The translations under genes and the position numbers were made by a program. Below the pieces are notes generated by a model. The model saw nothing but the letters and a program-made list of their open reading frames with translations, was not told the origin of the DNA and ran no database searches. A stretch of 64,000 bases of DNA. Source: Arctopsyche grandis. Its lineage: Eukaryota; Arthropoda; Insecta; Trichoptera; Hydropsychidae. Location: assembly GCF_051622035.1 (NCBI RefSeq), contig NC_135356.1:31472290-31536289 (forward strand), given 5' to 3'. Within the stretch, counting starts at the first letter, position 1; every line of letters starts with the position of its first letter. This document shows, one piece after another, positions 1 through 64,000 of the stretch.

Positions 1-501
1 CAATCTAGAATATGTACTTCCAAGATATTTCTGCATCAAAATTTTACTGTGTCAAAGCAAATAGCAACAAAGAACTCTGATGATGGCTTATATTGTCAGA
101 AAAAAAAAACACTGACATACATCCTTGAATAGTATATTTTTCGAAAAATTTCCCTTGCAAAAGTTTATATGGTATTACAAAAAACTGCTAAAAATCAACG
201 AACTTATAACTTGAATTCAGTCTGCCCTGATCTTCACTTTCAGCTTATTTCGGTATTAATAAACGAGAAAAGGATCCAGCATACCAGCATGAGAAAAGAA
301 TCCACAAAAAAGACTACAAAGTATGAAAAAGACCCGCCTAATGTTTCTACTGCATCCTTCAGATGTAATTCTTCAGATAGTGAATAGAGTCAAAATTATT
401 TTTATTTCTATTATTATATGGACATTAGGTACAACAAACGAACATTTGCTGAGCGGCGTACTTTGCTGCTCGAAAATCAACAACTACATAAAAATGAAAG
501 G

Positions 502-630
502 CGATTTGGATTTATTAAAGAAGTTGAACAAAATAGTTGACTTTATAATTACCATCATCAAGATTACAGCAATAGAAGAATGACAGAATTGATATGGACT
601 AATATTGGCGAAAAGTTTAATGAATCTGGG
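502..630 (+). pseudogene. MADF-domain fragment of a PIF/Harbinger element
   Basis: Reading frame gives FIKEVEQNS, a TGA stop, then LYNYHHQDYSNRRM and WTNIGEKFNESG. This is the MADF pattern: aromatic-rich first helix, LY-x-HxDYxNR in the middle, W-x-x-I-G at the end. MADF proteins are the second, DNA-binding protein of animal PIF/Harbinger transposons. The TGA sits where the family usually has an aromatic residue, so the copy is dead. A Harbinger transposase fragment on the opposite strand starts 150 bp away, so the two are probably the convergent genes of one decayed element. The domain call is by eye from motif spacing. Confidence 0.6.
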
Positions 631-779
631 AAGATATAACATTTATTATTTGCATAAATATATGAATTAATGGGCTAACTGTGTTTTGTGAAATGCTCAC
701 ATAAATATTCCCTGTTTTGAATGGCATCATTACCCGGCCTTCTTTGATAATTGTCATGATAGCGACTAGAACTCGCCGT

Positions 780-1311
780 TATTGTTTTCAGTTTTTGAAG
801 TAAACTGATATTTTTCGTTCATCTTAATGAAGTTGTGAAGTATGCAAGTAGTTTTAACAATTTTAACAGATTTATCCAATGAACAGGACAAATACACGGT
901 GTTTCAAATACACGAAACTTTGATACAAGTACGAGTATACAAAAAGCGCATTCGACCTCTAGATAAACGGTAGTTAAATATTGTTCAAGACTCTTCCATT
1001 ATGCAGTCTCATAATATTGGTGCAAAGGGGAAATCCTTCATCCGCCACAAAATAAAAATTGAATGGTCGTCCAAATTCTTCTTCTCCTATTAATGGCATC
1101 GACTCTGGGATTTTTTAAGTATTATTTGAAAGTGCTTGGCCTAATCTGCAGTTACGAAATACTCCAGAATCACTATTTCTGCCATAATCTCCTACGTCAA
1201 TACTTGTAAATAGTCCATCTGCATCTGCGCATGCCATAAGATGAAAAGAGAAGTACTCTTTATGATTAAAGTAACTACTTCCTGAATTCGCTGGCGAATG
1301 TGTTTGCCATC
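780..1311 (-). pseudogene. PIF/Harbinger (HARBI1-like) transposase fragment
   Basis: On the minus strand, frames joined by shifts give DGKHIR, then PANSGSSYFNHKEYFSFHLM, DVGDYGRNSDSGVFRNC, FVADEGFP, NYRLSRGR and VKTTCILHNF. These are the ordered blocks of the DDE_4 domain of HARBI1-like transposases: first Asp in DGKH, second in the DVG-GR-SD-GVF block, and the C-terminal NYRLSRAR and LHNF blocks. At least two frameshifts and one in-frame stop interrupt it, so it cannot make protein. It pairs with the MADF fragment at 502-630. The DNA-binding N-terminus is not seen. Confidence 0.75.
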
Positions 1312-1574
1312 ATGTTATGACTGCAAATGTAGTGAAACCCCGGTGTGCGTGTTTACGTCGCATTTAACGTTAAGTGCTAAATGTGACGAAGCAAATACAG
1401 TGAAGCATTTACAGTGTGCATGCTGATTGATGCATCTTTGGTGTGCGGCCTGACTAAGGAGTTCAAAAATTGGCATAAAATACTGTTCAAAGGCATTTAA
1501 GTCATGTTTTTAAAGATTGCCAATGAAATTGTCTCTCATCAATGAGTAATCGTTTTGTGAATGTTAATTTTCAG

Positions 1575-1701
1575 ATACAAAGACCCGTTGAATGCTGAAA
1601 ATTATGTTGGCGTGCCGAGATCAATCATGGATCAGACGCTGGAATGGTTTCACGAATTGGAGAATTCGCTCAAAGCATCCGATACTTGGTTCGACATAGC
1701 C
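1575..1701 (+). pseudogene. Duplicated host exon, copy 1 (unrecognised gene)
   Basis: Preceded by a good acceptor (TTAATTTTCAG) and followed by GTCAGT, this 127-bp block is open and reads YKDPLNAENYVGV, then MDQTLEWFHELE. A second copy lies inverted at 12859-12985, and flanking intron sequence is shared, so genomic DNA rather than mRNA was copied. The two copies differ by several substitutions, mostly without breaking the frame. I do not recognise the protein. No neighbouring exon was found. Confidence 0.5.
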
Positions 1702-1861
1702 GTCAGTACTTACTCTTACTCTTAATGTAATATTGAACACTTCATTATAAATTACGTTCAACAAAAATACTCACCTTTATTGGTTTATTCTTATTGTATT
1801 ATTTTTATTTTTACTTTATTTTATTTCCATCAGTACCTAATGGTTTTTTGTTTTATATTAT

Positions 1862-2395
1862 ACTAGCTGTATTACCCGGCTTCGCTCAGTATTTATAATA
1901 TAAACCACTTAAACATGACTAAGCAAATAGTAAACATTTAATTAAAAAAAAAAAAAAAAACATTTTTTTTTTGCCTTCTAGGGCTTCGCCCTCGGCGCCC
2001 CTCTGAGCCTTTGCCTTCTAGGGCTTCGTCCCTCCACGCCCCCATGAGCAATTGCCGTTTAGGGCTACGCCCCCATGATCAGTTGCCTTTTAGGGCTTCG
2101 CCCCTCCGCACCCCCATGATTAAATGCCGTCTAGGGCTTCGCCCCCATGATCAGTTGCCGATAAGGGCTTCGCCCCTCCACGTCCCCATGATTAATTGCC
2201 GTCTAGGGCTTCGCCCCCATTATCAGTTGCCTTTTAGGGCTTCGCCCCTCCGCGCCCCCATTATTAAATGCCGTTTAGGGCTTCGCCCCATGATCAGTTG
2301 CCGTTTAGGGCTTCGCCTCATAAGGCTGCGCCCCATGGGGCTGCGACCGATAAGGCTGCGCGCCATAAAGTTGCGCCCCATCGATTTTTTGTATA
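1862..2395 (+). repeat. Interspersed repeat with hairpin-forming GC minisatellite
   Basis: The block opens with CTAGCTGTATTACCCGGC and TTCGCTCAGTATTTAT; the same opening recurs at 27655. After a poly-A stretch comes a minisatellite (about 1977-2385) whose units of 35-40 bp each carry GGGCTTCGCCC, a stem with a TTCG loop. On the other strand this is GCGAAGC, known as an unusually stable DNA mini-hairpin. Long open frames across the array (for example 2011-2511) are translated repeats, not genes. Confidence 0.7.
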
Positions 2396-2589
2396 ATTGT
2401 TTCTTTTCTTTTCCACTACTGGTTTTATTCTTCAATCGTGTTTCTCAGACTAACAAATGCGTCGTTATTAACACTTTGTCGTCGGGTAACGGAGATTACA
2501 GTCCTCAGTGAATTGTTGCTAAACGTCGGGTGACTGTAATCTACATTTTGAAATCGTGTTCACCGATCGTGATTTACGTGAAGATTTTT

Positions 2590-2790
2590 TATATAACCAA
2601 CATTTTTTATACAAATAAATTTTTAAGGAGAATTTTTTTTTAAATTTGCCCAACTTCTATATAATTGCAAAATTTAAAATACAATGATTTTTAATATTTT
2701 TCTAGCAAATAAAATTTCATGATAGAAAAATATTAAAAACTATTTCCATCGTCTTTCTGATGGACATGATTGCAAAATTTAAAATATTGT
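2590..2790 (+). repeat. About 120-bp AT-rich repeat family, two units
   Basis: Diverged units share the signature 'ACCAACCTTTTTTATAC', then 'CTAAAAATATTCCCATC' and GTCTTTATG. The same family occurs at 3330-3420, 4005-4140, 4600-4810, 35250-35990 (both orientations) and 61430-61540. It often lies next to exon-like sequence and probably came from introns. Confidence 0.6.
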
Positions 2791-2934
2791 TGCGTAGGGG
2801 TGGGTGGAGGATCCAAGTAAAAGGCCAACAGTCGTTTCACAGCATTTATTGATGATTCAGGAGATACACGCAGTGTCACTGCTAAGTCCAGAATGACATG
2901 ATATCGCCTACGTACCGCCTTATAAGGGGTAGAT

Positions 2935-3200
2935 CTCTCAGGACGTCTAATCTGTTTACCTACTGTATAGTCACGTATTCGGATATGTATTCCCACGGTA
3001 TGAGAAGTGCAATCATTGTTTAGCTTTCATGCACTTAGCTTGTCGCTAATCCCTAAAACCACTTACACCGGTCTCACGGTCTCTCAGGACGTCTAATCTG
3101 TTTACCTACTGTATAGTCACGTATTCGGATATGTATTCCCACGGTATGAGAAGTGCAATCATTGTTTCATGCACTTAGCTTGTCGCTAATCCTTAAAACC
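2935..3200 (+). repeat. Tandem duplication, period 146 bp
   Basis: The block beginning CTCTCAGGACGTCTAATC at 2935 is repeated from 3081, including GTATAGTCACGTATTCGG and the GCACTTAGCTTGTCGC segment. No coding content seen. Confidence 0.8.
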
Positions 3201-3423
3201 CACTTATACCAGTCGCACGGTATGCATTTAGTTAATCCGTTAACAGATATCCGTTACAGATAATCTTTGAACGGTCACAGTCTCTGGGATTCTATTTGCT
3301 TAATCCGCGGCGTACGTTACAATATAATCTTTTTTGGACAGGGATAACCAACCTTTTTTTATACAAAGAAATTTTTAAATAGAGAAAAAATCTAAAAATA
3401 TTCCCATCATCTTTATTTATTTA

Positions 3424-3879
3424 TCAAAATAACAAAACTGCTAATACATATAACACAAAATAACAAAAACAAATTATAAAGCATCTTCCACAAAGGTATC
3501 CATTAACACCCTTCAAGAAAGCAGCAATGTTATTAGAACTTCTAATGCCTTCAGGAAGGGCATTATACATTTGAACACCTCTGTGAAAAACACCTCCTGC
3601 AGTTTTAGCTTTCTTAACTCTACCTATAATTAATTTATTTCTATTTCTTGTTTTATAATTATGTATATCTCTATTCCTAACTAAACTTAATTTACAATCC
3701 AAATAAATGCCCAAATACTTAATATTATCTACTACTTCTACCACTCTCCCATCCATAATCACATCACTCACAACTTTTTTATTATTCATCCACATCATCT
3801 TAGTCTTACTTAAGTTCACTTTCAGTTTATTCTCACATAACCAATCACTTAAATACCGTAATTCCCTAAACATCATCAC
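3424..3879 (-). pseudogene. Internally deleted non-LTR retrotransposon ORF2 fragment
   Basis: The frame reads LSDWLCENKLKVNLSKTK, then KYLGIYLDCKLS, the post-catalytic part of LINE reverse transcriptases. It then jumps to KTRNRNKLIIGR and MYNALPEGIRSS, the usual C-terminal end. About 150 residues normally between these blocks are missing. The catalytic FADD box is absent. A short AAAT-type tail (ATAAATAAATAAAG, minus strand) ends the copy inside the 120-bp repeat. Most like the Jockey superfamily; a dead 5'-truncated copy. Confidence 0.75.
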
Positions 3880-3911
3880 CTACAATATAAACTAACGTAT
3901 CATCCGCAAAC

Positions 3912-3992
3912 ATATGAAGGTTTAAGGTTTGCCGAACCTTTTCTACAAAGCATTTACAACAATTGAACAATGAGCGGCACCTTGGCTATCCG
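3912..3992 (+). repeat. Degenerate copy of the 133-bp hAT MITE
   Basis: Contains AAGGTTTGCCGAACCTTTT and CTACAAAGCATTTACAAC followed by TTGAACAATGAGCGGC, the core of the MITE intact at 10206, 15733 and 18209. The left third and a clear TSD are missing. Confidence 0.65.
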
Positions 3993-4144
3993 TACTCTGA
4001 TAATAATTTTTGAACTGGGATAACCAATCTTTTTTTATTCAAAGAAATTTTTAATTAGCGGAAAATATCTAAAAATATTACCATCGTCTTTATGTCTAAA
4101 AAGTCTCTAAAAATCGTCTAAAAATATTACCATCGTCTTTATAG

Positions 4145-4610
4145 CCAGCAGCGTGGCTCGGTCGTTAAGCTTCTGCTTAACACTGAGAGGCGCCGAGTTC
4201 GATCCCTTGAGCTGACCTCGATTGAAAAGAATTTTTCTGAGTATATCTGTAATGCTGCTGGTCAGACCAGGATTTGTGACTCCTGGTTGATCGTTTCCTA
4301 TCAGAGTTTGCCAATTTTCTCTGATTTCATTGTTGAAACGATTCCCGATTAAAAATTGGCTAAAAATCCTTCCTACCCACTATGTCACCACTATTAGAGT
4401 ATGATTAATGTAAATATTACAATAAAAATGTATGTACAATTCATAGATGTCTCGTTAATTGTCGAGTTTAAGTCAGTGTCTCGTAATTTAGCGACTTATA
4501 TAATAAAAAAATGCTGTATTGTTTGTAATTTGGCCAGGAAGGCGCATTGGGGTTTACCTGTAATGCCTTCCTGGTATGAAATAAAAAAATAAAAAAAAAA
4601 TAAAAAAAAA
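4145..4610 (+). mobile_element. SINE copy 1 (tRNA-derived head, LINE-type 3' hairpin)
   Basis: The head has a box-A-like TGGCTCGGTCG at 4154 and a box-B-like GAGTTCGATCCC at 4195, the internal RNA polymerase III promoter of tRNA-derived SINEs. The body includes GGATTTGTGACTCC and GAGTTTGCCAATTTT, shared with the copy at 8499-8893. The 3' end is a perfect 10-bp hairpin, CCAGGAAGGC (4534-4543) with GCCTTCCTGG (4565-4574), around a 21-nt loop like that of the two LINE families here, then an A-rich tail. The element interrupts a unit of the 120-bp repeat. Not a functional tRNA: no cloverleaf is formed. Confidence 0.8.
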
Positions 4611-4811
4611 ATGTTATAAATGATTGCAAAATTTACAACATGATAATTTTTGGACAGGAGTAGCCAGCATTTTCATACACTAAATTTCCAAAATGAGAAT
4701 AAAATCTTAAAAATTTTTTAGCCTCTTTATGCTATACATACATCAATGATTGTAAAATAACAGTACAGTAATTTTTCAGACAAGACAACTTTTTTTTATA
4801 CAACAAAATTT

Positions 4812-6365
4812 TTAAAGTGACTCCGACACATCAAGATTCCTAAAATATGACAAACATCGCTCTCCATTTACGATAAACTGTATGAGGTTGTGGGTGAAGA
4901 TGCGAAATACTTCCAAAGAGCTATCGGATTTGCTGATGTAATTCACAAAATCAGACAACACGGGTTGGAAATTTTCAAAACAACTATCATTCCCTTCTAT
5001 GGACATTGCATCATCGAGTAAGTATAACCATATGCGTCGGTCTTCTGGTATACTTGCAAATTCAACATTAAATATACGAAGGCTAACTTTTAAATTTAAT
5101 AATTTCCTCAAATTTTCTTGAGTAACGTTGCGTTTACTCAAAACGTTTTTAGACGTTAAAAATTTAAAAGTGTATTCATAAGTTTTGATTGAACCTTCAC
5201 TGAAAAACGTAATCAATTGAAAGAGGAAGCGACACTGTCTTTCCATGGACAAATCTAAGGAACAAGGGGATTCCCAGTTTATAGTAGAATTTGTTTGTAT
5301 GATATTCAAAGTATCTTCAACAGATGTTTTTGTAATACTGCTTATGAATTCGATAAGCTCGGTGAAGCTTTTAAAAATGTAATAAGTAACTGAATTGAAC
5401 ATTGGTGCCATTTTTCTATAAGAAACGTATTTCGTAGCGGATTCAACTTTTTCGATGAAAAGGGCTTGAAACAGGTTTAAAATTTTAGAAAAACATTTAT
5501 TGTCAGAGACAGATGCAAGATCTGACATCATTTTCATGTCATTTTTTGTTATAAATAGAAGCTGCTCTGCTGATAGATCGTTGAAGTTGTAATTGTCGAA
5601 AAAAATAAAACAATTGTCATGTAAAGTTCTTTTATGGTGTTCTAGTCCTTCACCAATGATTTTTGTCACTTCTTCGGTAAAATCCTCAATTTCGGCAATT
5701 TCTATAATTGGTAGTGTGTCATTTCTTTTTTCAATAGACTGTAATATATTCAAGAATGTTCTTGCAATGTCTTTGATTTCCTCTGAAACATATTTATTTT
5801 CGACGAGTTTATTCATAATCAAATCATTCTTAAGTAGCACATCTTCTTCATTTATGTTTCCAATTTCAATATATATTTGTAAAATATCATCATTGACAGC
5901 GATATCATCACCAATCTTATGGCAAATGTCACTGATAAGTGAGATAAAATCTTTGTAGCAATGTTTCTTTTTATTCATTAAACCATCTTTAAAAATTTCC
6001 GTTATTTTAATTTTGTTAAATAAAAGCTCACATATGATACGGTTATCCAAAAAGCTATTTTTCACATATAAACCAATTGTATCTGAAATTTTTGCACGAG
6101 CAATAAACTGTTCATGATCTATTATAAACAAATATCCTGGAGTTTGGTTTCTGATGTAAAACGTCTTTTCATCGGTGAACCTAGTATTAAATTGACAGGA
6201 TAATACTTTTGTTAAATTGTTTCCCTGCCACTCTCCCTCGATGTATTGTTTTCCATCTTCGCTGAACACCGTTTTTCTCGTCACCTCGATTCGACTATCA
6301 TTCTGGAATCCTTCCCGTCCATCTTCATTATGAATTTCAAAAACTGCCATCTTTTTTTTGGATCG
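4812..6365 (-). CDS. Unrecognised protein, terminal exon (512 codons from ATG at 6350)
   Basis: Largest uninterrupted non-transposon frame in the window. From the first ATG (6350) it encodes 512 residues ending in NLDVSESL. The N-terminal 110 residues look beta-rich (CQFNTRFTDEKTFYIRN, GYLFIIDHEQF); the rest is mostly helical and rich in Asp, Glu, Lys and Ile. No signal peptide, membrane helix or known motif is visible. Just upstream is a splice acceptor, AAATTTCAG with exon start at 6365, and the frame stays open through it (RSKKK before the Met). A candidate upstream exon at 6724-6797 joins in phase, so the ATG may be internal and this a 3' exon. A weak local likeness to the first strand of caspases lacks the His-Gly and QAC(R/Q)G catalytic motifs. 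Function unknown; it may be an orphan, fast-evolving or domesticated gene. Confidence 0.6.
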   Translation of the reverse strand, partial: RSKKKMAVFEIHNEDGREGFQNDSRIEVTRKTVFSEDGKQYIEGEWQGNNLTKVLSCQFNTRFTDEKTFYIRNQTPGYLFIIDHEQFIARAKISDTIGLYVKNSFLDNRIICELLFNKIKITEIFKDGLMNKKKHCYKDFISLISDICHKIGDDIAVNDDILQIYIEIGNINEEDVLLKNDLIMNKLVENKYVSEEIKDIARTFLNILQSIEKRNDTLPIIEIAEIEDFTEEVTKIIGEGLEHHKRTLHDNCFIFFDNYNFNDLSAEQLLFITKNDMKMMSDLASVSDNKCFSKILNLFQALFIEKVESATKYVSYRKMAPMFNSVTYYIFKSFTELIEFISSITKTSVEDTLNIIQTNSTINWESPCSLDLSMERQCRFLFQLITFFSEGSIKTYEYTFKFLTSKNVLSKRNVTQENLRKLLNLKVSLRIFNVEFASIPEDRRIWLYLLDDAMSIEGNDSCFENFQPVLSDFVNYISKSDSSLEVFRIFTHNLIQFIVNGERCLSYFRNLDVSESL

Positions 6366-6723
6366 CTGAAATTTAAAAATAATAAATTAAAATTAAAAAT
6401 ACCATAATTAAAAATATTTGAATTTAAAATACTACATCTAAAAATATTATAATTTAAAATTTCAAAATCAAAAATATTATATTTAAAACATTATAATAAA
6501 CAATACTATAATAAAAAATATTAAAATAAAAAATACTATGATTAATGTACCATAATAAAAAAATACTGTAATTAATTATACTATAATTAATTCAAAAAAA
6601 TAATACCACCCTCTCACCCATACAAGATTATTATGAAAAAGAGAACTTCAATATGTCGAAAATTTGGTTTTTCTTAAATATTTCAATATTAACATGTCGA
6701 TATTATGAATATAATTGTCTTAC

Positions 6724-6797
6724 CTGAATTTTGATCCCAATCCAGATTTTGTGATTTTTTTCTGATGCTACGAGCTTATCGTAAAATAACCGTCTAT
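6724..6797 (-). other. Candidate upstream coding exon of the 512-codon gene
   Basis: Minus-strand 74-bp block with acceptor (GAATTTTCAG) and donor (CAG/GTAAG). In the frame that splices to the exon starting at 6365 it is open: RRLFYDKLVASEKNHK then IWIGIKIQ. It is part of a local tandem duplication (about 6600-6830 and 7090-7290), whose other copy holds a similar exon at 7215-7265. Splicing is inferred from sequence only. Confidence 0.45.
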
Positions 6798-7214
6798 CTG
6801 AAAATTCATATTAAAGTAAAAATATTAATCATCCTAGTTGATTGTGTGTAAAACACGTGAAAACTTCAATTAAAATTAAAAATACTGTATGTATACTAGA
6901 TAAGTAATATACCTACTATAATTAAAAATATTTAAAAATTTAAAATACTACATCTAAAAGTAATATAATTTGAAATATTATACTTAAAAATTTCAATATT
7001 AAAACAAGTGAAACTAAGAAAAACCTTGAAAATACTATGATTAATAATACTATAATAAAAAATACTGTAATTAATAATACTATAATAATTTGAAAAAATA
7101 TTATATATAATAATACCAAGATTTTTATGAAATGGAGAAATTCATTATGACGAAATGCTTTTTGTTAAATATTTGAATATTAACATGTCGTAATTATGAA
7201 CATAATTGTCTTAC

Positions 7215-7265
7215 CTCAATTTTGATCCCAATCTGGATATTTTGACTTGTTTTCTGATGATCTAT
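7215..7265 (-). other. Duplicated mini-exon, shortened copy
   Basis: Minus-strand 51-bp block with acceptor AAATTTTCAG and donor GAG/GTAAG. It ends IQIGIKIE, matching WIGIKIQ of the exon at 6724-6797, but lacks 23 bp in the middle, so its phase differs. The surrounding intron (TTAACATGTCG and neighbours) is duplicated too. It could be an alternative exon or a decaying duplicate. Confidence 0.4.
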
Positions 7266-7289
7266 CTGAAAATTTATATAATAAATAAA

Positions 7290-8400
7290 AATATTAATAT
7301 TCTTAGTTTATTGTATTTAAAAGACATGTTTATTTTTGGAAAAAATTATACTCTCGATAGTTTATACCGGGGCAGCCAAACCTTTTTATAATTCGGCTGC
7401 CCTGGTATAAAGCTAATATTTTCGTCCAACTATTATATATCGCAATCTACCAACATACATATGTATATAAAGGGGGGGGGGGATATGTTTTATATAACGT
7501 TAACAAATACATAATGCTTATGAAAAAATAACAATTTTAAAAATAAGCATGGTTTATGCTACAACAGATCGTTGACACTCCTCAGATTTGGAAATATTTT
7601 TGGGATTTACAATGAAAGAGATATTCACTACAGGTCAAGATTTTTATCGTTCAAAGAATTTCGTGTATCCGATTTTATAATATTCATATTTAATAATCTA
7701 TTGTTCTATTAGAAAAACAGATTCGGCCAAATATGTACGTAGACTCGTAGAGCCCTAACAACAGATCGATTTTTGTGTCGCATTCGTTAAGATTGGATAT
7801 TAATCTACATATATGTATATATGTATATATGCACATATGCACATCGATATGATACATCATTCATTTATCTGAAACATATGCACAACGAATATGTCGGTTG
7901 TGTTTCAGATATTTTCGGGTAACATTTATCAACATACGTACATTTTAAGAATGGAGAAAAGATCGACTTAAAATCAAGCCGCGGACGACTGGGTGGGCAG
8001 CCCTAGTCGATTTAACGATTTATGCACCGCACCGAATGCGTATGAAGTGACGTCACAAGCGATGGTGTTACCCTGTGTAGCAAGTCGGGAAGTCACCCTT
8101 TCCCAACCCAACGTTTCTCGTTTCCCGACTAAAAAAACCGATATTTTTTCAATGTGTAAACAATAAAAATAATAAATTTTAAATAAAATAAAAAAATAAT
8201 ATGATTAAAACCAATAAAATTTATAAATTTTTCGCTGTCACCATTAACAGGTGAGAAGTTTTTAAGGAAAATTCACCGTCAGTTACTTAAAACAGATTGT
8301 GCACTGCTTGTTGGTCGTCCAGATTAAATTTGAATGCACTTTGATATATAGGTACACATATCGATACGTAAAAAAGTATAAATATTAATTTGGAAAGTTA
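7290..8400. other. Intergenic stretch, no gene seen
   Basis: Holds a 50-bp hairpin at 7362-7411 (TTATACCGGGGCAGCC against GGCTGCCCTGGTATAA), TATATGTATATATG microsatellites near 7810 and a lone hAT-like end (GGGCAGCCCTA) at 7992-8002. No supported coding sequence. Confidence 0.5.
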
Positions 8401-8498
8401 TTTTGCTAATATTAATATATGGGGGAGGGGGGGGGGGGAGGTGTGGCGCCGTAAAATATTTTGCGGGGGGGGCACCGGGAATTCACGCTACGCCACTG

Positions 8499-8893
8499 AC
8501 TGGGTTCGATCCTGTGCAAATCTTTAATAGATTAGCCCAGGATCGAATTTGGATATTTGTGACTCCAAGTCGATTGTTTCTTGTCAGAGTTTGCCAATTT
8601 TATCTGATCATTGTTGAAACGGTTCCTCAAAATTGGCAAAAAAAAAATCATCTTCTGTATATTTAATATATGTACAATTTGTAAAAAAATATGTACAAGT
8701 ATCCATAGATGTCTATCCATAAATGGATTAATTTATTAATAAATTAATTAATTGTTAATTTCGTGTTCTTCAGCTTCTCGAAATACAGTGATTTGTGTAA
8801 TAAAAATACTGCATTGTTTATTATTAATTGTCTAGGAAGGCACATTGGGGTCTTCCTGTCAAGCCTTCCTGGTATATATCTACATATGTAAAA
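8499..8893 (+). mobile_element. SINE copy 2, 5' part damaged, abutting a hAT-like end
   Basis: Begins at a box-B-like GGGTTCGATCC, shares TTGTGACTCC and AGAGTTTGCCAATTTTA with copy 1, and ends with the same hairpin: TAGGAAGGC (8833-8841) with GCCTTCCTG (8863-8871), one U:G pair, 21-nt loop, then AAATAAATAA. Immediately upstream, CGCTACGCCACTG at 8486-8498 is a hAT-type terminus (CAGTGGCGTAGCG on the minus strand); its partner end was not found. Confidence 0.7.
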
Positions 8894-9219
8894 TAAATAA
8901 GGATCTCAGAAATTTGTAACGCCGTGCCTGAGGGGCTCTAGCAAAATAAATGTGCCATTGATAGGGAATCAAATTAGAAACCGAAGAAATAAATGGTACA
9001 TTCACTGTGATTAGGACATACTTAGCAATATCTTTGTTTCATAACATAAAAAAGGGGGTGCAAATATTTTATTCCGACTTAGTACATTAGCTTATTGCCA
9101 AAAGACGCTACACATTCGCTGACCGTTGTCTTACAATTTTAAGTGAAAGTGAAACATTTGAAAATCTGATTATGGATTGCGAGTGATTTTAGTTCCATTA
9201 ACAAACTAATGTAAAAATG

Positions 9220-9680
9220 GGTTCGGTGATTATCAGGCACCCAAAAATTCTATCCATCGCACTAAAGAGAGTTCGAGTGCCAGATATTCCGTGTTCACAA
9301 TTTTCGTGACAATGATTGTCGTGTGCGCGATAGCAATGTGCGAAATAATCTATTTACCGTAATAATGAGTAATATGATTGGGTTTTGTATAATTCATCGC
9401 GAGTTTGTGGTAAAGGAAACTCTAGTTATTGTCGTTATCCACTACATTAACGCCAATCGGCAACATATGAATACCGGTTCTGTGATTATTAATTATTAAA
9501 ATCTCGATTACGGAACATCTGGCACCCAAAAACTCCATCAATCGAAAGAACTCCACGCCAAATATTGTAATAACGAGAACTCGAGTGCCAGATATTCCGT
9601 ATTCGCGATTTTTGTGGCAACGATTGTTGTGCGCGCGGTCGCAATTTGCGCAATAATCCGTTCACCATGAGTACCATCAT
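9220..9680. repeat. Diverged direct repeat with internal inverted repeat
   Basis: The block with GAGTGCCAGATATTCCGT and the downstream GTGCGC/CGATAGCAATGTGCG pattern at 9270-9350 recurs at 9575-9660. ACGGAACATCTGGCAC at 9514 is inverted relative to GTGCCAGATATTCCGT at 9586. Probably non-autonomous DNA-transposon remains; termini unresolved. 8900-9220 and 9690-10197 show no other features beyond AT-rich sequence. Confidence 0.5.
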
Positions 9681-10205
9681 TCAGGGAATAGTCATTTTTC
9701 AAGATTTTTATTTTTTAATTAACTTATGCTTATCTTGGTTTAGAACAAGTGGTCAACGGCTAGTAGAAATACTACATTTTTTGGTCATTTGAATGTAAAT
9801 ACTTCATTAACCGGTTGACTGGCCAGACTTTCAGGAATTAATTTAAGGGTTAAAGAGGTAATCATATAATTTTAAAATTATTTTTTCCATTACAGGTTCA
9901 AAATTTATTACTTTTTACATACCAAAATTCATTAACCTCCCGGAAAAGTCATTCAAGTGGGCTACAGGTGTTATCATCCATTCGGTGGCTTGCAATATCA
10001 TTGCATAAACTAAAAAATAAAATTTATTGGTTTTTAGCTTATGCATTCATATATAATTTTATATTTATATTTTTTCAAAAAATGTATACATATGTATGTA
10101 CATACCCTACAAAGCAAGAGGGCAAAAAGATGGTTGACAATAGTGAACCATTTTTTGTGCACAACGCTATAGTGTTTCGTCTAACAAAAATGGTTCGGTG
10201 ATTAC

Positions 10206-10338
10206 TAGTCACCGGACCCAAAAGGTGCCGCGTATTGTTCAAAGATTGTAAATGCATTGTTAAAGGTTTGCCGAACCTTTTTTACAAAGGATTTACAGAA
10301 ATGGAACAATGGATAGCACTGTGACTATCCTACCTCTA
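10206..10338 (+). mobile_element. 133-bp hAT MITE, copy with TSD GTGATTAC
   Basis: Starts TAGTCACCGG, ends CCTACCTCTA, and is flanked by perfect 8-bp repeats GTGATTAC (10198-10205 and 10339-10346). The core is palindromic: TTGTAAATGC pairs with GCATTTAC, and AAAGGTTTGCCGAACCTTT forms the central hairpin. Same length as the copies at 15733 and 18209. The 8-bp TSD and TAG ends assign it to hAT. Confidence 0.85.
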
Positions 10339-10344
10339 GTGATT

Positions 10345-10596
10345 ACTAGTCAAATGTGAACCGGTCGCTCTAGATCGGTCACACGTGATCACCCGTCACA
10401 CTAAAACTGGTCACGAGAAAACTAGTCACACCCGAAAATTGGTCACACTCAAAAATTCGACCATTTTTTTATTTGTGTGTGTGACCAGTTTTTTTGTGAC
10501 CAATTTTCGGTGTGACCTGTTTTCTCGTGACCAGTTTTAGGGTGACGGGTGATCACGTGTGACCGATCTAGAGCGACCGGTTCACATTTGACTAGT
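10345..10596. mobile_element. Foldback element with GGTCAC-repeat arms
   Basis: Two near-identical arms of about 105-120 nt (ACTAGTCAAATGTGAACC leading in, its complement leading out) meet around 10470, giving a near-perfect palindrome. Each arm is built from short repeats of ACTGGTCAC or AATTGGTCACAC. A single-arm relative lies at 15430-15600, and both share an outer GGTAAACGGACT end. Confidence 0.85.
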
Positions 10597-10754
10597 AGTC
10601 CGTTTACCAACAAAAATAGCCACATAATATTTCGAAGGGCATGAATTGAAATTGACTGAAAATCGCACTAGCGAGTGACAGCTGTCAGCTGGTAAGGTCG
10701 AGACAGCTGTCATTGTTCTAGTCATCTTTTGTAGTGGTTTTACTCGCGTTCGAA

Positions 10755-10941
10755 ATGGAGCCGGTGAGCTCCCGCGAGGAGTCTGCGCCCTCCGACATCG
10801 AAGAGGAGGGACGCATCCCCGGACCCCCATTTCGAGGAGAAAATGCGACGCAAACTTCGTTTCTTCTCCATGAACCCCATCGAAAAGTGGCACGCGAGGC
10901 GAAAATTCCCATACGAGTACATAAAAAACACATATATCTCC
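10755..10941 (+). pseudogene. Trpml: Trpml (mucolipin) 5' coding fragment, frameshifted
   Basis: An ATG at 10755 opens MEPVSSREESAPSDIEEE and runs to GRIPGPP. After a frame change at a run of five C bases (about 10825), the next frame gives EEKMRRKLRFFSMNPIEKW and ARRKFPYE. The second block is the cytosolic N-terminal segment of TRPML cation channels just before the first membrane helix (family pattern MRRKLxFFFMNPxEKW). After KFPYE the similarity stops at a possible donor (GAGTACAT). TRPML is a lysosomal cation channel. Only exon 1 is here; none of the six membrane helices follow. The shift may be a true mutation or a homopolymer assembly error. Confidence 0.7.
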
Positions 10942-11310
10942 GAATCTCGAACCAATCAACACTTTTTATTACCAGATTCGTGTTCACTGGGCAAAATCTC
11001 GTCTCTGAACCAAAAAAAAGTCGTCATTTGTCGAACAGTGTAATTAGAAAACCTCTTTTTCAAACTTTGTAGTCTCTTTTGTGGATACTTTTCTCATGCT
11101 GGTGTTATTAAAAGTAAATTTAAATTTAAAACGTCTTCATTCCATTTCTCATGTGACACTTTATTAAAAATTTTCTATATCTTTTGAATTCTTTTTTTCT
11201 CACTTCTCGTGCCTCTTCACTCAGCTGGCTTATGGGCACTAAAGCATGTTCAATGATTTCCAGGCCATGAATTAAGAATCTGTGAACAGTTGGAGGCAAA
11301 GGGTACCACT

Positions 11311-12034
11311 TTTTTTTCCGTGAGAGGGGAAAACCTTGCGTAGGCCCCCCCGGCCCGAATGCCAGGGGGAGTGTGAGATTCTTACTCCCTAAAAACCCCT
11401 CTCTCTTTCAGTTGCTGCCGGACAGCAGCAACTGAAAGAGAACATTACCAGGCAGCAGCTGGGCTTGCGCAATGCGCTCACACTGGAGACAGAACACTGC
11501 CTTCGTCTTCTGGTCTACTAGTTCCAGCCCAGCGCGATTTAGCCATGTCCTCACCCGATAGAGCGCGTCATTGCCGCAGATCTCCACGCTTCTGAGGGAT
11601 TTCGCAACCACCATGATTGCGACATCGTCCGCAAAAGCAACGGCGCTGGCACCCTCCGGGAGCTCCACCCTCAGTAGCCCGTCATACATAGCGTTCCACA
11701 GGACAGTTCCGAGGACAGAGCCCTGCGGGACGCCCGACGAGAGTCGCCGCGAGGAGAGATCGCTGGTAGTGCCGCACTGATACTCCAGTTGTTGGTTTTC
11801 AAAGTAGCTCTCCAGCAGTCTCGTCAGGTAGCGGGGCACCCGATGGTCCTCCCCCACGGCTCTTAGGATATTATCCCATCGAGCCGAGTTGAAAGCATTT
11901 CGGATGTCCAGCGCCACCAAAGAAAGCGACATGCTTGCTCCGCTTCACAGATCCTTCCCATGCCGATCGTACTGTTCCGACGACACGGTTGACAGCGTCA
12001 ATCGTTGATCGGCCCCACCTGAATGCGTATTGAA
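11311..12034 (-). mobile_element. R1-like LINE fragment, 15-bp TSD, internally rearranged
   Basis: Bounded by perfect 15-bp direct repeats GCAAAGGGTACCACT (11296-11310 and 12035-12049). On the minus strand it ends in an A run (ACGGAAAAAAAA) next to the TSD. The RT frame 11408-11932 has ALDIRNAFNSARWDNIL, SGVPQGSVLG and VAFADDVAIMV; upstream, FRWGRSTIDAVNRVVG lies in a shifted frame. The fingers/palm style (GSVLGTVLWNAMYDGLLR) fits the R1 clade. 5' truncated and lacking endonuclease. Near the 3' side a 16-bp inverted repeat (CTCTTTCAGTTGCTGC at about 11404, complement after a 6-nt loop) marks an internal deletion or template switch. Confidence 0.85.
11408..11932 (-). pseudogene. R1-like reverse transcriptase fragment
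   Basis: 174 codons covering the catalytic palm: first Asp in ALDIRNAF, the GVPQGSVLG box, and the FADD box with both Asp residues. It continues to LNRAGLELVDQKTKAV, the thumb start, then runs into the internal palindrome and ends in LLSGSN, which is not LINE sequence. A frameshift near 11935 separates it from the upstream STIDAVNRVVG block, so it is inactive. Confidence 0.85.
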
Positions 12035-12049
12035 GCAAAGGGTACCACT

Positions 12050-12855
12050 GGGGTAATAAGAAATGGGGTATTAGGTCTCTGTGTGCATCGGTGCTGGAAA
12101 ATTTTGTAATTGAGTAATAATGACTCCTTTCTTGTCGGTTTTACTTTCCTTTATTACAAGAAATAGAAGAGGGACTGCCGGCTGGTGTATGGTGATTGGC
12201 ACATCACCTATTGAATGTTTAACTGATACCCATTATTGAATGAACGCAGTGCACCGTCGGTAGCCCTCTGTTTATACATTTATATTAAATATTAGGTGGG
12301 GAGCGACCATAACAACATGAAGATTGTCCAGGTGCATTCTTGAAGAGTTTAAAGAAACCTCTGTGAAAGTTATTTAATAAGCTGGTGCAGATTTTGTTGT
12401 TTGTTGTTGGTACTTTTTCGATGAGGGATGCGAAGAAGCTACAGTAACTTCCGATTGGTACAAATCTATAGATGCCATGGAACTTTCCGGGACTGAAAAT
12501 CTCTTAAATTTATAATTCAGATACGTACGTGGTTTGGATAGAAAGGATCCACTATTTAAACGATGAGGAGATTATTAAAATTTTCTTCACAATACGATCT
12601 CGTTACATCCGGTAACCTGTACTTGCTCTATAATTTCTTCCTTTGGGGATATTTGAGAGTTGAAGTCTACAAACATCCAGAAAACTGCAATATTTATAAT
12701 AAAAAAGTTATATGCACTTTAAGATAACGTAATAAAATTATTTAGAATATGAATATTGCGATTTTTACCACCATAAATACTATTTATCGAGCACAGTTTA
12801 ATATCCAGTGGAGGAGATGATCACCCTAACACAACCAATACTCCAAGTAAGTACT
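12050..12855. other. No gene recognised
   Basis: Resumes the host sequence split by the R1-like insertion. Contains AT-rich DNA and a CATCACCTATTGAATG segment, but no frame or repeat I can assign. Confidence 0.4.
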
Positions 12856-12858
12856 GAC

Positions 12859-12985
12859 GGCTGTGTCGAGCCAAGTATCGGATGCTTCGAGCGAAATTTC
12901 CCATTCGTGAAACCATTCCAGCGTCTGATCCATGATTGGTCTCCGCACGCCGACATAATTTTCAGCATTCAACGGGTCTTTGTAT
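12859..12985 (-). pseudogene. Duplicated host exon, inverted copy 2
   Basis: Minus-strand counterpart of 1575-1701: acceptor AATTTTCAG, 127 bp, then GTCAGT. Reads YKDPLNAENYVGV, MDQTLEWFHEWE and EASDTWLDTA. Shared flanking sequence (ATTACTCATTGATGAGAC and beyond, to about 13055) shows an inverted genomic duplication about 11 kb apart. Gene not recognised. Confidence 0.5.
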
Positions 12986-12989
12986 CTGA

Positions 12990-14100
12990 AAATTGACATT
13001 CACAAAACGATTACTCATTGATGAGACACAATTTCATTGGCAATCTTTAATTTAATTTATAATAAATAATTAATTTAATTTATTTTATGTTCAACAGATT
13101 TAATCAAATGGTCTGATTTTTTAACTCCTTACAACGCATATATTAATGAATTCAATAGAAATAATATAAATCATTTATGTACATATATGTAACAGCATTA
13201 TATTGTACTATTTCAGAATATTCGTACGCAGTGGCAGATTTAATTCATTAAGCGTATGAATTCTTCATATATGTATGTACATATGAACGGGTTCCCCCGC
13301 GGAACATCAATCTAAAACTAATCTCAACTATAGATTTTTTCGAAGCTGGAATGGATTTTTAACAAAAATTGTGAGTGATTCGGAATTAGTAGCTATTCTT
13401 TCCAATTCCTCATACGCTATATCCACGGTTGGGAGATTACCAAAATCACAGATCGGGACATTCACTATTTCGAACGATCAAAAAAATGGAATGTAGAATT
13501 GAGAGAATGTGGGCCACAATTTTATACAAATTATTGCAAGCGGAAAGATCTTTAAAAAATATAATCCATTTCTCATACATTTTTTTTTTTCGTTTGCTTC
13601 AGTAAGAATTTGTTTAATAAACAGACACCTATGTATAGAAGGTCAACATTTCAAATAATATTAAATAATTCTACAATTGAAGAAAATTCGATTTTCATGT
13701 TTGGTTTAAGGACAAGACTTTATTATTTTGAAGCAAACCATTTCTATTTACGTACATTTTTGTACATATGCAAATTTTGAGAAGTCAGGATTTTCAGAGG
13801 CAGTGCGGGACTCGGGATTTGTCTGTTGAACTCAGGACAGTCCCGCTAAAATGGGGACGTCTGGCAACCCTGGCCATATCACAACACAATAAGCTCATGT
13901 TTTCCGATATTTCATTGAATAATTAACTCCCAGTGGAAACATCGTTCAATCCGGCCATCCCGGAAGTCTCTACATGGTTATTATCATTGACCATTTCAAA
14001 TATGACATTATTTTCTTCACCGTGACACCTAGCCATTTGACAATAAAGACTATATTGTAAAGTAAATAAATGCATATCAATATAAATAACAATTTATAAT
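12990..14100. other. AT-rich intergenic DNA with one hAT-like end
   Basis: No coding sequence supported. GGGACGTCTGGCAACCCTGG ending at 13874 resembles the terminus of BED-type hAT elements (CAGGGTTGCCAGACGTCCC in reverse), but no partner end or TSD was found. TATGTATGTACATATG microsatellites occur near 13270. Confidence 0.4.
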
Positions 14101-14262
14101 AACCATTCAGCTCCGAGATCTGTAATAGCGTCTCCGAGTGGCAAGCTGTTTGCTCGGTCGTCTATCGGATTGCCGGCCTCCAACGGCAAAGCTTCCTACC
14201 CATTTTCATAAAGCTTGGTGAGACCAGCCGGTCCGCCATCAATTACTACATCATAAACTTCA
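14101..14262 (-). pseudogene. FAD-dependent amine oxidase (spermine-oxidase-like) exon, broken
   Basis: After an acceptor (ATTTCAG) the minus strand reads EVYDVVIDGGPAGLTKLYENG, with one residue too many to quote whole, then a TAG stop, EALPLEAGNPIDDRANSLPL and GDAITDLGAEW. This is the N-terminal Rossmann segment of flavin amine oxidases: GxGxAGL-type dinucleotide loop (here GGPAGL), a Glu for the ribose (LEA), and the GR-S-LG-ELGAxW block. The stop and a small deletion after AGL make it non-functional. No other exons of the gene are nearby. Confidence 0.6.
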
Positions 14263-14744
14263 CTGAAATATAAAAATACATCTAATTAAAACTAACGACA
14301 CATAATCGTCACAATGCTCTAAAATTGTGCCTGAATGGTTATTTTTCTCCTTTACAAAAAATTATACAAATTCAATTTGAATTTGTATGAAATCTCTGTA
14401 CAGGAATTCCTGTAGTTATTAAAAAAGTTGTATACACGGATATACATAGATAGAAGTTTGATTGAAAAGTAAGAGATCTAAAAAGCATACAAATACTAAA
14501 GTATTTTAGAATTGTATCGAAACTTCAATTTTTTATCTTTTCAAAGATTCAAATATATTGAGAAGTGGTTTTAGATTGTTGCGTGCAAGAAAATGATATG
14601 AATTGAATCAAAAGAAGTGCTAATTATCTATTTCCGAATGACATTTCGAGGTTATGTGAACGATGACATCTGTCAAATGACAATTGAATTGACGCTAACA
14701 CCACAATCGATGAGCATACCTATTAGTGCCATTCTAAAATTTCA

Positions 14745-15255
14745 TTTAGCGACTCTAAAAATAAATCATGTTTTTTAATGTACATTCATTAATATGTGCA
14801 TGGATTAGTCTGATTTTCCCGTTTCTCAATAATTTCTCATTTTTTATTTTATTTCTTCCCTCTACTGTTTATCATTTTTTTTTTTATTTACGTTTCAGAA
14901 TTATTTGAGAATGATAATTAATCATACTCGGTTTCAAATTTATTACACGAAAAATAAATTATTTCACTTTCTTGAAATGTTAAATGAAATGTAAAATGTT
15001 AAGTACCGCTAGATGGCATTATTAGAAGTGACAGTCGGTAAAGCTGATTTCTACTTTATCGTACTGCAAACGAATGCCGATGGATGTCAATCTTTTCACA
15101 TAATGCATTAAGTTCAGGGACAACGAACCTAAATTATAAAAAATTAGCTAGCACGCGAAGGATTTAAAATTCATGTTTTTTAATGTACAATTATTAATAT
15201 GTGCATGGATTAGTCTGATTTTCCCGTTTCTCATTAATTTCCGATTTTTGATTTT
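14745..15255. repeat. Interspersed repeat, copies at 14745-15255 and 16220-16460
   Basis: GTAAAGCTGATTTCTACTTT and its surroundings occur at about 15038 and 16358. AATATGTGCATGGATTAG followed by TCTGATTTTCCCGTTTCTC occurs at about 14788 and 15199. Probably one non-autonomous element duplicated and rearranged. No coding content. Confidence 0.6.
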
Positions 15256-15424
15256 TACTTTAACTATGTATGTATGTAGTAACAATAGATGAAGTTTTGT
15301 GATCATGCGAAAATTCGAACTCGAGATTTTGACTGATTCGAACTCAGAATCGATTACTGATCACGTTTTCATGATCTAGAAAAAATGTGTGTCTGTGTAT
15401 TTTGGGGATTTTTTGAACGGTAAA

Positions 15425-15600
15425 CGGACTACTAGTCAAATGTGAACCGGTCACAGGACAACCGGTCGCTCGTGATCATCCGTCACGCTAAAACTGGTCA
15501 CGATAAAACTGGTCACACGCTAAAACTGGTCACAAGAAAACTGGTGACGAGAAAACTGGTCACACCCAAAAATTAAAAATTGGTCACACAAACAAAAATA
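15425..15600 (+). mobile_element. Single arm of the GGTCAC foldback element
   Basis: Begins GGTAAACGGACT (about 15418) and CTAGTCAAATGTGAACCGG, then tandem AAAACTGGTCAC units. It matches one arm of the palindrome at 10345-10596, with no partner arm. Confidence 0.75.
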
Positions 15601-15732
15601 TTCGCAAATACTTTTTGTTAACGAAATTTTTATTATTATCGACTAGACATATGTTCGAGCCAAAAGCCCTCGTGGCCGTGGCCATGGCCGTTGGTTGTGG
15701 TCTTCGCGAGGAGTTCGCGGACATCTCATCAG

Positions 15733-15865
15733 TAAAGCCCGGACCCTGAGGGGGCCGTCCATTGTTCAAATGGTGTAAATGCATTGTTAAAGGTTTGCCG
15801 AACCTTTTTTACAAAGCATTTACAACAATCGAACAATAGACCGCACGCTTCCGGTCCTACCTCTA
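15733..15865 (+). mobile_element. 133-bp hAT MITE, TSD CTCATCAG
   Basis: Flanked by perfect 8-bp repeats CTCATCAG (15725-15732 and 15866-15873). Starts TAAAGCCCGG, ends GGTCCTACCTCTA, with the AAAGGTTTGCCGAACCTTT core hairpin. Exactly 133 bp, as at 10206 and 18209. 15874-16220 holds no gene. Confidence 0.85.
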
Positions 15866-16574
15866 CTCATCAGAATCAGCTCATCTGACGCTCTCTAGCC
15901 TCTAGAGAAGGTTGGCAATCGCTTTTGCGTTAATTTCACTTTGACAGTTTGTATGTCAAATCACAGTTTAATAATCTTAATTCACCGCGGTAAAAATTTG
16001 ACCAAAATCCGCCAACCGGAAGTAGAACTTTTGTCTTGTGCAAGTTTCCATACATTTGCGCTCAATTTGTATCTTAGCTATTAGTATTTCGTAATGCTGC
16101 CAGTATGTGTGAATGTGTGTGTACGGTTGAATATAGAATTTTGTTTTGTGACTTTCTTATATTCCTCAAATACATAGATAAACTCATGGGTTGGTCACAC
16201 CCGAATTTTTACTTTATTTTTAGTGTCGTTTCCGAATTATTTGAGTGCGATAGTTTCAAATATTTATCACACGAAAAATAAACTATTTCGGTTTCTTGAA
16301 ATGTTAAATGCAACTTATAATAAGTACCTCTAGATGACATAATTGGAAGTGATAGTCGGTAAAGCTGATTTCTACTTTATTGTACTGCAAAGGAATGCCG
16401 ATAGATGTCAATCATTTTCAATCTCACATAAAGCATTAGTTCAGGGACGACGAAACTTTAATTTGTATGCGTGCCAAATGTGGCACGACAAATCGGCGCA
16501 AACCAACTTAGCGCCGACCTTTCGGCGCAGACAACTCACAGCGCAACGACTATTCAGCGCATGGACTATTCAGC

Positions 16575-18410
16575 GCAACGACAATTCAGCGCAAAATCAA
16601 TTGTTTCAATGAGTTTTAAATGCGTTTTCGAAAACAATTACTGTATTGAAATTGTCGGCCTACATGATAATTTCATAAATGAGAATAAATTTATTTGATA
16701 CTCTTTGAGCCTTGAAATATAACGCAAGCAGGGTTTCTCAACTAAGGCCACAAAAATTTATTTTTAAGCAGGGTTTCTAAACCGGGCAGCAATTTTATTT
16801 TTCAAATAGTTTTTTAGCAATCCAAACTTTTACAGGGTTTCTCAACTGAGTTCCGCAAAAAATATTACTTAAAAAAAGTAAAATCTTACGTATGAACGGA
16901 TTCTAGACCAAGGTTCGCAAGCCCGTCTTCACGGCATCTGCTATTCATATCTAAAATGTACGCGTATACGTATGTATGTATTGAAGTATTTATCGGCCAT
17001 TGATTTAAGTACGTGAGTATGTACCGTTTATCATGCACCCTTTTTTTGATCTTTCGACTTAAGATCTTTCGATTATCGATCTTTGCCTTCCGACATTTGC
17101 GTTTTCGGGCGTTTCACATTCGGGCTCGTGACGGATACCGATAAAATCTATATGCCGAAGATGGCGAACTAAATTTTAATGCGAATTGTACATTCGAATT
17201 CTTTGAAGAAAAATTTACATTTAAAACACAAACTAAACACTAATCTTTTCTTTTTCAATATGCATTTGACATTCATCATTACGATTTCTTTCGAAATCGC
17301 TAATTTTACTAGATCAGGGTTTCCCATTATGTTTCCCAACTACATATGTTCCACGGGACCTGAATAGGTGTTCCACGAAAATTTTGCTATGGTTTTATAG
17401 GCTGTAACATATTTAGCCCTCCCGTATCGATATGGGGTACACCTCAACCAAAAAATTCTTGTTTTTTCAACTATTTGTTAAATAGTAATAGTATCTAGCG
17501 GAAATTTATTGTATTCCACAAAGATATCCTAATGAATCGAACGCGAAAAAAAAACAAAAAAAAAACAAATGAGTAATAAAGATATTGATGTTTTACACAA
17601 TATATATGATTTATTGGTCAAAAATACGCGCCTAGAAATTGGACACGGGAATAAAAATTGTGGAAAAAGTATTACAATATAAGGTGAAGGTAATACAATT
17701 TTTAATACAAGAGATAAAATTCAATTTTGAATTTCATCAGTTGAATCTAATAATTTTGATTGTTTTCCTGGCTTAGATGAATGACTTAAATTTTAAAGTA
17801 GATGAATTTTAAAGCCATTAAATGATTTCTGAGCGGGTTTGTCAAAAGACAACCCCAATATGGAAAACAAGCTATTTTTGTCTTACTTCCGTTTTCTACA
17901 TCCTATTTATGCGCAGCAGAATTTTCTTATTATGCTGCAATGATCAATGAGCAAAGTTTCATAATGATGATTTGCGAACCTTAGTTCAGAAGCCCTGCAT
18001 ACGTAAAAGTTTGGATTGCTAAAAAAATCTATTTGAAAAAAAAATTGCTGCCCGGTTTAGAAACCCTGCTTAAAAATAATTTTTTGTGGCCTTAGTTGAG
18101 AAATCCTGCTTGCGTTATATTTCAAGGCACAAAGAGTATCAAATAAATTTATTCGCATTTATGAAATTATCATGTAGATATGGCCGACAATTTCAATACA
18201 GTAATTATTAAAGAGCGGGCCCAGAGCGCGTTGTCCATTGTTCACATGTTGTAAATGCATTGTTAAAGGTTTGCCGAACCTTTTTTAAAAAGCATTTACA
18301 ATATTGGAACAATAGACGGCGCGCTTCCGGTCCTACCTCTATTAATTATTTTCGAAAACGCATTTAAAACTTATTGAAAAAACTGATTTTGCGCTGAGTT
18401 TTTTGCGCCA
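16575..18410. mobile_element. Large inverted-repeat element, arms of about 350-440 bp
   Basis: Left arm 16575-16922 and right arm 17970-18410 are reverse complements: AATTACTGTATTGAAATTGT, ATAACGCAAGCAGG and AGCAATCCAAACTTTTAC all recur inverted, with scattered differences. The 1.05-kb centre has no recognisable gene, only short ORFs. Tandem GATCTTTCGA motifs lie near 17048. A hAT MITE sits in the right arm, and part of an arm recurs at 61326-61420. CAGCGCAACGAC-type tandem motifs flank the left arm (16540-16600). TSD not determined. Confidence 0.75.
18209..18341 (+). mobile_element. 133-bp hAT MITE inside an inverted-repeat arm
   Basis: Starts TAAAGAGCGGGCC, ends GGTCCTACCTCTA. The flanks GTAATTAT and TTAATTAT match at 7 of 8 positions. 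The other arm at about 16630 gives the uninterrupted site (CAGTAATTGTTTTCGAAAAC on its complement), which proves insertion here. Confidence 0.85.
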
Positions 18411-18439
18411 CGCGCAGGATTTAAAATTTGGCCAGTTGT

Positions 18440-18950
18440 AAGTATTCACAACTCCGTCAGTAAATGAAGATTAAGAAATAATGACTCTTAACGTCTTGAA
18501 CGAATAATGAAAGCCACTATAGTGGCTTTTGGATATTCGGCTGCCAGCTCGGAAAGCCAGTATAGTGTTAAGCGGCTACTTTGAAGCTTTATTTTTAATA
18601 TTCATTGGCAAATTTTTGAAGGTTTTATTTTACAATAGTGTACTTAAAGGATACGAGATGCTAGAAAATGTATAAATAGGATAATTACAGTAAAGGCTTA
18701 CCCTTTACTAATCCGTACGCTGCTAACCGTCCGAAATTATATGCGAACCAGGCAGTATATGTCGGAGTATTTCATCAGGTAACATTTGAGTTAATTCAGG
18801 GCACGGCAATACTAGAGTAGTCGCAAAGAGCAACCAATGAGAGGAAGGAGCGGGTCGACCGAGCCTCGCTTCCGAGCCTAGAGGGTCCGCCCTGTCGAGA
18901 ATCCCCACTTTTGCCGGATTTTGTATATAAAAGAAATTCAAAAGTAGAGA
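18440..18950. other. No gene recognised
   Basis: AT-rich sequence with a short GC-richer patch (18830-18920). A minus-strand ORF of 119 codons (18723-19082) overlaps the DDE fragment and has no domain. Confidence 0.35.
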
Positions 18951-18954
18951 AATG

Positions 18955-19155
18955 AAGGAAGGCCTATCATCTACACCGATGAAACGTATGTGTACAATAC
19001 ATACATATTTTTCTTCTATGTCATGGGGCGATTCATCAAGCAAAGGCATTAGGAAGCCAATATCAAAAGGGTCCAGATTCATAATTGTTCATGCTGGCGG
19101 TGAGGCAGAATTTATATCAAATGCCTTATTAATATACAAATCTTATTTGTTGTAA
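18955..19155 (+). pseudogene. Insect DDE (Tc1/IS630-like) transposase fragment
   Basis: YTDETYVYNTYIF in one frame is followed, after a shift, by SWGDSSSKGIRKPISKGSR, then FIIVHAGGEAEF and ISNALLIYKS. This is the central block of a DDE family common in insect genomes: an Asp-Glu-(T/S) catalytic strand (xDET-V), a KGxRxIIVHAGGExGF motif, then NALLxFKS. The third catalytic region is missing. A fragment of the N-terminal part of the same family lies at 28755-29090. Confidence 0.6.
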
Positions 19156-19159
19156 GTGT

Positions 19160-19692
19160 TTTTAAATAAAATATAATAATAATACATGAGTTGGGAACCA
19201 GTGTATGATTCGAGTTTTGCTGACATCTACAAATTCATTGTGATACTAGTATTCTCCGTTTAAGGTAGGTTTAATTTAAACAAAAAATTCTCCATATTTG
19301 AAGTGAGATTTATTAATGCCATCTATGAAAAACTAAAAAAAGCTGGCAGAAAATTTACTTTTTATTGAATTATTTGTGTTTTTTTTACTGAAAGACTTGC
19401 ATTTTGAATTTCATTACCATAAAATAATACAAACAAATTTAATTTGGGGAGGGAGAGGGGAAGATTTATGGATACAATTTTGTTTTTAAATTCAATAATT
19501 CTTTTGGTGGTAATAAGAATTTTCTCAAAGAATAAAAACCAGTTTTGTTTTGTTATTACAAGCCTCTTGAATAACTTGGTCGTGGTTTTTTTAAACAATT
19601 GTTGTATTTCATCTTGATTTTGATTTTCAGATATAATCTTTGAGCAAGATTTACCACAATGGTACCTTCATTTGAAATTCAGAAAATATGTA
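19160..19692. other. AT-rich DNA, no gene seen
   Basis: No supported frame, repeat or element terminus before the hAT insertion at 19701. Confidence 0.4.
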
Positions 19693-21043
19693 TGTAGGCA
19701 CAGTGGCGGACTGGCCATAAAAGCGAACATGCCCGATGGCATGTGGGCCCCACTATCTGTTAGAAAATATGGGCCCTCAGTAAAATTAAATAACTTTTTA
19801 ACTATTTCACGTGTGTAAAAATTTATAGGATATTGCACTTTGGGACCTAAAGTTTGGGTATTTCAACAAAATAAATTTCTTACAATATACACAAACAACT
19901 AATACCTGCTTTAACAGCCCAAGGATCGGTTAACTTTTTTTATTAGGCTCGAAATGTAAGTTTCAACATTTGCGTGGGCCCTTTTGCCGGGCCCATTTCT
20001 AACCTCAATATTATGTATATACCAATACAACTACAACTAACAACTACCTACTGAAATAAAAATGGGAAAAAAACAAATTGCCGTGAATAATATAAACTGA
20101 ATTGCTTAAAACAATTTCGATTCATCATCAACCAGCGATTTAAATTTACTTCATACTTTCAAAATAACATTTTATTATAATTCGACGATATAGTAAGATT
20201 TAAATACACAATTTTAAACAGTTTCCGAATATAAAATCTATTCCTAATCTAGACACATCCATGTATATAGAAATATAGGATAGGGGCCCCCTCCCCAAAA
20301 TCCAAATTTTCGATTAACATTAATTAAAAATATTATGCATTTTTTTCAGGGACGTAATTTGGGGGGGGGGGTCATAGGGGGGCATTCGCCCCCCTAAATT
20401 AAGGAATAGTGTGAATTTAGAAAATATTATGAACTTAATGATTAATGAGATACTATGGATCTGTGAATGCTACGTTTATTTCTTATGTATGTTACTTTTG
20501 GGTAAATAATAAAATAAAAAAAAATTTATTATTTTAAAGCAAGTATATTTTGGTTTTTAAGTGGTATGCTTGGGTAAAATTCTTAGAGATTGTTCATCTT
20601 ATGGAGCGAATCGTTAGAAAGGTCCCCTTTACTTTATTTTGTCTCAAAAACAGATGTGTAACGTTTATTTTTCCGAAATTTCGTATATTTTTTGTTTTCA
20701 AGAAAGATTTTAAATTAATATTTTACTGAATCGGTTCAATCACAAATGATTTTATTTCTCGTATTTTTATTTTATTTATTTGCAGACGTCCATTCTCTCA
20801 CAAAACAACGAATGAGATGGATTTAAACTTCATGTGTAACGAATTCGGTCCAAAAAAAGTTTTAGTTATTTAATAAAATTGCTTTCTGACCAAAACCTTT
20901 AGTACATAAAGAACACAAATATAAATTTTCAGCTTGATACGATCAGGGGTGTGGTAAAATTTTTTTTTACTTTTTTAAGAGGAAAAAATCCCACTTCTGG
21001 TTAATTAAATTTGATGATTTTTTTATTATATTTTCATCACATT

Positions 21044-21553
21044 GATACAAGGAATTACACATTGGACACTTCGTGTGACGAGGTTTTGACTCACGTTAGT
21101 GCCATCTGTGGATTAAAGGATGGCATTGTGGTTTCCCCTCTTAATGCACGAGGATCTTATACATCCTTTAAGGTATCTGTTCCTGCTTCTGTCGCTGGCC
21201 TGTTATTTTCTGCTGGTTCTTGGCCTGCTGGTGTTCATTTTGGTAGATTTAAAGATTGGGGAATGAGCATTAAGAATATAAAATCGAATACTAATACTAC
21301 TTCTATGTCTGCCACTGACGTTGTTTCATCATTAGAGCTGCGCCCAAGTGTTTCATTTGCTGATGTTTGTTCGGGAGCTGCTAAATGTTTGAAGCCTGAT
21401 ATTAAAACTACGTCTGCAAGTATTGGTGAATCTTCTATGGAAACGGTCGCAGTGACGTCTATGTATGCCTCTTCTCCTACATTTGCCTCTTCTCCTACAT
21501 CTGCCTGCTCAAATGGTCCTGATAGTCGTGATGCTGTTGTGACTGTGTTGTGA
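21044..21553 (+). pseudogene. LINE-A ORF1, C-terminal part
   Basis: From about residue 15 the frame reads YTLDTSCDEVLTHVSAICGL, then SFKVSVPASVAGLLFSAGSW and PAGVHFGRF. This is the C-terminal domain found in gag-like ORF1 proteins of CR1/Jockey elements (SFKVSxP ... WPxGVxxRxF). It is followed by Ser/Thr-rich sequence. The N-terminal zinc finger or esterase region is lost by 5' truncation; the Met at 21011 is flanking DNA. Family likeness judged by pattern only. Confidence 0.6.
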
Positions 21554-21611
21554 CTGTGTTCTGCTTCCTCTTCCGTTTCGTCTCCGTTGGCTCAATCAAA
21601 ACTGCCATTTC

Positions 21612-24096
21612 TTGTCTCAAAGAAAGTCACGCGCCAAACTGGGAAACCGAAAATTGGTAATTTATTACCAAAATGTACGAGGTCTCAGGACAAAGCTGGC
21701 TGCGTTTAATTCAGCCGTTTCTACTATTTGTGATGATATGGTAGCACTAACGGAAACATGTTTGACTTCATCATTTTTTGATGCTGAACTTTTTGATTCT
21801 TCCTGGAGGGTGCATCGTCGCGATAGAGTTGATCGACGTGGTGGTGGTGTATTATTTGCTTGTCGTGATTGGTTTCGGTCAGTCCGGATGACAAATTTTG
21901 AAACTCTATCTGGTGAGGACTTATGGGTGAGAGTTGATTTTATATTTTTGATAATGTTTATATGTGTGGTTTACATTCCGCCTGCTGCGAAAGAGGACGT
22001 ATACGAGTTATTGTTTGTGAATATGATGAATTTGCGTGATTTTATGAATGAACGTGATATATTGTTAATAATGGGTGATTTTAATCTACCTAGTGGTAAT
22101 ATTCATGTCCGCAATAAATTTAATTTTGTGATTTCCTATTGCGACATAATACAGATTGGTTCACCCATTAATCCAAGTATGCTTGATATTATGTTAGTGA
22201 ATGAATGTAATGTGTCAGCAACGATGATCCAATGCCCAAAAGGAACAGCGATCATCCCTGAGGACCTATATCATGATGCATTACATATTGAGCTTTTGTT
22301 TATTTCTTCTGTGAGAGCTGCTTCAGCTTGTTCATCGGTTGGGGTTTCCTCACTGCGATGGAATTTTGCTCGTGTTGATTCTGAATTGGTTTATAATGAG
22401 GTTCGTTCAATTGACTGGCGCCAAATGTACCTCATGAATACTGGTGATGCTGTTGAATATTTGTATTATACACTTTATAATATTTTTTAGCTCTGTCTTT
22501 GACCAGAGAAAACCATCCCTTAATGCTAGTTTGGCTTCACAAATTGGTACTGAGGGTGTCGGTATAGACATTCCGCGGGTATCGCTGGGAGATGTTAGGA
22601 TGGCTATTATGAAGCTGAAGGGGTCTGTTGGGCCTGACGGTGTGCCCCCTGACGTATTAAAGGTATGCTGTAATTCGCTTTTAGAGCCTCTTCAGTTTAT
22701 TTTTAACCTTATTCTTGCTTCTGGTAATTATCCTGAAAAATGGAAATTATCTAGAGTCATTCCTATTCATAAGAGTGGCTCTAAAAATGAGGTTGAAAAT
22801 TATAGACCTATTGCTATTATCTCGGCTATTCCCAAAATTTTTGACATCATCCTTCACCGTTTGATTCTTGCGCAGTTTAAAAGATTATTGTGTGATGAGC
22901 AACATGGTTTTACACCCTGTCGTTCCACTACCACTAATCTCGCCTGCTTCACACATTTGATCATGTCTAAAGTTGACGTTGGTCAGCAAGTTGATGTAGC
23001 CTACTTTGACTTTCGTAAAGCCTTTGATCAAGTCAATAATGACGCTCTTTTGATCAGGTTAGCTGAAGTGGGTTTTTCAGCGCGTCTTCTTAAACTCTTT
23101 GCTTCTTATCTTAGTGATAGGAAGCAATTTGTTAGATATGGTCTTTATGAATCTCCTTCATTTTTTACTCGATCTGGTGTTACTCAGGGGTCCACTTTAG
23201 GCCCATTACTATTTACAATTCTTATTAATAACCTCCCTAAAGTTTTATGTAATGCATCATGTCTCTTGTTTGCTGACGACGTTAAATTATTTTTTGCTGT
23301 CAAGGATGAGAGGCAAGCCTCTCTCCTTCAAGCTGATATAAACGCTGTCTTGGAGTTCAGTTCTAGTTTAGGCCTTGAACTTAATTTAAACAAATGTGCA
23401 TTTATGAGCTATGGACGTGCACATTCGCTCTATTGTCACGGATATTCCATTAGATCCGTCTTGTTGAAGCGTGTGGAATCTATTGTCGATTTGGGTATCA
23501 CTTTTGATCCTCAGCTCACCTTTCACAACCATATCAAGAAAGTCGCTGACGTTTCCTTTCGTCGACTTGGATTTGTTTTGAGATATGCAAGATTATTCTC
23601 CAATCCTTTGTCTTCTCGCTTGCTTTTCAATTCGCTTGTGAGAAGTAAGCTAGAGTATAATGCGATTGTGTGGAATCCGCATGAAGCAAATTACTCTCTG
23701 ATGATTGAGAAAGTGCAAAAAGCATTTCTTCGTTTCCTATATAGGAAAGAATATGGGTATTACCCATATCTCTAACCCACTCCTTTCCTTTTGGGCATGC
23801 TTGGGTATAATTTCCTTGAACTTCGGAGAAACTTCTCATTAATTGGTTTCGTTCTCCTGCTCTTACGTGGTAATACGTCATGCCCGTTGTTGCTGGAGCA
23901 GTTGGGACTTTATGTCCCTAATCACTATGTGCGTGGTAGACATCATCATTTGCTGGCTGTACCTCCTGCCCGCACAGTCCTTTTTCGAATGGCTCCTATT
24001 CCAAGAGCTATCCGACTTCTTAATGAAATCGTTGCTGCCGAGACTGAATGTGATATTTTCCACCTTAGTGAGCATAAATTGTCGAAATTACTCTAA
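21612..24096 (+). pseudogene. LINE-A ORF2: endonuclease plus reverse transcriptase, two lesions
   Basis: Residues 15-230 form an APE-type endonuclease: LVIYYQNVRGLRTK, RRGGGVLFACR, VVYIPPAA, MGDFNLPSG. A shift at a run of T bases near 22485 moves to the RT frame (22444-23775) with NYRPIAIIS, FTPCRSTTTNLACFT, VAYFDFRKAFDQV, GVTQGSTLGPLLF and the FADD box LLFADDVKLF. The C-terminal domain has RSKLEYNAIVWNP and YGYYPYL, then a premature TAA at 23774, where the minus copy has a Tyr codon. The same frame then continues through GNTSCPLLLEQLGLYVPN to SKLL at 24096. Two point lesions thus inactivate an otherwise complete ORF2, suggesting a fairly recent copy. Confidence 0.9.
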
Positions 24097-24396
24097 CCCA
24101 TTTATCTGGTAGTCTGCGCTCATCATTGTTTTCATGATTGATTGTGATTTATGAGTGAAATTTTGATTAGCTCTCTTCCATTTGGGCCTTACAGGGATGT
24201 TTTGTATTTGTAGTTGTTTCTTACATATTTATTGAAACTGGCTGTAGGTGCAAGGCATTCCTTATGCTATATTTTATTTGATATTTTTACTTTATCTGTT
24301 ATTATTAAATGCTATTTTTTATGTTTATGTATTGATGTATTTATGTTCATGTTTAATTGTTATTTTGTTTTTTTTCTTTTTTGTGTTATATTTTTT

Positions 24397-24440
24397 GACC
24401 ATTGTGGCGCTTTAGGAATTCCTGTTATGCCACAATGGTC
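24397..24440 (+). other. LINE-A 3'-terminal hairpin
   Basis: GACCATTGTGGC (24397-24408) is a perfect reverse complement of GCCACAATGGTC (24429-24440); the 20-nt loop is GCTTTAGGAATTCCTGTTAT. The AAAT-repeat tail begins 7 bp later. In L2/CR1-type LINEs a 3' stem-loop is recognised by the element's RT; that role is inferred here. See LINE-B (54958-55000) and the SINEs. Confidence 0.8.
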
Positions 24441-26201
24441 TGTTTAAAATAAATAAATAAATAAATATCTAACATAAAATCGTGAAGAGTAGACATATTT
24501 AAAGGATCGATTAAAATCGTGGAAGAAAAATCCGGTAAACTGCCAACAGGAGTAAACTGTCACTTTCGGTTAACGGGTGTTCACGAAATGTGAAGATTTT
24601 TGGAAAAAATTTTCGCTTTTTGCGCTTTTTTCACTTTTTGCATAATATTTTTTTATAATTAATTTTTCAAAAACAATCTTATTTTTTTCATCTTTTATAA
24701 TTCAATAAGGTCTATGCAAAGAATATTTTCCATTTTTATTCCGATATAAAAAAGATTTTTTGAAAAAAAATTCAATTTGACCAATCTTTGCCTGCCCCCC
24801 CCCCCCCAAGAAAAAGATGAAATGACGTCTGTGATTGTTTTCTCCAGAAAGTAAAAGCCGCTTTTATGCCGCATTATTTTATGATGCATTCTATTTACCT
24901 AGGACAAGGGTTGAAACGAAATATACAATGTAATTTATGGATCTATTTTGCTTTTGCCGTTTTTCTTGTACCTAAATTTGTTTATTCCCATTTTTGAAAA
25001 TTTTATTTATTTTTTACCCTTGGTTTTTAGCGTGATGGAAAGAAGAAAATTTTTGTTATATGGGTGGGGGGGGGACAATTTTTTTTAACCCTGGGTGGGC
25101 CCCCTTTGACTCCTGGCATGCACTAATTTCAGTCCCAGTCCGCCACTGTGTAGGCATATACATAAGTATACATATTTTGATTTCATTTTGTAGAATTATG
25201 TTATAATTTATAATATTCTTGATAACTACATATTAATAGTATGTATGTATGCCCCAAGTTTATTATGCACAAACATACATACATAACAACCGATATGGAT
25301 TACATGTAGAGGTTGTGATCGAGAAATCTCGTCTCGAGATTTCTCGAGAAATTTTGATCCTCGTTTTTCGAGAATATTTTATTCTGAAATTTCGAGATTC
25401 TGATATCTCGAGAATATTTTTTATGAATCTCGAAAATATCGAGAATATTTTTAATTTATCACTACATGTTTTTTTCAATAAACTGACTGATTTGTATACT
25501 TGTTAACTCGTATAATTGTGTATTGTAACTCGTAAAAAGTATTGTAATATGTATAGATGGTCAGTATTTTTATTATTTGTCCGGTAAGTTATTATTCAGT
25601 CATCATATAAGTACATACATACATATACACATGTTACAACGAAATCGCACCATTTTTAGTTACATATACATATGTTTGTGCATGTAGGTACTAGTCACTA
25701 GTGGGAAAATACATATTCGGTTTCACTAAAACACTAGTGAAAATATATTTTCACTGACAATATGACCCCACTGTAACACACATAAAACAAAGATGTTTGA
25801 TTTATTATTTATTTATTCGTGTATTTGTTCCTTATATATTAATAAATTTATAGTCAGTATTTTAATATGAATAGATGGTCAGTAGTTTTATTATTTGATC
25901 AGAATGTTATTTTGGTCACAAAAACACGGGCAAAGGCGGGTACAACACTGGGAATTTTATAAAATTCTTTGTTACATATTGTTATTTTTACTATTTTAAA
26001 TTACTGTTTTATATTTTTATTTTCTATTCATGCCTTCTTTTATAATATTTTTTCTATATAATTTTACCTTTTTTCTATTCAATGTTCTATTGCAGCGTTT
26101 CCCAACCTTTTTTGACTCGCGTACCACTTGCTGTAAATTGTACCACCATATAAAAATGATTGTATTTCATGAAATTTGTTTTTGCAAGTGTAATTATTAT
26201 A

Positions 26202-26682
26202 CTATATATAAAAACGGACTGTCGCTAAATATATATATTTGTATATTTGTTCATTTTTTTCATTTTTTTCAGTTTTTTCATTTTTTTCATTTTTATCATA
26301 TTTTTCATATTTTTCATTTTTTTCATATTTTTCATTTTTGTGCGTTGGTGGCGCCGGGGGCGCTGGGGGCGAAGCCCCCGGGGTGCCGAAGGCATCGGGG
26401 CGCTGGGGGCGCTGGGGGCGCCGGAGGCGCCGGCGGCGCTGGGGGCGAAGCCCCCGGGGTGCCGAAGGCATCGGGGCGCTGGGGGCGCCGGAGGCGTCGG
26501 TGGCGCTGGGGGCAAAGGCGTCGGAGGGTCGGCGATGCACAAAACGTAATTCGTAATCACTTCTTAATTCGTGCATCAATTTCTTTCCGAAACCAGTCGA
26601 TTCAATATCTTTAACTTTATTTTTATTCGAGTTTCAATTCCTTTTCGAAACCACCCGTTGAAATCAACGGGTCCAACACTAG
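26202..26682 (+). mobile_element. Helitron-like element, copy 1
   Basis: Starts CTATATATAAAAACGGACTG, ends with the perfect 9-bp hairpin ACCCGTTGA-AA-TCAACGGGT (26653-26672), then CCAACACTAG. A hairpin about 10 nt before CTAG is the classic Helitron 3' end. The interior is a T-rich TTTTTTCAT array followed by a GC-rich minisatellite (26342-26530) with GGGGGCGAAGCCCCC hairpins. A copy at 60739-61323 has the same ends and plan. No Rep/helicase, so non-autonomous. Confidence 0.75.
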
Positions 26683-26997
26683 TATACATATAGTATTTGC
26701 ATGGTAAGGAATGTGAAGACAGGATACACGCAATATGTAGATCTGTTTTGGAAAGAAATTTTATGGAAAAAAAATTTTTTGCGGAGACAATTATAATATG
26801 CTCAAAGTTTAATATATTTATCTACTATCTTGTCATACTTCTATTATTGATAATAAAAAAAATATTGATTGTTTTCATAAAAACACAAAATTACAAAGTA
26901 CATATATGTAATTGAGATCCTTGTACTTTGTTTTTTTAAATTTGGTTCAAATGGTGCGAGATTTATCCTTAAGTATGGAGCTGGATTCAATCAATTT

Positions 26998-27183
26998 CTA
27001 TACTTGTCTTATTAAAATATATGAAGAGAATGCTCTCTCAACCAGTTCAGTGCTAGTAAATGGCGACAGAAATTTGAGCGCTATGTCATAAAGCTGTTTA
27101 TATTTTTCACTAATACCTATCCAAAAATTAATAACCTTTTTTATTTCGAATTCAGTTTTTAATGCTATAATTTGAAAGTTCAA
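26998..27183 (-). pseudogene. hAT transposase C-terminal dimerisation fragment
   Basis: Reads YKQLYDIALKFLSPFTSTEL then VERAFSSYILIRQ. This is the hAT C-terminal (dimerisation) pattern: LxxIAxxFLxxPxTSxxVERxFS. Only about 40 residues remain and the upstream catalytic domain was not found. It lies within the element at 25307-28753 and may be its own relic. Confidence 0.7.
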
Positions 27184-27654
27184 TCAAGTTCTCTTTTTCC
27201 TTGGTAGCTGTCCGAAAATGTTCATTATCAAAGGGAAAATGTTCATTATCATAAAATCCAATTGTTTGCTTCTAAAAGGTTTGGGGAAGCCCTCGTAAAA
27301 GACGATTTCAACCCTATTAAATATTTAATTATTTTTTCACGTATATTCCGAGCCGTACGACTCTTGTTTTCAGATAAGAAATTATATAAAGTTTCAAATA
27401 CTTCAGTTTGATCATTTTCGATACATAAATTCTAATTTTCTAATTATATGTACTTTCAATTTTATCTGGAACATTCTGGATCTCAAGTGTCAAATTCAAG
27501 TTATTTATTTATTGGAGCGTGAACGAGGTAAATTAAAAAATGTACTCCAAAATCCATGCCAGATCAGAGGAAAACGTATCAATTGCCAGCTTTTCGATCA
27601 TCGACTGTACATATTAACGTCAATGATGACTAATTAAGATAATGTTTATTAATT

Positions 27655-27780
27655 ACTAGTTGTTTTACCCGGCTTCGCTCAGTATTTGTAATATAAACAG
27701 CTTAAAAATGGCGAATCTAATAGTAAATATTCATTCATTTTAATCGAAAAAAATATAATATTCAACCAATTGAATTGTCG
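27655..27780 (+). repeat. Second copy of the repeat opening at 1862
   Basis: CTAGTTGTTTTACCCGGC, TTCGCTCAGTATTTGTAAT and ATAAACAGCTTAAAAATGG match 1862-1960. No minisatellite follows here. Confidence 0.65.
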
Positions 27781-28110
27781 TCATGGAAATTTTATTTTGT
27801 TTTCGATGTTCCCAAACAAAGATACAAACTTACAAAGACTCTTTCGAAATTATATACATAGATATTAGATATAAAAAATATTTCTATTTTTATGATTGTA
27901 AATCATTCATTCCTGCATGTCCGCCATTACTGATTTTTTTTCGCGTACCACCAACCATCAACCGCGTACTACCAAGTGGTATGCGTACCACAGGTTGGGA
28001 AACGCCGTTCGATTGTATCATGTCTTTAATAAAGTTATAAACTCCTGATATATTATACATATGTAGTGTTTGTGTCCTTTTGATTTTTGTTTGTTGTCGA
28101 TTTTATGTAT

Positions 28111-28540
28111 GGGGCCGTTCAAGTATTACGTAAGCACTATTGGGGGGCGGGGGGGTCTTTGCTTTGCTTATTTTTGATGACATGGGGGGTGGGGGGTTCG
28201 AGATGGTGATAACGTCAGAAGTAGTTATTTTTTTTTACACATTGGCAACCCACACATTGTCTATGCTTGAAAACCAAACACATATTCGGGGATTCCCACA
28301 AATAATGAATACGTTTAGGTACTCGCTTAGAAGCGAGTGGGGGAATCTATTGTTTCGTTTCGGTACGATTGACAACCAAAAAAAAACAAAATACATTAAA
28401 AGAAAAATGCATATAGGTACCAATATTTACGTAAGCATGGGAGGGGGGGGGGGGTAAGAGCTTTGCTTACTTTTGCTGACAAGGGGGAGGAGGGGGTAAA
28501 TAATTGTAATAAATCTGCTTACGTAATACTTGAACGGCCC
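28111..28540. mobile_element. Harbinger-like MITE with 25-bp perfect TIR
   Basis: TIRs starting GGGCCGTTCAAGTATTACG are perfect over 25 bp, with one extra G at the left end. GTAT flanks both sides (28107-28110 and 28541-28544). G-runs alternate with CTTTGCTTAC/TTTTGATGACA blocks, present twice as an internal direct duplication. The GGGCC start fits Harbinger/ISL2EU-like families. Class is inferred. Confidence 0.7.
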
Positions 28541-28754
28541 GTATATGCTAAAAATATCAATTCACTATATTAAAAAAAAAATTATATTCGAGAATTCTCG
28601 AGAATCTTGAGAAACAAAAGAGAAAATCTCGAGTTCTCGAGATTCAAATATTTCGACAAAATGAGATTCTCAAATCTCGAGATTCAGATATTCCGAGAAA
28701 ATGAGATTCTCGAATCTCGAGAATCAAAAAAAGTCGAGAAATCACAACCTCTAA

Positions 28755-29090
28755 TTACATGAAGGTTCGTATAATTATACCTTCAATGTAAATATTCCAA
28801 ACACCAGTAAAACCAATGTAATCCTTAATAACTGGATAAATTTTCTTCATAGTTTGTAATAGTTTTTGTGTTATATGGAAATTATATATACATTTTCTCA
28901 TAACAGATTGGTCAAAGTCATCAACAGTAAATTTGCTTTTACGATTCCTCGTTTTTTTTTTTTGAGAATTTATGGCTATCTTTATTCCGTTATTTTTAGA
29001 ATCCTGATTCAGGATGGAACAATCGTTCAGGATTCCTGAACGACAATTCTCCGGACAACAACAACAGCACGTGCGCCTGAACGAGCGCAC
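28755..29090 (-). pseudogene. Insect DDE transposase, N-terminal helix-turn-helix part
   Basis: Residues about 52-95 read KSKFTVDDFDQSVMRKCIYN, then FHITQKLLQTMKKIY and IKDYIGFTGVW. This matches the helical N-terminal region preceding the catalytic core in an insect DDE family (DDFD-x-x-V-R-R-x-V-Y-x-F, then INF-G-x-W). The fragment at 18955-19155 has the core of the same family. The upstream CCCCCPENC stretch is not family-like. The frame ends exactly at the TSD of the hAT element at 25307-28753, which may have interrupted this gene. Confidence 0.55.
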
Positions 29091-29094
29091 GGAA

Positions 29095-29411
29095 AAAAAA
29101 AACCGCCAGCCTCTCTCTCGAGGGAGGAGAAGAGTGGGGAGCGGTCGTAAGACCAGTTTTTCGAGACAAATTCATCGTTCATCATACGATCGAGCTTTTA
29201 TCAGACATCACAACTACTCGCGAGTGCATATGTGGGTACAATTAATTGGGGTACTCTATTGAACTATTTTTGGTATTCTATTGAACTATTTCAATCTAGC
29301 ATTGTCGGTTTTTAGTTCCGCAACTATTCAAATGTGTATGCGATGACAAAAAGGGTTCTAGGCCCACGAGATAAGTCGTGTAGATAAATATTCATTATTA
29401 TAACTACATAT
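29095..29411. other. No gene recognised
   Basis: Contains a short GC-richer block (29100-29180) and CAACAACAACAGCACG repeats near 29055; nothing assignable. Confidence 0.35.
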
Positions 29412-29419
29412 GTATGTAC

Positions 29420-30713
29420 CAGTGGCGTGCCGTCATTGGAACAGAGGGAACAGGCTGTTCCCTTAAATTTTTGGTAATAATTATAAAAATTGATGTATAT
29501 TAATGAGTAAAAAAAGTGATATGTATGTATATGTAAATACAATTGGCGAATGACGTTGTTCGGGAAGTTAGCGAAGTTCGGAAACCGGTTTATACGACTG
29601 TGTGCGCATGCATGTATTAGTCAGACGATATTCCTGGTTTCCTGGATTCGCTTCCCATGCCTACACGGTAAACGATACAGGCAGTCGCAATGCACAGGCG
29701 TTGCGTCTAACACAAATCATATTCCGATTAACTCGTTTCGTTTACTCGATTAACGGAAAACTAAGTCAGTTTAGTATCATTAATAATCATCACGTATTAT
29801 TCTGGAAAAATATTGAGTTTAAATAACGTTTATTTACACACAGAAATGGAACAGCTTGGCGAAACATATGTACATATGTATGTACGCTCACGGTGGAGCG
29901 GGCTCAAAGTCACAGAACGATAATGCACAGAATGTTGCATTATCGACCGATTGCTAGAAAAATCATTCGAAAGATTAAGTTTTCAAGATAAGGACTTACC
30001 CCGAACATTTCTATTAGCACGAAAACAAAAAATTATATTTGTCACCTTACTCACCCATTATTATTATAATTCAACTAAATTGCTGACTGTATGTAAATCG
30101 AGAAGAAACTTCTTGGTTGGTCTTGCATTCTGTTTGAAACAGATAATGGTGTGTAGAATAGCACTGATTTTTGCGATATCAACAATTTTTTTAAAACGAA
30201 AATATGTCACGAAAAAACTAAATTTCATTTGTTTTCAATGACCAAATTGAAAATTGTTGGAAAATTTAGAATTGACATTCAATCAAACAATCAGCTCAGA
30301 ATAGATATTATAAAACAAATCGCCGAAGTTGATTCGAACAGATATATTATGAAATGGCTGATTGACGTTTGTTAGCTCGACAAGAGGCGTTTGTTAGCTA
30401 GTACGTCAACAGTTTAACGCACTTTTCCATCTTTAAAGCGCACAAAAACGTTGATTCGCAATGCTCAGGGTGAAAAAAAACTTTAGATGCTTTCAATGAT
30501 ATCAATAAAAAAAATATATGATATGGTAGTTCAAAAATTTGTACAAAAAAGCGATAGAAAAATTGCTTTCGTATACAAATGAAACAAATTTGAAAAATCA
30601 TTGTGAAATTTCATAATATATAATATAATTTTGTACCTACTTGTAATTAAAAATGTATTTTATAATTTTTATTTTTCTTGTTCCCTTGATTTAAAAGTCA
30701 CGGCACGCCACTG
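29420..30713. mobile_element. Non-autonomous hAT element, 1.3 kb, TSD GTATGTAC
   Basis: 14-bp TIR CAGTGGCGTGCCGT at 29420, inverted (ACGGCACGCCACTG) ending 30713, flanked by perfect TSDs GTATGTAC (29412-29419 and 30714-30721). AGGGAAC motifs lie subterminally at both ends. No ORF with hAT features inside. Confidence 0.85.
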
Positions 30714-30721
30714 GTATGTAC

Positions 30722-31828
30722 ATACGTGTGTACATGGCAGACGGAGGCGGCTGGCTCGAGAAACGCTGGTTCACACATGCATAAATGCGTACTATTACCT
30801 GTACACGTGTCAAATGTTCTTGCCCTTGAGACAAAACAGAGGTTGTTTGAATCTACGCACAGCGGTGTTCCCCACGCGAGCAACATTTGGGCGTAGTTCA
30901 TTTTTGTAGTCTTATCCTATTCGTCTTTTATGTCAATAGGTGCAGTTGACAGAGGTTTTCAATGTTAAATTTAATTTGTATGTTAATAAAATAAAATTGC
31001 GATTGCTTCTATGAAACACTATTCAATATTTAAATCGCGTTCCAGGAAACCGGATTCCGATTTGATCCACGACGGTTTACCTTAACCTTTCATTTATTAT
31101 ACAAAACTGCTGTCATAAATAATACAAGAAGTGTAAAACTCATCATTTAGTTCGATTTGGTAATTATGATGGTTTGAAATAATTGAATTTAGTAACTATA
31201 TTCGAAAAATGCTATCCCAAAATAAACATCATGTTATTATGGTCACAATTGGAGAGTAACAGATAGTCCCAAAATAACTGAGCATAGATAATATTTAGTT
31301 TTTATTTAAAAAAAAATTGCGTATTTTTCGCTCAAGTAAATGAATATTTGGAACTTTGCACGCGCACGTAAAAAGACTAACCACCGCTGTTTGGGTACGT
31401 ACACTGTCTGGAAACTCGTTGCTGAGTAAAAGTCGTTTCGCCGAGTAAAATGTAATATGAAAATATTGAATATTGTATCTAGCATATCTATTGTACAGGA
31501 ATGTTTAATGTCTCCAACATCAACATCGCAATGGGGTGGGTGCATGTCCCTTTCTCTTCTTCAGTTGTATGAAGTCCCTTGCGCTGTACATAATCAGTAA
31601 ATTCAAATAGACCGTATTGCAACACCGTAGTGCTTATTTTGAATGAAACAACACCGATTATTTTATTTGATTGCGATGTGTTGATTATGCACAGTAAATA
31701 TCTACATACATATATAATATGATACGTACAGAACAGGTATTTTTGCGTTTTCGTACATGTAAAAGGCCATTTGAGACATACATGCATATGTATGTATGTA
31801 GGTATGTACCAACGGCTAGGTATGTTTC
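30722..31828. other. No gene recognised
   Basis: AT-rich intergenic DNA between two hAT elements. TATGTATGTAGGTATG microsatellite near 31790. Short ORFs have no domain features. Confidence 0.35.
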
Positions 31829-31836
31829 GTGTACGG

Positions 31837-33345
31837 TAGGGCTGCCATAAGTGTCGGAGCACCAACGGGGACAGCCCCCTAAAAAAAAAAAAAAAAAACA
31901 AACAAAACAAAACATTTTTATCGATATTCATAGCTGTATTATAAAAAAAATATACAACATTTCAACAAGTAATTGGAACTAAACAAAAATTGAATTGAAA
32001 GAAAAATTTAAAGATTGATAATAGGTTTTTTTTGTGGAAGCGTCTGTACCAAATCTAAAATAAATAAATATAGATAATTGGACGATTCAAATAAATTTAA
32101 CTAAATGAAACCTTACATTAACATTGTATTTCATGTACTGTAGCCTATTCTTCTATCGCCTTCACTCTTCTCTGATTTCCGTGACTTCATTATCATCGCT
32201 CTTCTTTGCCCAATCATATTTTTCCGATGTTTTCGTTTTTTGAAGTAACTCTTTTTCCCCTTTAATATCATTATAGAATTCAATGCATGACATTTTATAA
32301 TTTAAAGTACATTGAATTATGCTTTTTACTGTGTCAATAGAAAGCGAATTGCGCTCATCTGTCCATTGATTTTTAATTAATGACAACACACGTTCAACAT
32401 GTGCATTGTGCGGTGGGATGGCGAACAAGTATTGGCACATTTTCAGTAGATTAGCTTTTCTTTCTGTCTCTTCAGTTTTTTTGAAATAGTATAACCATTT
32501 ATCATGCACATCTTTCGTTTTCCATTCTTCGGCTTTTTTATTTTCGATAAATGACTTCATATACTTTACTTCCTCATAGATTGAATCCGTGAACAATATT
32601 CCCATTTCACTTAAATAAGCAATAGTTTTTTCAACATGTTCCCATTCGGGTACTTCATGGAGAAGCATCCATGAAAAAACATCATATTTCGCCAGTGGAA
32701 CTGACCACTTTGCCAAATAATTAATTCCAACGTTGTAAAAATTCTCTACATCTTTTTCAAATGCTTCTACTTGTGTCGTCGTAATGTCCATGTGTTTTTT
32801 CAGTTTATTGTATGCCTGGGTTGCTTGATTACCTAGATATTTACTATTATTGAAAATTATTATATATATATATATCTATGTATTGAAAAACTTACATCAA
32901 AATATCAGTCCTCTTCGATCAGAAACAAACAGAACAAACGGATATTATCAGCAGACAGTAAACGAACTGCGCGCGCTTCGTACTTGTCAGTGTCATTGTC
33001 GGTGTTGCCAGCTGGCGAAATTGGGCAGTGGCCGGCAGTGGGCATCCGCCGCTCTCGTTGTCAGTGTTGCCAATATGCGCGCGCGTATCCATATTAGATA
33101 TTAAGTGGGTACAATTTTTGACGTGTAAACGTCTTTCCTTTTAGGACCACAGTATAGAGAGTGCATCCTGAGGTTTCTTGGTTCAAAAGGTCTTGTTCGA
33201 TAGATATTAAAAAATAATTGAATAATTTTTTTAAATGTCTAAATTTTGAAATTGACGGGGACAAATGACTCTCGGACTGGGACACCGGGACACAGACCTC
33301 GAAACTGGGACATGTCCCTGTCAACGGGGACGTATGGCAGCCCTA
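31837..33345 (-). mobile_element. hAT element, 1.5 kb, TSD GTGTACGG, partial transposase
   Basis: TIR TAGGGCTGCCATA at 31837 and inverted at 33345; perfect TSDs GTGTACGG (31829-31836 and 33346-33353). GGGACA/TGTCCC motifs repeat near the right end. Contains a 209-codon C-terminal transposase fragment. The right end from 33090 is part of the duplication with 56750-60720, so the element inserted before that duplication. Confidence 0.85.
32162..32791 (-). pseudogene. hAT transposase, C-terminal 209 residues
   Basis: Ends with the hAT dimerisation block: LLKMCQYLFAIPPHNAHVER, then VLSLIKNQWTDERNSLSID. This matches L-F-x-IP-x-x-NAxVERxFS and the W-T-D-ER-N-L-S extension. Preceding helices (WSVPLAKYDVFSWM) fit the pre-dimerisation region. 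The BED finger and the first catalytic Asp region are absent upstream, so it is a deletion derivative. The start Met is arbitrary. Confidence 0.75.
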
Positions 33346-34510
33346 GTGTACGGGCATGTCGATTAGTGGTGTTGACGTGTGCGTCGAAATGAGCTGCGTC
33401 GTTCGCATATTCGACCAATCGCTATCGCCGTGGGTGAACCCCCACTCCCAGCCATTACATCGGAAGCGCTGCTCGCAGTCGGCAGAAGTGGTGCGCCCAT
33501 CGCGGTGAGTGCACGTCGCTGGGCTCTCAGCTCTGAGTTCGTGCCAATGCGAACCGCAATGTTCGCCGCCATTTTCCGGCAGAAGTGCAGCGGCCATCGC
33601 GGCGGGTGCGCGTCGCTGAGCTCTGAGCTGCCGCTACCCGCCCCCCCCCCACCACCACCCCCAACCCCCCGCAGGTACGCTATTATTGTAGCTTTATTGT
33701 TGCCCTTTCGATCGTTGGTCGCGTTTGCCGTGGGGTGGGGTTGATTGCTTTCGTCGATCGATTGCACAAGTGCTGGCCGAGGCGTCTGCGACCAAATAAT
33801 CACAGCCACCGCGACCTTGGAATCGCGTCTCGTCATCCCCCTCGACTGTGGCGTCGTTTCCTTTCCGTTTCTCTCTCTCTATCAATATTACCACGCGATC
33901 CGCGCATCACTGATCCGGCTAGTGGCAGAATCGCATTTTACATTTTGTGCTAATGCAGATCGCAATGTTCGCCGCCATTTTCCGGCAGAAGTGGTACGGC
34001 CATCGCGGTGAGTGCACAACGCTGAGCCCTGAGCTGCCCCTCCCCTCCCCTAACGCTATTATTGTAGCTTTATTGGCTACGTTCACACTACCGATATCTA
34101 CACCCGACATTTTCGAATTTTCCATATCCAGTTCCTATATTGCAACCTGTGGTTGCTATTTAGGAACTGGTTATGGAAAATATCGGTAGTGTGGACGTAG
34201 CCATTGTTGCCGCGTTTCAATCGGTTGGTCGCGTTTGCCGTGGATCGATTGCTTTCGTCGATCGATTGCACAAGTGCTCGTCGATTGATTGCACATTTGC
34301 CACCAAACAATCAGAGCCACCGCGACCTTGGAATCGCGTCTCGTCATCCCCCTCGACTGTGGCGTCGTTTCCTTTCCGTTTCTCTCTCTCTATCAATATT
34401 ACCACGCGATCCGCGCATCAGTGATCCGGCTAGTGGCAGAATCGCATTTTACATTTCGTGCTAATGGAGAATCGCAATTTTAGTGCACGTCGCTGAGCTC
34501 TGAGCTGCCC
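33090..34510 (+). repeat. Segmental duplication, copy 1 (partner 56750-60720)
   Basis: From ATTAGATATTAAGTGGG onward this block matches 56750-56967 plus 59662-60720 almost base for base. It is noncoding and internally repetitive: GCCGCCATTTTCCGGCAG, TCGATCGATTGCACAAG and ACCTTGGAATCGCG each recur two or more times. The 121-codon ORFs at 33379 and 59736 are nearly identical only because the DNA is duplicated; they include proline homopolymers and no domain. Function unknown. Confidence 0.8.
34075..34202. mobile_element. 128-bp MITE with GGCTACGTTCACAC TIRs
   Basis: Starts GGCTACGTTCACACTACCG; the complement ends it at 34202. The parallel repeat unit at about 33695 (GCTTTATTGTTGCC) is the empty site, giving a 3-bp TSD ATT. 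Copies: 60415-60525 (17 bp of the right TIR deleted) and a left half at 35187-35243. The 3-bp duplication and GG start suggest a Harbinger-like family. Confidence 0.75.
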
Positions 34511-34515
34511 CTAAA

Positions 34516-35150
34516 TAGCCCACTTTTCACAGTCGTTCTATCGCGCGTTCTCAGGAGCGTACAGGATTGCGTGCGGGTAAGCCTGTGCGCGATACTGTTT
34601 TCGCAGTTGTGAACACTAACGTTCTTTCGCGCGCGATTACTCCTACCACTTTTTGTTAAAACGGAAAGAGCGAACGTGTAAAGGCTAATCGTGCGTGATA
34701 GACCGCGCGAAACGAGTGTGTGCGATACGCACAGTTTTACTGAAGTAACGCAGTTTTATAGTAATGTTGCGGTGAAAAATGGATAGAAGAAATATCATGA
34801 CTCAAGTTATGATGTTCGTTGGTGTTGATTTGATCAAAAAGTATAAAAATATATTTTTATAAGCTTCCTCTTTCAGATTTTTGTTTTTATATTCCTCCGA
34901 GTTAATTTTCCAGTGGCACGGAAAAGACTGGTACATTAAAAGCAATTCCACAATCAATTCTTTACTCCACGTGCGTAAGTCCGCCATCTTGTAACAAAAG
35001 CGCGCCCGAAAGAATTGTCTGTGTAATGACAACGTCAAGCCACACGATTGCGCGCAGGACTGCTGAGTTTATCCCTTCCCGGTCCAAGATCTTTACACGC
35101 GCACGATTAGCTGTTTCACGCGCGATAGAACGACTGTGTAAAGGGGGCTA
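34516..35150. mobile_element. Harbinger-like element, 635 bp, with MADF remnant
   Basis: TIRs of about 32 bp (TAGCCC at the ends, inner part CAGTCGTTCTATCGCGCG) are inverted, with a few mismatches. GCGCGC-rich subterminal sequence occurs at both ends. It carries a MADF-domain ORF on the minus strand. Absent from the parallel duplication copy near 60720, so it inserted after that duplication or was replaced there. Confidence 0.7.
34802..35038 (-). pseudogene. MADF-domain protein, N-terminal part
   Basis: From the internal Met (MADLRTWSKELIVELLLMYQ), then CHWKINSEEYKNKNLKEEAY and KNI. This is the first half of a MADF domain: a W/L-rich first helix (ELI-ELL-x-Y), a CxW-x-x-x-S-xxYKN-x-x-x-x-EAY-x-I core. 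MADF proteins bind DNA and accompany PIF/Harbinger transposase. The ORF then reads into AT-rich intron-like or deleted sequence, so only the first exon or half remains. Confidence 0.6.
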
Positions 35151-35186
35151 TTATTGTATGTAGCTTTATTAAAATAAATCTTTATT

Positions 35187-35990
35187 GGCTACGTTCACAC
35201 TACCGATATCTACACCCGATATTTTCGAATTTTCCATATCCAGTAATATTTTCGAAGTGAGAAAATAAATCTAAGCAATATTCCATCGTCTTTAAGCTAT
35301 AAATAATTAAATTTAAAATCAAATAAATTTTTGGACTAGGGTAAACAAACTTTTTTTATGCGACAAAATTAGATGAAATTTTATTAGGGTAGCCAACCTT
35401 TTTTATATACAAATTTTTTTCAAGTTAGAAATGAAATTTAAAAATAATCTCATCGTTTTTATGCTATGATGACAAAATTTAAAATAAAATAATTTTTTGG
35501 ACTAGATTTAACCAGACTTTTCATACAAACAAATTTTTTAAGAGAAAAAAATCAAAAATTATTTCCTTCTTTATGTCATAAATTATTGCAAAATTAAAAA
35601 TATGATAATTTTTTGACTAAGGCCACCAATCTGTTTATACAACAAAAGTTTTAAATTTCGCAATCATTTATATCATAAAGATGATGGGAATATTTAAGAT
35701 GTTATCTCACTTTAAAAAAAATATTGTATAAAAAGACTGGTAACACGAGTCAAAAAAATTATTTGATTTTATATTTTTCAATAATTTATATCATAAAGAT
35801 GATGGGAATTTTTTTCACAAAAAAAATAATTTTATTGTATAAAAAGGCTGGATACCCTAGGCAAAAAATCTATTTTATTTTAAATTTAGCGATAATTTAT
35901 AACATAGGATATAATTTTAGATTTTTTCTCTTTAAAAAGTCTGTTGTATAAAAAGGCTGGTTACCCTAGTCAAAAATTATAGTATTTTTG
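35187..35990. repeat. 120-bp AT-rich repeat array, head-to-head
   Basis: Units run forward to about 35635 (TTTTTGGACTA, CCATCGTCTTTA, GCAAAATT order), then in reverse complement to about 35985 (ATAAAGATGATGGGAA, TATAAAAAGGCTGG, TACCCTAGTCAAAAATTAT). It abuts the exon array that follows. Confidence 0.65.
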
Positions 35991-36690
35991 CTGATACCAA
36001 ACAGAGTCTCGAAAGAACGCGGTCATTTCCTGAAACTGAAGCTGTACTTCCCGCCGATTCTGAACTGCTGATAAAATTTGCTGAAGTTGTATCCAAATAT
36101 CATCAGGTATCTTCGAAAGTCCAAAGATTGTTAAACTTAATTATGTGTTTTAGTTTGACTTTGGCTTTGTACTCATTTGATTGATGTTTCTATTTCAGAT
36201 CGTTGCTGATACCAAACCGAGTCTCGAAAGAACGCGGTCATTTCCTGAAAATGAAGCTTTACTTGCAGCCGATCCAGAACAGCTGCTCAGGTATCTTCGA
36301 AAATCCAGAGATTGTTAAACTTATCTACAATGTGTTTTAGTTTGGCTTTTTCTTTGAACTCATTTGATTGATGTTTCTATTTCAGATCGTTTGCTGATAA
36401 AAAAACGGAGACTGGAAAAAATGGGGTATTTTCCTGAAAATGAAGCTGTGTGCTTCTAGCCGATCCTGAACTGCTGATAAAATTTGCTGAAGTTATATCT
36501 AAATATCATCAGGTATTTTCGAAAATCGAGAGATTGATAAACTTTGCTATGTGTTTTAGTTTGGCTTTTTCTTTGTACTCATTTGATTGACGTTTCTATT
36601 TCAGATCATTGCTGATAACAGACGGAGACTGGAAAAAAGGCGGTCTTTTCCTGAAAATTAACCCGTACTGCCAGCCGATCCAGAACTGCT
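35990..36690 (+). repeat. Tandem exon array 1 (four copies)
   Basis: Copies at 35990-36106, 36199-36290, 36386-36512 and 36605-36690, with introns of about 92-95 bp. Each internal copy has an acceptor TTTCTATTTCAG and donor CAG/GTATCTTC or CAG/GTATTTTC. The consensus exon is 123 bp, phase 0, with 41 codons (see the intact copy at 61893-62015). Here copy 2 has an internal deletion, copy 3 frameshifts and a stop, and copy 4 a stop after FPEN. Gene of origin unknown. Probably a decayed exon-repeat protein. Confidence 0.6.
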
Positions 36691-36699
36691 GATGCATTG

Positions 36700-37430
36700 T
36701 CGCTCGTGATGAGGTTTGTACCATCGCTGTATGTACATATGTACGTCAAGAAACGACACACGTCCATCATCGTCATCGTTTCATCGGATTCTCCAGTGGA
36801 TTCGCTGGATTTTTCTTTTATAATTTAGAATTTGGTATCTGCGAGGCGCCGCACCTATGTACTCTCAAGCGTGATTTATGTATTTTTATTAAATTGGGGA
36901 TTTTTTGAAAACAAACATCCTACCTATTTTGTGTAAATGTCAAACGACTTTGAAGGAAGAAAATGTCTAGGAAGAAAAATTGTTATTATAGATTATAACC
37001 GTTTGGAACACTTCCTGGAAACTCGGCATGACATTCACATCTACATAGTATCATGCCGAGCCACAAATGGAACTTTTTCATCATCATCATTTCCAGACTC
37101 TATGGGAAATTCACTGTAGTATGAATGTATCTCATTTTTAACATTTGGCATCTGCGAGGCGCCGCACCCATTCACGTGTGGTCTATTTTATTTTCAAAGT
37201 TTTTGTGATTAATTTGTACAAAGAAATTTACAGTTACCTGCATATTAGTAAATCGATTCGTATGTCGTGAGACGCCAATACGACCAATTATATTTAAATA
37301 TTGGTCTATTATTAGTATAAATAAATAAATCTAATGTGTGAATTCACATAGTGGGATTCGAAATTATTAAAAGCCATTGACGTGATCATTCACATGTGCA
37401 CATGTAGGTATATATGTATATGTATGTAGG
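36700..37430 (+). repeat. Noncoding block shared with 62390-62720
   Basis: Contains TCTGCGAGGCGCCGCACC twice (36838 and 37150) and once at 62531; CGTGAGACGCCAATACGACC also recurs. Part of the 33-39 kb against 57-64 kb segmental duplication. Confidence 0.65.
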
Positions 37431-37613
37431 TTCAATTTCCAAAGTGGACTATCCTCATCTCTGGCACCGTTAGTTTGACGATGCTCGCCAGTCTCATCTT
37501 CAATGGGGTGATTTTGATATTTGTTCATCCATTGAATAAGAGCGTAATCGGTTATTTCACATCCACCTTTTCAGACGTGAGCATTGGGACCGCTTACGAA
37601 CAGCTCATTATAA
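37430..37613 (+). other. Candidate exon encoding membrane-like segment
   Basis: After an acceptor (TGTATGTAG) the frame is open: VQFPKWTILISGTVSLTMLA, then SLIFNGVILIFVHPLNK, then FTSTFSDVSIGTAYEQLI. One strongly hydrophobic stretch suggests a membrane helix. I do not recognise the family. Only its last 15 bp recur at 62723, so it is partly deleted in the duplicate. Confidence 0.35.
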
Positions 37614-37809
37614 ATGTATGTAATATTGAAACGTGTCATTGGGTCTTTGGTACTTTTAATGTACTACATATCTTAATATGGTTGTCACCTTTCATTCGCG
37701 CTTGTAACCGAATACTTTTTCACCTAGATTGCTCGTCACATATTGCCATTGTCAGCGATTTTCGAAAATGATACTTTGCAAGACTAAAATATCTGCAAAT
37801 TGTGGCATT

Positions 37810-39260
37810 TGAAATACTTTTTCTATCCTCTCGACAGTATCTTATCGCGCATTGTCATTTTTAAGGAATTTTTGACTCGGCAGGAGTACCAGTCTAGAGA
37901 CCATCCATACTGCGTAGTTGTGTGTATGTCCATTACAAAGGCGAGTGTCTAAACACACATCAGCTAATTGCCCTCGTCGCACATGTTCTTTTTTCGCTCG
38001 TACATTGGCGGAAAATATGATTCGTCCTTCTGGATCAATTTTAATATTCGCTTCGTAGGCAGCAGGATATTTTAACAGCCACAGTACTGAATTTGGAACA
38101 TTTTTAAAATGTTCTCCCACATACTCAGCGTTTTTACTCGATCTTATAAAAGCTGATTAAACTTACAGTAAACTATGGCATCATTTGGCAATGAGTATTG
38201 TTGTCGAGTATTTATTACGATACTTTGAGGAACCTCTTCACCGGTTGCTATTTAGGTCTGAAGCTTTTCCAACCCATGCCTCATATGGTTCTCTGACAGG
38301 TCTTTAGTAAGAAGTATCGTCCTGGCCATAGATATAGAAGAACTTATTATAGAATAACTTATGTTATTCTATATACATATATCTATGTATGGTCCTGGCA
38401 CTTTCTACGATGGTTCAGTTGTCACGCTCCGCTCTGCAATTACATATGTACATATGTTCCGCCTTTGTTCTTGTCGGAAAGCTCTCCTTTCTAAATGTTT
38501 TGCCCCATGGGTATTAAAAGTACGTCGCTATTTTTGCTAGCCTCTGGATTGTAGGGAGTAGCATTTAAATCCCAAAGTGATGGAGTTGCGGTGGCCACCT
38601 TTATTACTTTAATTACTTTTTATTTATTCTCTATTGACACCATTACTCCATCTTTGATTGTGATATAATTTATCATTAATAGTCTAGGTAATTTTTTTTT
38701 GCCGGCACATTAACATGTCTAATCGAATCGACGGCACGAGAGACAACCTTCAAATCACAAACTAGAACGCGTTGAATCATTCATCGAAAGATGTCGATTA
38801 TATACCGAACATGGGGACGGTATACATATGTATAATCGGCCTCAACTAATCTTCTCGCAATACTTGGTTCGAATATATTTGACGGCTCAATGTAACAATC
38901 GTCATAAACGTCGTCATCATCTATGCAATTTCTATTACTGCACACAGAGACGATCTAGATCATCGTAAATATTTTGGTCGGAAATTCTGATGTTGCGTGT
39001 TTCAACACGAAAGTCTTTTTGACGTATTATTCTCTAAACCGCCGTTTTAAAATTCGCTGAAATTTACATGTTGCATTCCGCTAGGTATGGAAAAATTCTT
39101 TAAATTGCACACGTGAGTTTTACTATATTATATTTTTTGCATACGCGATATTATAATAGTTGGACTAGGGACGCCTGCAAAATCAGTTTGTTGGTGATTT
39201 TGTGTAATTAGTTCTTTTTTACAACTTATCCGATTGCAAATAGCGGTGGCTGGGGCGAAT
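37810..39260. repeat. 1.4-kb duplicated block, copy 1 (partners 41230-42690, 62880-64000)
   Basis: Near-identical over long stretches with 41270-42690 and in part with 62880-64000, in direct orientation. Beyond OGT it holds a short minus-strand frame, SLWDLNATPYNPEASKNSDV, present in all copies (near 38520-38620), which I cannot assign. ATAGAATAACTTATGTTATTCTAT forms a hairpin near 38350 (24 bp, first 12 complementary to last 12). Confidence 0.8.
37842..38290 (-). pseudogene. OGT (sxc): O-GlcNAc transferase catalytic-domain fragment, copy 1
   Basis: Minus-strand frames give [65 protein letters not shown] and [16 protein letters not shown]. These are consecutive blocks of the C-terminal GT41 domain of OGT (family: [23 protein letters not shown]). 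OGT attaches GlcNAc from UDP-GlcNAc to Ser/Thr of nuclear and cytosolic proteins. The copy has frameshifts, stops and a deletion in the VAQQLG stretch; the usual Pro is Arg (DTRLCNG), and sequence after NGHT is scrambled. Further copies at 41300 and 62945. Confidence 0.85.
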
Positions 39261-40700
39261 TATTGAATGTTCAGCTTTGAATCTGTGCAAGAAAGTTTGC
39301 TCACTTTTGGAATGTAAATCATTACGACTGATCGCATGTTTTGGCAAATTTAAAAATACTCGTCTTGGATATTTTTACTTTAAGGCATTAAGGTCAATTA
39401 TATCTTTGTCTGTAATTTTTTTCTGTTTTCCGATACATATTGTTAAATTATATGCTCGGAATAACGCTATAAATAATAACATTTTCGGTATCGCGAACTC
39501 CTTACAATGTGTCTCAAGAAATAAGAAAATGTTTACTATAAAGTGTTGTTTTTTTAATATGTACATTGATAATGTGATTTTGGTACATTTTTCAGTACGA
39601 TATACATGTGAATTTATATGAATAAACAATGATGACACGACAGGTTTTCTAATTAGTGTATGGAAAAAATATATAATTTGTCTTTCCACAACAACTCATT
39701 CCCGAGCCGATGGTTGACTCTTCGTTTGTATCTCCAGGGAGCGATGATTGGGTATCTGATAAGCTCAAGATCGAATTGCAAAAAAAAAAACAAACTTTAT
39801 CTATTGTTACTATGTACGTACATAGATAAATTAACTACACTAAACAAAAAATCACACTATCTTCTGATTCCAATTTGTCATATTCAAATCAGAATATCAT
39901 TCACATGAAGAATAAAACTGCCCTGCAGATATCAGGCGCTATTCTGTAGATATTCTATTCGCCATTACCACTTTGTGTTTGTTGTTGAAAAAGCATTCCT
40001 TTTCATCGGGACTGTAGCTTTCTTCGTCCCCAACTTCGGGATTGTCACTTATAGGGAATTCGCTTATGTGTTGCTCATGGTGAGGCTCAAAGTCGGTAGC
40101 CAGCCTTGTGTTGGTCGTGCTGGTAGAATGCATACCTTTCGACGGCACCATCGAGTAGATATCCCTTTACTGGATTTTTACTCGACGATTGATTCTTCGT
40201 CGTAAAATATATCGGTAAAAATACATTGGTAAGTTTTCTTGTCGAGAATCCGAAATGTGACTAGTTACTTTTCTTGTAACGAGTCACAAAAAAAATAATT
40301 TCTCATTAAATATGAGCAATATAATAAAAACAAATACTTTAAAGTCTTTGTTTTTATTATTTAATATAGTATTTAATACATGTACTATATGAAACACTAA
40401 TGTTTGTGTCTTCGTCGCTACGTGGTCAACCGTTGTTTGAGTGGTCGGTCGTTGGGTGGGAATAACACGTTCGATTTATTTTTTTTTCGATTCAAAGGAT
40501 TCAAATTCCCTGCAGGGAGTGCAGCCAGATGGGGCTCCACCGGGGGCGCAGCCCCCATGGGACCCCGCCGAAGGGGGCGCAGCCCACATGGGGCCAATAT
40601 CAGGGGCGTCGCAAGGGGCGCAACCTACGGGGCCTCTGTCGGGGGCGCAGCCCCTAATAAAATAAATAAACATATTTTTTTATATATCCTTTAATGGTAT
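39260..40700. other. Mixed noncoding DNA with GC minisatellite
   Basis: No recognised gene. A minus-strand ORF 39939-40151 (EFPISDNPEVGDEESYSPDE) could be an exon fragment but has no family signature. 40525-40660 is a GC-rich array with GGGGGCGCAGCCCC units after a T-run, like the arrays at 26342 and 61027. Confidence 0.45.
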
Positions 40701-40701
40701 A

Positions 40702-40896
40702 TTAATAATATCCTTTAATGGTAACTGCCGACTTTTGAAAACATATGTAATAAAATCGTGCAAACGAAGCACCATTTATATCCTTAATTGTGTGATCGGG
40801 TACCAGAAAATGTCCCTTCCATCGCATGAAAACGAAATCGGTCGAAGCCAACGCGTCATAGTTGAACGTGTCCGAGTTTGAAGGTTCTGCATACAT
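40702..40896 (-). pseudogene. GID4: GID4 exon fragment, copy 1
   Basis: Reads [37 protein letters not shown] and VTIKGYY, then a stop. This is the C-terminal beta-barrel segment of GID4/Vid24 (family [28 protein letters not shown]). GID4 is the substrate receptor of the GID/CTLH E3 ligase and binds N-terminal proline degrons. The final stretch (YHRSSEWYQ in the family) is missing and a duplicated ATATCCTTTAATGG follows, so the copy is truncated. G-to-R in ASFAR is unusual. Second copy at 44070. Confidence 0.85.
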
Positions 40897-41229
40897 ACTT
40901 TAAAAGTCTAATTTTCTTTATTTATGTATTTATGTATACAGAGCATTCCATTTTTTGCAAGACATGGCTAGCATCGGCGACACCGGAGTCAGGACTCGAC
41001 ATTTGAGACCTTTTCTCTCTTAATATTCTTTTGATGCATGTAGCACGCTGATCTAAATTACTTTACATCTAAATTAAAAATATTTAAAAAAAATCGTATT
41101 CAAGCTGCGACCTATCATGACGTCTTCGTACATCACGTTGTAGTCTCTTCTGGATGTAACTTTTTCCTGAATTTTCTGCGTCGTACTGCCAAAACTAAAC
41201 CGCTGACAACTAGACGTATGAAAAGTGTT

Positions 41230-42690
41230 ACTTTGCAAGACAAAAAATATCTGCAAATTGTGGCATTCGAAATCCTTTTTCTATCCGCTCGACGGTATCT
41301 TATCGCGCATTGTCATTTTTAAGGAATCTTTGACTCGACAGTTGTACCAGTCTAGAGACCATCCATACTGCGTAGTTGTGTGTATGTCCATTACAAAGGC
41401 GAGTGTCTAAACACACATCAGCTAACTGTGCTCGTCGCACATGTTCTTTTTTCGCTGTTACATTGGTGGAAAATATGATTCGTCCTTCTGGACGTCCTAA
41501 TTGTTGGGCTACCAATTTTAATATTTGCTTCACCAGCAGCAGGAATTTTTAAAAGCCACAGACACACAACTACGGAACATTTTTCAAAATGTTCTCCCAC
41601 ATACTCGGCGTTATTGGCTCGATCTTATAAAGCTGATTAAACTTACAGTAAACTATGGCATCATTTGGCAATTAGTATTGTTGTCGAGTTGTTATTACGA
41701 CACTTTGGGGAACCTCTTCACCGGTTGCTATTTAGGTCTGAAGCTTTTCCAACCCATGCCTCATATGGTTCTCTGACAGGTCTTTAGTAAGAAGTATCGT
41801 CCTGGCCATAGATATAGAAGAACTTATTATAGAATAACTTATGTTATTCTATATACATATATCTATGTATGGTCCTGGCACTTTCTACGATGGTTCGGTT
41901 GTCACGCTCCGCTCTGCAATTACATATGTACATATGTATGTTCCGCCTTTGTTCTTGTCGGAAAGCTCTCCTTTCTAAATGTTTTGCCCCATGGGTATTA
42001 AAAGTACGTCGCTATTTTTGCTAGCCTCTGGATTGTAGGGAGTAGCATTTAAATCCCAAAGTGATGGAGTTGCGGTGGCCACCTTTATTACTTTAATTAC
42101 TTTTTATTTATTCTCTATTGACACCATTACTCCATCTTTGATTGTGATATAATTTATCATTAATAGTCTAGGTAATTTTTTTTTGCCGACACATTAACAT
42201 GTCTAATCGAATCGACGGCACGAGAGACAACCTTCAAATCACAAACTAGAACGCGTTGAATCATTCATCGAAAGATGTAGATTATATACCGAACATGGGG
42301 ACGGTATACATATGTATAATCGGCTTCAACTAATCTTCTCGCAATACTCGGTTCGAATATATTTGACGGCTCAATGTAACAATCGTCATAAACGTCGTCA
42401 TCGTCTATGCAATTTCTATTACTGCACAGAGATAGACGACCTAGATCATCGTTAATATTTTGGTCGGAAAGTTTAATGTTGCGTGTTTCAACACGAAAGT
42501 CATTTTGACGAATTATTCTCTAAACTATAGTGAGTTTTACTATATTATACAAATATTTTGCATACGCGATATTATAATAGTTGGACTAGGGTCGCCTGCA
42601 AAATCAGTTTGTTGGTGATTTTGTGTGATTGGTTCTTTTTTACAACTTATCCGACTGCAAATAGCGGTGGCTTGTGCGAATTATGAAACG
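41230..42690. repeat. 1.4-kb duplicated block, copy 2
   Basis: Direct repeat of 37810-39260 with small indels. Ends near GGACTAGGGTCGCCTGCAAA and TTGGTGATTTTGTG. Includes the uninterrupted CCTCATATGG site (41759-41768) that is the hAT MITE target in copy 3. Confidence 0.85.
41300..41775 (-). pseudogene. OGT (sxc): O-GlcNAc transferase fragment, copy 2
   Basis: Same blocks as copy 1, better preserved in the middle: [28 protein letters not shown], then in another frame [40 protein letters not shown] and CNGHT. The upstream [12 protein letters not shown] also fits OGT. Frameshifts, AQ for the conserved GQ, and scrambled sequence after NGHT show it is dead. It lies about 3.46 kb from copy 1 in direct orientation. 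Confidence 0.85.
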
Positions 42691-42964
42691 GTGATTTTGT
42701 TACTGAAAAAATGTATGTGAATAAACTTTGCACACAACTATATAAAATTAAAATAAATGTTTCTTTTTAATTTTTTTTTATATCGTTTACATAGAATTCA
42801 TTATCTTTGCGATCATCACATGCATAGGATTTTCATTAACTTTTATCCATTGAATAATTAGTTCCATAATAAAGAAAATCAGTCACAACAAATTTGAACG
42901 TGACCAAATTTATATTTGACATATCATGAAATAGTCGAATTTCTAGTTGGTTCGGTTGTCGGAA

Positions 42965-43747
42965 CGTAGCATAGCAAGACAAGCGATACGACGATCACCA
43001 CCCAAACACGGTTCAATCAGGTACACAACGATACATGGAGCATTACCCTCTTCATCATCATTTCCAACACTTTCACTTATACATGATCCGACAGGTGCAT
43101 TAGCTGGATTGGAATTACCATCTGCTTCTGAATAAGTAATGACAAAATATTTATATTCAATGGAACGGTTGTGAAAAAGAGGCTGCATATTTGACAAATC
43201 TAAAATTTAAGCTCACCATGATCACTTTGTTGAGCAGTAGGTGTAGGAGGATGATCAGGCGTAGAAGGAGGTGCCATAGGTGAAGGAGCAGGTCTCTCCG
43301 TAGGAGTAGCGGGGGGTGGTGGTCGAGCTCCCCCTGAACCTTCACCATTAAGTAAAGTACGGTCCAGCAGCACATTACTCAACGCAGGAGCTAATATTCC
43401 TCGACATATCTGAATTTCAAAGAATACATATATTATTTATCATAAAATATATCGTAAATTTCTACAAAACATGGTGAAATGAAAGTTTACCTGATGGTAT
43501 AATTTGAGAATTTCCGTTGAAGTATTTTCAGGTAATGCATTGAACCAGTCATCGAGAGGTTCACTGCGAGATGTGCAAGGAACTCGATAAAGACCATATT
43601 TAGAAACTCGCGCCACTGGTGCGTGGCGACCCAGACGGCACTGTTCATAAGCAGCCGAAAGATCTCGAAAGAAGTATTGTACTTTTGAAATTAAAACAGC
43701 ACTATCAGGAACTAAAACGACGTATCCAACATCACGCGAGTATGCAT
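42965..43747 (-). pseudogene. MED13 (skd): MED13 (skuld) fragment: three exons, introns kept
   Basis: Three minus-strand exons splice in frame: 43491-43747 (after TTTTTAATTTAG; AYSRDVGYVVLVPDSAVLIS, FFRDLSAAYEQCRLGRHAPV, EPLDDWFNALPENT), donor GTAAAC; 43217-43409 (ICRGILAPALSNVLLDRTLL and a Pro-rich tract), donor GTGAGC; and 42965-43127 (EADGNSNPANAP, GNAPCIVVYLIEPCLGG, RIACLAMLR). These are the C-terminal domain blocks of MED13, the kinase-module subunit of Mediator (family: FFRDLSAxYExCRLGxHRP, DDWFxxL, IVVYxVxPF, LRR-ACLALLR). No stop interrupts the three exons, but the gene before and after is missing and the last exon is cut after CLAMLR. Kept introns exclude a retrocopy. Confidence 0.85.
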
Positions 43748-44069
43748 CTAAATTAAAAATATTTAAAAAAAGGTCGTATTCAAGCTGCGATAGAAGGATC
43801 GTCTTGAAAATATCTGCAAATTGTGGCATTCGAAATACTTATTTTATGCGCTCGATGGTATCTTATCGCGCATTGTCATTTTTAAGGAATCTCATTCTCT
43901 ATCGTTTATAATCCATGAACGAGTACAGCATGTGGACTAATTTTTCTGTATAAATTTCTGCTAACTCGAATGGAACTGTGATCCGGTCCTTCAAATAAGC
44001 ACCACTCGTTCCTGGATAACCTAGCTACATTAGTTGAATTTTTGGTTGTCGGGTGACTGTTTGCCACAC

Positions 44070-44252
44070 CTTCCATCTAACTGCCGACTTTTGAATACAT
44101 ATGTAATAAAATCGTGTAAACGAAGCACCAGTTATATCCTTAATTGTGTGATCGGGTACTAGAAAATGTCCCTTCCATCGCATGAAAACGAAATCGGTCG
44201 AAGCCAACGCGTCATAGTTGAACGTGTCCGAGTTCGAAGGTTCTGCATACAT
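44070..44252 (-). pseudogene. GID4: GID4 exon fragment, copy 2
   Basis: Nearly identical to the copy at 40702-40896 ([37 protein letters not shown]), then diverges to [11 protein letters not shown]. Spacing of about 3.36 kb from copy 1 matches the OGT spacing, so GID4 and OGT pieces were duplicated together in tandem. Confidence 0.85.
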
Positions 44253-44505
44253 ACTTTAAAAGTCTAATTTTCTTCATTCATATTAGTATTCCGCAGAGCA
44301 TTACATTTTCTGCAAGACATGGCTAGCATCGGCGACACCGGAGTTAGGACTCGACATTTGAGACCTTTTCTCTCTTAATATTCTTTTGATGCATGTAGCA
44401 AGTTACCCAGATCGCTTCTCACACAATATATGTACATAGATCTGTAGCACGCTGATCTAAATTACTTTGCAATTTAAATTAAAAATATTTAAAAAAAAAT
44501 CGTAT

Positions 44506-44778
44506 TCAAGCTGCGATAGAAGGATCGTCTTGCCATATCATGTCGTCTTCGTACATCACGTTGTAGTCTCTTTTGGATATAACTTCCACCGGAGTGTATG
44601 AAAATCCATCGGATGTATGAAAATCATTATACCTAATATTTGGTTTAATGGTTGCCAAGACGTTATTGTAACTTGAATAAGAGCGTTGAATATTTCTTTG
44701 GCGGTCTGTAATTTTTAATAAATCTTTTGGTGTTTTTGTTGGAAATATGTAATCAAACTTGCGGGTCTTGTCATTTGA
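44506..44778 (-). other. Coding-like exon, unrecognised gene
   Basis: After an acceptor (ATAAAATCAG) the minus strand stays open for about 90 codons without an ATG start: SNDKTRKFDYIFPTKTPKD, ITDRQRNIQRSYSSYNNV, GFSYTPVEVISKRDYNVMY, EDDMIWQDDPSIAA, then TGA. Codon use and charge pattern look like protein. A damaged copy of its end (SRRDYNVMYED) is at 41100-41165. Family not recognised; probably another host exon fragment. Confidence 0.4.
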
Positions 44779-44789
44779 CTGATTTTATA

Positions 44790-45842
44790 ATTAAGTGAAA
44801 GATTTCGCTGTATTTCAGATGTTTCAGGTAATGCATTTTCGAAATCGTCTATCTACAATTACTAATTCTTAAACTTCCATGTAATTCCCACAGGGTTTTG
44901 TTAGTAACCTTGTTTTCGCCTCCATATACCATTTCCACAAGATTGTTATTGGCTTCTTTCCCCCTTTTGGTTCAGTGACTGAAAATCGTGATCTGATTTC
45001 CATCCATATCCACTCTTCAGGTCGCTACGTTTACCGACGCACAGGGTGGGAGTGGGGGTTGAATCCACATTTTCGAATAGTGTTTATTCATATTAGCTAG
45101 TCACCCACAGTGAATTCCTTTCTTTGTAACCATTACAACCTATGAGCGATTGTAATGGTTACAAATCTACAATCGATGTTAAATAAATGGTCACAATTAC
45201 AATCTCCAATCTGGACACTTGACCAACGGAAATTAGGCCGACCAGCTTAGATTTTTAAGCCCGCCTCCTTCCACCGCAGAAGAGGGAGTTGCGGCACGTC
45301 ATCGTAGACGTGTCCTGAGGTTTGCCCCATTTTCGTTACCTTTCTGCCAAATGAAACCAAATATTTGTTTCAAGTGTATGTTTTTTTATGTCAATGGATA
45401 CGAGTCACTTATTTGAAAAAAGGAAGATTACTTCACTTTAAGAGTACGGCAGTCATGGAGTGCATTTTATGGTGGTTTTCACGGCACGTTGATTCAGTTA
45501 GACTTATTATAATATCTTTACTGGCTAATTCATACGGCGATACTCGTTTCGAGTTTCGCATGTGTACATTCGTGCTGTATTTGACTTGAATTATTCGTAA
45601 GATTATTCTCTTGCGATGGATGCAGAGCTTTGTTTTTATACTGATTAAGATGATTTGTCTTGTTTAACATATCACTGGAAAGATCAAAAACCATCAAAAA
45701 CGAATTATCTATTATAAAATATAGGTATGTATGTACATATATAAAAACAAACTTTCATTTATGTACGACTATAACATTAAATATATTTTAATAATATAAA
45801 TTGTAACGATGTGTACTCAAACTGAACATCCTTTGGATATAA
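44790..45842. other. No gene recognised
   Basis: AT-rich DNA. GTAATGGTTACAAA repeats near 45130-45165 form a short palindrome. A minus-strand stretch (45450-45560, SPYELASKDIIISLTEST) might be another exon scrap. TATGTATGTACATATA near 45725. Confidence 0.35.
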
Positions 45843-46296
45843 TTATTCAGTCTTTTTTAGAAGACTAACAGTATCCTGTAAATTTTGTGGAAGAAACAAT
45901 CCTTTTTCAGTGATTATTCCAGCTATTAATGCAGCAGGATTCTATGTTCTCCGATGTGGGTCATTTCTTTTTCAGGTTTTTCACCTGTTTTTATATGATC
46001 TCCGCTTACAATTGACATATGTATTGAGGTCAAAGGAGCGGCTACGTAAAATGGCACCGAGTGATGCTTTGCAAGCACGGCAATTTGATGAATACCGATT
46101 TTATTGGCTGTATCACCATTAGCTGCCACCCTATCAGCTCCCACGATTACGGCTGTAATATTCCTCGTTTTCATTAATGCCGCCACCATACTATCTACAA
46201 TTAAAGTAGAAGGAATTTTTTCGTGAACTTGTTCGTAGGCTGTCAAACGAGCACCTTGATTGTACGGTCTTGTTTCAGTACAATACACGTGATCTA
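45843..46296 (-). pseudogene. MRI1: Methylthioribose-1-phosphate isomerase fragment
   Basis: Reads [70 protein letters not shown] and [10 protein letters not shown]. After a frame change comes [18 protein letters not shown] and the natural end at 45843. MRI1 (MtnA family) isomerises methylthioribose-1-phosphate in methionine salvage; [11 protein letters not shown] is its signature. Residues equivalent to the short segment between GEHRI and PAALI are deleted with a shift, and the N-terminal half is missing where the copy meets a LINE-A scrap at 46297. Non-functional. Confidence 0.9.
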
Positions 46297-46345
46297 ATTT
46301 CGCTGACGTTTCCTTTCGTCAACTTGGATTTGTCTTGACATAAAG
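46297..46345 (+). mobile_element. LINE-A ORF2 scrap
   Basis: CGCTGACGTTTCCTTTCGTC and ACTTGGATTTGTCTTGA match 23546-23590 of LINE-A. It is fused directly to the MRI1 fragment. Downstream minus-strand ORFs (46450-46656, LNHWVIMVEAGSSLPG) are unassigned. Confidence 0.75.
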
Positions 46346-46683
46346 GTATTTTATTGGCGATTAGGCGGTAAAATTTATTTCTTAGAATGATCTTACAATA
46401 GTTTTCTTTATTTTCTTTGTTTGTGTATTTTGTGGGGCGTTCTTTTCTCTCACCCATAAATAATATGGCGTTCTCTAACTTTGCCAAGTGTTTCTGGTGT
46501 ATAAAACATACATAGGTATTCATATAAAAGAAACAACATATTATTCATTAATCCTGGCAAAGATGAACCAGCTTCAACCATAATAACCCAATGATTGAGT
46601 GTATTGTATGGTGGTTTTCGCTCCTCGTAGCCGTTTACGTAACCTTTTTTATACATATGTTATGGAGCTTTTACCAAACGTAT

Positions 46684-47123
46684 TGTGGCGAACGGGTTTA
46701 CGCGCGCGTGATGTAGAGGGCGTTATACGTCGTTATTCTTCCAAGGGTCGGGTTATGTAGAAACGTTATGTGGATAGTTATATATATATGTATAGTTATA
46801 TATATGTATATAGTCGGGGAGGTTCCTGACTGCAAGTCGTCTTTGTTGATAACAGCTTCCTCGTGCTCGGGAAGCTGGCTCTGCGGTCGTCTTCTCGTTC
46901 CTCTCACGGCTGAGGTTTCTCCGGAAACGGCGCGAGGAATGCAGGGGACGTTGTGCTGGAACTCAGGGGAGGGAGTGATGCTACACTCGACCTCGCGGCG
47001 GTTCTTCAGCATGGAGGGTGATAGATCTCTGGGCCCCGTCTCCCCCTGGCTTTTCCCTGGGTGGCCACTCGAAATAAAAGGCGAGTGTTGCCCTATGGGA
47101 CGATGGGGGAACGTCGCGTTACA
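46684..47123. mobile_element. Solo LTR, copy 1 (TSD GTAT)
   Basis: Starts TGTGGCGAACGG, ends ACGTCGCGTTACA, flanked by GTAT (46680-46683 and 47124-47127). The TGT...ACA ends and 4-bp TSD mark an LTR; no internal retrotransposon sequence adjoins, so it is a solo LTR. Shares GTCGGGGAGGTTCCTGACTG and CTGCGGTCGTCTTCTCGTT with copy 2. Gypsy or BEL group cannot be decided. Confidence 0.8.
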
Positions 47124-47127
47124 GTAT

Positions 47128-49602
47128 TTATTTAATGTTATGGAACTGTTGCCAAACAGTTTTCACTTAATTTTAAACTACATTACATTCATAGATTTAA
47201 TGTTGAATAATATGTTTATGAAGAAAAAAAGAGAATATCAGTTAAACATTGCCATTGTGAATAAGATCAGTGATGGAGTTGCGGTCGCCATGCCTCTTAT
47301 ATTATCATTTGTATATGTAATATTTGTATGTAGTTTTTGTCATACTGGGTCATAGTGACACAACATTTGTACCAAAACCTTCGCTTGACCACAAATTTAT
47401 TTCCCAACTACTCACCAAACAAATTCTTTATAATATACATATTATATATTATATTTGTATGAAGATTTTGTGGTTAATAGATGTGAACAAATATACCTAC
47501 GTATATAAAGAGTTGTATTCGTCTGCAAATGGAACTTTAAAGACCTGTACATTTTCCACTAATTAAATTTACACGTAGGTGTGTACGATTTTTCTTGTTG
47601 TATTTATGTATGAATATATACGTGTGTGTATCTCTTATTTATGTGTTTGAGGTAGAGTTCATTCCATTTGAAAAACAGCATGAATGATTTTTTTCAAAAT
47701 ATAAAGCAAATTTATTTGGTATGGGTTTGATGGCAATCTACATATATGTTAATTGTAAACATGTATAATAATCATGTTTTTACTATAATTTTTGTACATA
47801 TCTTAAACTGTGTAGTCCACTAGTTTCTTTGGAGCAATCTGGAAGACGATTGTGCATGATTAATTTAAATAAATAAATAAAAATAAAATTTGCAAAAGAG
47901 CGTAACCTATTTAATTTCAAGTAAAAATAGCGTTTGCAATTTACCTTTTATTTGTAATGGGTTTTGAATTTATATTTTGTAAATGTGATGTGAGTTTGAT
48001 CGCATTTGTACCTGTGTGTCCAATTTTACTTGATGTTTTACATTTATATTTGTTAATAAAATTGAATTTGTCAAAAAAAAAGTACAATTTCGTATTATTT
48101 GTAATCTTATGTTTTTCATTATATTTTCACCGTTAATTGTTCAGAAATGATTTTTTGCTTTTATAAATGTAAATAAAATTGAATTTACAAAAAAATAACA
48201 CTATCGTATTATTTTCATCCTGATGCTTTTAATTATATCTCTTACAAAGTGTACCCAAAAGTAGAAGAATATCCATGCAGAATATCCACAGTAGAGTAAG
48301 TATAAAATTCTCATTATGCTTCCTTACCAAAATCTCAATTTATGATTATGAATAAGGATTGATTTATTTCATCATAATTGACAGGACGCCGAAACAAAGT
48401 AAACCTTTTACAAAAGTAAAATCTGTTCTTATTTCGATGATCAATCAATCATCGTTAACGTTTCTTCCTTGTCATTTTCTTCCTAGTGAATGATATTGGA
48501 AAAGTGGCAACACTGTTACCACTCAACTGTCAAAATTTATAAAATTACTAAGGAATGCTTGTGAAATTGTATTTTCGCCTGTATAATTAAATATATCCAA
48601 TTGAACCAATTGGACTACAAATTCGTCATAAGGATAGGGAAAATATATTTTAACTAGGGACATAATACATATGTACATACACATTCCGGAAGTCACGTCT
48701 TGAATGCATGGGCAGGTAAGACAAATCCTAAATTATTTTTTTTTAAATCTTGTTCTCGACGTTAGGATCTTTTTAATGTTTTCATAAATACTCGTGATAA
48801 ATCTGCATTAAATAGTTTATACAAATATTAAAATTTTTCGAGTAAAATCATCATTTGAAAATATTATTCAAAATATCTAACTACATAGGTCTATTATTAT
48901 AATTATGAAAAAATATTCGTTTAACCGCATTTCTTAAGAGGGTGACTTTTTGATCCTTATTGCTTTAAAATGCTTAATGATTCACATGATTGAATCGATT
49001 TTGAATGATGATTTGGGTGAACTATCATCAATGTGCACATATTTTCAATGAAGTAATATAAAAGAACACTCAATTTACAAAAGCAAAAAACAATAAACTA
49101 AGATATTATTATTTAGGTGAGATAGTTTATTGTAGCGAAGATGTAAAAACATATTATCATTAAATAGCAGCGATATAAACACAACTGCGATTTTGAGATT
49201 CATCCGATTACTCTGTGGTCATGTAGAAATGCGATTTCCCGAAGAAGCAGAGCTGATTTTGTACACGGAAAAGATTAATTAGACAGCCTGGTAATTAAAT
49301 ATAGGTATAAACAATTATTTAATACCAATTAGTGAAAAAATATGATCGCAAATATGCATAAACAATATCGTGATCTTAAATTTATAGTTGCCGAGAAATT
49401 AAAGGCTGATTCAATTCAAACATTTACATTCAAGTCATTACAAGTCATACATTTCATGCAGGAAATACGTTGACTTACATGTGGTGTATAAATATTGATT
49501 GGGTCGATAAGAACAGGACAAGAAAAAATGATTATTGAAATAGTCTCAATAAATTATTCAAATCTTCATAGTAAAAATATTTCATTATTTTTAGTGTCGC
49601 AA
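47128..49602. other. Mostly unassigned AT-rich DNA, one LINE tail
   Basis: GTGATGGAGTTGCGGTCGCC near 47270 matches the duplicated block (42060). At 47813-47880 a degraded LINE-B-type 3' end is present: TTCTTTGGAGCAATCTGG loop, stem with 8 of 12 positions pairing, AAATAAATAAATAAA tail. No other feature seen. Confidence 0.5.
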
Positions 49603-49834
49603 TTAATATTTATTTATTTCATAGTTTTGAAGAACCTATTGCGCCACAATGGCCTACATTTGATGATGAAAAACAGAAAAATAAAAAATAAAATACATAA
49701 AATAAAAAATAAAAATAAAAATAATAAATAAGAAAAAGAATAAGTGTACAAACGTGTAATTATCAAAAATCACATTCTTAGTTTCATATTGAACAAAAGA
49801 GAAATAGTACATAAAGAGGAAGAAAAAGAAAAAG

Positions 49835-50329
49835 TGTGACGAACGGATTTACGCGCGTCGTGTAGAGGGCGTTATACGTCGTTATTCTTCCAAGAGTCGA
49901 GTTATGTAGAAACGTGGACTAACCTTGGGATAGTTATATATATATATATATATGTATATAGTCGGGGAGGTTCCTGACTGCAAGTCGTCTGCGTTGATAA
50001 CAGCTTCCTCGTGCTCGGGAAACTGGCTCTGCGGTCGTCTTCTCGTTGAAGCACCGCTGGTCGGGTCACAGCAGCGGGAGGGGGGAGGCAGGAGACAAAC
50101 TCCGTACTGCCTCGTGTGGACACAAGATGGCGATCTCTGGGCGTCTCTGAAGACGCTCGGCGGAGATGCTGGAGGTAGGTCTGTCCCGGCTGACGGCTGG
50201 ATGTAGAGAGAGCTGCTCTCGATACTTCTCGAGAGGGGTATGGTGTTGGCACGGTAAAGTAACTGGTGCCACCCTAAAGATTACTACCGCTACCAACTGA
50301 AGGGACACTCGGGAGAACGTCGCGTTACA
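49835..50329. mobile_element. Solo LTR, copy 2 (TSD AAAG), inside LINE-A
   Basis: Starts TGTGACGAACGG, ends AACGTCGCGTTACA, flanked by AAAG (49831-49834 and 50330-50333). The first 170 bp match copy 1; the middle differs. It interrupts the 3' UTR of the minus LINE-A, which can be aligned to 24140-24400 across the insertion. Confidence 0.85.
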
Positions 50330-50430
50330 AAAGTAAAATAAAATAAAACAAAATATAAATAAAAATAAAATCACAGCGAGGCTCAAATGAAGAGAGTAGA
50401 TTAAGATTCCACTCATACATCACATTCAAA

Positions 50431-51295
50431 TTAAGAAAGTAATGATGAGCTCAGGTCACCAGATAAATATGTTAAAATAATATCCGATAACCTACGCTCA
50501 CCTAGGTGGAAAATATCGCATTCAGGGACGGCAGCAACGATTTCATTGAGAAGTCGAATAGCTCTTGGTATAGGAGCCATTCGAAAAATAACTGTGCGGG
50601 CAGGAGGTACAGCCATCAAATGATGATGTCTACCACACACATAGTTATTAGGGACATAAAGTCCCAACTGCTCCAGCAACAACGGGCATGACGTATTACC
50701 ACGCAGTAGCTGGAGAACGAAACGAATGAACGAGAAGTTTCTCCGAAGTTCAAGGGAATTATACCCAAGCGTGCCCAAAAGGAAAGGAGTAGGATAGAGA
50801 TATGGGTAGTACCCATACTCTTTCTTATATAGAAAACGAAGAAATGCTTTTTGCACTTTTTCGATAATTAGAGAGTAGTTTGCTTTATGCGGATTCCACA
50901 CAATCGCATTATACTCTAGCTTACCTCTAACAAGCGAGTTGAAAAGCAAGCGAGAAGACAAGGGGCTGGAGAATAACCTAGCGTATCTCATGACAAATCC
51001 AAGTTGACAAAAAGGAAACGTCAGCGACTGTCTTGATGTGGTTGTGAAAGGTGAATTGAGGATCAAAAGTGATACCCAAGTCGACCATAGATTCCACACG
51101 CGTCAACAACACGGATCCAATGGAATATCCGTGATAATAGAGCAAATTCGCACGTCTATAACTCATAATGGCACATTTACTAGTATTCAGTTCAAGCCCT
51201 AAACTGGAACTGAACTCTAAAACAGCGTTAATATCCGCTTGAAGGAGAGAGGCTTGCCTCTCATCCTTAACAGCAAAGAATAATTTAACAGTTTT
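50431..51295 (-). pseudogene. LINE-A ORF2, thumb and C-terminal part
   Basis: Minus frames read VKDERQASLLQADINAVLEF, LGLELNTSKCAIMSYRRANL, VDLGITFDPQFTFHNHIK, then after a shift LGFVMRYARLFSSPLSSR, GKLEYNAIVWNPHKANYS, YGYYPYLYPTPFLLG and CPLLLEQLGLYVPNNY. It keeps the Tyr where the plus copy has a stop. At least one frameshift near 51005. Upstream half lies at 55040-55434 beyond the LINE-B insertion. Confidence 0.85.
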
Positions 51296-52268
51296 AATAG
51301 TTCTTGTGAGCTTTTACAATATGATCTTAATGCTCTTCATGATTGGTCGTTAACCAACTGCTTGCCTCTTAATGTCTCCAAGTGCAAGGTTATGTGTTAC
51401 TCCAGATCCAGATCCACCCCCGATCGTACCTTTCCATATCTTGTTGGTAACTTTTTATTGAACTGGATCGATTCAACTGTTGATCTTGAGGTTGCATTCT
51501 AGAGTGACCTAAATTTCTCTGTTCATATCGACTCTGTGTGTTCCTCTGCCTCACGAATGCTTGGGTTTGTCTTTCGTAATTCTCGACACTACCATAATCC
51601 CGCTGTTTTGAGATTGCTGTACAATGCTCTAGTTAGGAGTATCTTGGAATACGCCTCTATAATCTGGAATCCTTACACTAAGTCTCTATCTGTGAAGCTT
51701 GAACTTGCCCAAAGACGATTTCTCAGACTGCTTTATAAGGAGCAATATGGGATTTACCCATACTTATTTCCATCAAAATTCGTCATGGGTATGGTCGGCT
51801 ACACTTCTCTTGACCACAGGAGGAGTGTTGCCCTCATCAAGTTCTTGTTTTCCATATTTAGAGGCTGTATCTCCTGTCCGTCTATCCTGGCTGAGTTGGG
51901 CCTTCATGCTCCAGAGAGTGTGGTATGGACCCCAGTGGCGTATATTGGGTGTGTGCTAGGTGTGCGGCGCACACCCGTGAAAACCAAAGACCACATAAAG
52001 TAGTATTTTAATACAAAATAATGTGTTGTTGTATAAACAGGCATTGATGTGTATGGTGTATTTACCGCGTGCGCTAAATGTATGGTGTATGGTGTGGTGT
52101 GCAGTCTGCAGCGTGTTGTGTGATGTTAGATGTAGTTTGTGCGCCGCGACGAGAGAATACCTATGCCGTGCAGCAAATTGGTGGGTTTGGTTGGAGTGTG
52201 CAGGCGGATATTCGCTTGTATAGGTTTGTTCGCGATATTAAGACGTACGGTGTGCTACGACTTCAGAG

Positions 52269-52310
52269 CACCGCGCACCGCACCGCACCGCACCGCACCG
52301 CACCGCACCA
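52269..52310 (+). repeat. CACCG pentamer microsatellite
   Basis: About eight CACCG/GCACC units, just upstream of the transposase start at 52411 and within the hAT element. Confidence 0.9.
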
Positions 52311-52410
52311 CTCGGCAATTGACCGAATGCGATGCGACACGTGGTCTCGTACTTTTTCGCACATTCGTATTTTTATGGTCATATCTCAGTCATACCTCTA
52401 ATAACTAATA

Positions 52411-54520
52411 ATGGCTAACAGTGTTCAAGACATTTTAACTATTCCGTTTTCAAATAGAAGTTTTGAGATAAAATTAAAAATAATTAAAGATGGGAAACCG
52501 TGTCCGTCTCTTCCAAATTTATCCAGTTTGCATAAAGAAAAAACAAAAGTTTACACTAGACATTTTTGCGTTTCAAATTATAAAAAAATCGAATGGATTA
52601 CAGGCTGTGAAATTCGATCCAAACTTTTCTGCTGGCCATGTTTATTGTTCTCCAAAGATATTAATGTGTGGAACAAAGAAGGATTTGCTGATCTCAACCA
52701 TTTGACAGCAGCACTGAAGAAACACGAAGGATCGCAGGCACACGTTCAATCATTTCTTTCCATACAAATGTTTGGCAAACAACGAATCGACGTATTAATT
52801 GACAGTCAACGTAAAGCCGAAATAAGTCGACATAATGAACAAGTAAATAAAAATAGAGATGTTTTAAAACGAATTATTAACGCAATAATCTATCTAGGAA
52901 AACAAGAACTGTCCCTGCGAGGTCACGACGAGTCATGTAATTCCGTAAACAAAGGCAATTACATTGAATATCTAAATGCTCTTCGAGAATATGATTCTGT
53001 TTTAGATACTCATTTAAATACTGCTACTACCTTTCGTGGTACTTCTCCAAGTATACAAAATGACATAATCGAAGCAATCGCTCATGTTATTAAAGTTCAT
53101 ATAAAAAATGAAGTAGAGTCAGCAAGTTTTGTTGCTATTATTCTCGATGAAACTTCAGATATAATGACAAAATCACAGCTCTCAACAGTTTTACGTTTTG
53201 TATGTAAAGGCAATGTACATGAACGGTTTATTAGTTTTACAGACGTTAGTGCTGATAAAACATCTAATGGTCTATTCCGTCACGTGGTGAACATAGTTGA
53301 AGAATTTAAAATTCAAGACAAATTGGTTGGACAGACTTATGATGGAGCAAGTGTAATGAGTGGACACGTAAATGGTTTGCAATCCAAAGTCCTCAATGCT
53401 TATCCTTTTGCTCTTTTTACACACTGTTATGCTCATGTATTGAATTTAGTATTGCAGCAAGGTCTTTCTGATATTAAAGAAAGTAAATCATTTTTTCAAA
53501 CTTTAAATGGATTGTCTACATACTTTTCAAAATCTTCCAAAAGAGTATTCACCCACAAGGTGGAATTTTACATCTCGTTTAAGTAGCACAGTACAACAAT
53601 ACAGAAGTCAATTTACAGATTTTTTTCGACATGTTATAGAAAATTGTGAATTATGGGACACAGATACTGTTATAAAAGCACGAGGGTTTTTAGGCTTTTT
53701 AGAGGATTTTCAAACAATTAAACTTCTTCAATTTTTTTCAAAACTGTTTGGAATAACTGATGTTTTGTATAACATTCTTCAATCTAAATCTTCGGACGTT
53801 TTATATTGTTGTAAAAAAATTAATGATGTTTTGCAGCAACTGAAATACGAAAGGGATAATAATTTTGAAATGTTATGGAATAATTATTTAAATGAAAAAA
53901 ATGATGATCATGATCGTAGGCCACAAAGATTAAAAAATTATTCAGAAGTAGAAGATAAAACTTCATTTCGTCAATTATATTTCAAAATAGTTGATAGCAT
54001 AATCGCACAAGTCGAATGTAGATATTCTTCACTTTCCAAATTAGAATATTTTCACCTTCTTTGTAATGATAAATATGACGAATATAAAGAAAATTTTCCA
54101 AATGTTTTAATTAATAAATTAAAAGATTTTTATGGATCACTGTTTGATTATATTCGATTGAAAAACGAACTCATTGTGCTATATTCCAGCTCTGAATTTT
54201 CAGAGAAACCTGTTCATGAATTAATACAATTCATGACAAAAAATAACCTCGAATCTGGTTTTAAAGAGGTGTTTAAGCTGAGAGAATTAATATTAACGAT
54301 ACCAAGCAGTACAGCTTCAGCAGAACGTTCTTTTTCGGCGCTGAAAAGAATAAAAACTTGCTATAGAGGTACGCAAGGTCAAGATAGATTATGTGGCCTT
54401 AGCTTAATTTCAATAGAAAAAAAGTTATTGGTGGAATTAAAACAGAAAGACACATTCTATGCAGACGTGATTGAAAAGTTTATGTCTCAGAAACGTCGCA
54501 TTGAACTTATGTATAAATAA
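52411..54520 (+). pseudogene. hAT transposase, TTF-type zinc finger, one frameshift
   Basis: Frame 1 (52411-53586): TTF-type zinc finger with TGCEIRSKLFCWPCLLFS (residues about 66-85), KKHEGSQAHV, then the DUF4371-type core with SFVAIILDETSDIMTKSQLS, VGQTYDGASVMSG and THCYAHVLNLVL. Frame 2 (53507-54520): PTRWNFTSRLSSTVQQY, through IPSSTASAERSFSALKRIKT, the hAT dimerisation block. The shift lies near 53540, between FSKSSKR and SPTRWNF, where a few usual residues are also missing. This architecture is that of ZMYM1-like hAT transposases. Otherwise uninterrupted, so the element was active recently. Confidence 0.9.
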
Positions 54521-54957
54521 CTAATAAATTAAACATTTTTGTAATGCAAAACGAGTATTTTTTTTTAATTGCTAATTTTATACCCTATGCCCTACGGCAT
54601 ACACAGCACACCCGGTATTAACACCCACCGTCCGCCACTGATGGACCCGCCATCGTCCCCTTTTTCACACTCCTTTGGCTAGAACTGTGGCATTTAGTTA
54701 TTCTCCCATTCCTCGCGGCCTCCGTTTCTTAAATTCTCTGGATGGTGCCATTGACATTTGTCATGTCTCTCTTCGTTCTCTGCACCAATTCCTAAGTTAT
54801 GGAGGTCGCGACCATTTAGAAAGGTTGAGTTAGTGTTTTTAATTATGATTTTATTATGATTTCATGTTTTATTTAGTTATCCTTTCCTTATTTGATTTGT
54901 ATATGAAATTTGTTTATTTTACTTGTATTTTTTACTATTGTACTTCTTAATATTTTT

Positions 54958-55000
54958 AGCACACTCGTCGCTTTGGAGCAATCTGTTAGACGAGTGTGCT
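54958..55000 (+). other. LINE-B 3'-terminal hairpin
   Basis: AGCACACTCGTC (54958-54969) pairs perfectly with GACGAGTGTGCT (54989-55000) around a 19-nt loop GCTTTGGAGCAATCTGTTA. The stem is unrelated in sequence to LINE-A and SINE stems, while the loop matches both. Confidence 0.85.
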
Positions 55001-55492
55001 TGATTAATTGATTTTGTAAAATAAATAAATAAATAAACATAGTCTGCAAACAAGAGACATGAAGCATTGCGTAATACTTTAGGGAGGTTATTAATAACTA
55101 TAGTAAAAAGTAAAGGGCCTAAGGTGGACCCCTGAGTTACACCAGATCGCGTAAAATATGAAGGAGATTCATAAATAACATATCTAACAAATTGCTTCCT
55201 ATCACTAAGATAAGAAGCAAAGAGTTTAAGAAGACGTGGAGAAAAGCCCACGTCAGCTAATCTGATCATAAGAACGTCACTATTGACAAGATCAAAGGCT
55301 TTACGAAAGTCAAAGTAGGCTACATCAACTTGTTGACCACCGTCAACTTTAGACATGGTATAATAAGAAAAGCAGGCAATATTAGTGGTAGTGGAACGAC
55401 ATGGTGAAAAACCATGCTGCTCATCACACAACAATCTTATTATAAATTTAAATTTAAAGATAAATTTATAAATTTAAAGATTAAAGATAAAA

Positions 55493-56035
55493 TTATAAAT
55501 TTAAAGATAAATTTATAATTTCTTGATGAATTGGAGAATTTTCATTCATTTCAAGGTTTTGCCAGTCCAAATTTGGTAGATTAAAATCACCAGTTATTAA
55601 GAATTTTGAATCAGGATATTTTAATCTGATTGTTTCAATATTATTTATAAAATTATTATATACACTAATGTCAGAGGATGGAGGGATGTAAACACAACCG
55701 AATATGCACTTTACATTGAAAATTTTGGTTGATATAAATATTTGTTCGATGGAATTGTTTGTGTTGATGATGACAGATGATGAATGAACTTTTTTAATAA
55801 GAATTGCCACGCCACCGCCTCGAGTCTTCGTACTGGTGTTTATGTTTCTATCATATCTATACATATTGTATGTATGAAAGTTTAGTTCGGAATCATTTAT
55901 AAGGTTGTGTAGCCACGTTTCTGTTAATAATATGATGTCATATGCGGAAGCAGCTATAGCATTTTTAAGGAATTGTATTTTAGATATAATGCTTCTGACA
56001 TTTTGGTAATATATTGTTAGTTTTTTGTACTATTT
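55493..56035 (-). pseudogene. LINE-C ORF2, endonuclease domain only
   Basis: From the overlap with ORF1: LTIYYQNVRSIISKIQFLKN, AYDIILLTETWLHN, KTRGGGVAILIKKVHSSS, FGCVYIPPSSDISVYNN and KFLITGDFNLPNLDWQN. This is an APE-type LINE endonuclease (QNVRS, GGGVAI, GDFNLP). The RT expected next is missing: the frame ends in a 70-bp array of ATAAATTTAAAGAT and meets LINE-A at 55440. Loss of the 3' part is unusual for a LINE and points to recombination or insertion. Confidence 0.8.
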
Positions 56036-56661
56036 TTATTTATTATTTTAGGCACTCCGTTAAAATATTTTATTATTAAGTCACTTTCACCTTTGTCTTT
56101 TCTGGTATTCATTTCGTTCCACAAATTGTTTATATGTAGTCTTTGCATGTACGTTAGGTCGTTTTTTATTTTAATTCCTAGTTTGGGTCCTTTTCTAAGT
56201 AATGATATTGCTGTTTGCTGTACATCGAGTTTAACTTTTAGGGGCCTTGGCTTCGTACCTTGTTTTAATCCGATTCTATGAGCGGTGAATTTGTGGTTAG
56301 GTAGCTCGGCTTTTGACAATAAATTTGCGATTACATTATTGTCGTCATTATTACCTGTTTCAGTAATGTCAAATATGATAACATTGTTTTTTCTATTTTT
56401 TCTTTCTTCCATTTCACTAACAAGTTCCAATGTCGATTCAATCGTGGTGGGTGTATCTTTAGACATATACATTTTGGTAGCTGACAGCTCTCCTTCCAGC
56501 ATTGCAATATTACAGGACATTTCGCCTACAGTTTGCGAGATATCAGAGGTGAAAGGCATCAATTTGGCCATTTGGTCCTTGCTAAATCTATTGACAGGGT
56601 CCATGAGGACTTGGACCATACTCTCTAATATTTTGGAGACACTTTGCACGTACTTGGCCAT
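56017..56661 (-). CDS. LINE-C ORF1 protein (nucleic-acid chaperone type)
   Basis: 214 codons, uninterrupted. An N-terminal helical part (VQSVSKILESMVQVLMD) is followed by SEMEERKNRKNNVIIFDITE, GLKQGTKPRPLKVKLDVQQT, and a lysine-rich C-terminus. NNVIIFDI-E and RPLKVKLD resemble the RRM-like fold of Jockey/L1-type ORF1 proteins, which coat the LINE RNA. The TAA stop overlaps the start of the ORF2 reading frame. Open, but its element is broken downstream. 5' UTR-like sequence runs to about 56745, where the segmental duplication begins. Confidence 0.65.
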   Translation of the reverse strand: MAKYVQSVSKILESMVQVLMDPVNRFSKDQMAKLMPFTSDISQTVGEMSCNIAMLEGELSATKMYMSKDTPTTIESTLELVSEMEERKNRKNNVIIFDITETGNNDDNNVIANLLSKAELPNHKFTAHRIGLKQGTKPRPLKVKLDVQQTAISLLRKGPKLGIKIKNDLTYMQRLHINNLWNEMNTRKDKGESDLIIKYFNGVPKIINKNSTKN

Positions 56662-56967
56662 TTTATATTTTATTTATTAACAATGAAGAAGTAGCAAAAA
56701 CACACTTTGGCGACACGACCGAACGCGACAACGAACACAACAATTATATTAGATATTAAGTGGGTACAATTTTTGACGTGTAAACGTCTTTCCTTTTAGG
56801 ACCACAGTATAGAGAGTGCATCCTGAGGTTTCTTGGTTCAAAAGGTCTTGTTCGATAGATATTAAAAAATAATTGAATAATTTTTTTAAATGTCTAAATT
56901 TTGAAATTGACGGGGACAAATGACTCTCGGACTGGGACACCGGGACACAGACCTCGAAACTGGGACA

Positions 56968-59661
56968 TAGGCTTGTGTAGTTCGCGAACGAACTAGGTCG
57001 TAAGAGCGCTCCCACAGGTGAACTAGTCGAACTAGTTCCCTCACTCCTCGTTCCATAGTTCCATAGTTCACTAGTTCGTGACCGAATGAGTGAGAGTGGG
57101 ACGGCACTACACTAATACTGCCGCTCGCTCACTGCACATGCGCGTCTTGTTCACTCTTACGATCTAGTTCGTTCGCGAACTACACAAGACAGTTCGTTCG
57201 CGAACTACACAAGAATTTCATTAGTTTGTGACCGAATGAACGAGAGTGACGTTAACCGAACGTTAAATAAATTTTAAAATAATAAGACACTGTCGTTATC
57301 AAGTAGCTTATGCTTCTAATGTATAATAACAATTACTATTAACAATTAATTAATTTCTTTAATATACTTTAAAAATAGTTTACGTATAGGGTTAATGTGT
57401 TTTGTTATAGGGTATTTGTTACGATGTCATCAAAAAGAAAACATAGCCCCTTGTGGACTCATTTTACAGAAGACATTGATAATAAAAAAGCGAAATGTAA
57501 CCATTGTTCAACAATAATAAGTATTGCGGGCGGATCGAATGGTAATTTAACCCGACATATGAAAACAAAACACCTTTTGATCCCATTAACTGCTGAAAGA
57601 CAAACACCGATATTACCTAGTTTAAACTCACTTCAATCAAGTCAAAGCACATGCGAATCGGAGAATATAATTTCAGCATCATCAAATATAGTAGACTCCC
57701 AACAATCGATGACCCAATACATTCGTAGACCACCGCCAGTTCCAAAGATTGAGCAAATTGATAAACAACTTGTCAAGATGGTAGCTAAAGGGCATCACGC
57801 CTTAAGAATCGTAGAAGAAACAGAATTTCGTAAACTTATTGAATTAGTTTCTCAATGCCCAGGCTATAAACTACCATCAAGAAAAACGTTATCGGAAAAT
57901 TTAATGTCAAGAATTCACAATGACGTCATGGCTGAAGCAAAAATAAAGGTACAAGCAGCACCAGCGTTGTCTCTTAGTACTGATGGTTGGACGTCTAGAA
58001 ATAACGACAGCTATATAGCTATTGTAGCTCATTTTATAAATGAAGAGACTAAACTTCACTCAGTATTACTTGGTTGTATCAATTATAAAGAGCGACATAC
58101 TAGTCAAAACTTGTGCGACTTTATGAAAGTTGTTATGGCGGAGTGGAACATTTCACACACAGTTGCTGCCATTGTTAGCGATAATGCAGCAAATATCTTA
58201 TCTGCTGTTAGACTTGGTGATTGGCGGTCCATCTCATGTTTCGCTCACTCTCTAAATCTTGTTGTACAAGAAGCTACGAAAAAGATATGTGACGTTTTGG
58301 GAAGAGTTAAAAATATTGTCGAGTTTTTTATTCGTAGCACACAAGGAAAACATAAATTGACTGCTACGCAGCAGCAAATGAATTTGCCTGTTCTTAAGCT
58401 CAAGCAGGATGTACAAACCTGCTGGAATTCCACTTTTGACATGCTCAAGCGAATAGTACAGGTAAAGGATGCAGTGATTGCTACCGTTGCACTTCTACGC
58501 CCTGATTTAACTTTAAATGAAGGGGACTGGGAAGTCATAGAGGAAGTTTTACCGTTACTCAGTCCATTCTACGAGATTACCTTAGAAATAAGTGCCGAGA
58601 AAAACGTCACTTTATCTAAAATAATAATTTTGTGTAATTTACTAACAAATTTTTTACAAAAACATGTTTCTTACAATACAAAAATAGTTGATGTGCAGTC
58701 TCTGCTAAAGAAAGGCATGGAAGATCGTTTAAAAGATATAGAGAAGAATATGTTATACGCAGAGTGTACGATTTTGGATCCTCGATTTAAGACGAGGGGA
58801 TTCAAAAATCAAAGAGCCTGTGAAATGGTAGTACAAGCCCTTAGAAATAAAATCGGCCAAGTACAATTAGTTCAAGGGGGTACTCCAGAGGCTGTTCCTA
58901 CTTCCAGCGACGCATCAACATCTATACCTAGTAATAAAAATAGCTGCATATGGGATGAATACGACCAAGAAATACAAAAAATTACTAGGCCAGATAACCA
59001 GCTTGCTGCTGGCATTCGCGAATTAGATAAATACCTAAATGAAGAGTATCTAAATCGTAAAGAAGATCCGCTTCAATGGTGGCATGAACGTCGTTTGATA
59101 TACCCTCACGTTTACGCGTATGTTTTGAAAAGATTTTGTGCCGTAGCAACATCTGTGCCCTGCGAACGCGTTTTTTCAGCGACGGGTCAAGTCCTTAATG
59201 AACGTAGAACACTATTGTCATCGAATAAAGTGTCCAAATTGATATTTTTACACAGTAATATGTAATATTATTTTTCCATTTTATTTTTTTTTTATACATA
59301 CGATCTCACTCAAACAAGTCATTATGTTTAATTGTTAGGTAACAACTTTATAAGTGTAAGTGATATTTTTTACAAGAACTAACCAGTACCTAATAGTAAT
59401 ATAATTGTTGATTATTTCTAAAAAAATATAAAAAATTTGATTATTTTTGTTTTCTTTTTTGCGTCATGTGTTATTCTTTCATCGAGCCAAAACGAGCGAA
59501 CAATCTGCGAGTGAACGATCTGCGAGCGAACGAACGAGCGAACGATCTGCCTTTCACTGATTCGAGCTGGGAGCTGACGAACTAGAAGAGCGAACTAGTT
59601 CGTTTAGGAGCGGCGAACTAAACTGAGAGATCTGATTTGCGAACTACTATGCCCAAGCCTA
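56968..59661 (+). mobile_element. BED-type hAT element, 2.69 kb, TSD CTGGGACA, apparently intact
   Basis: TIRs TAGGCTTGTG and TAGGCTTGGG (inverted); perfect 8-bp TSDs CTGGGACA (56960-56967 and 59662-59669). The parallel duplication copy at 33305-33312 has a single CTGGGACA in uninterrupted sequence, an exact empty site. Subterminal AGTTCGTTCGCGAACTACAC palindromes repeat on the left, and GAACGAGCGAACGATCTGC motifs on the right. It encodes an uninterrupted transposase, so it may be autonomous. Confidence 0.95.
57424..59265 (+). CDS. hAT transposase with BED zinc finger
   Basis: 613 codons from MSSKRKHSPLW; an in-frame ATG 27 bp upstream is possible. BED finger: HSPLWTHFTED, then CNHC and HMKTKH (residues about 5-55). 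Catalytic core: SLSTDGWTSRNNDSYIAI with the first Asp, AAIVSDNAANI with the second, CFAHSLNLVVQE, and DVQTCWNSTFDMLKR. C-terminal dimerisation block: RFCAVATSVPCERVFSATGQ, LNERRTLLSSNKVSKLIFLH. Length is normal for the family. The usual Arg in the TRWNST motif is Cys (TCWNST), the one residue that could reduce activity. It would cut at the TIRs and join the element to 8-bp target sites. Confidence 0.95.
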   Translation: MSSKRKHSPLWTHFTEDIDNKKAKCNHCSTIISIAGGSNGNLTRHMKTKHLLIPLTAERQTPILPSLNSLQSSQSTCESENIISASSNIVDSQQSMTQYIRRPPPVPKIEQIDKQLVKMVAKGHHALRIVEETEFRKLIELVSQCPGYKLPSRKTLSENLMSRIHNDVMAEAKIKVQAAPALSLSTDGWTSRNNDSYIAIVAHFINEETKLHSVLLGCINYKERHTSQNLCDFMKVVMAEWNISHTVAAIVSDNAANILSAVRLGDWRSISCFAHSLNLVVQEATKKICDVLGRVKNIVEFFIRSTQGKHKLTATQQQMNLPVLKLKQDVQTCWNSTFDMLKRIVQVKDAVIATVALLRPDLTLNEGDWEVIEEVLPLLSPFYEITLEISAEKNVTLSKIIILCNLLTNFLQKHVSYNTKIVDVQSLLKKGMEDRLKDIEKNMLYAECTILDPRFKTRGFKNQRACEMVVQALRNKIGQVQLVQGGTPEAVPTSSDASTSIPSNKNSCIWDEYDQEIQKITRPDNQLAAGIRELDKYLNEEYLNRKEDPLQWWHERRLIYPHVYAYVLKRFCAVATSVPCERVFSATGQVLNERRTLLSSNKVSKLIFLHSNM

Positions 59662-60720
59662 CTGGGACATGTCCCTGTCAACGCGGACGTATGGCAGCCC
59701 TAGTGTACGGGCATGTCGATTAGTGGTGTTGGCGTGTGCGTCGAAATGAGCTGCGTCGTTCGCATATTCGACCAATCGCTATCGCCGTGGGTGAACCCCC
59801 ACTCCCAGCCATTACATCGGAAGCGCTGCTCGCAGTCGGCAGAAGTGGTGCGCCCATCGCGGTGAGTGCACGTCGCTGGGCTCTCAGCTCTGAGCTCGTG
59901 CCAATGCGGACCGCAATGTTCGCCGCCATTTTCCGGCAGAAGTGCAGCGGCCATCGCGGCGGGTGCGCGTCGCTGAGCTCTGAGCTGCCGCTACCCGCCC
60001 CCCCCCCACCACCACCCCCAACCCCCCGCAGGTACGCTATTATTGTAGCTTTATTGTTGCCCTTTCGATCGTTGGTCGCGTTTGCCGTGGGGTGGGGTTG
60101 ATTGCTTTCGTCGATCGATTGCACAAGTGCTCGTCGATTGATTGCACATTTGCCACCAAACAATCAGAGCCACCGCGACCTTGGAATCGCGTCTCGTCAT
60201 CCCCCTCGACTGTGGCGTCGTTTCCTTTCCGTTTCTCTCTCTCTATCAATATTACCACAATCGCATTTTACATTTTGTGCTAATGCAGATCGCAATGTTC
60301 GCCGCCATTTTCCGGCAGAAGTGGTACGGCCATCGCGGTGAGTGCACAACGCTGAGCCCTGAGCTGCCCCTCCCCGCCCCTCCCCTCCCCCAACGCTATT
60401 ATTGTAGCTTTATTGGCTACGTTCACACTACCGATATCTACACCCGACATTTTCGAATTTTCCATATCCAGTTCCTTTATTGCAACCCGTGGTTGCTATT
60501 TAGGAACTGGTTATGGAAAATAGCCATTGTTGCCGCGTTTCAATCGGTTGGTCGCGTTTGCCGTGGATTGATTGCTTTCGTCGATCGATTGCACAAGTGC
60601 TCGTCGATTGATTGCACATTTGCCACCAAACAATCAGAGCCACCGCGACCTTGGAATCGCGTCTCGTCATCCCCCTCGACTGTGGCGTCGTTTCCTTTCC
60701 GTGTCGTTTGCGCGCTTCGA
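59662..60720 (+). repeat. Segmental duplication, copy 2 (partner 33305-34510)
   Basis: Continues the block split by the hAT element; matches 33305 onward closely. Differences include loss of CGCGATCCGCGCATCAC-type sequence near 60259 and expansion of the CCCCTCCCC tract near 60370. Noncoding. Confidence 0.85.
60415..60525. mobile_element. GGCTACGTTCACAC MITE, right end deleted
   Basis: Same element and site as 34075-34202, lacking 17 bp of the right TIR (ATCGGTAGTGTGGACGT). It therefore predates the segmental duplication. Confidence 0.8.
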
Positions 60721-60738
60721 CGAATGCCTCGAAATATA

Positions 60739-61323
60739 CTATATATAAAAACGGACTGTCGCTAAATATATATATTTGTATATTGGACGATCAACCGTCA
60801 ACCAGTATGCGGAACAAAAAATTTTTTTTTCATTTTTTTCAGTTTTTTCAGCTTTTTTCATATTTCTCATTTTTTCAGCTTTTTTCATATTTTTCAGTTT
60901 TTTTCATATTTCTCATTTTTGTCATATTTTTCATTTTTTTCAGTTTTTCCCGCTTTTTTCATATTTTTCATTTTTTTCATATTTTTCATTTTTTTCAGTT
61001 TTTTTCATATTTATCATATTTTTGTGCTACGGGCGCCAGAGGCGTCCGGAGCACTGGGGGCGAAGGCCCCGGGGGCGCCGGGGGCAAAGGCCCCGGGGTG
61101 CCGAAAGCAACGGGGGCGCTGGGGGCAAAGGCGTCGAGACGTCGGCGATGCACAAAACATAATTCGTAATTCGTATTCACTTCGTAATTTGTCAATCGTA
61201 ACTTCTAATTCGTGCATCAATTTCTTTCCGAAACCAGTCGATTCAATATCTTTAACTTTATTTTTATTCGAGTTTCATTTCCTTTTTGAAACCACCCGTT
61301 GAAATCAACGGGCCCAACACTAG
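60739..61323 (+). mobile_element. Helitron-like element, copy 2
   Basis: Starts CTATATATAAAAACGGACTG as copy 1; ends with hairpin CCCGTTGA-AA-TCAACGGG (61295-61312), then CCCAACACTAG. Interior: TTTTTTCAT/TTTTTCAG array (60825-61020), then a GC minisatellite (61027-61145). Absent from the parallel duplication copy. 61326-61420 repeats part of the inverted-repeat arm seen at 16636. Confidence 0.75.
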
Positions 61324-61543
61324 TATAAAAATAATTACTGTATTGAAATTGTCGGTCATATCTACATAATTTCATAAATGCTCTCTGATAATTTCATAAA
61401 TGCGAATAAATTTATTCGTCAAAAAATCAATTTTATTTTAAATTTTGCCATAGTTTATAGCATAGGATATATTTTTAGATTTTTTTCTCTTCAAAAAGTT
61501 GTATAAAAAAGCTGGCTACCCTAGTCAAAAATTATAGTTTTTT

Positions 61544-62395
61544 GCTGACACCCAACAGAGTCCCGAAAGAACGCGGTCATTTCCTGAAAATGAAGCTGTA
61601 CTTCCAGCCGATCCAGAACTGCTGATACAAGTTGCTGAGGTTGTGTCCAAATATCATCAGGTATTTTCGAAAATCCAGAGATTGATAAACTTTCCTATGT
61701 GTTTTAGTTTGGCTTTTTATTTGTACTCATTTAATTGACTTCTAGCCGATCCTGAACTGCTGATAAAATTTCCCGAAGTTGTATCCAAATATCACCAGGT
61801 ATCTTCGAAAGTCCAAATATTGTTAAACTTAATTGTGTGTTTTAGTTTGACTTTGGCTTTGTACTCATTTGAAACGTACGTTTCTATTTCAGATAGTTGC
61901 TGATAACAAACGGAGTCTCGAAAGAACGCGGTCATTTCCTGAAAATGAAGCTGTACTTCCAGCCGATCCAGAACTGCCGATACAATTTGCTGAAGTTGTG
62001 TCCAAATATCATCAGGTATTTTCGAAAATCCAGAGATTGATTAACTTTCCTATGTGTTTTAGTTTGACTTTTTATTTGTACTCATTCGAGTGACGTTTTT
62101 ATTTCAGATCGTTGCTGATAACAAACGGAGACTGGAAAAAATGCAGTCTTTTCCTGAAATGAAGCTGTACTGCTAGCCGATCCTGAACTGCTGATAAAAT
62201 TTCCCGAAGTTGTATCCAAATATCACCAGGTATTTTCGAAAGTCCAAATATTGTTAAACTTAATTGTGTGTTTTAGTTTGACTTTGGCTTTGTACTCATT
62301 TGATTGACGTTTCTATTTCAGATCGTTTCTGATACCAGAAGGAGACCGGAAAAAAGGCGGTCTTTTCCTGAAAATTAACCTGTACTGCCAGCCGA
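61544..62395 (+). repeat. Tandem exon array 2 (five copies, one perfect)
   Basis: Copies at 61544-61660, 61739-61798 (5' half lost), 61893-62015, 62108-62229 and 62322-62395. Copy 3 is a perfect 123-bp phase-0 exon: acceptor TTTCTATTTCAG, codons IVADNKRSLERTRSFPENEA through PADPELPIQFAEVVSKYHQ, donor GTATTTTC. Neighbours encode diverged versions (SFPEMKLYC and similar frame-broken forms). Intron sequence is repeated as well. Phase-0, length-divisible-by-three exons can be added or skipped without frame loss. Gene unknown. Confidence 0.65.
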
Positions 62396-62944
62396 TGCAT
62401 TCTCGCTCGTGATGAGGTTTGTACCATCGCTGTATGTACGTCAAAAACGACACACGTCCATCATTGTCATCGTTTCATCGTATTCTCCAGTGAATTCGCT
62501 GCATTTTTCTTTTATAATTTAGAATTTGGTATCTGCGAGGTGCCGCACCCATTCACGTGTGGTCTATTTTATTTCCAAAGTTTTTGTGCAATTAATTTGT
62601 ACAATGAAATGTACAGTTACCTGCATATTAGTAAATCGATTCTTATGTCGTGAGACGCCAATACGACCAATTATATTACTATTACTATATATTAATCTAC
62701 TGTGTGAATCCACATAGTGGGAACAGCTCATTATAAAAGTAATATTGAAACGTGTCATTGGGTCTTTGGTACTTTTAATGTACTACATATCTTAATATGG
62801 TTGTCACCTTTCATTCGCGCTTGAAACCAGATACTTTTTCACCTAGATTGCTCGTCAAATATTGCATCATTTCGAAACTGCCATTGTCAGCGATTTTGGA
62901 AAATGTTACTTTGCAAGACAAAAAATTTCTGCAAATTGTGGCAT

Positions 62945-63575
62945 TCGAAATACTTTTTCTATCCTCTCGACAGTATCTTATCGCGCATTGTCTTTTTTAA
63001 GGAATTTTATACTCCAGTCTAGAGTTTGAGTACCAGTCTAGAGACCATCCATACTACGTGGTTGTGGGTATATCCATTACAAAGAGGAGTGTCTAAACAC
63101 ACATCAGCTAATTGTCCTCGTCACACATGTTCTTTTTTCGCTACTACATTGGAAAATATGATTCGTCCTCCTGGACGTCCTAATTGTTGGGCTACCAATT
63201 TTAATATTTGCTTCACCGGCAGCAGGAAATTTTAAAAGCCACAGACACACAACTACGGAATATTTTTCAAAATGTTCTCCCACATACTCGGCGTTATTGG
63301 CTCTATCTTATAAAGCTGATTAAACTTACAAGAAACTATGGCATCATTTGGCAATGAGTATTGTTGTCGAGTAGCTATTACGATACTTTGAGGAGCCTCT
63401 TCACCGGTTGCTATTTACATAGGTCTGAAGCTTTTCCAACCCATGCCTCATATGTAGAGGTAGGATAGTCACAGTGCTATCCATTGTTCGGCAAACCTTT
63501 AACAATGCATTTACAACCTTTGAACAATACACGGCCCCCTCAGGCTCCGGTGACTACTCATATGGTTCTCTGACA
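62945..63575 (-). pseudogene. OGT (sxc): O-GlcNAc transferase fragment, copy 3, with MITE insertion
   Basis: Frames show [46 protein letters not shown] against KLVAQQLGRPGGRIIFS, then [17 protein letters not shown] remnants, with stops and shifts. The 133-bp-family hAT MITE (63455-63556) lies at its upstream edge. The block is a copy of 37842-38290 and 41300-41775. Confidence 0.8.
63455..63556 (-). mobile_element. hAT MITE copy (102 bp) with TSD CTCATATG and two empty sites
   Basis: Starts TAGAGGTAGGATAGTCAC, ends CCGGTGACTA; perfect TSDs CTCATATG (63447-63454 and 63557-63564). The same sequence is uninterrupted at 38280-38287 and 41760-41767. About 31 bp shorter than the 133-bp copies, with part of the central hairpin deleted. 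Confidence 0.9.
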
Positions 63576-64000
63576 GTTCTTTAGAAAGAAGTATCGTCCT
63601 GGCTATAGACATAGAATAACTATATGTTATTCTATATGTATGGTCCTGGCACTTTCTACGATGGTTCGGTAGTCCTGGCACTTGTCGGAAAGCTCTCCTT
63701 TCTAAATGTTTTGCCCTATGGGTATTAAAAGTACGTCGCTATTTTTGCTAGCCTCTGGTTTGTAGGGAGTAGCATTTAAATCCCAAAGTGATGGAGTTGC
63801 GGTGGCCACCTTTATTACTTTAATTACTTTTTATTTGTTCTCTATCGACACCAGTCTTCCATCTTTTTTGTGATAATAATGTATCATTAATAGTCTAGGT
63901 AAATTTTTTTGCCGCCACATTTTCATGTCTAATCGAATCGACGGCACGATGGACAACCTTCAAATCACTAACGTATCTTTTTCCAATAAATTTAGAACGA

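What the first reader, a model, noticed from the sequence alone, without database searches (positions are those of the whole stretch)
24397..24440. Conserved-loop, variable-stem 3' hairpin shared by LINE-A, LINE-B and a SINE
LINE-A (24397-24440), LINE-B (54958-55000) and the SINE (4534-4574; 8832-8872) all end in a hairpin just before an A-rich or AAAT-repeat tail. Stems are GACCATTGTGGC, AGCACACTCGTC and CCAGGAAGGC, with no sequence in common, each perfectly complementary in its best copy. Loops of 19-21 nt align: GC(T/A)TT(A/G)GG...CTGT(T/A)A. Compensatory change of a whole stem under a conserved loop suggests the loop plus a sequence-free stem is the mark read by the LINE reverse transcriptase, and that the SINE is mobilised through it. 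3' stem-loop recognition is known for L2/CR1-like LINEs; stems replaced this completely would be unusual.
Basis: partly seen in the sequence, partly recalled or inferred. Interest (0 to 1): 0.88.

Follow-up and report, generated by a model that had tools for sequence, protein, structure and literature searches.

The report
Shared tail hairpin of caddisfly retrotransposons
Two related jumping-gene families and a short parasite element in a caddisfly genome end in the same kind of RNA hairpin, with a similar inner part and an outer stem that differs in sequence but stays paired, which probably marks their RNA for copying; the principle is known from other organisms and this looks like a further case of it.

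Summary
The four hairpins exist as described. The host is a caddisfly: a 500-aa window stretch is 96% identical to an Arctopsyche grandis protein. LINE-A and LINE-B are related (RT C-termini 43% identical over 208 aa).

The "loop" is not open: it is predicted to fold into an internal loop, a 4-bp apical helix and a variable apical loop.

Stem change is real but overstated. LINE-A/LINE-B: 9 of 12 pairs changed on both sides, none broken. LINE-A/SINE1: 4 changed on both sides, 6 same, 1 one-sided, 1 broken. Pairs 3, 10 and 12 are the same in all three.

Best reading: an RT-recognition hairpin of the stringent LINE/SINE type. Specific loop with swappable stem is shown for zebrafish L2 LINEs (PMC4176376, passages); conserved loop bases with variable stems are published for monocot L1s and SINEs (PMC3747384, passages). 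New here: host, motif, internal-loop form. That LINE-A or LINE-B moves this SINE is untested.

The genome search did not complete 12 times, so consensus and covariation tests are missing. Known in principle, modestly interesting.

The parts
24397..24440 (+). LINE-A 3' hairpin: 12-bp perfect outer stem, 24397-24408 with 24429-24440; inner part 24409-24428 (G-U pair, 3x3 internal loop CUU/UUA, apical helix UAGG/CCUG, apical loop AAUU)
24446..24466 (+). LINE-A (AAAT)n tail
21543..22490 (+). LINE-A endonuclease ORF fragment (Exo_endo_phos, E 2.7e-05); by eye against P0001 this copy lacks the endonuclease-RT linker
22438..23775 (+). LINE-A reverse transcriptase ORF (RVT_1, E 4.9e-27)
54958..55000 (+). 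LINE-B 3' hairpin: 12-bp perfect stem, 54958-54969 with 54989-55000; inner part 54970-54988 (internal loop GCUU/UUA, apical helix UGGA/UCUG, apical loop GCAA)
51290..55035 (+). LINE-B element, 5'-truncated, inserted in a second LINE-A copy; ends in (AAAT)n; right end ambiguous by up to 3 bases (possible duplication AAC)
52405..54520 (+). two ORFs inside LINE-B, DUF4371 in the first (the second was not scanned), read as a nested hAT-type DNA transposon by inference
50346..51289 (-). second LINE-A copy, part 1, 87% identical; homology ends before the 3' hairpin
55024..55438 (-). second LINE-A copy, part 2, 89% identical (its first bases overlap the LINE-B tail)
4534..4574 (+). SINE copy 1 3' hairpin: 10-bp perfect stem plus a G-U pair at each end; inner part 4544-4564 (3x3 internal loop CAU/UAA, apical helix UGGG/CCUG, apical loop GUUUA)
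8832..8872 (+). SINE copy 2 3' hairpin: one stem pair changed to U-G; internal loop 4/4 (ACAU/UCAA), so the CWU/UWA form is not kept
4154..4205 (+). SINE copy 1 tRNA-like promoter stretch: A-box-like 4154-4164, B-box-like 4195-4205 (consensus recalled; ARAGORN calls no tRNA)
8502..8512 (+). SINE copy 2 B-box-like GGGTTCGATCC (consensus recalled)
47777..47881 (+). degraded LINE-B-like 3' end, 73% identical; apical sequence largely kept, fold lost
3424..3879 (-). LINE-like 3' end by eye (no Pfam domain) followed by AAAT repeats, without this hairpin (contrast)

Best explanation
The hairpin is the 3' recognition signal of a group of stringent-type LINEs in a caddisfly genome. The LINE protein most likely reads the inner part: the internal loop (CWU/UWA in its commonest form) and the short apical helix that starts with a U-G pair. 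It needs the outer helix mainly as a helix of about 10-12 bp that presents this part just upstream of the AAAT repeats where reverse transcription starts. The outer stem can then drift through compensated changes. The SINE carries the same inner part and probably uses an RT of this LINE group. Its own stem suggests that it took its tail from a third, unsampled family nearer to LINE-A. Shown here: the hairpins, their place at the 3' end (for LINE-B by its insertion junctions), the LINE-A/LINE-B relationship, the compensated pair changes and the similar inner part. Inferred: RT binding, selection on the inner part, and mobilisation of the SINE.
For: LINE-A and LINE-B RT C-termini are 43% identical over 208 aa. 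In the nucleotide self-search (E up to 0.01) the only match between the LINE-A query and the LINE-B 3' piece is the AAAT tail, yet the hairpins align in the inner part. Outer stems: LINE-A/LINE-B 9 of 12 pairs changed on both sides, 3 same, 0 broken; LINE-B/SINE1 7 both, 3 same, 1 one-sided, 1 broken; LINE-A/SINE1 4 both, 6 same, 1 one-sided, 1 broken. The inner helix varies with pairing kept (UAGG/CCUG, UGGA/UCUG, UGGG/CCUG). Inner motif with at most 1 mismatch and stem score at least 10: 4 places among 13 motif matches in the window, 7 among 2281 in 300 Markov windows (the motif was drawn from these elements, so this is partly circular). With 2 mismatches and stem score 8: 8 start positions in the window, mean 1.2 and maximum 4 in 60 Markov windows. 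Among 121 loop-motif matches in 123 fetched records the best stem score was 8.0. The LINE-B hairpin lies about 35 nt from its insertion end. Precedent: in zebrafish, ZfL2-1 with the ZfL2-2 stem still moves at about half the wild-type rate, while a loop swap nearly abolishes it (PMC4176376, passages).
Against: Three families and one intact copy per LINE hairpin allow no covariation statistic. Loop similarity is moderate: LINE-B/SINE1 is matched by 97 and LINE-B/SINE2 by 314 of 5000 dinucleotide shuffles. SINE2 has a 4/4 internal loop with UCA, not UWA. The best fold holds only 0.55, 0.18, 0.26 and 0.10 of the ensemble for the four hairpins. Hairpins as strong are common in this window. This LINE-A copy seems to lack the protein region expected to bind the hairpin, and LINE-B is 5'-truncated, so the reader protein could not be examined. 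No bench evidence.
Confidence: 0.65

Rival explanations
1. Ordinary tail sharing by descent: the SINE copied its whole hairpin, stem included, from an unsampled LINE-C, and each LINE protein reads its own stem and loop together. The similar inner part is only common ancestry.
For: 58 SINEs with a partner-LINE 3' end are reported in PMC3747384 (passages). The SINE1 stem is 7 of 12 identical to LINE-A's, as expected of a relative's stem. PMC4176376 recalls UnaL2 work in which stem changes cut retrotransposition strongly (passage).
Against: Under drift alone the outer stem should break rather than stay 12 of 12 paired in both LINEs with 9 pairs changed; the degraded LINE-B-like copy did lose it. 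This argues for selection on pairing, not against stem-specific reading.
Confidence: 0.35
2. The stems were renewed in jumps by template switching (fold-back copying), which makes a perfect new stem around a kept loop in one event, rather than by stepwise compensation. This concerns the origin of the stems and does not exclude RT recognition.
For: Described for RNA hairpins in PMC8794818 (abstract start and passages). Both LINE outer stems are 12 of 12 Watson-Crick and differ at 9 pairs.
Against: LINE-A and SINE1 still share 6 pairs and three pairs are common to LINE-A, LINE-B and SINE1, which looks more like stepwise change. No intermediate sequences were available.
Confidence: 0.25
3. The hairpin serves 3'-end processing, RNA stability or export rather than RT recognition.
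For: Its position at the RNA 3' end; no functional assay exists. No known Rfam family was found: none at gathering score in the window, and only matches at E 0.64-4.9 around the LINE-A and SINE1 hairpins (LINE-B was not searched in that mode).
Against: A SINE with Pol III-type boxes and LINEs presumed to be Pol II transcripts share it, so a processing role tied to one polymerase is less likely (inference).
Confidence: 0.15
4. Coincidence: unrelated AT-rich 3' ends that each have a hairpin, with loops alike by chance.
For: Many hairpins of similar strength in the window; weak loop similarity of LINE-B to the SINE copies.
Against: Pairwise loop similarity between LINE and SINE or LINE and LINE is matched by 4 to 385 of 20000 mononucleotide shuffles; random window stretches reach the LINE-A/LINE-B, LINE-A/SINE1 and LINE-B/SINE1 scores 13, 3 and 79 times in 20000; same position before the tail in related LINEs; 7 of 2281 chance motif matches carry such a stem.
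Confidence: 0.07

Closest known systems
L2-clade LINE 3' stem-loops (zebrafish ZfL2-1 and ZfL2-2; eel UnaL2) and carp HAmo SINE/LINE (PMC4176376 and PMC2653535, passages)
   Same: The element ends in a stem-loop before short repeats; for ZfL2 the protein reads the loop specifically and the stem generally, and stems can be exchanged; for HAmo a SINE shares the LINE hairpin.
   Different: The conserved loop named for UnaL2 and HAmo is GGAUA; here the similar part is an internal loop plus apical helix of another sequence, and the apical loop varies. Different host and LINE families.
Monocot L1-clade LINEs and SINEs with conserved loop bases and variable stems (PMC3747384, passages)
   Same: Stem-forming bases vary with compensatory changes, a few loop and flank bases are conserved, and SINEs share the structure.
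   Different: Plant L1 lineage; conserved loop UCU and 3' flank CGAG; published energies -10.8 to -17.7 kcal/mol against -20.4 to -27.2 here.
CR1-mobilised passerine SINEs TguSINE1 and PittSINE (PMC5729268, passages)
   Same: tRNA-derived head and LINE-derived tail with a putative RT-binding hairpin and a terminal microsatellite.
   Different: The SINE tails are highly similar to the partner LINE and end in an 8-bp repeat; here the stems differ and the repeat is AAAT-like.
Lepidopteran SINEs HaSE1-3 (PMC3272025) and Plutella SINEs (PMC8010984) (passages)
   Same: SINEs of the sister order, some tRNA-derived; the HaSE1 tail resembles that of a LINE.
   Different: The LINE named for HaSE1 is HaRTE1.1; 'hairpin' and 'stem' occur 0 times in either main text.

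Membership tests
Stringent-type LINE with 3' stem-loop recognition | stem-loop in the 3' UTR just before the terminal repeat | tested here: met
   LINE-B terminus fixed by insertion junctions
Stringent-type LINE with 3' stem-loop recognition | a SINE shares the 3' structure | tested here: met
   inner part and pairing similar, stem sequence only partly; SINE2's internal loop deviates
Stringent-type LINE with 3' stem-loop recognition | LINE protein binds the stem-loop and retrotransposition depends on it | not testable with these tools
   needs binding and cell assays
Stringent-type LINE with 3' stem-loop recognition | basic tail-binding region between endonuclease and RT | tested here: inconclusive
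   seems deleted in this LINE-A copy (by eye); relative P0001 has 16 K/R in a 68-residue linker segment
L2-type GGAUA hairpin | apical GGAUA loop | tested here: not met
   apical loops are AAUU, GCAA, GUUUA and GUCUU
tRNA-derived SINE | Pol III A and B boxes | tested here: inconclusive
   box-like stretches at 4154-4164, 4195-4205 and 8502-8512 by reading, consensus recalled; ARAGORN finds 0 tRNAs
CR1/Jockey-type LINE clade | RT phylogeny with reference elements | not tested
   names in the listing include 'transposon BS' types; no reference tree was built
APE-type non-LTR retrotransposon | endonuclease plus RVT_1 domains | tested here: met
   for LINE-A; LINE-B is truncated and its C-terminal piece hit no Pfam family

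The most novel reading that the evidence does not exclude
The inner part (internal loop CWU/UWA plus apical helix starting with U-G) is a portable priming tag read by several LINE families of one host, with an outer helix under selection for pairing only, so that LINEs and SINEs with different stems share one pool of reverse transcriptases. The change from U and U in both LINEs to A and A in SINE1 at facing positions of the internal loop would be a non-canonical pair covarying inside the tag (SINE2, with A and C, does not follow it).
Probability: 0.2. Interest if true: 0.6.

Novelty: new variant of a known kind. Interest (0 to 1): 0.38.

Why it matters
If the inner part alone is read, natural families with different stems form a ready-made mutant series for how LINE proteins choose their RNA, and they would show how a SINE can use a LINE without sharing the whole tail sequence. 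A structure model of the inner part could also find SINE/LINE partners that sequence comparison misses.

Tried and rejected
Relatives outside the window. Viral contigs with the LINE-A RT: no pattern match; with the 14-row alignment A1: 176 stretches matched a pattern, none confirmed. Genome contigs with A1: 78 matched, 2 confirmed at 32% identity in records titled as bacterial MAGs, not used further. These tools warn that records of the window's own genome may be left out.

Rfam gave nothing at threshold. No covariance model was built and the pair-count tool was not used: MAFFT placed the inner helix out of register in A3 and A4, so pairs were counted in a script on a register set by hand. Target duplications: nothing convincing for SINE1, SINE2 or LINE-A (best 7, 8 and 9 bp, AT-rich). 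NCBIfam gave only a sub-threshold group II RT match for LINE-A and nothing for LINE-B. The chance-only rival and the fixed-gap loop count are discussed above.

Literature: ten searches, each listing at most 20 papers of up to 1043 found. No listed title or abstract start appeared to describe this hairpin in caddisflies. The library holds open-licence papers only. Of the eight papers cited I saw passages and abstract starts, no whole text.

A draft of this report called the looser scan not significant; on recount it exceeds all 60 Markov windows, and that was mended.

Full report
Where the window is from. The 500-aa stretch at 4851-6350 (-) matches an Arctopsyche grandis protein at 96% and a second one at 91%; these were the only 2 hits. 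A. grandis is a hydropsychid caddisfly. In the listing for the LINE-A RT (best 120 of 1012 hits; only 7990 candidates scored) the first named relatives are Mythimna loreyi (50%), Euphydryas editha (47%) and Colias eurytheme (43%), all Lepidoptera, the sister order (sister relation recalled). The window holds LINE pieces, BED/hAT and DUF4371 transposase ORFs, and tandem repeats.

The hairpins. Energies are -27.2, -23.6, -26.5 and -20.4 kcal/mol with z -7.4, -4.5, -4.9 and -3.6; 0, 0, 0 and 1 of 200 shuffles fold as well. As hairpins they are not rare here: of 64 candidates on the + strand ten score above LINE-B, and of 69 on the - strand seven score above LINE-A and LINE-B (that scan listed LINE-A and SINE1 on the - strand only and SINE2 on the + strand only). 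What sets them apart is their place and inner part.

Structure of the loop. The 19-21-nt loop is predicted to fold further. In LINE-A and SINE1 a G-U pair closes a 3x3 internal loop (CUU/UUA and CAU/UAA). LINE-B has GCUU/UUA and SINE2 ACAU/UCAA. Then follow a 4-bp apical helix (UAGG/CCUG, UGGA/UCUG, UGGG/CCUG) and an apical loop that differs in each (AAUU, GCAA, GUUUA, GUCUU). This is a thermodynamic prediction on single sequences; the best fold holds 0.55, 0.18, 0.26 and 0.10 of the ensemble.

Stem comparison. Counted on 12 pairs in a register set by hand. LINE-A/LINE-B: 9 changed on both sides, 3 same, 0 broken. LINE-B/SINE1: 7 both, 3 same, 1 one-sided, 1 broken. LINE-A/SINE1: 4 both, 6 same, 1 one-sided, 1 broken. 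LINE-A/SINE2: 4 both, 5 same, 1 one-sided, 2 broken. LINE-B/SINE2: 7 both, 3 same, 2 broken. SINE1/SINE2: 9 same, 1 one-sided, 2 broken. Pairs 3, 10 and 12 are identical in LINE-A, LINE-B and SINE1. The stems have diverged with pairing kept; they are not wholly unrelated.

Significance. Loop similarity by end-to-end alignment: LINE-A/LINE-B 22 of 20000 mononucleotide shuffles score as well (23 of 5000 dinucleotide), LINE-A/SINE1 4 (3), LINE-A/SINE2 55 (4), LINE-B/SINE1 155 (97), LINE-B/SINE2 385 (314), SINE1/SINE2 0 (0). With at most one motif mismatch and a stem score of at least 10 the window has 4 places among 13 motif matches; by comparison with the list these are the four hairpins. 300 Markov windows have 7 among 2281, in 7 windows. 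The motif came from these same elements, so this measures the stem given the motif, not the motif itself. With 2 mismatches and stem score 8 the window has 8 start positions at 6 places, two of them new (24285 and 35930) and probably chance; 60 Markov windows have a mean of 1.2 and a maximum of 4. A fixed-gap loop search in the window was at background, 8 against 7.47, but could not match the LINE loops.

The elements. LINE-A has endonuclease and RT domains, is broken by a frame change and a stop, and by eye lacks the linker between endonuclease and RT that the relative P0001 has. LINE-B is 5'-truncated, lies inside a second LINE-A copy and is itself split by transposase ORFs. Its left junction is at 51289/51290 and its tail ends at about 55035, with at most AAC duplicated. 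This gives an independent definition of its 3' end: hairpin, about 35 nt with AAAT repeats, end. The two RT C-termini share 43% over 208 aa. The SINE has Pol III box-like stretches by reading. A degraded LINE-B-like end at 47777-47881 keeps most of the apical sequence but no longer folds. A LINE-like end near 3424 (-) has AAAT repeats and no such hairpin: its last 51 nt fold at -2.4 kcal/mol, z +0.56; over 101 nt -16.9, z -1.71, with another hairpin further upstream.

Mechanism. In zebrafish L2 LINEs the stem-loop is needed, the loop gives specificity, a stem from the other LINE is tolerated (about half the rate for ZfL2-1), a disrupted stem is not, and a basic region between endonuclease and RT binds it; the same paper recalls that UnaL2 was sensitive to stem changes (PMC4176376, passages). 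The same division of labour explains the present pattern: inner part kept, outer helix kept mainly as a helix. The SINE probably uses an RT of this group, perhaps through a tail taken from an unseen family. Binding, selection and mobilisation are inferred.

What is known. PMC3747384 (passages) reports SINE/LINE pairs and describes monocot L1s and SINEs with variable stems, compensatory changes and conserved loop bases, so the stem change has a precedent. PMC5729268 and PMC2653535 (passages) show hairpin tails shared by CR1 or L2 LINEs and SINEs. The caddisfly repeat survey PMC8881205 mentions LINEs and SINEs; 'hairpin', 'stem-loop' and 'Arctopsyche' occur 0 times in its main text. Template switching can create and maintain perfect stems (PMC8794818, passages) and is a possible route for stem change.

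Limits. The genome search was unanswered 12 times (calls listed under tried and rejected), so there are no genome-wide copies, consensus or covariation test. Three families and four hairpins cannot carry a covariation statistic. The LINE clade was not resolved.

Noticed in passing
window 50346-55438: Three nested insertions: transposase ORFs inside a 5'-truncated LINE-B inside an inverted second LINE-A copy, giving a relative age order.
   Followed up: partly
window 26219-26493 and 60807-61132: Two distant places share TTTTTTCAT-type tandem repeats of 8-10 nt next to G+C-rich GCGCCGGGGGCG-type repeats.
   Followed up: no
window 33304-33603 and 59661-59960: 300-nt blocks 99% identical, one of several repeat families linking about 33-36 kb with about 60-62 kb.
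   Followed up: no
window 34117-34181 and 60457-60521: The highest-scoring hairpin of the scan (arms ATTTTCCAT..., 20-21 bp), present at two places.
   Followed up: no
window 4812-6386 (-): Long uncharacterised ORF; the search found only two relatives, both Arctopsyche grandis (96% and 91%): perhaps a lineage-restricted gene or element.
   Followed up: partly
window 57379-59265 (+): 628-aa open frame with zf-BED and hAT dimerisation domains, possibly an intact hAT transposase.
   Followed up: no
window 37761-42236 and 62897-63963: Direct repeats spaced about 3.46-3.48 kb, partly 94-100% identical, with further copies near the window end.
   Followed up: no
window 3424-3879 (-): LINE-like 3' end with AAAT repeats but without this hairpin, so such tails here need not go with the structure.
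   Followed up: partly
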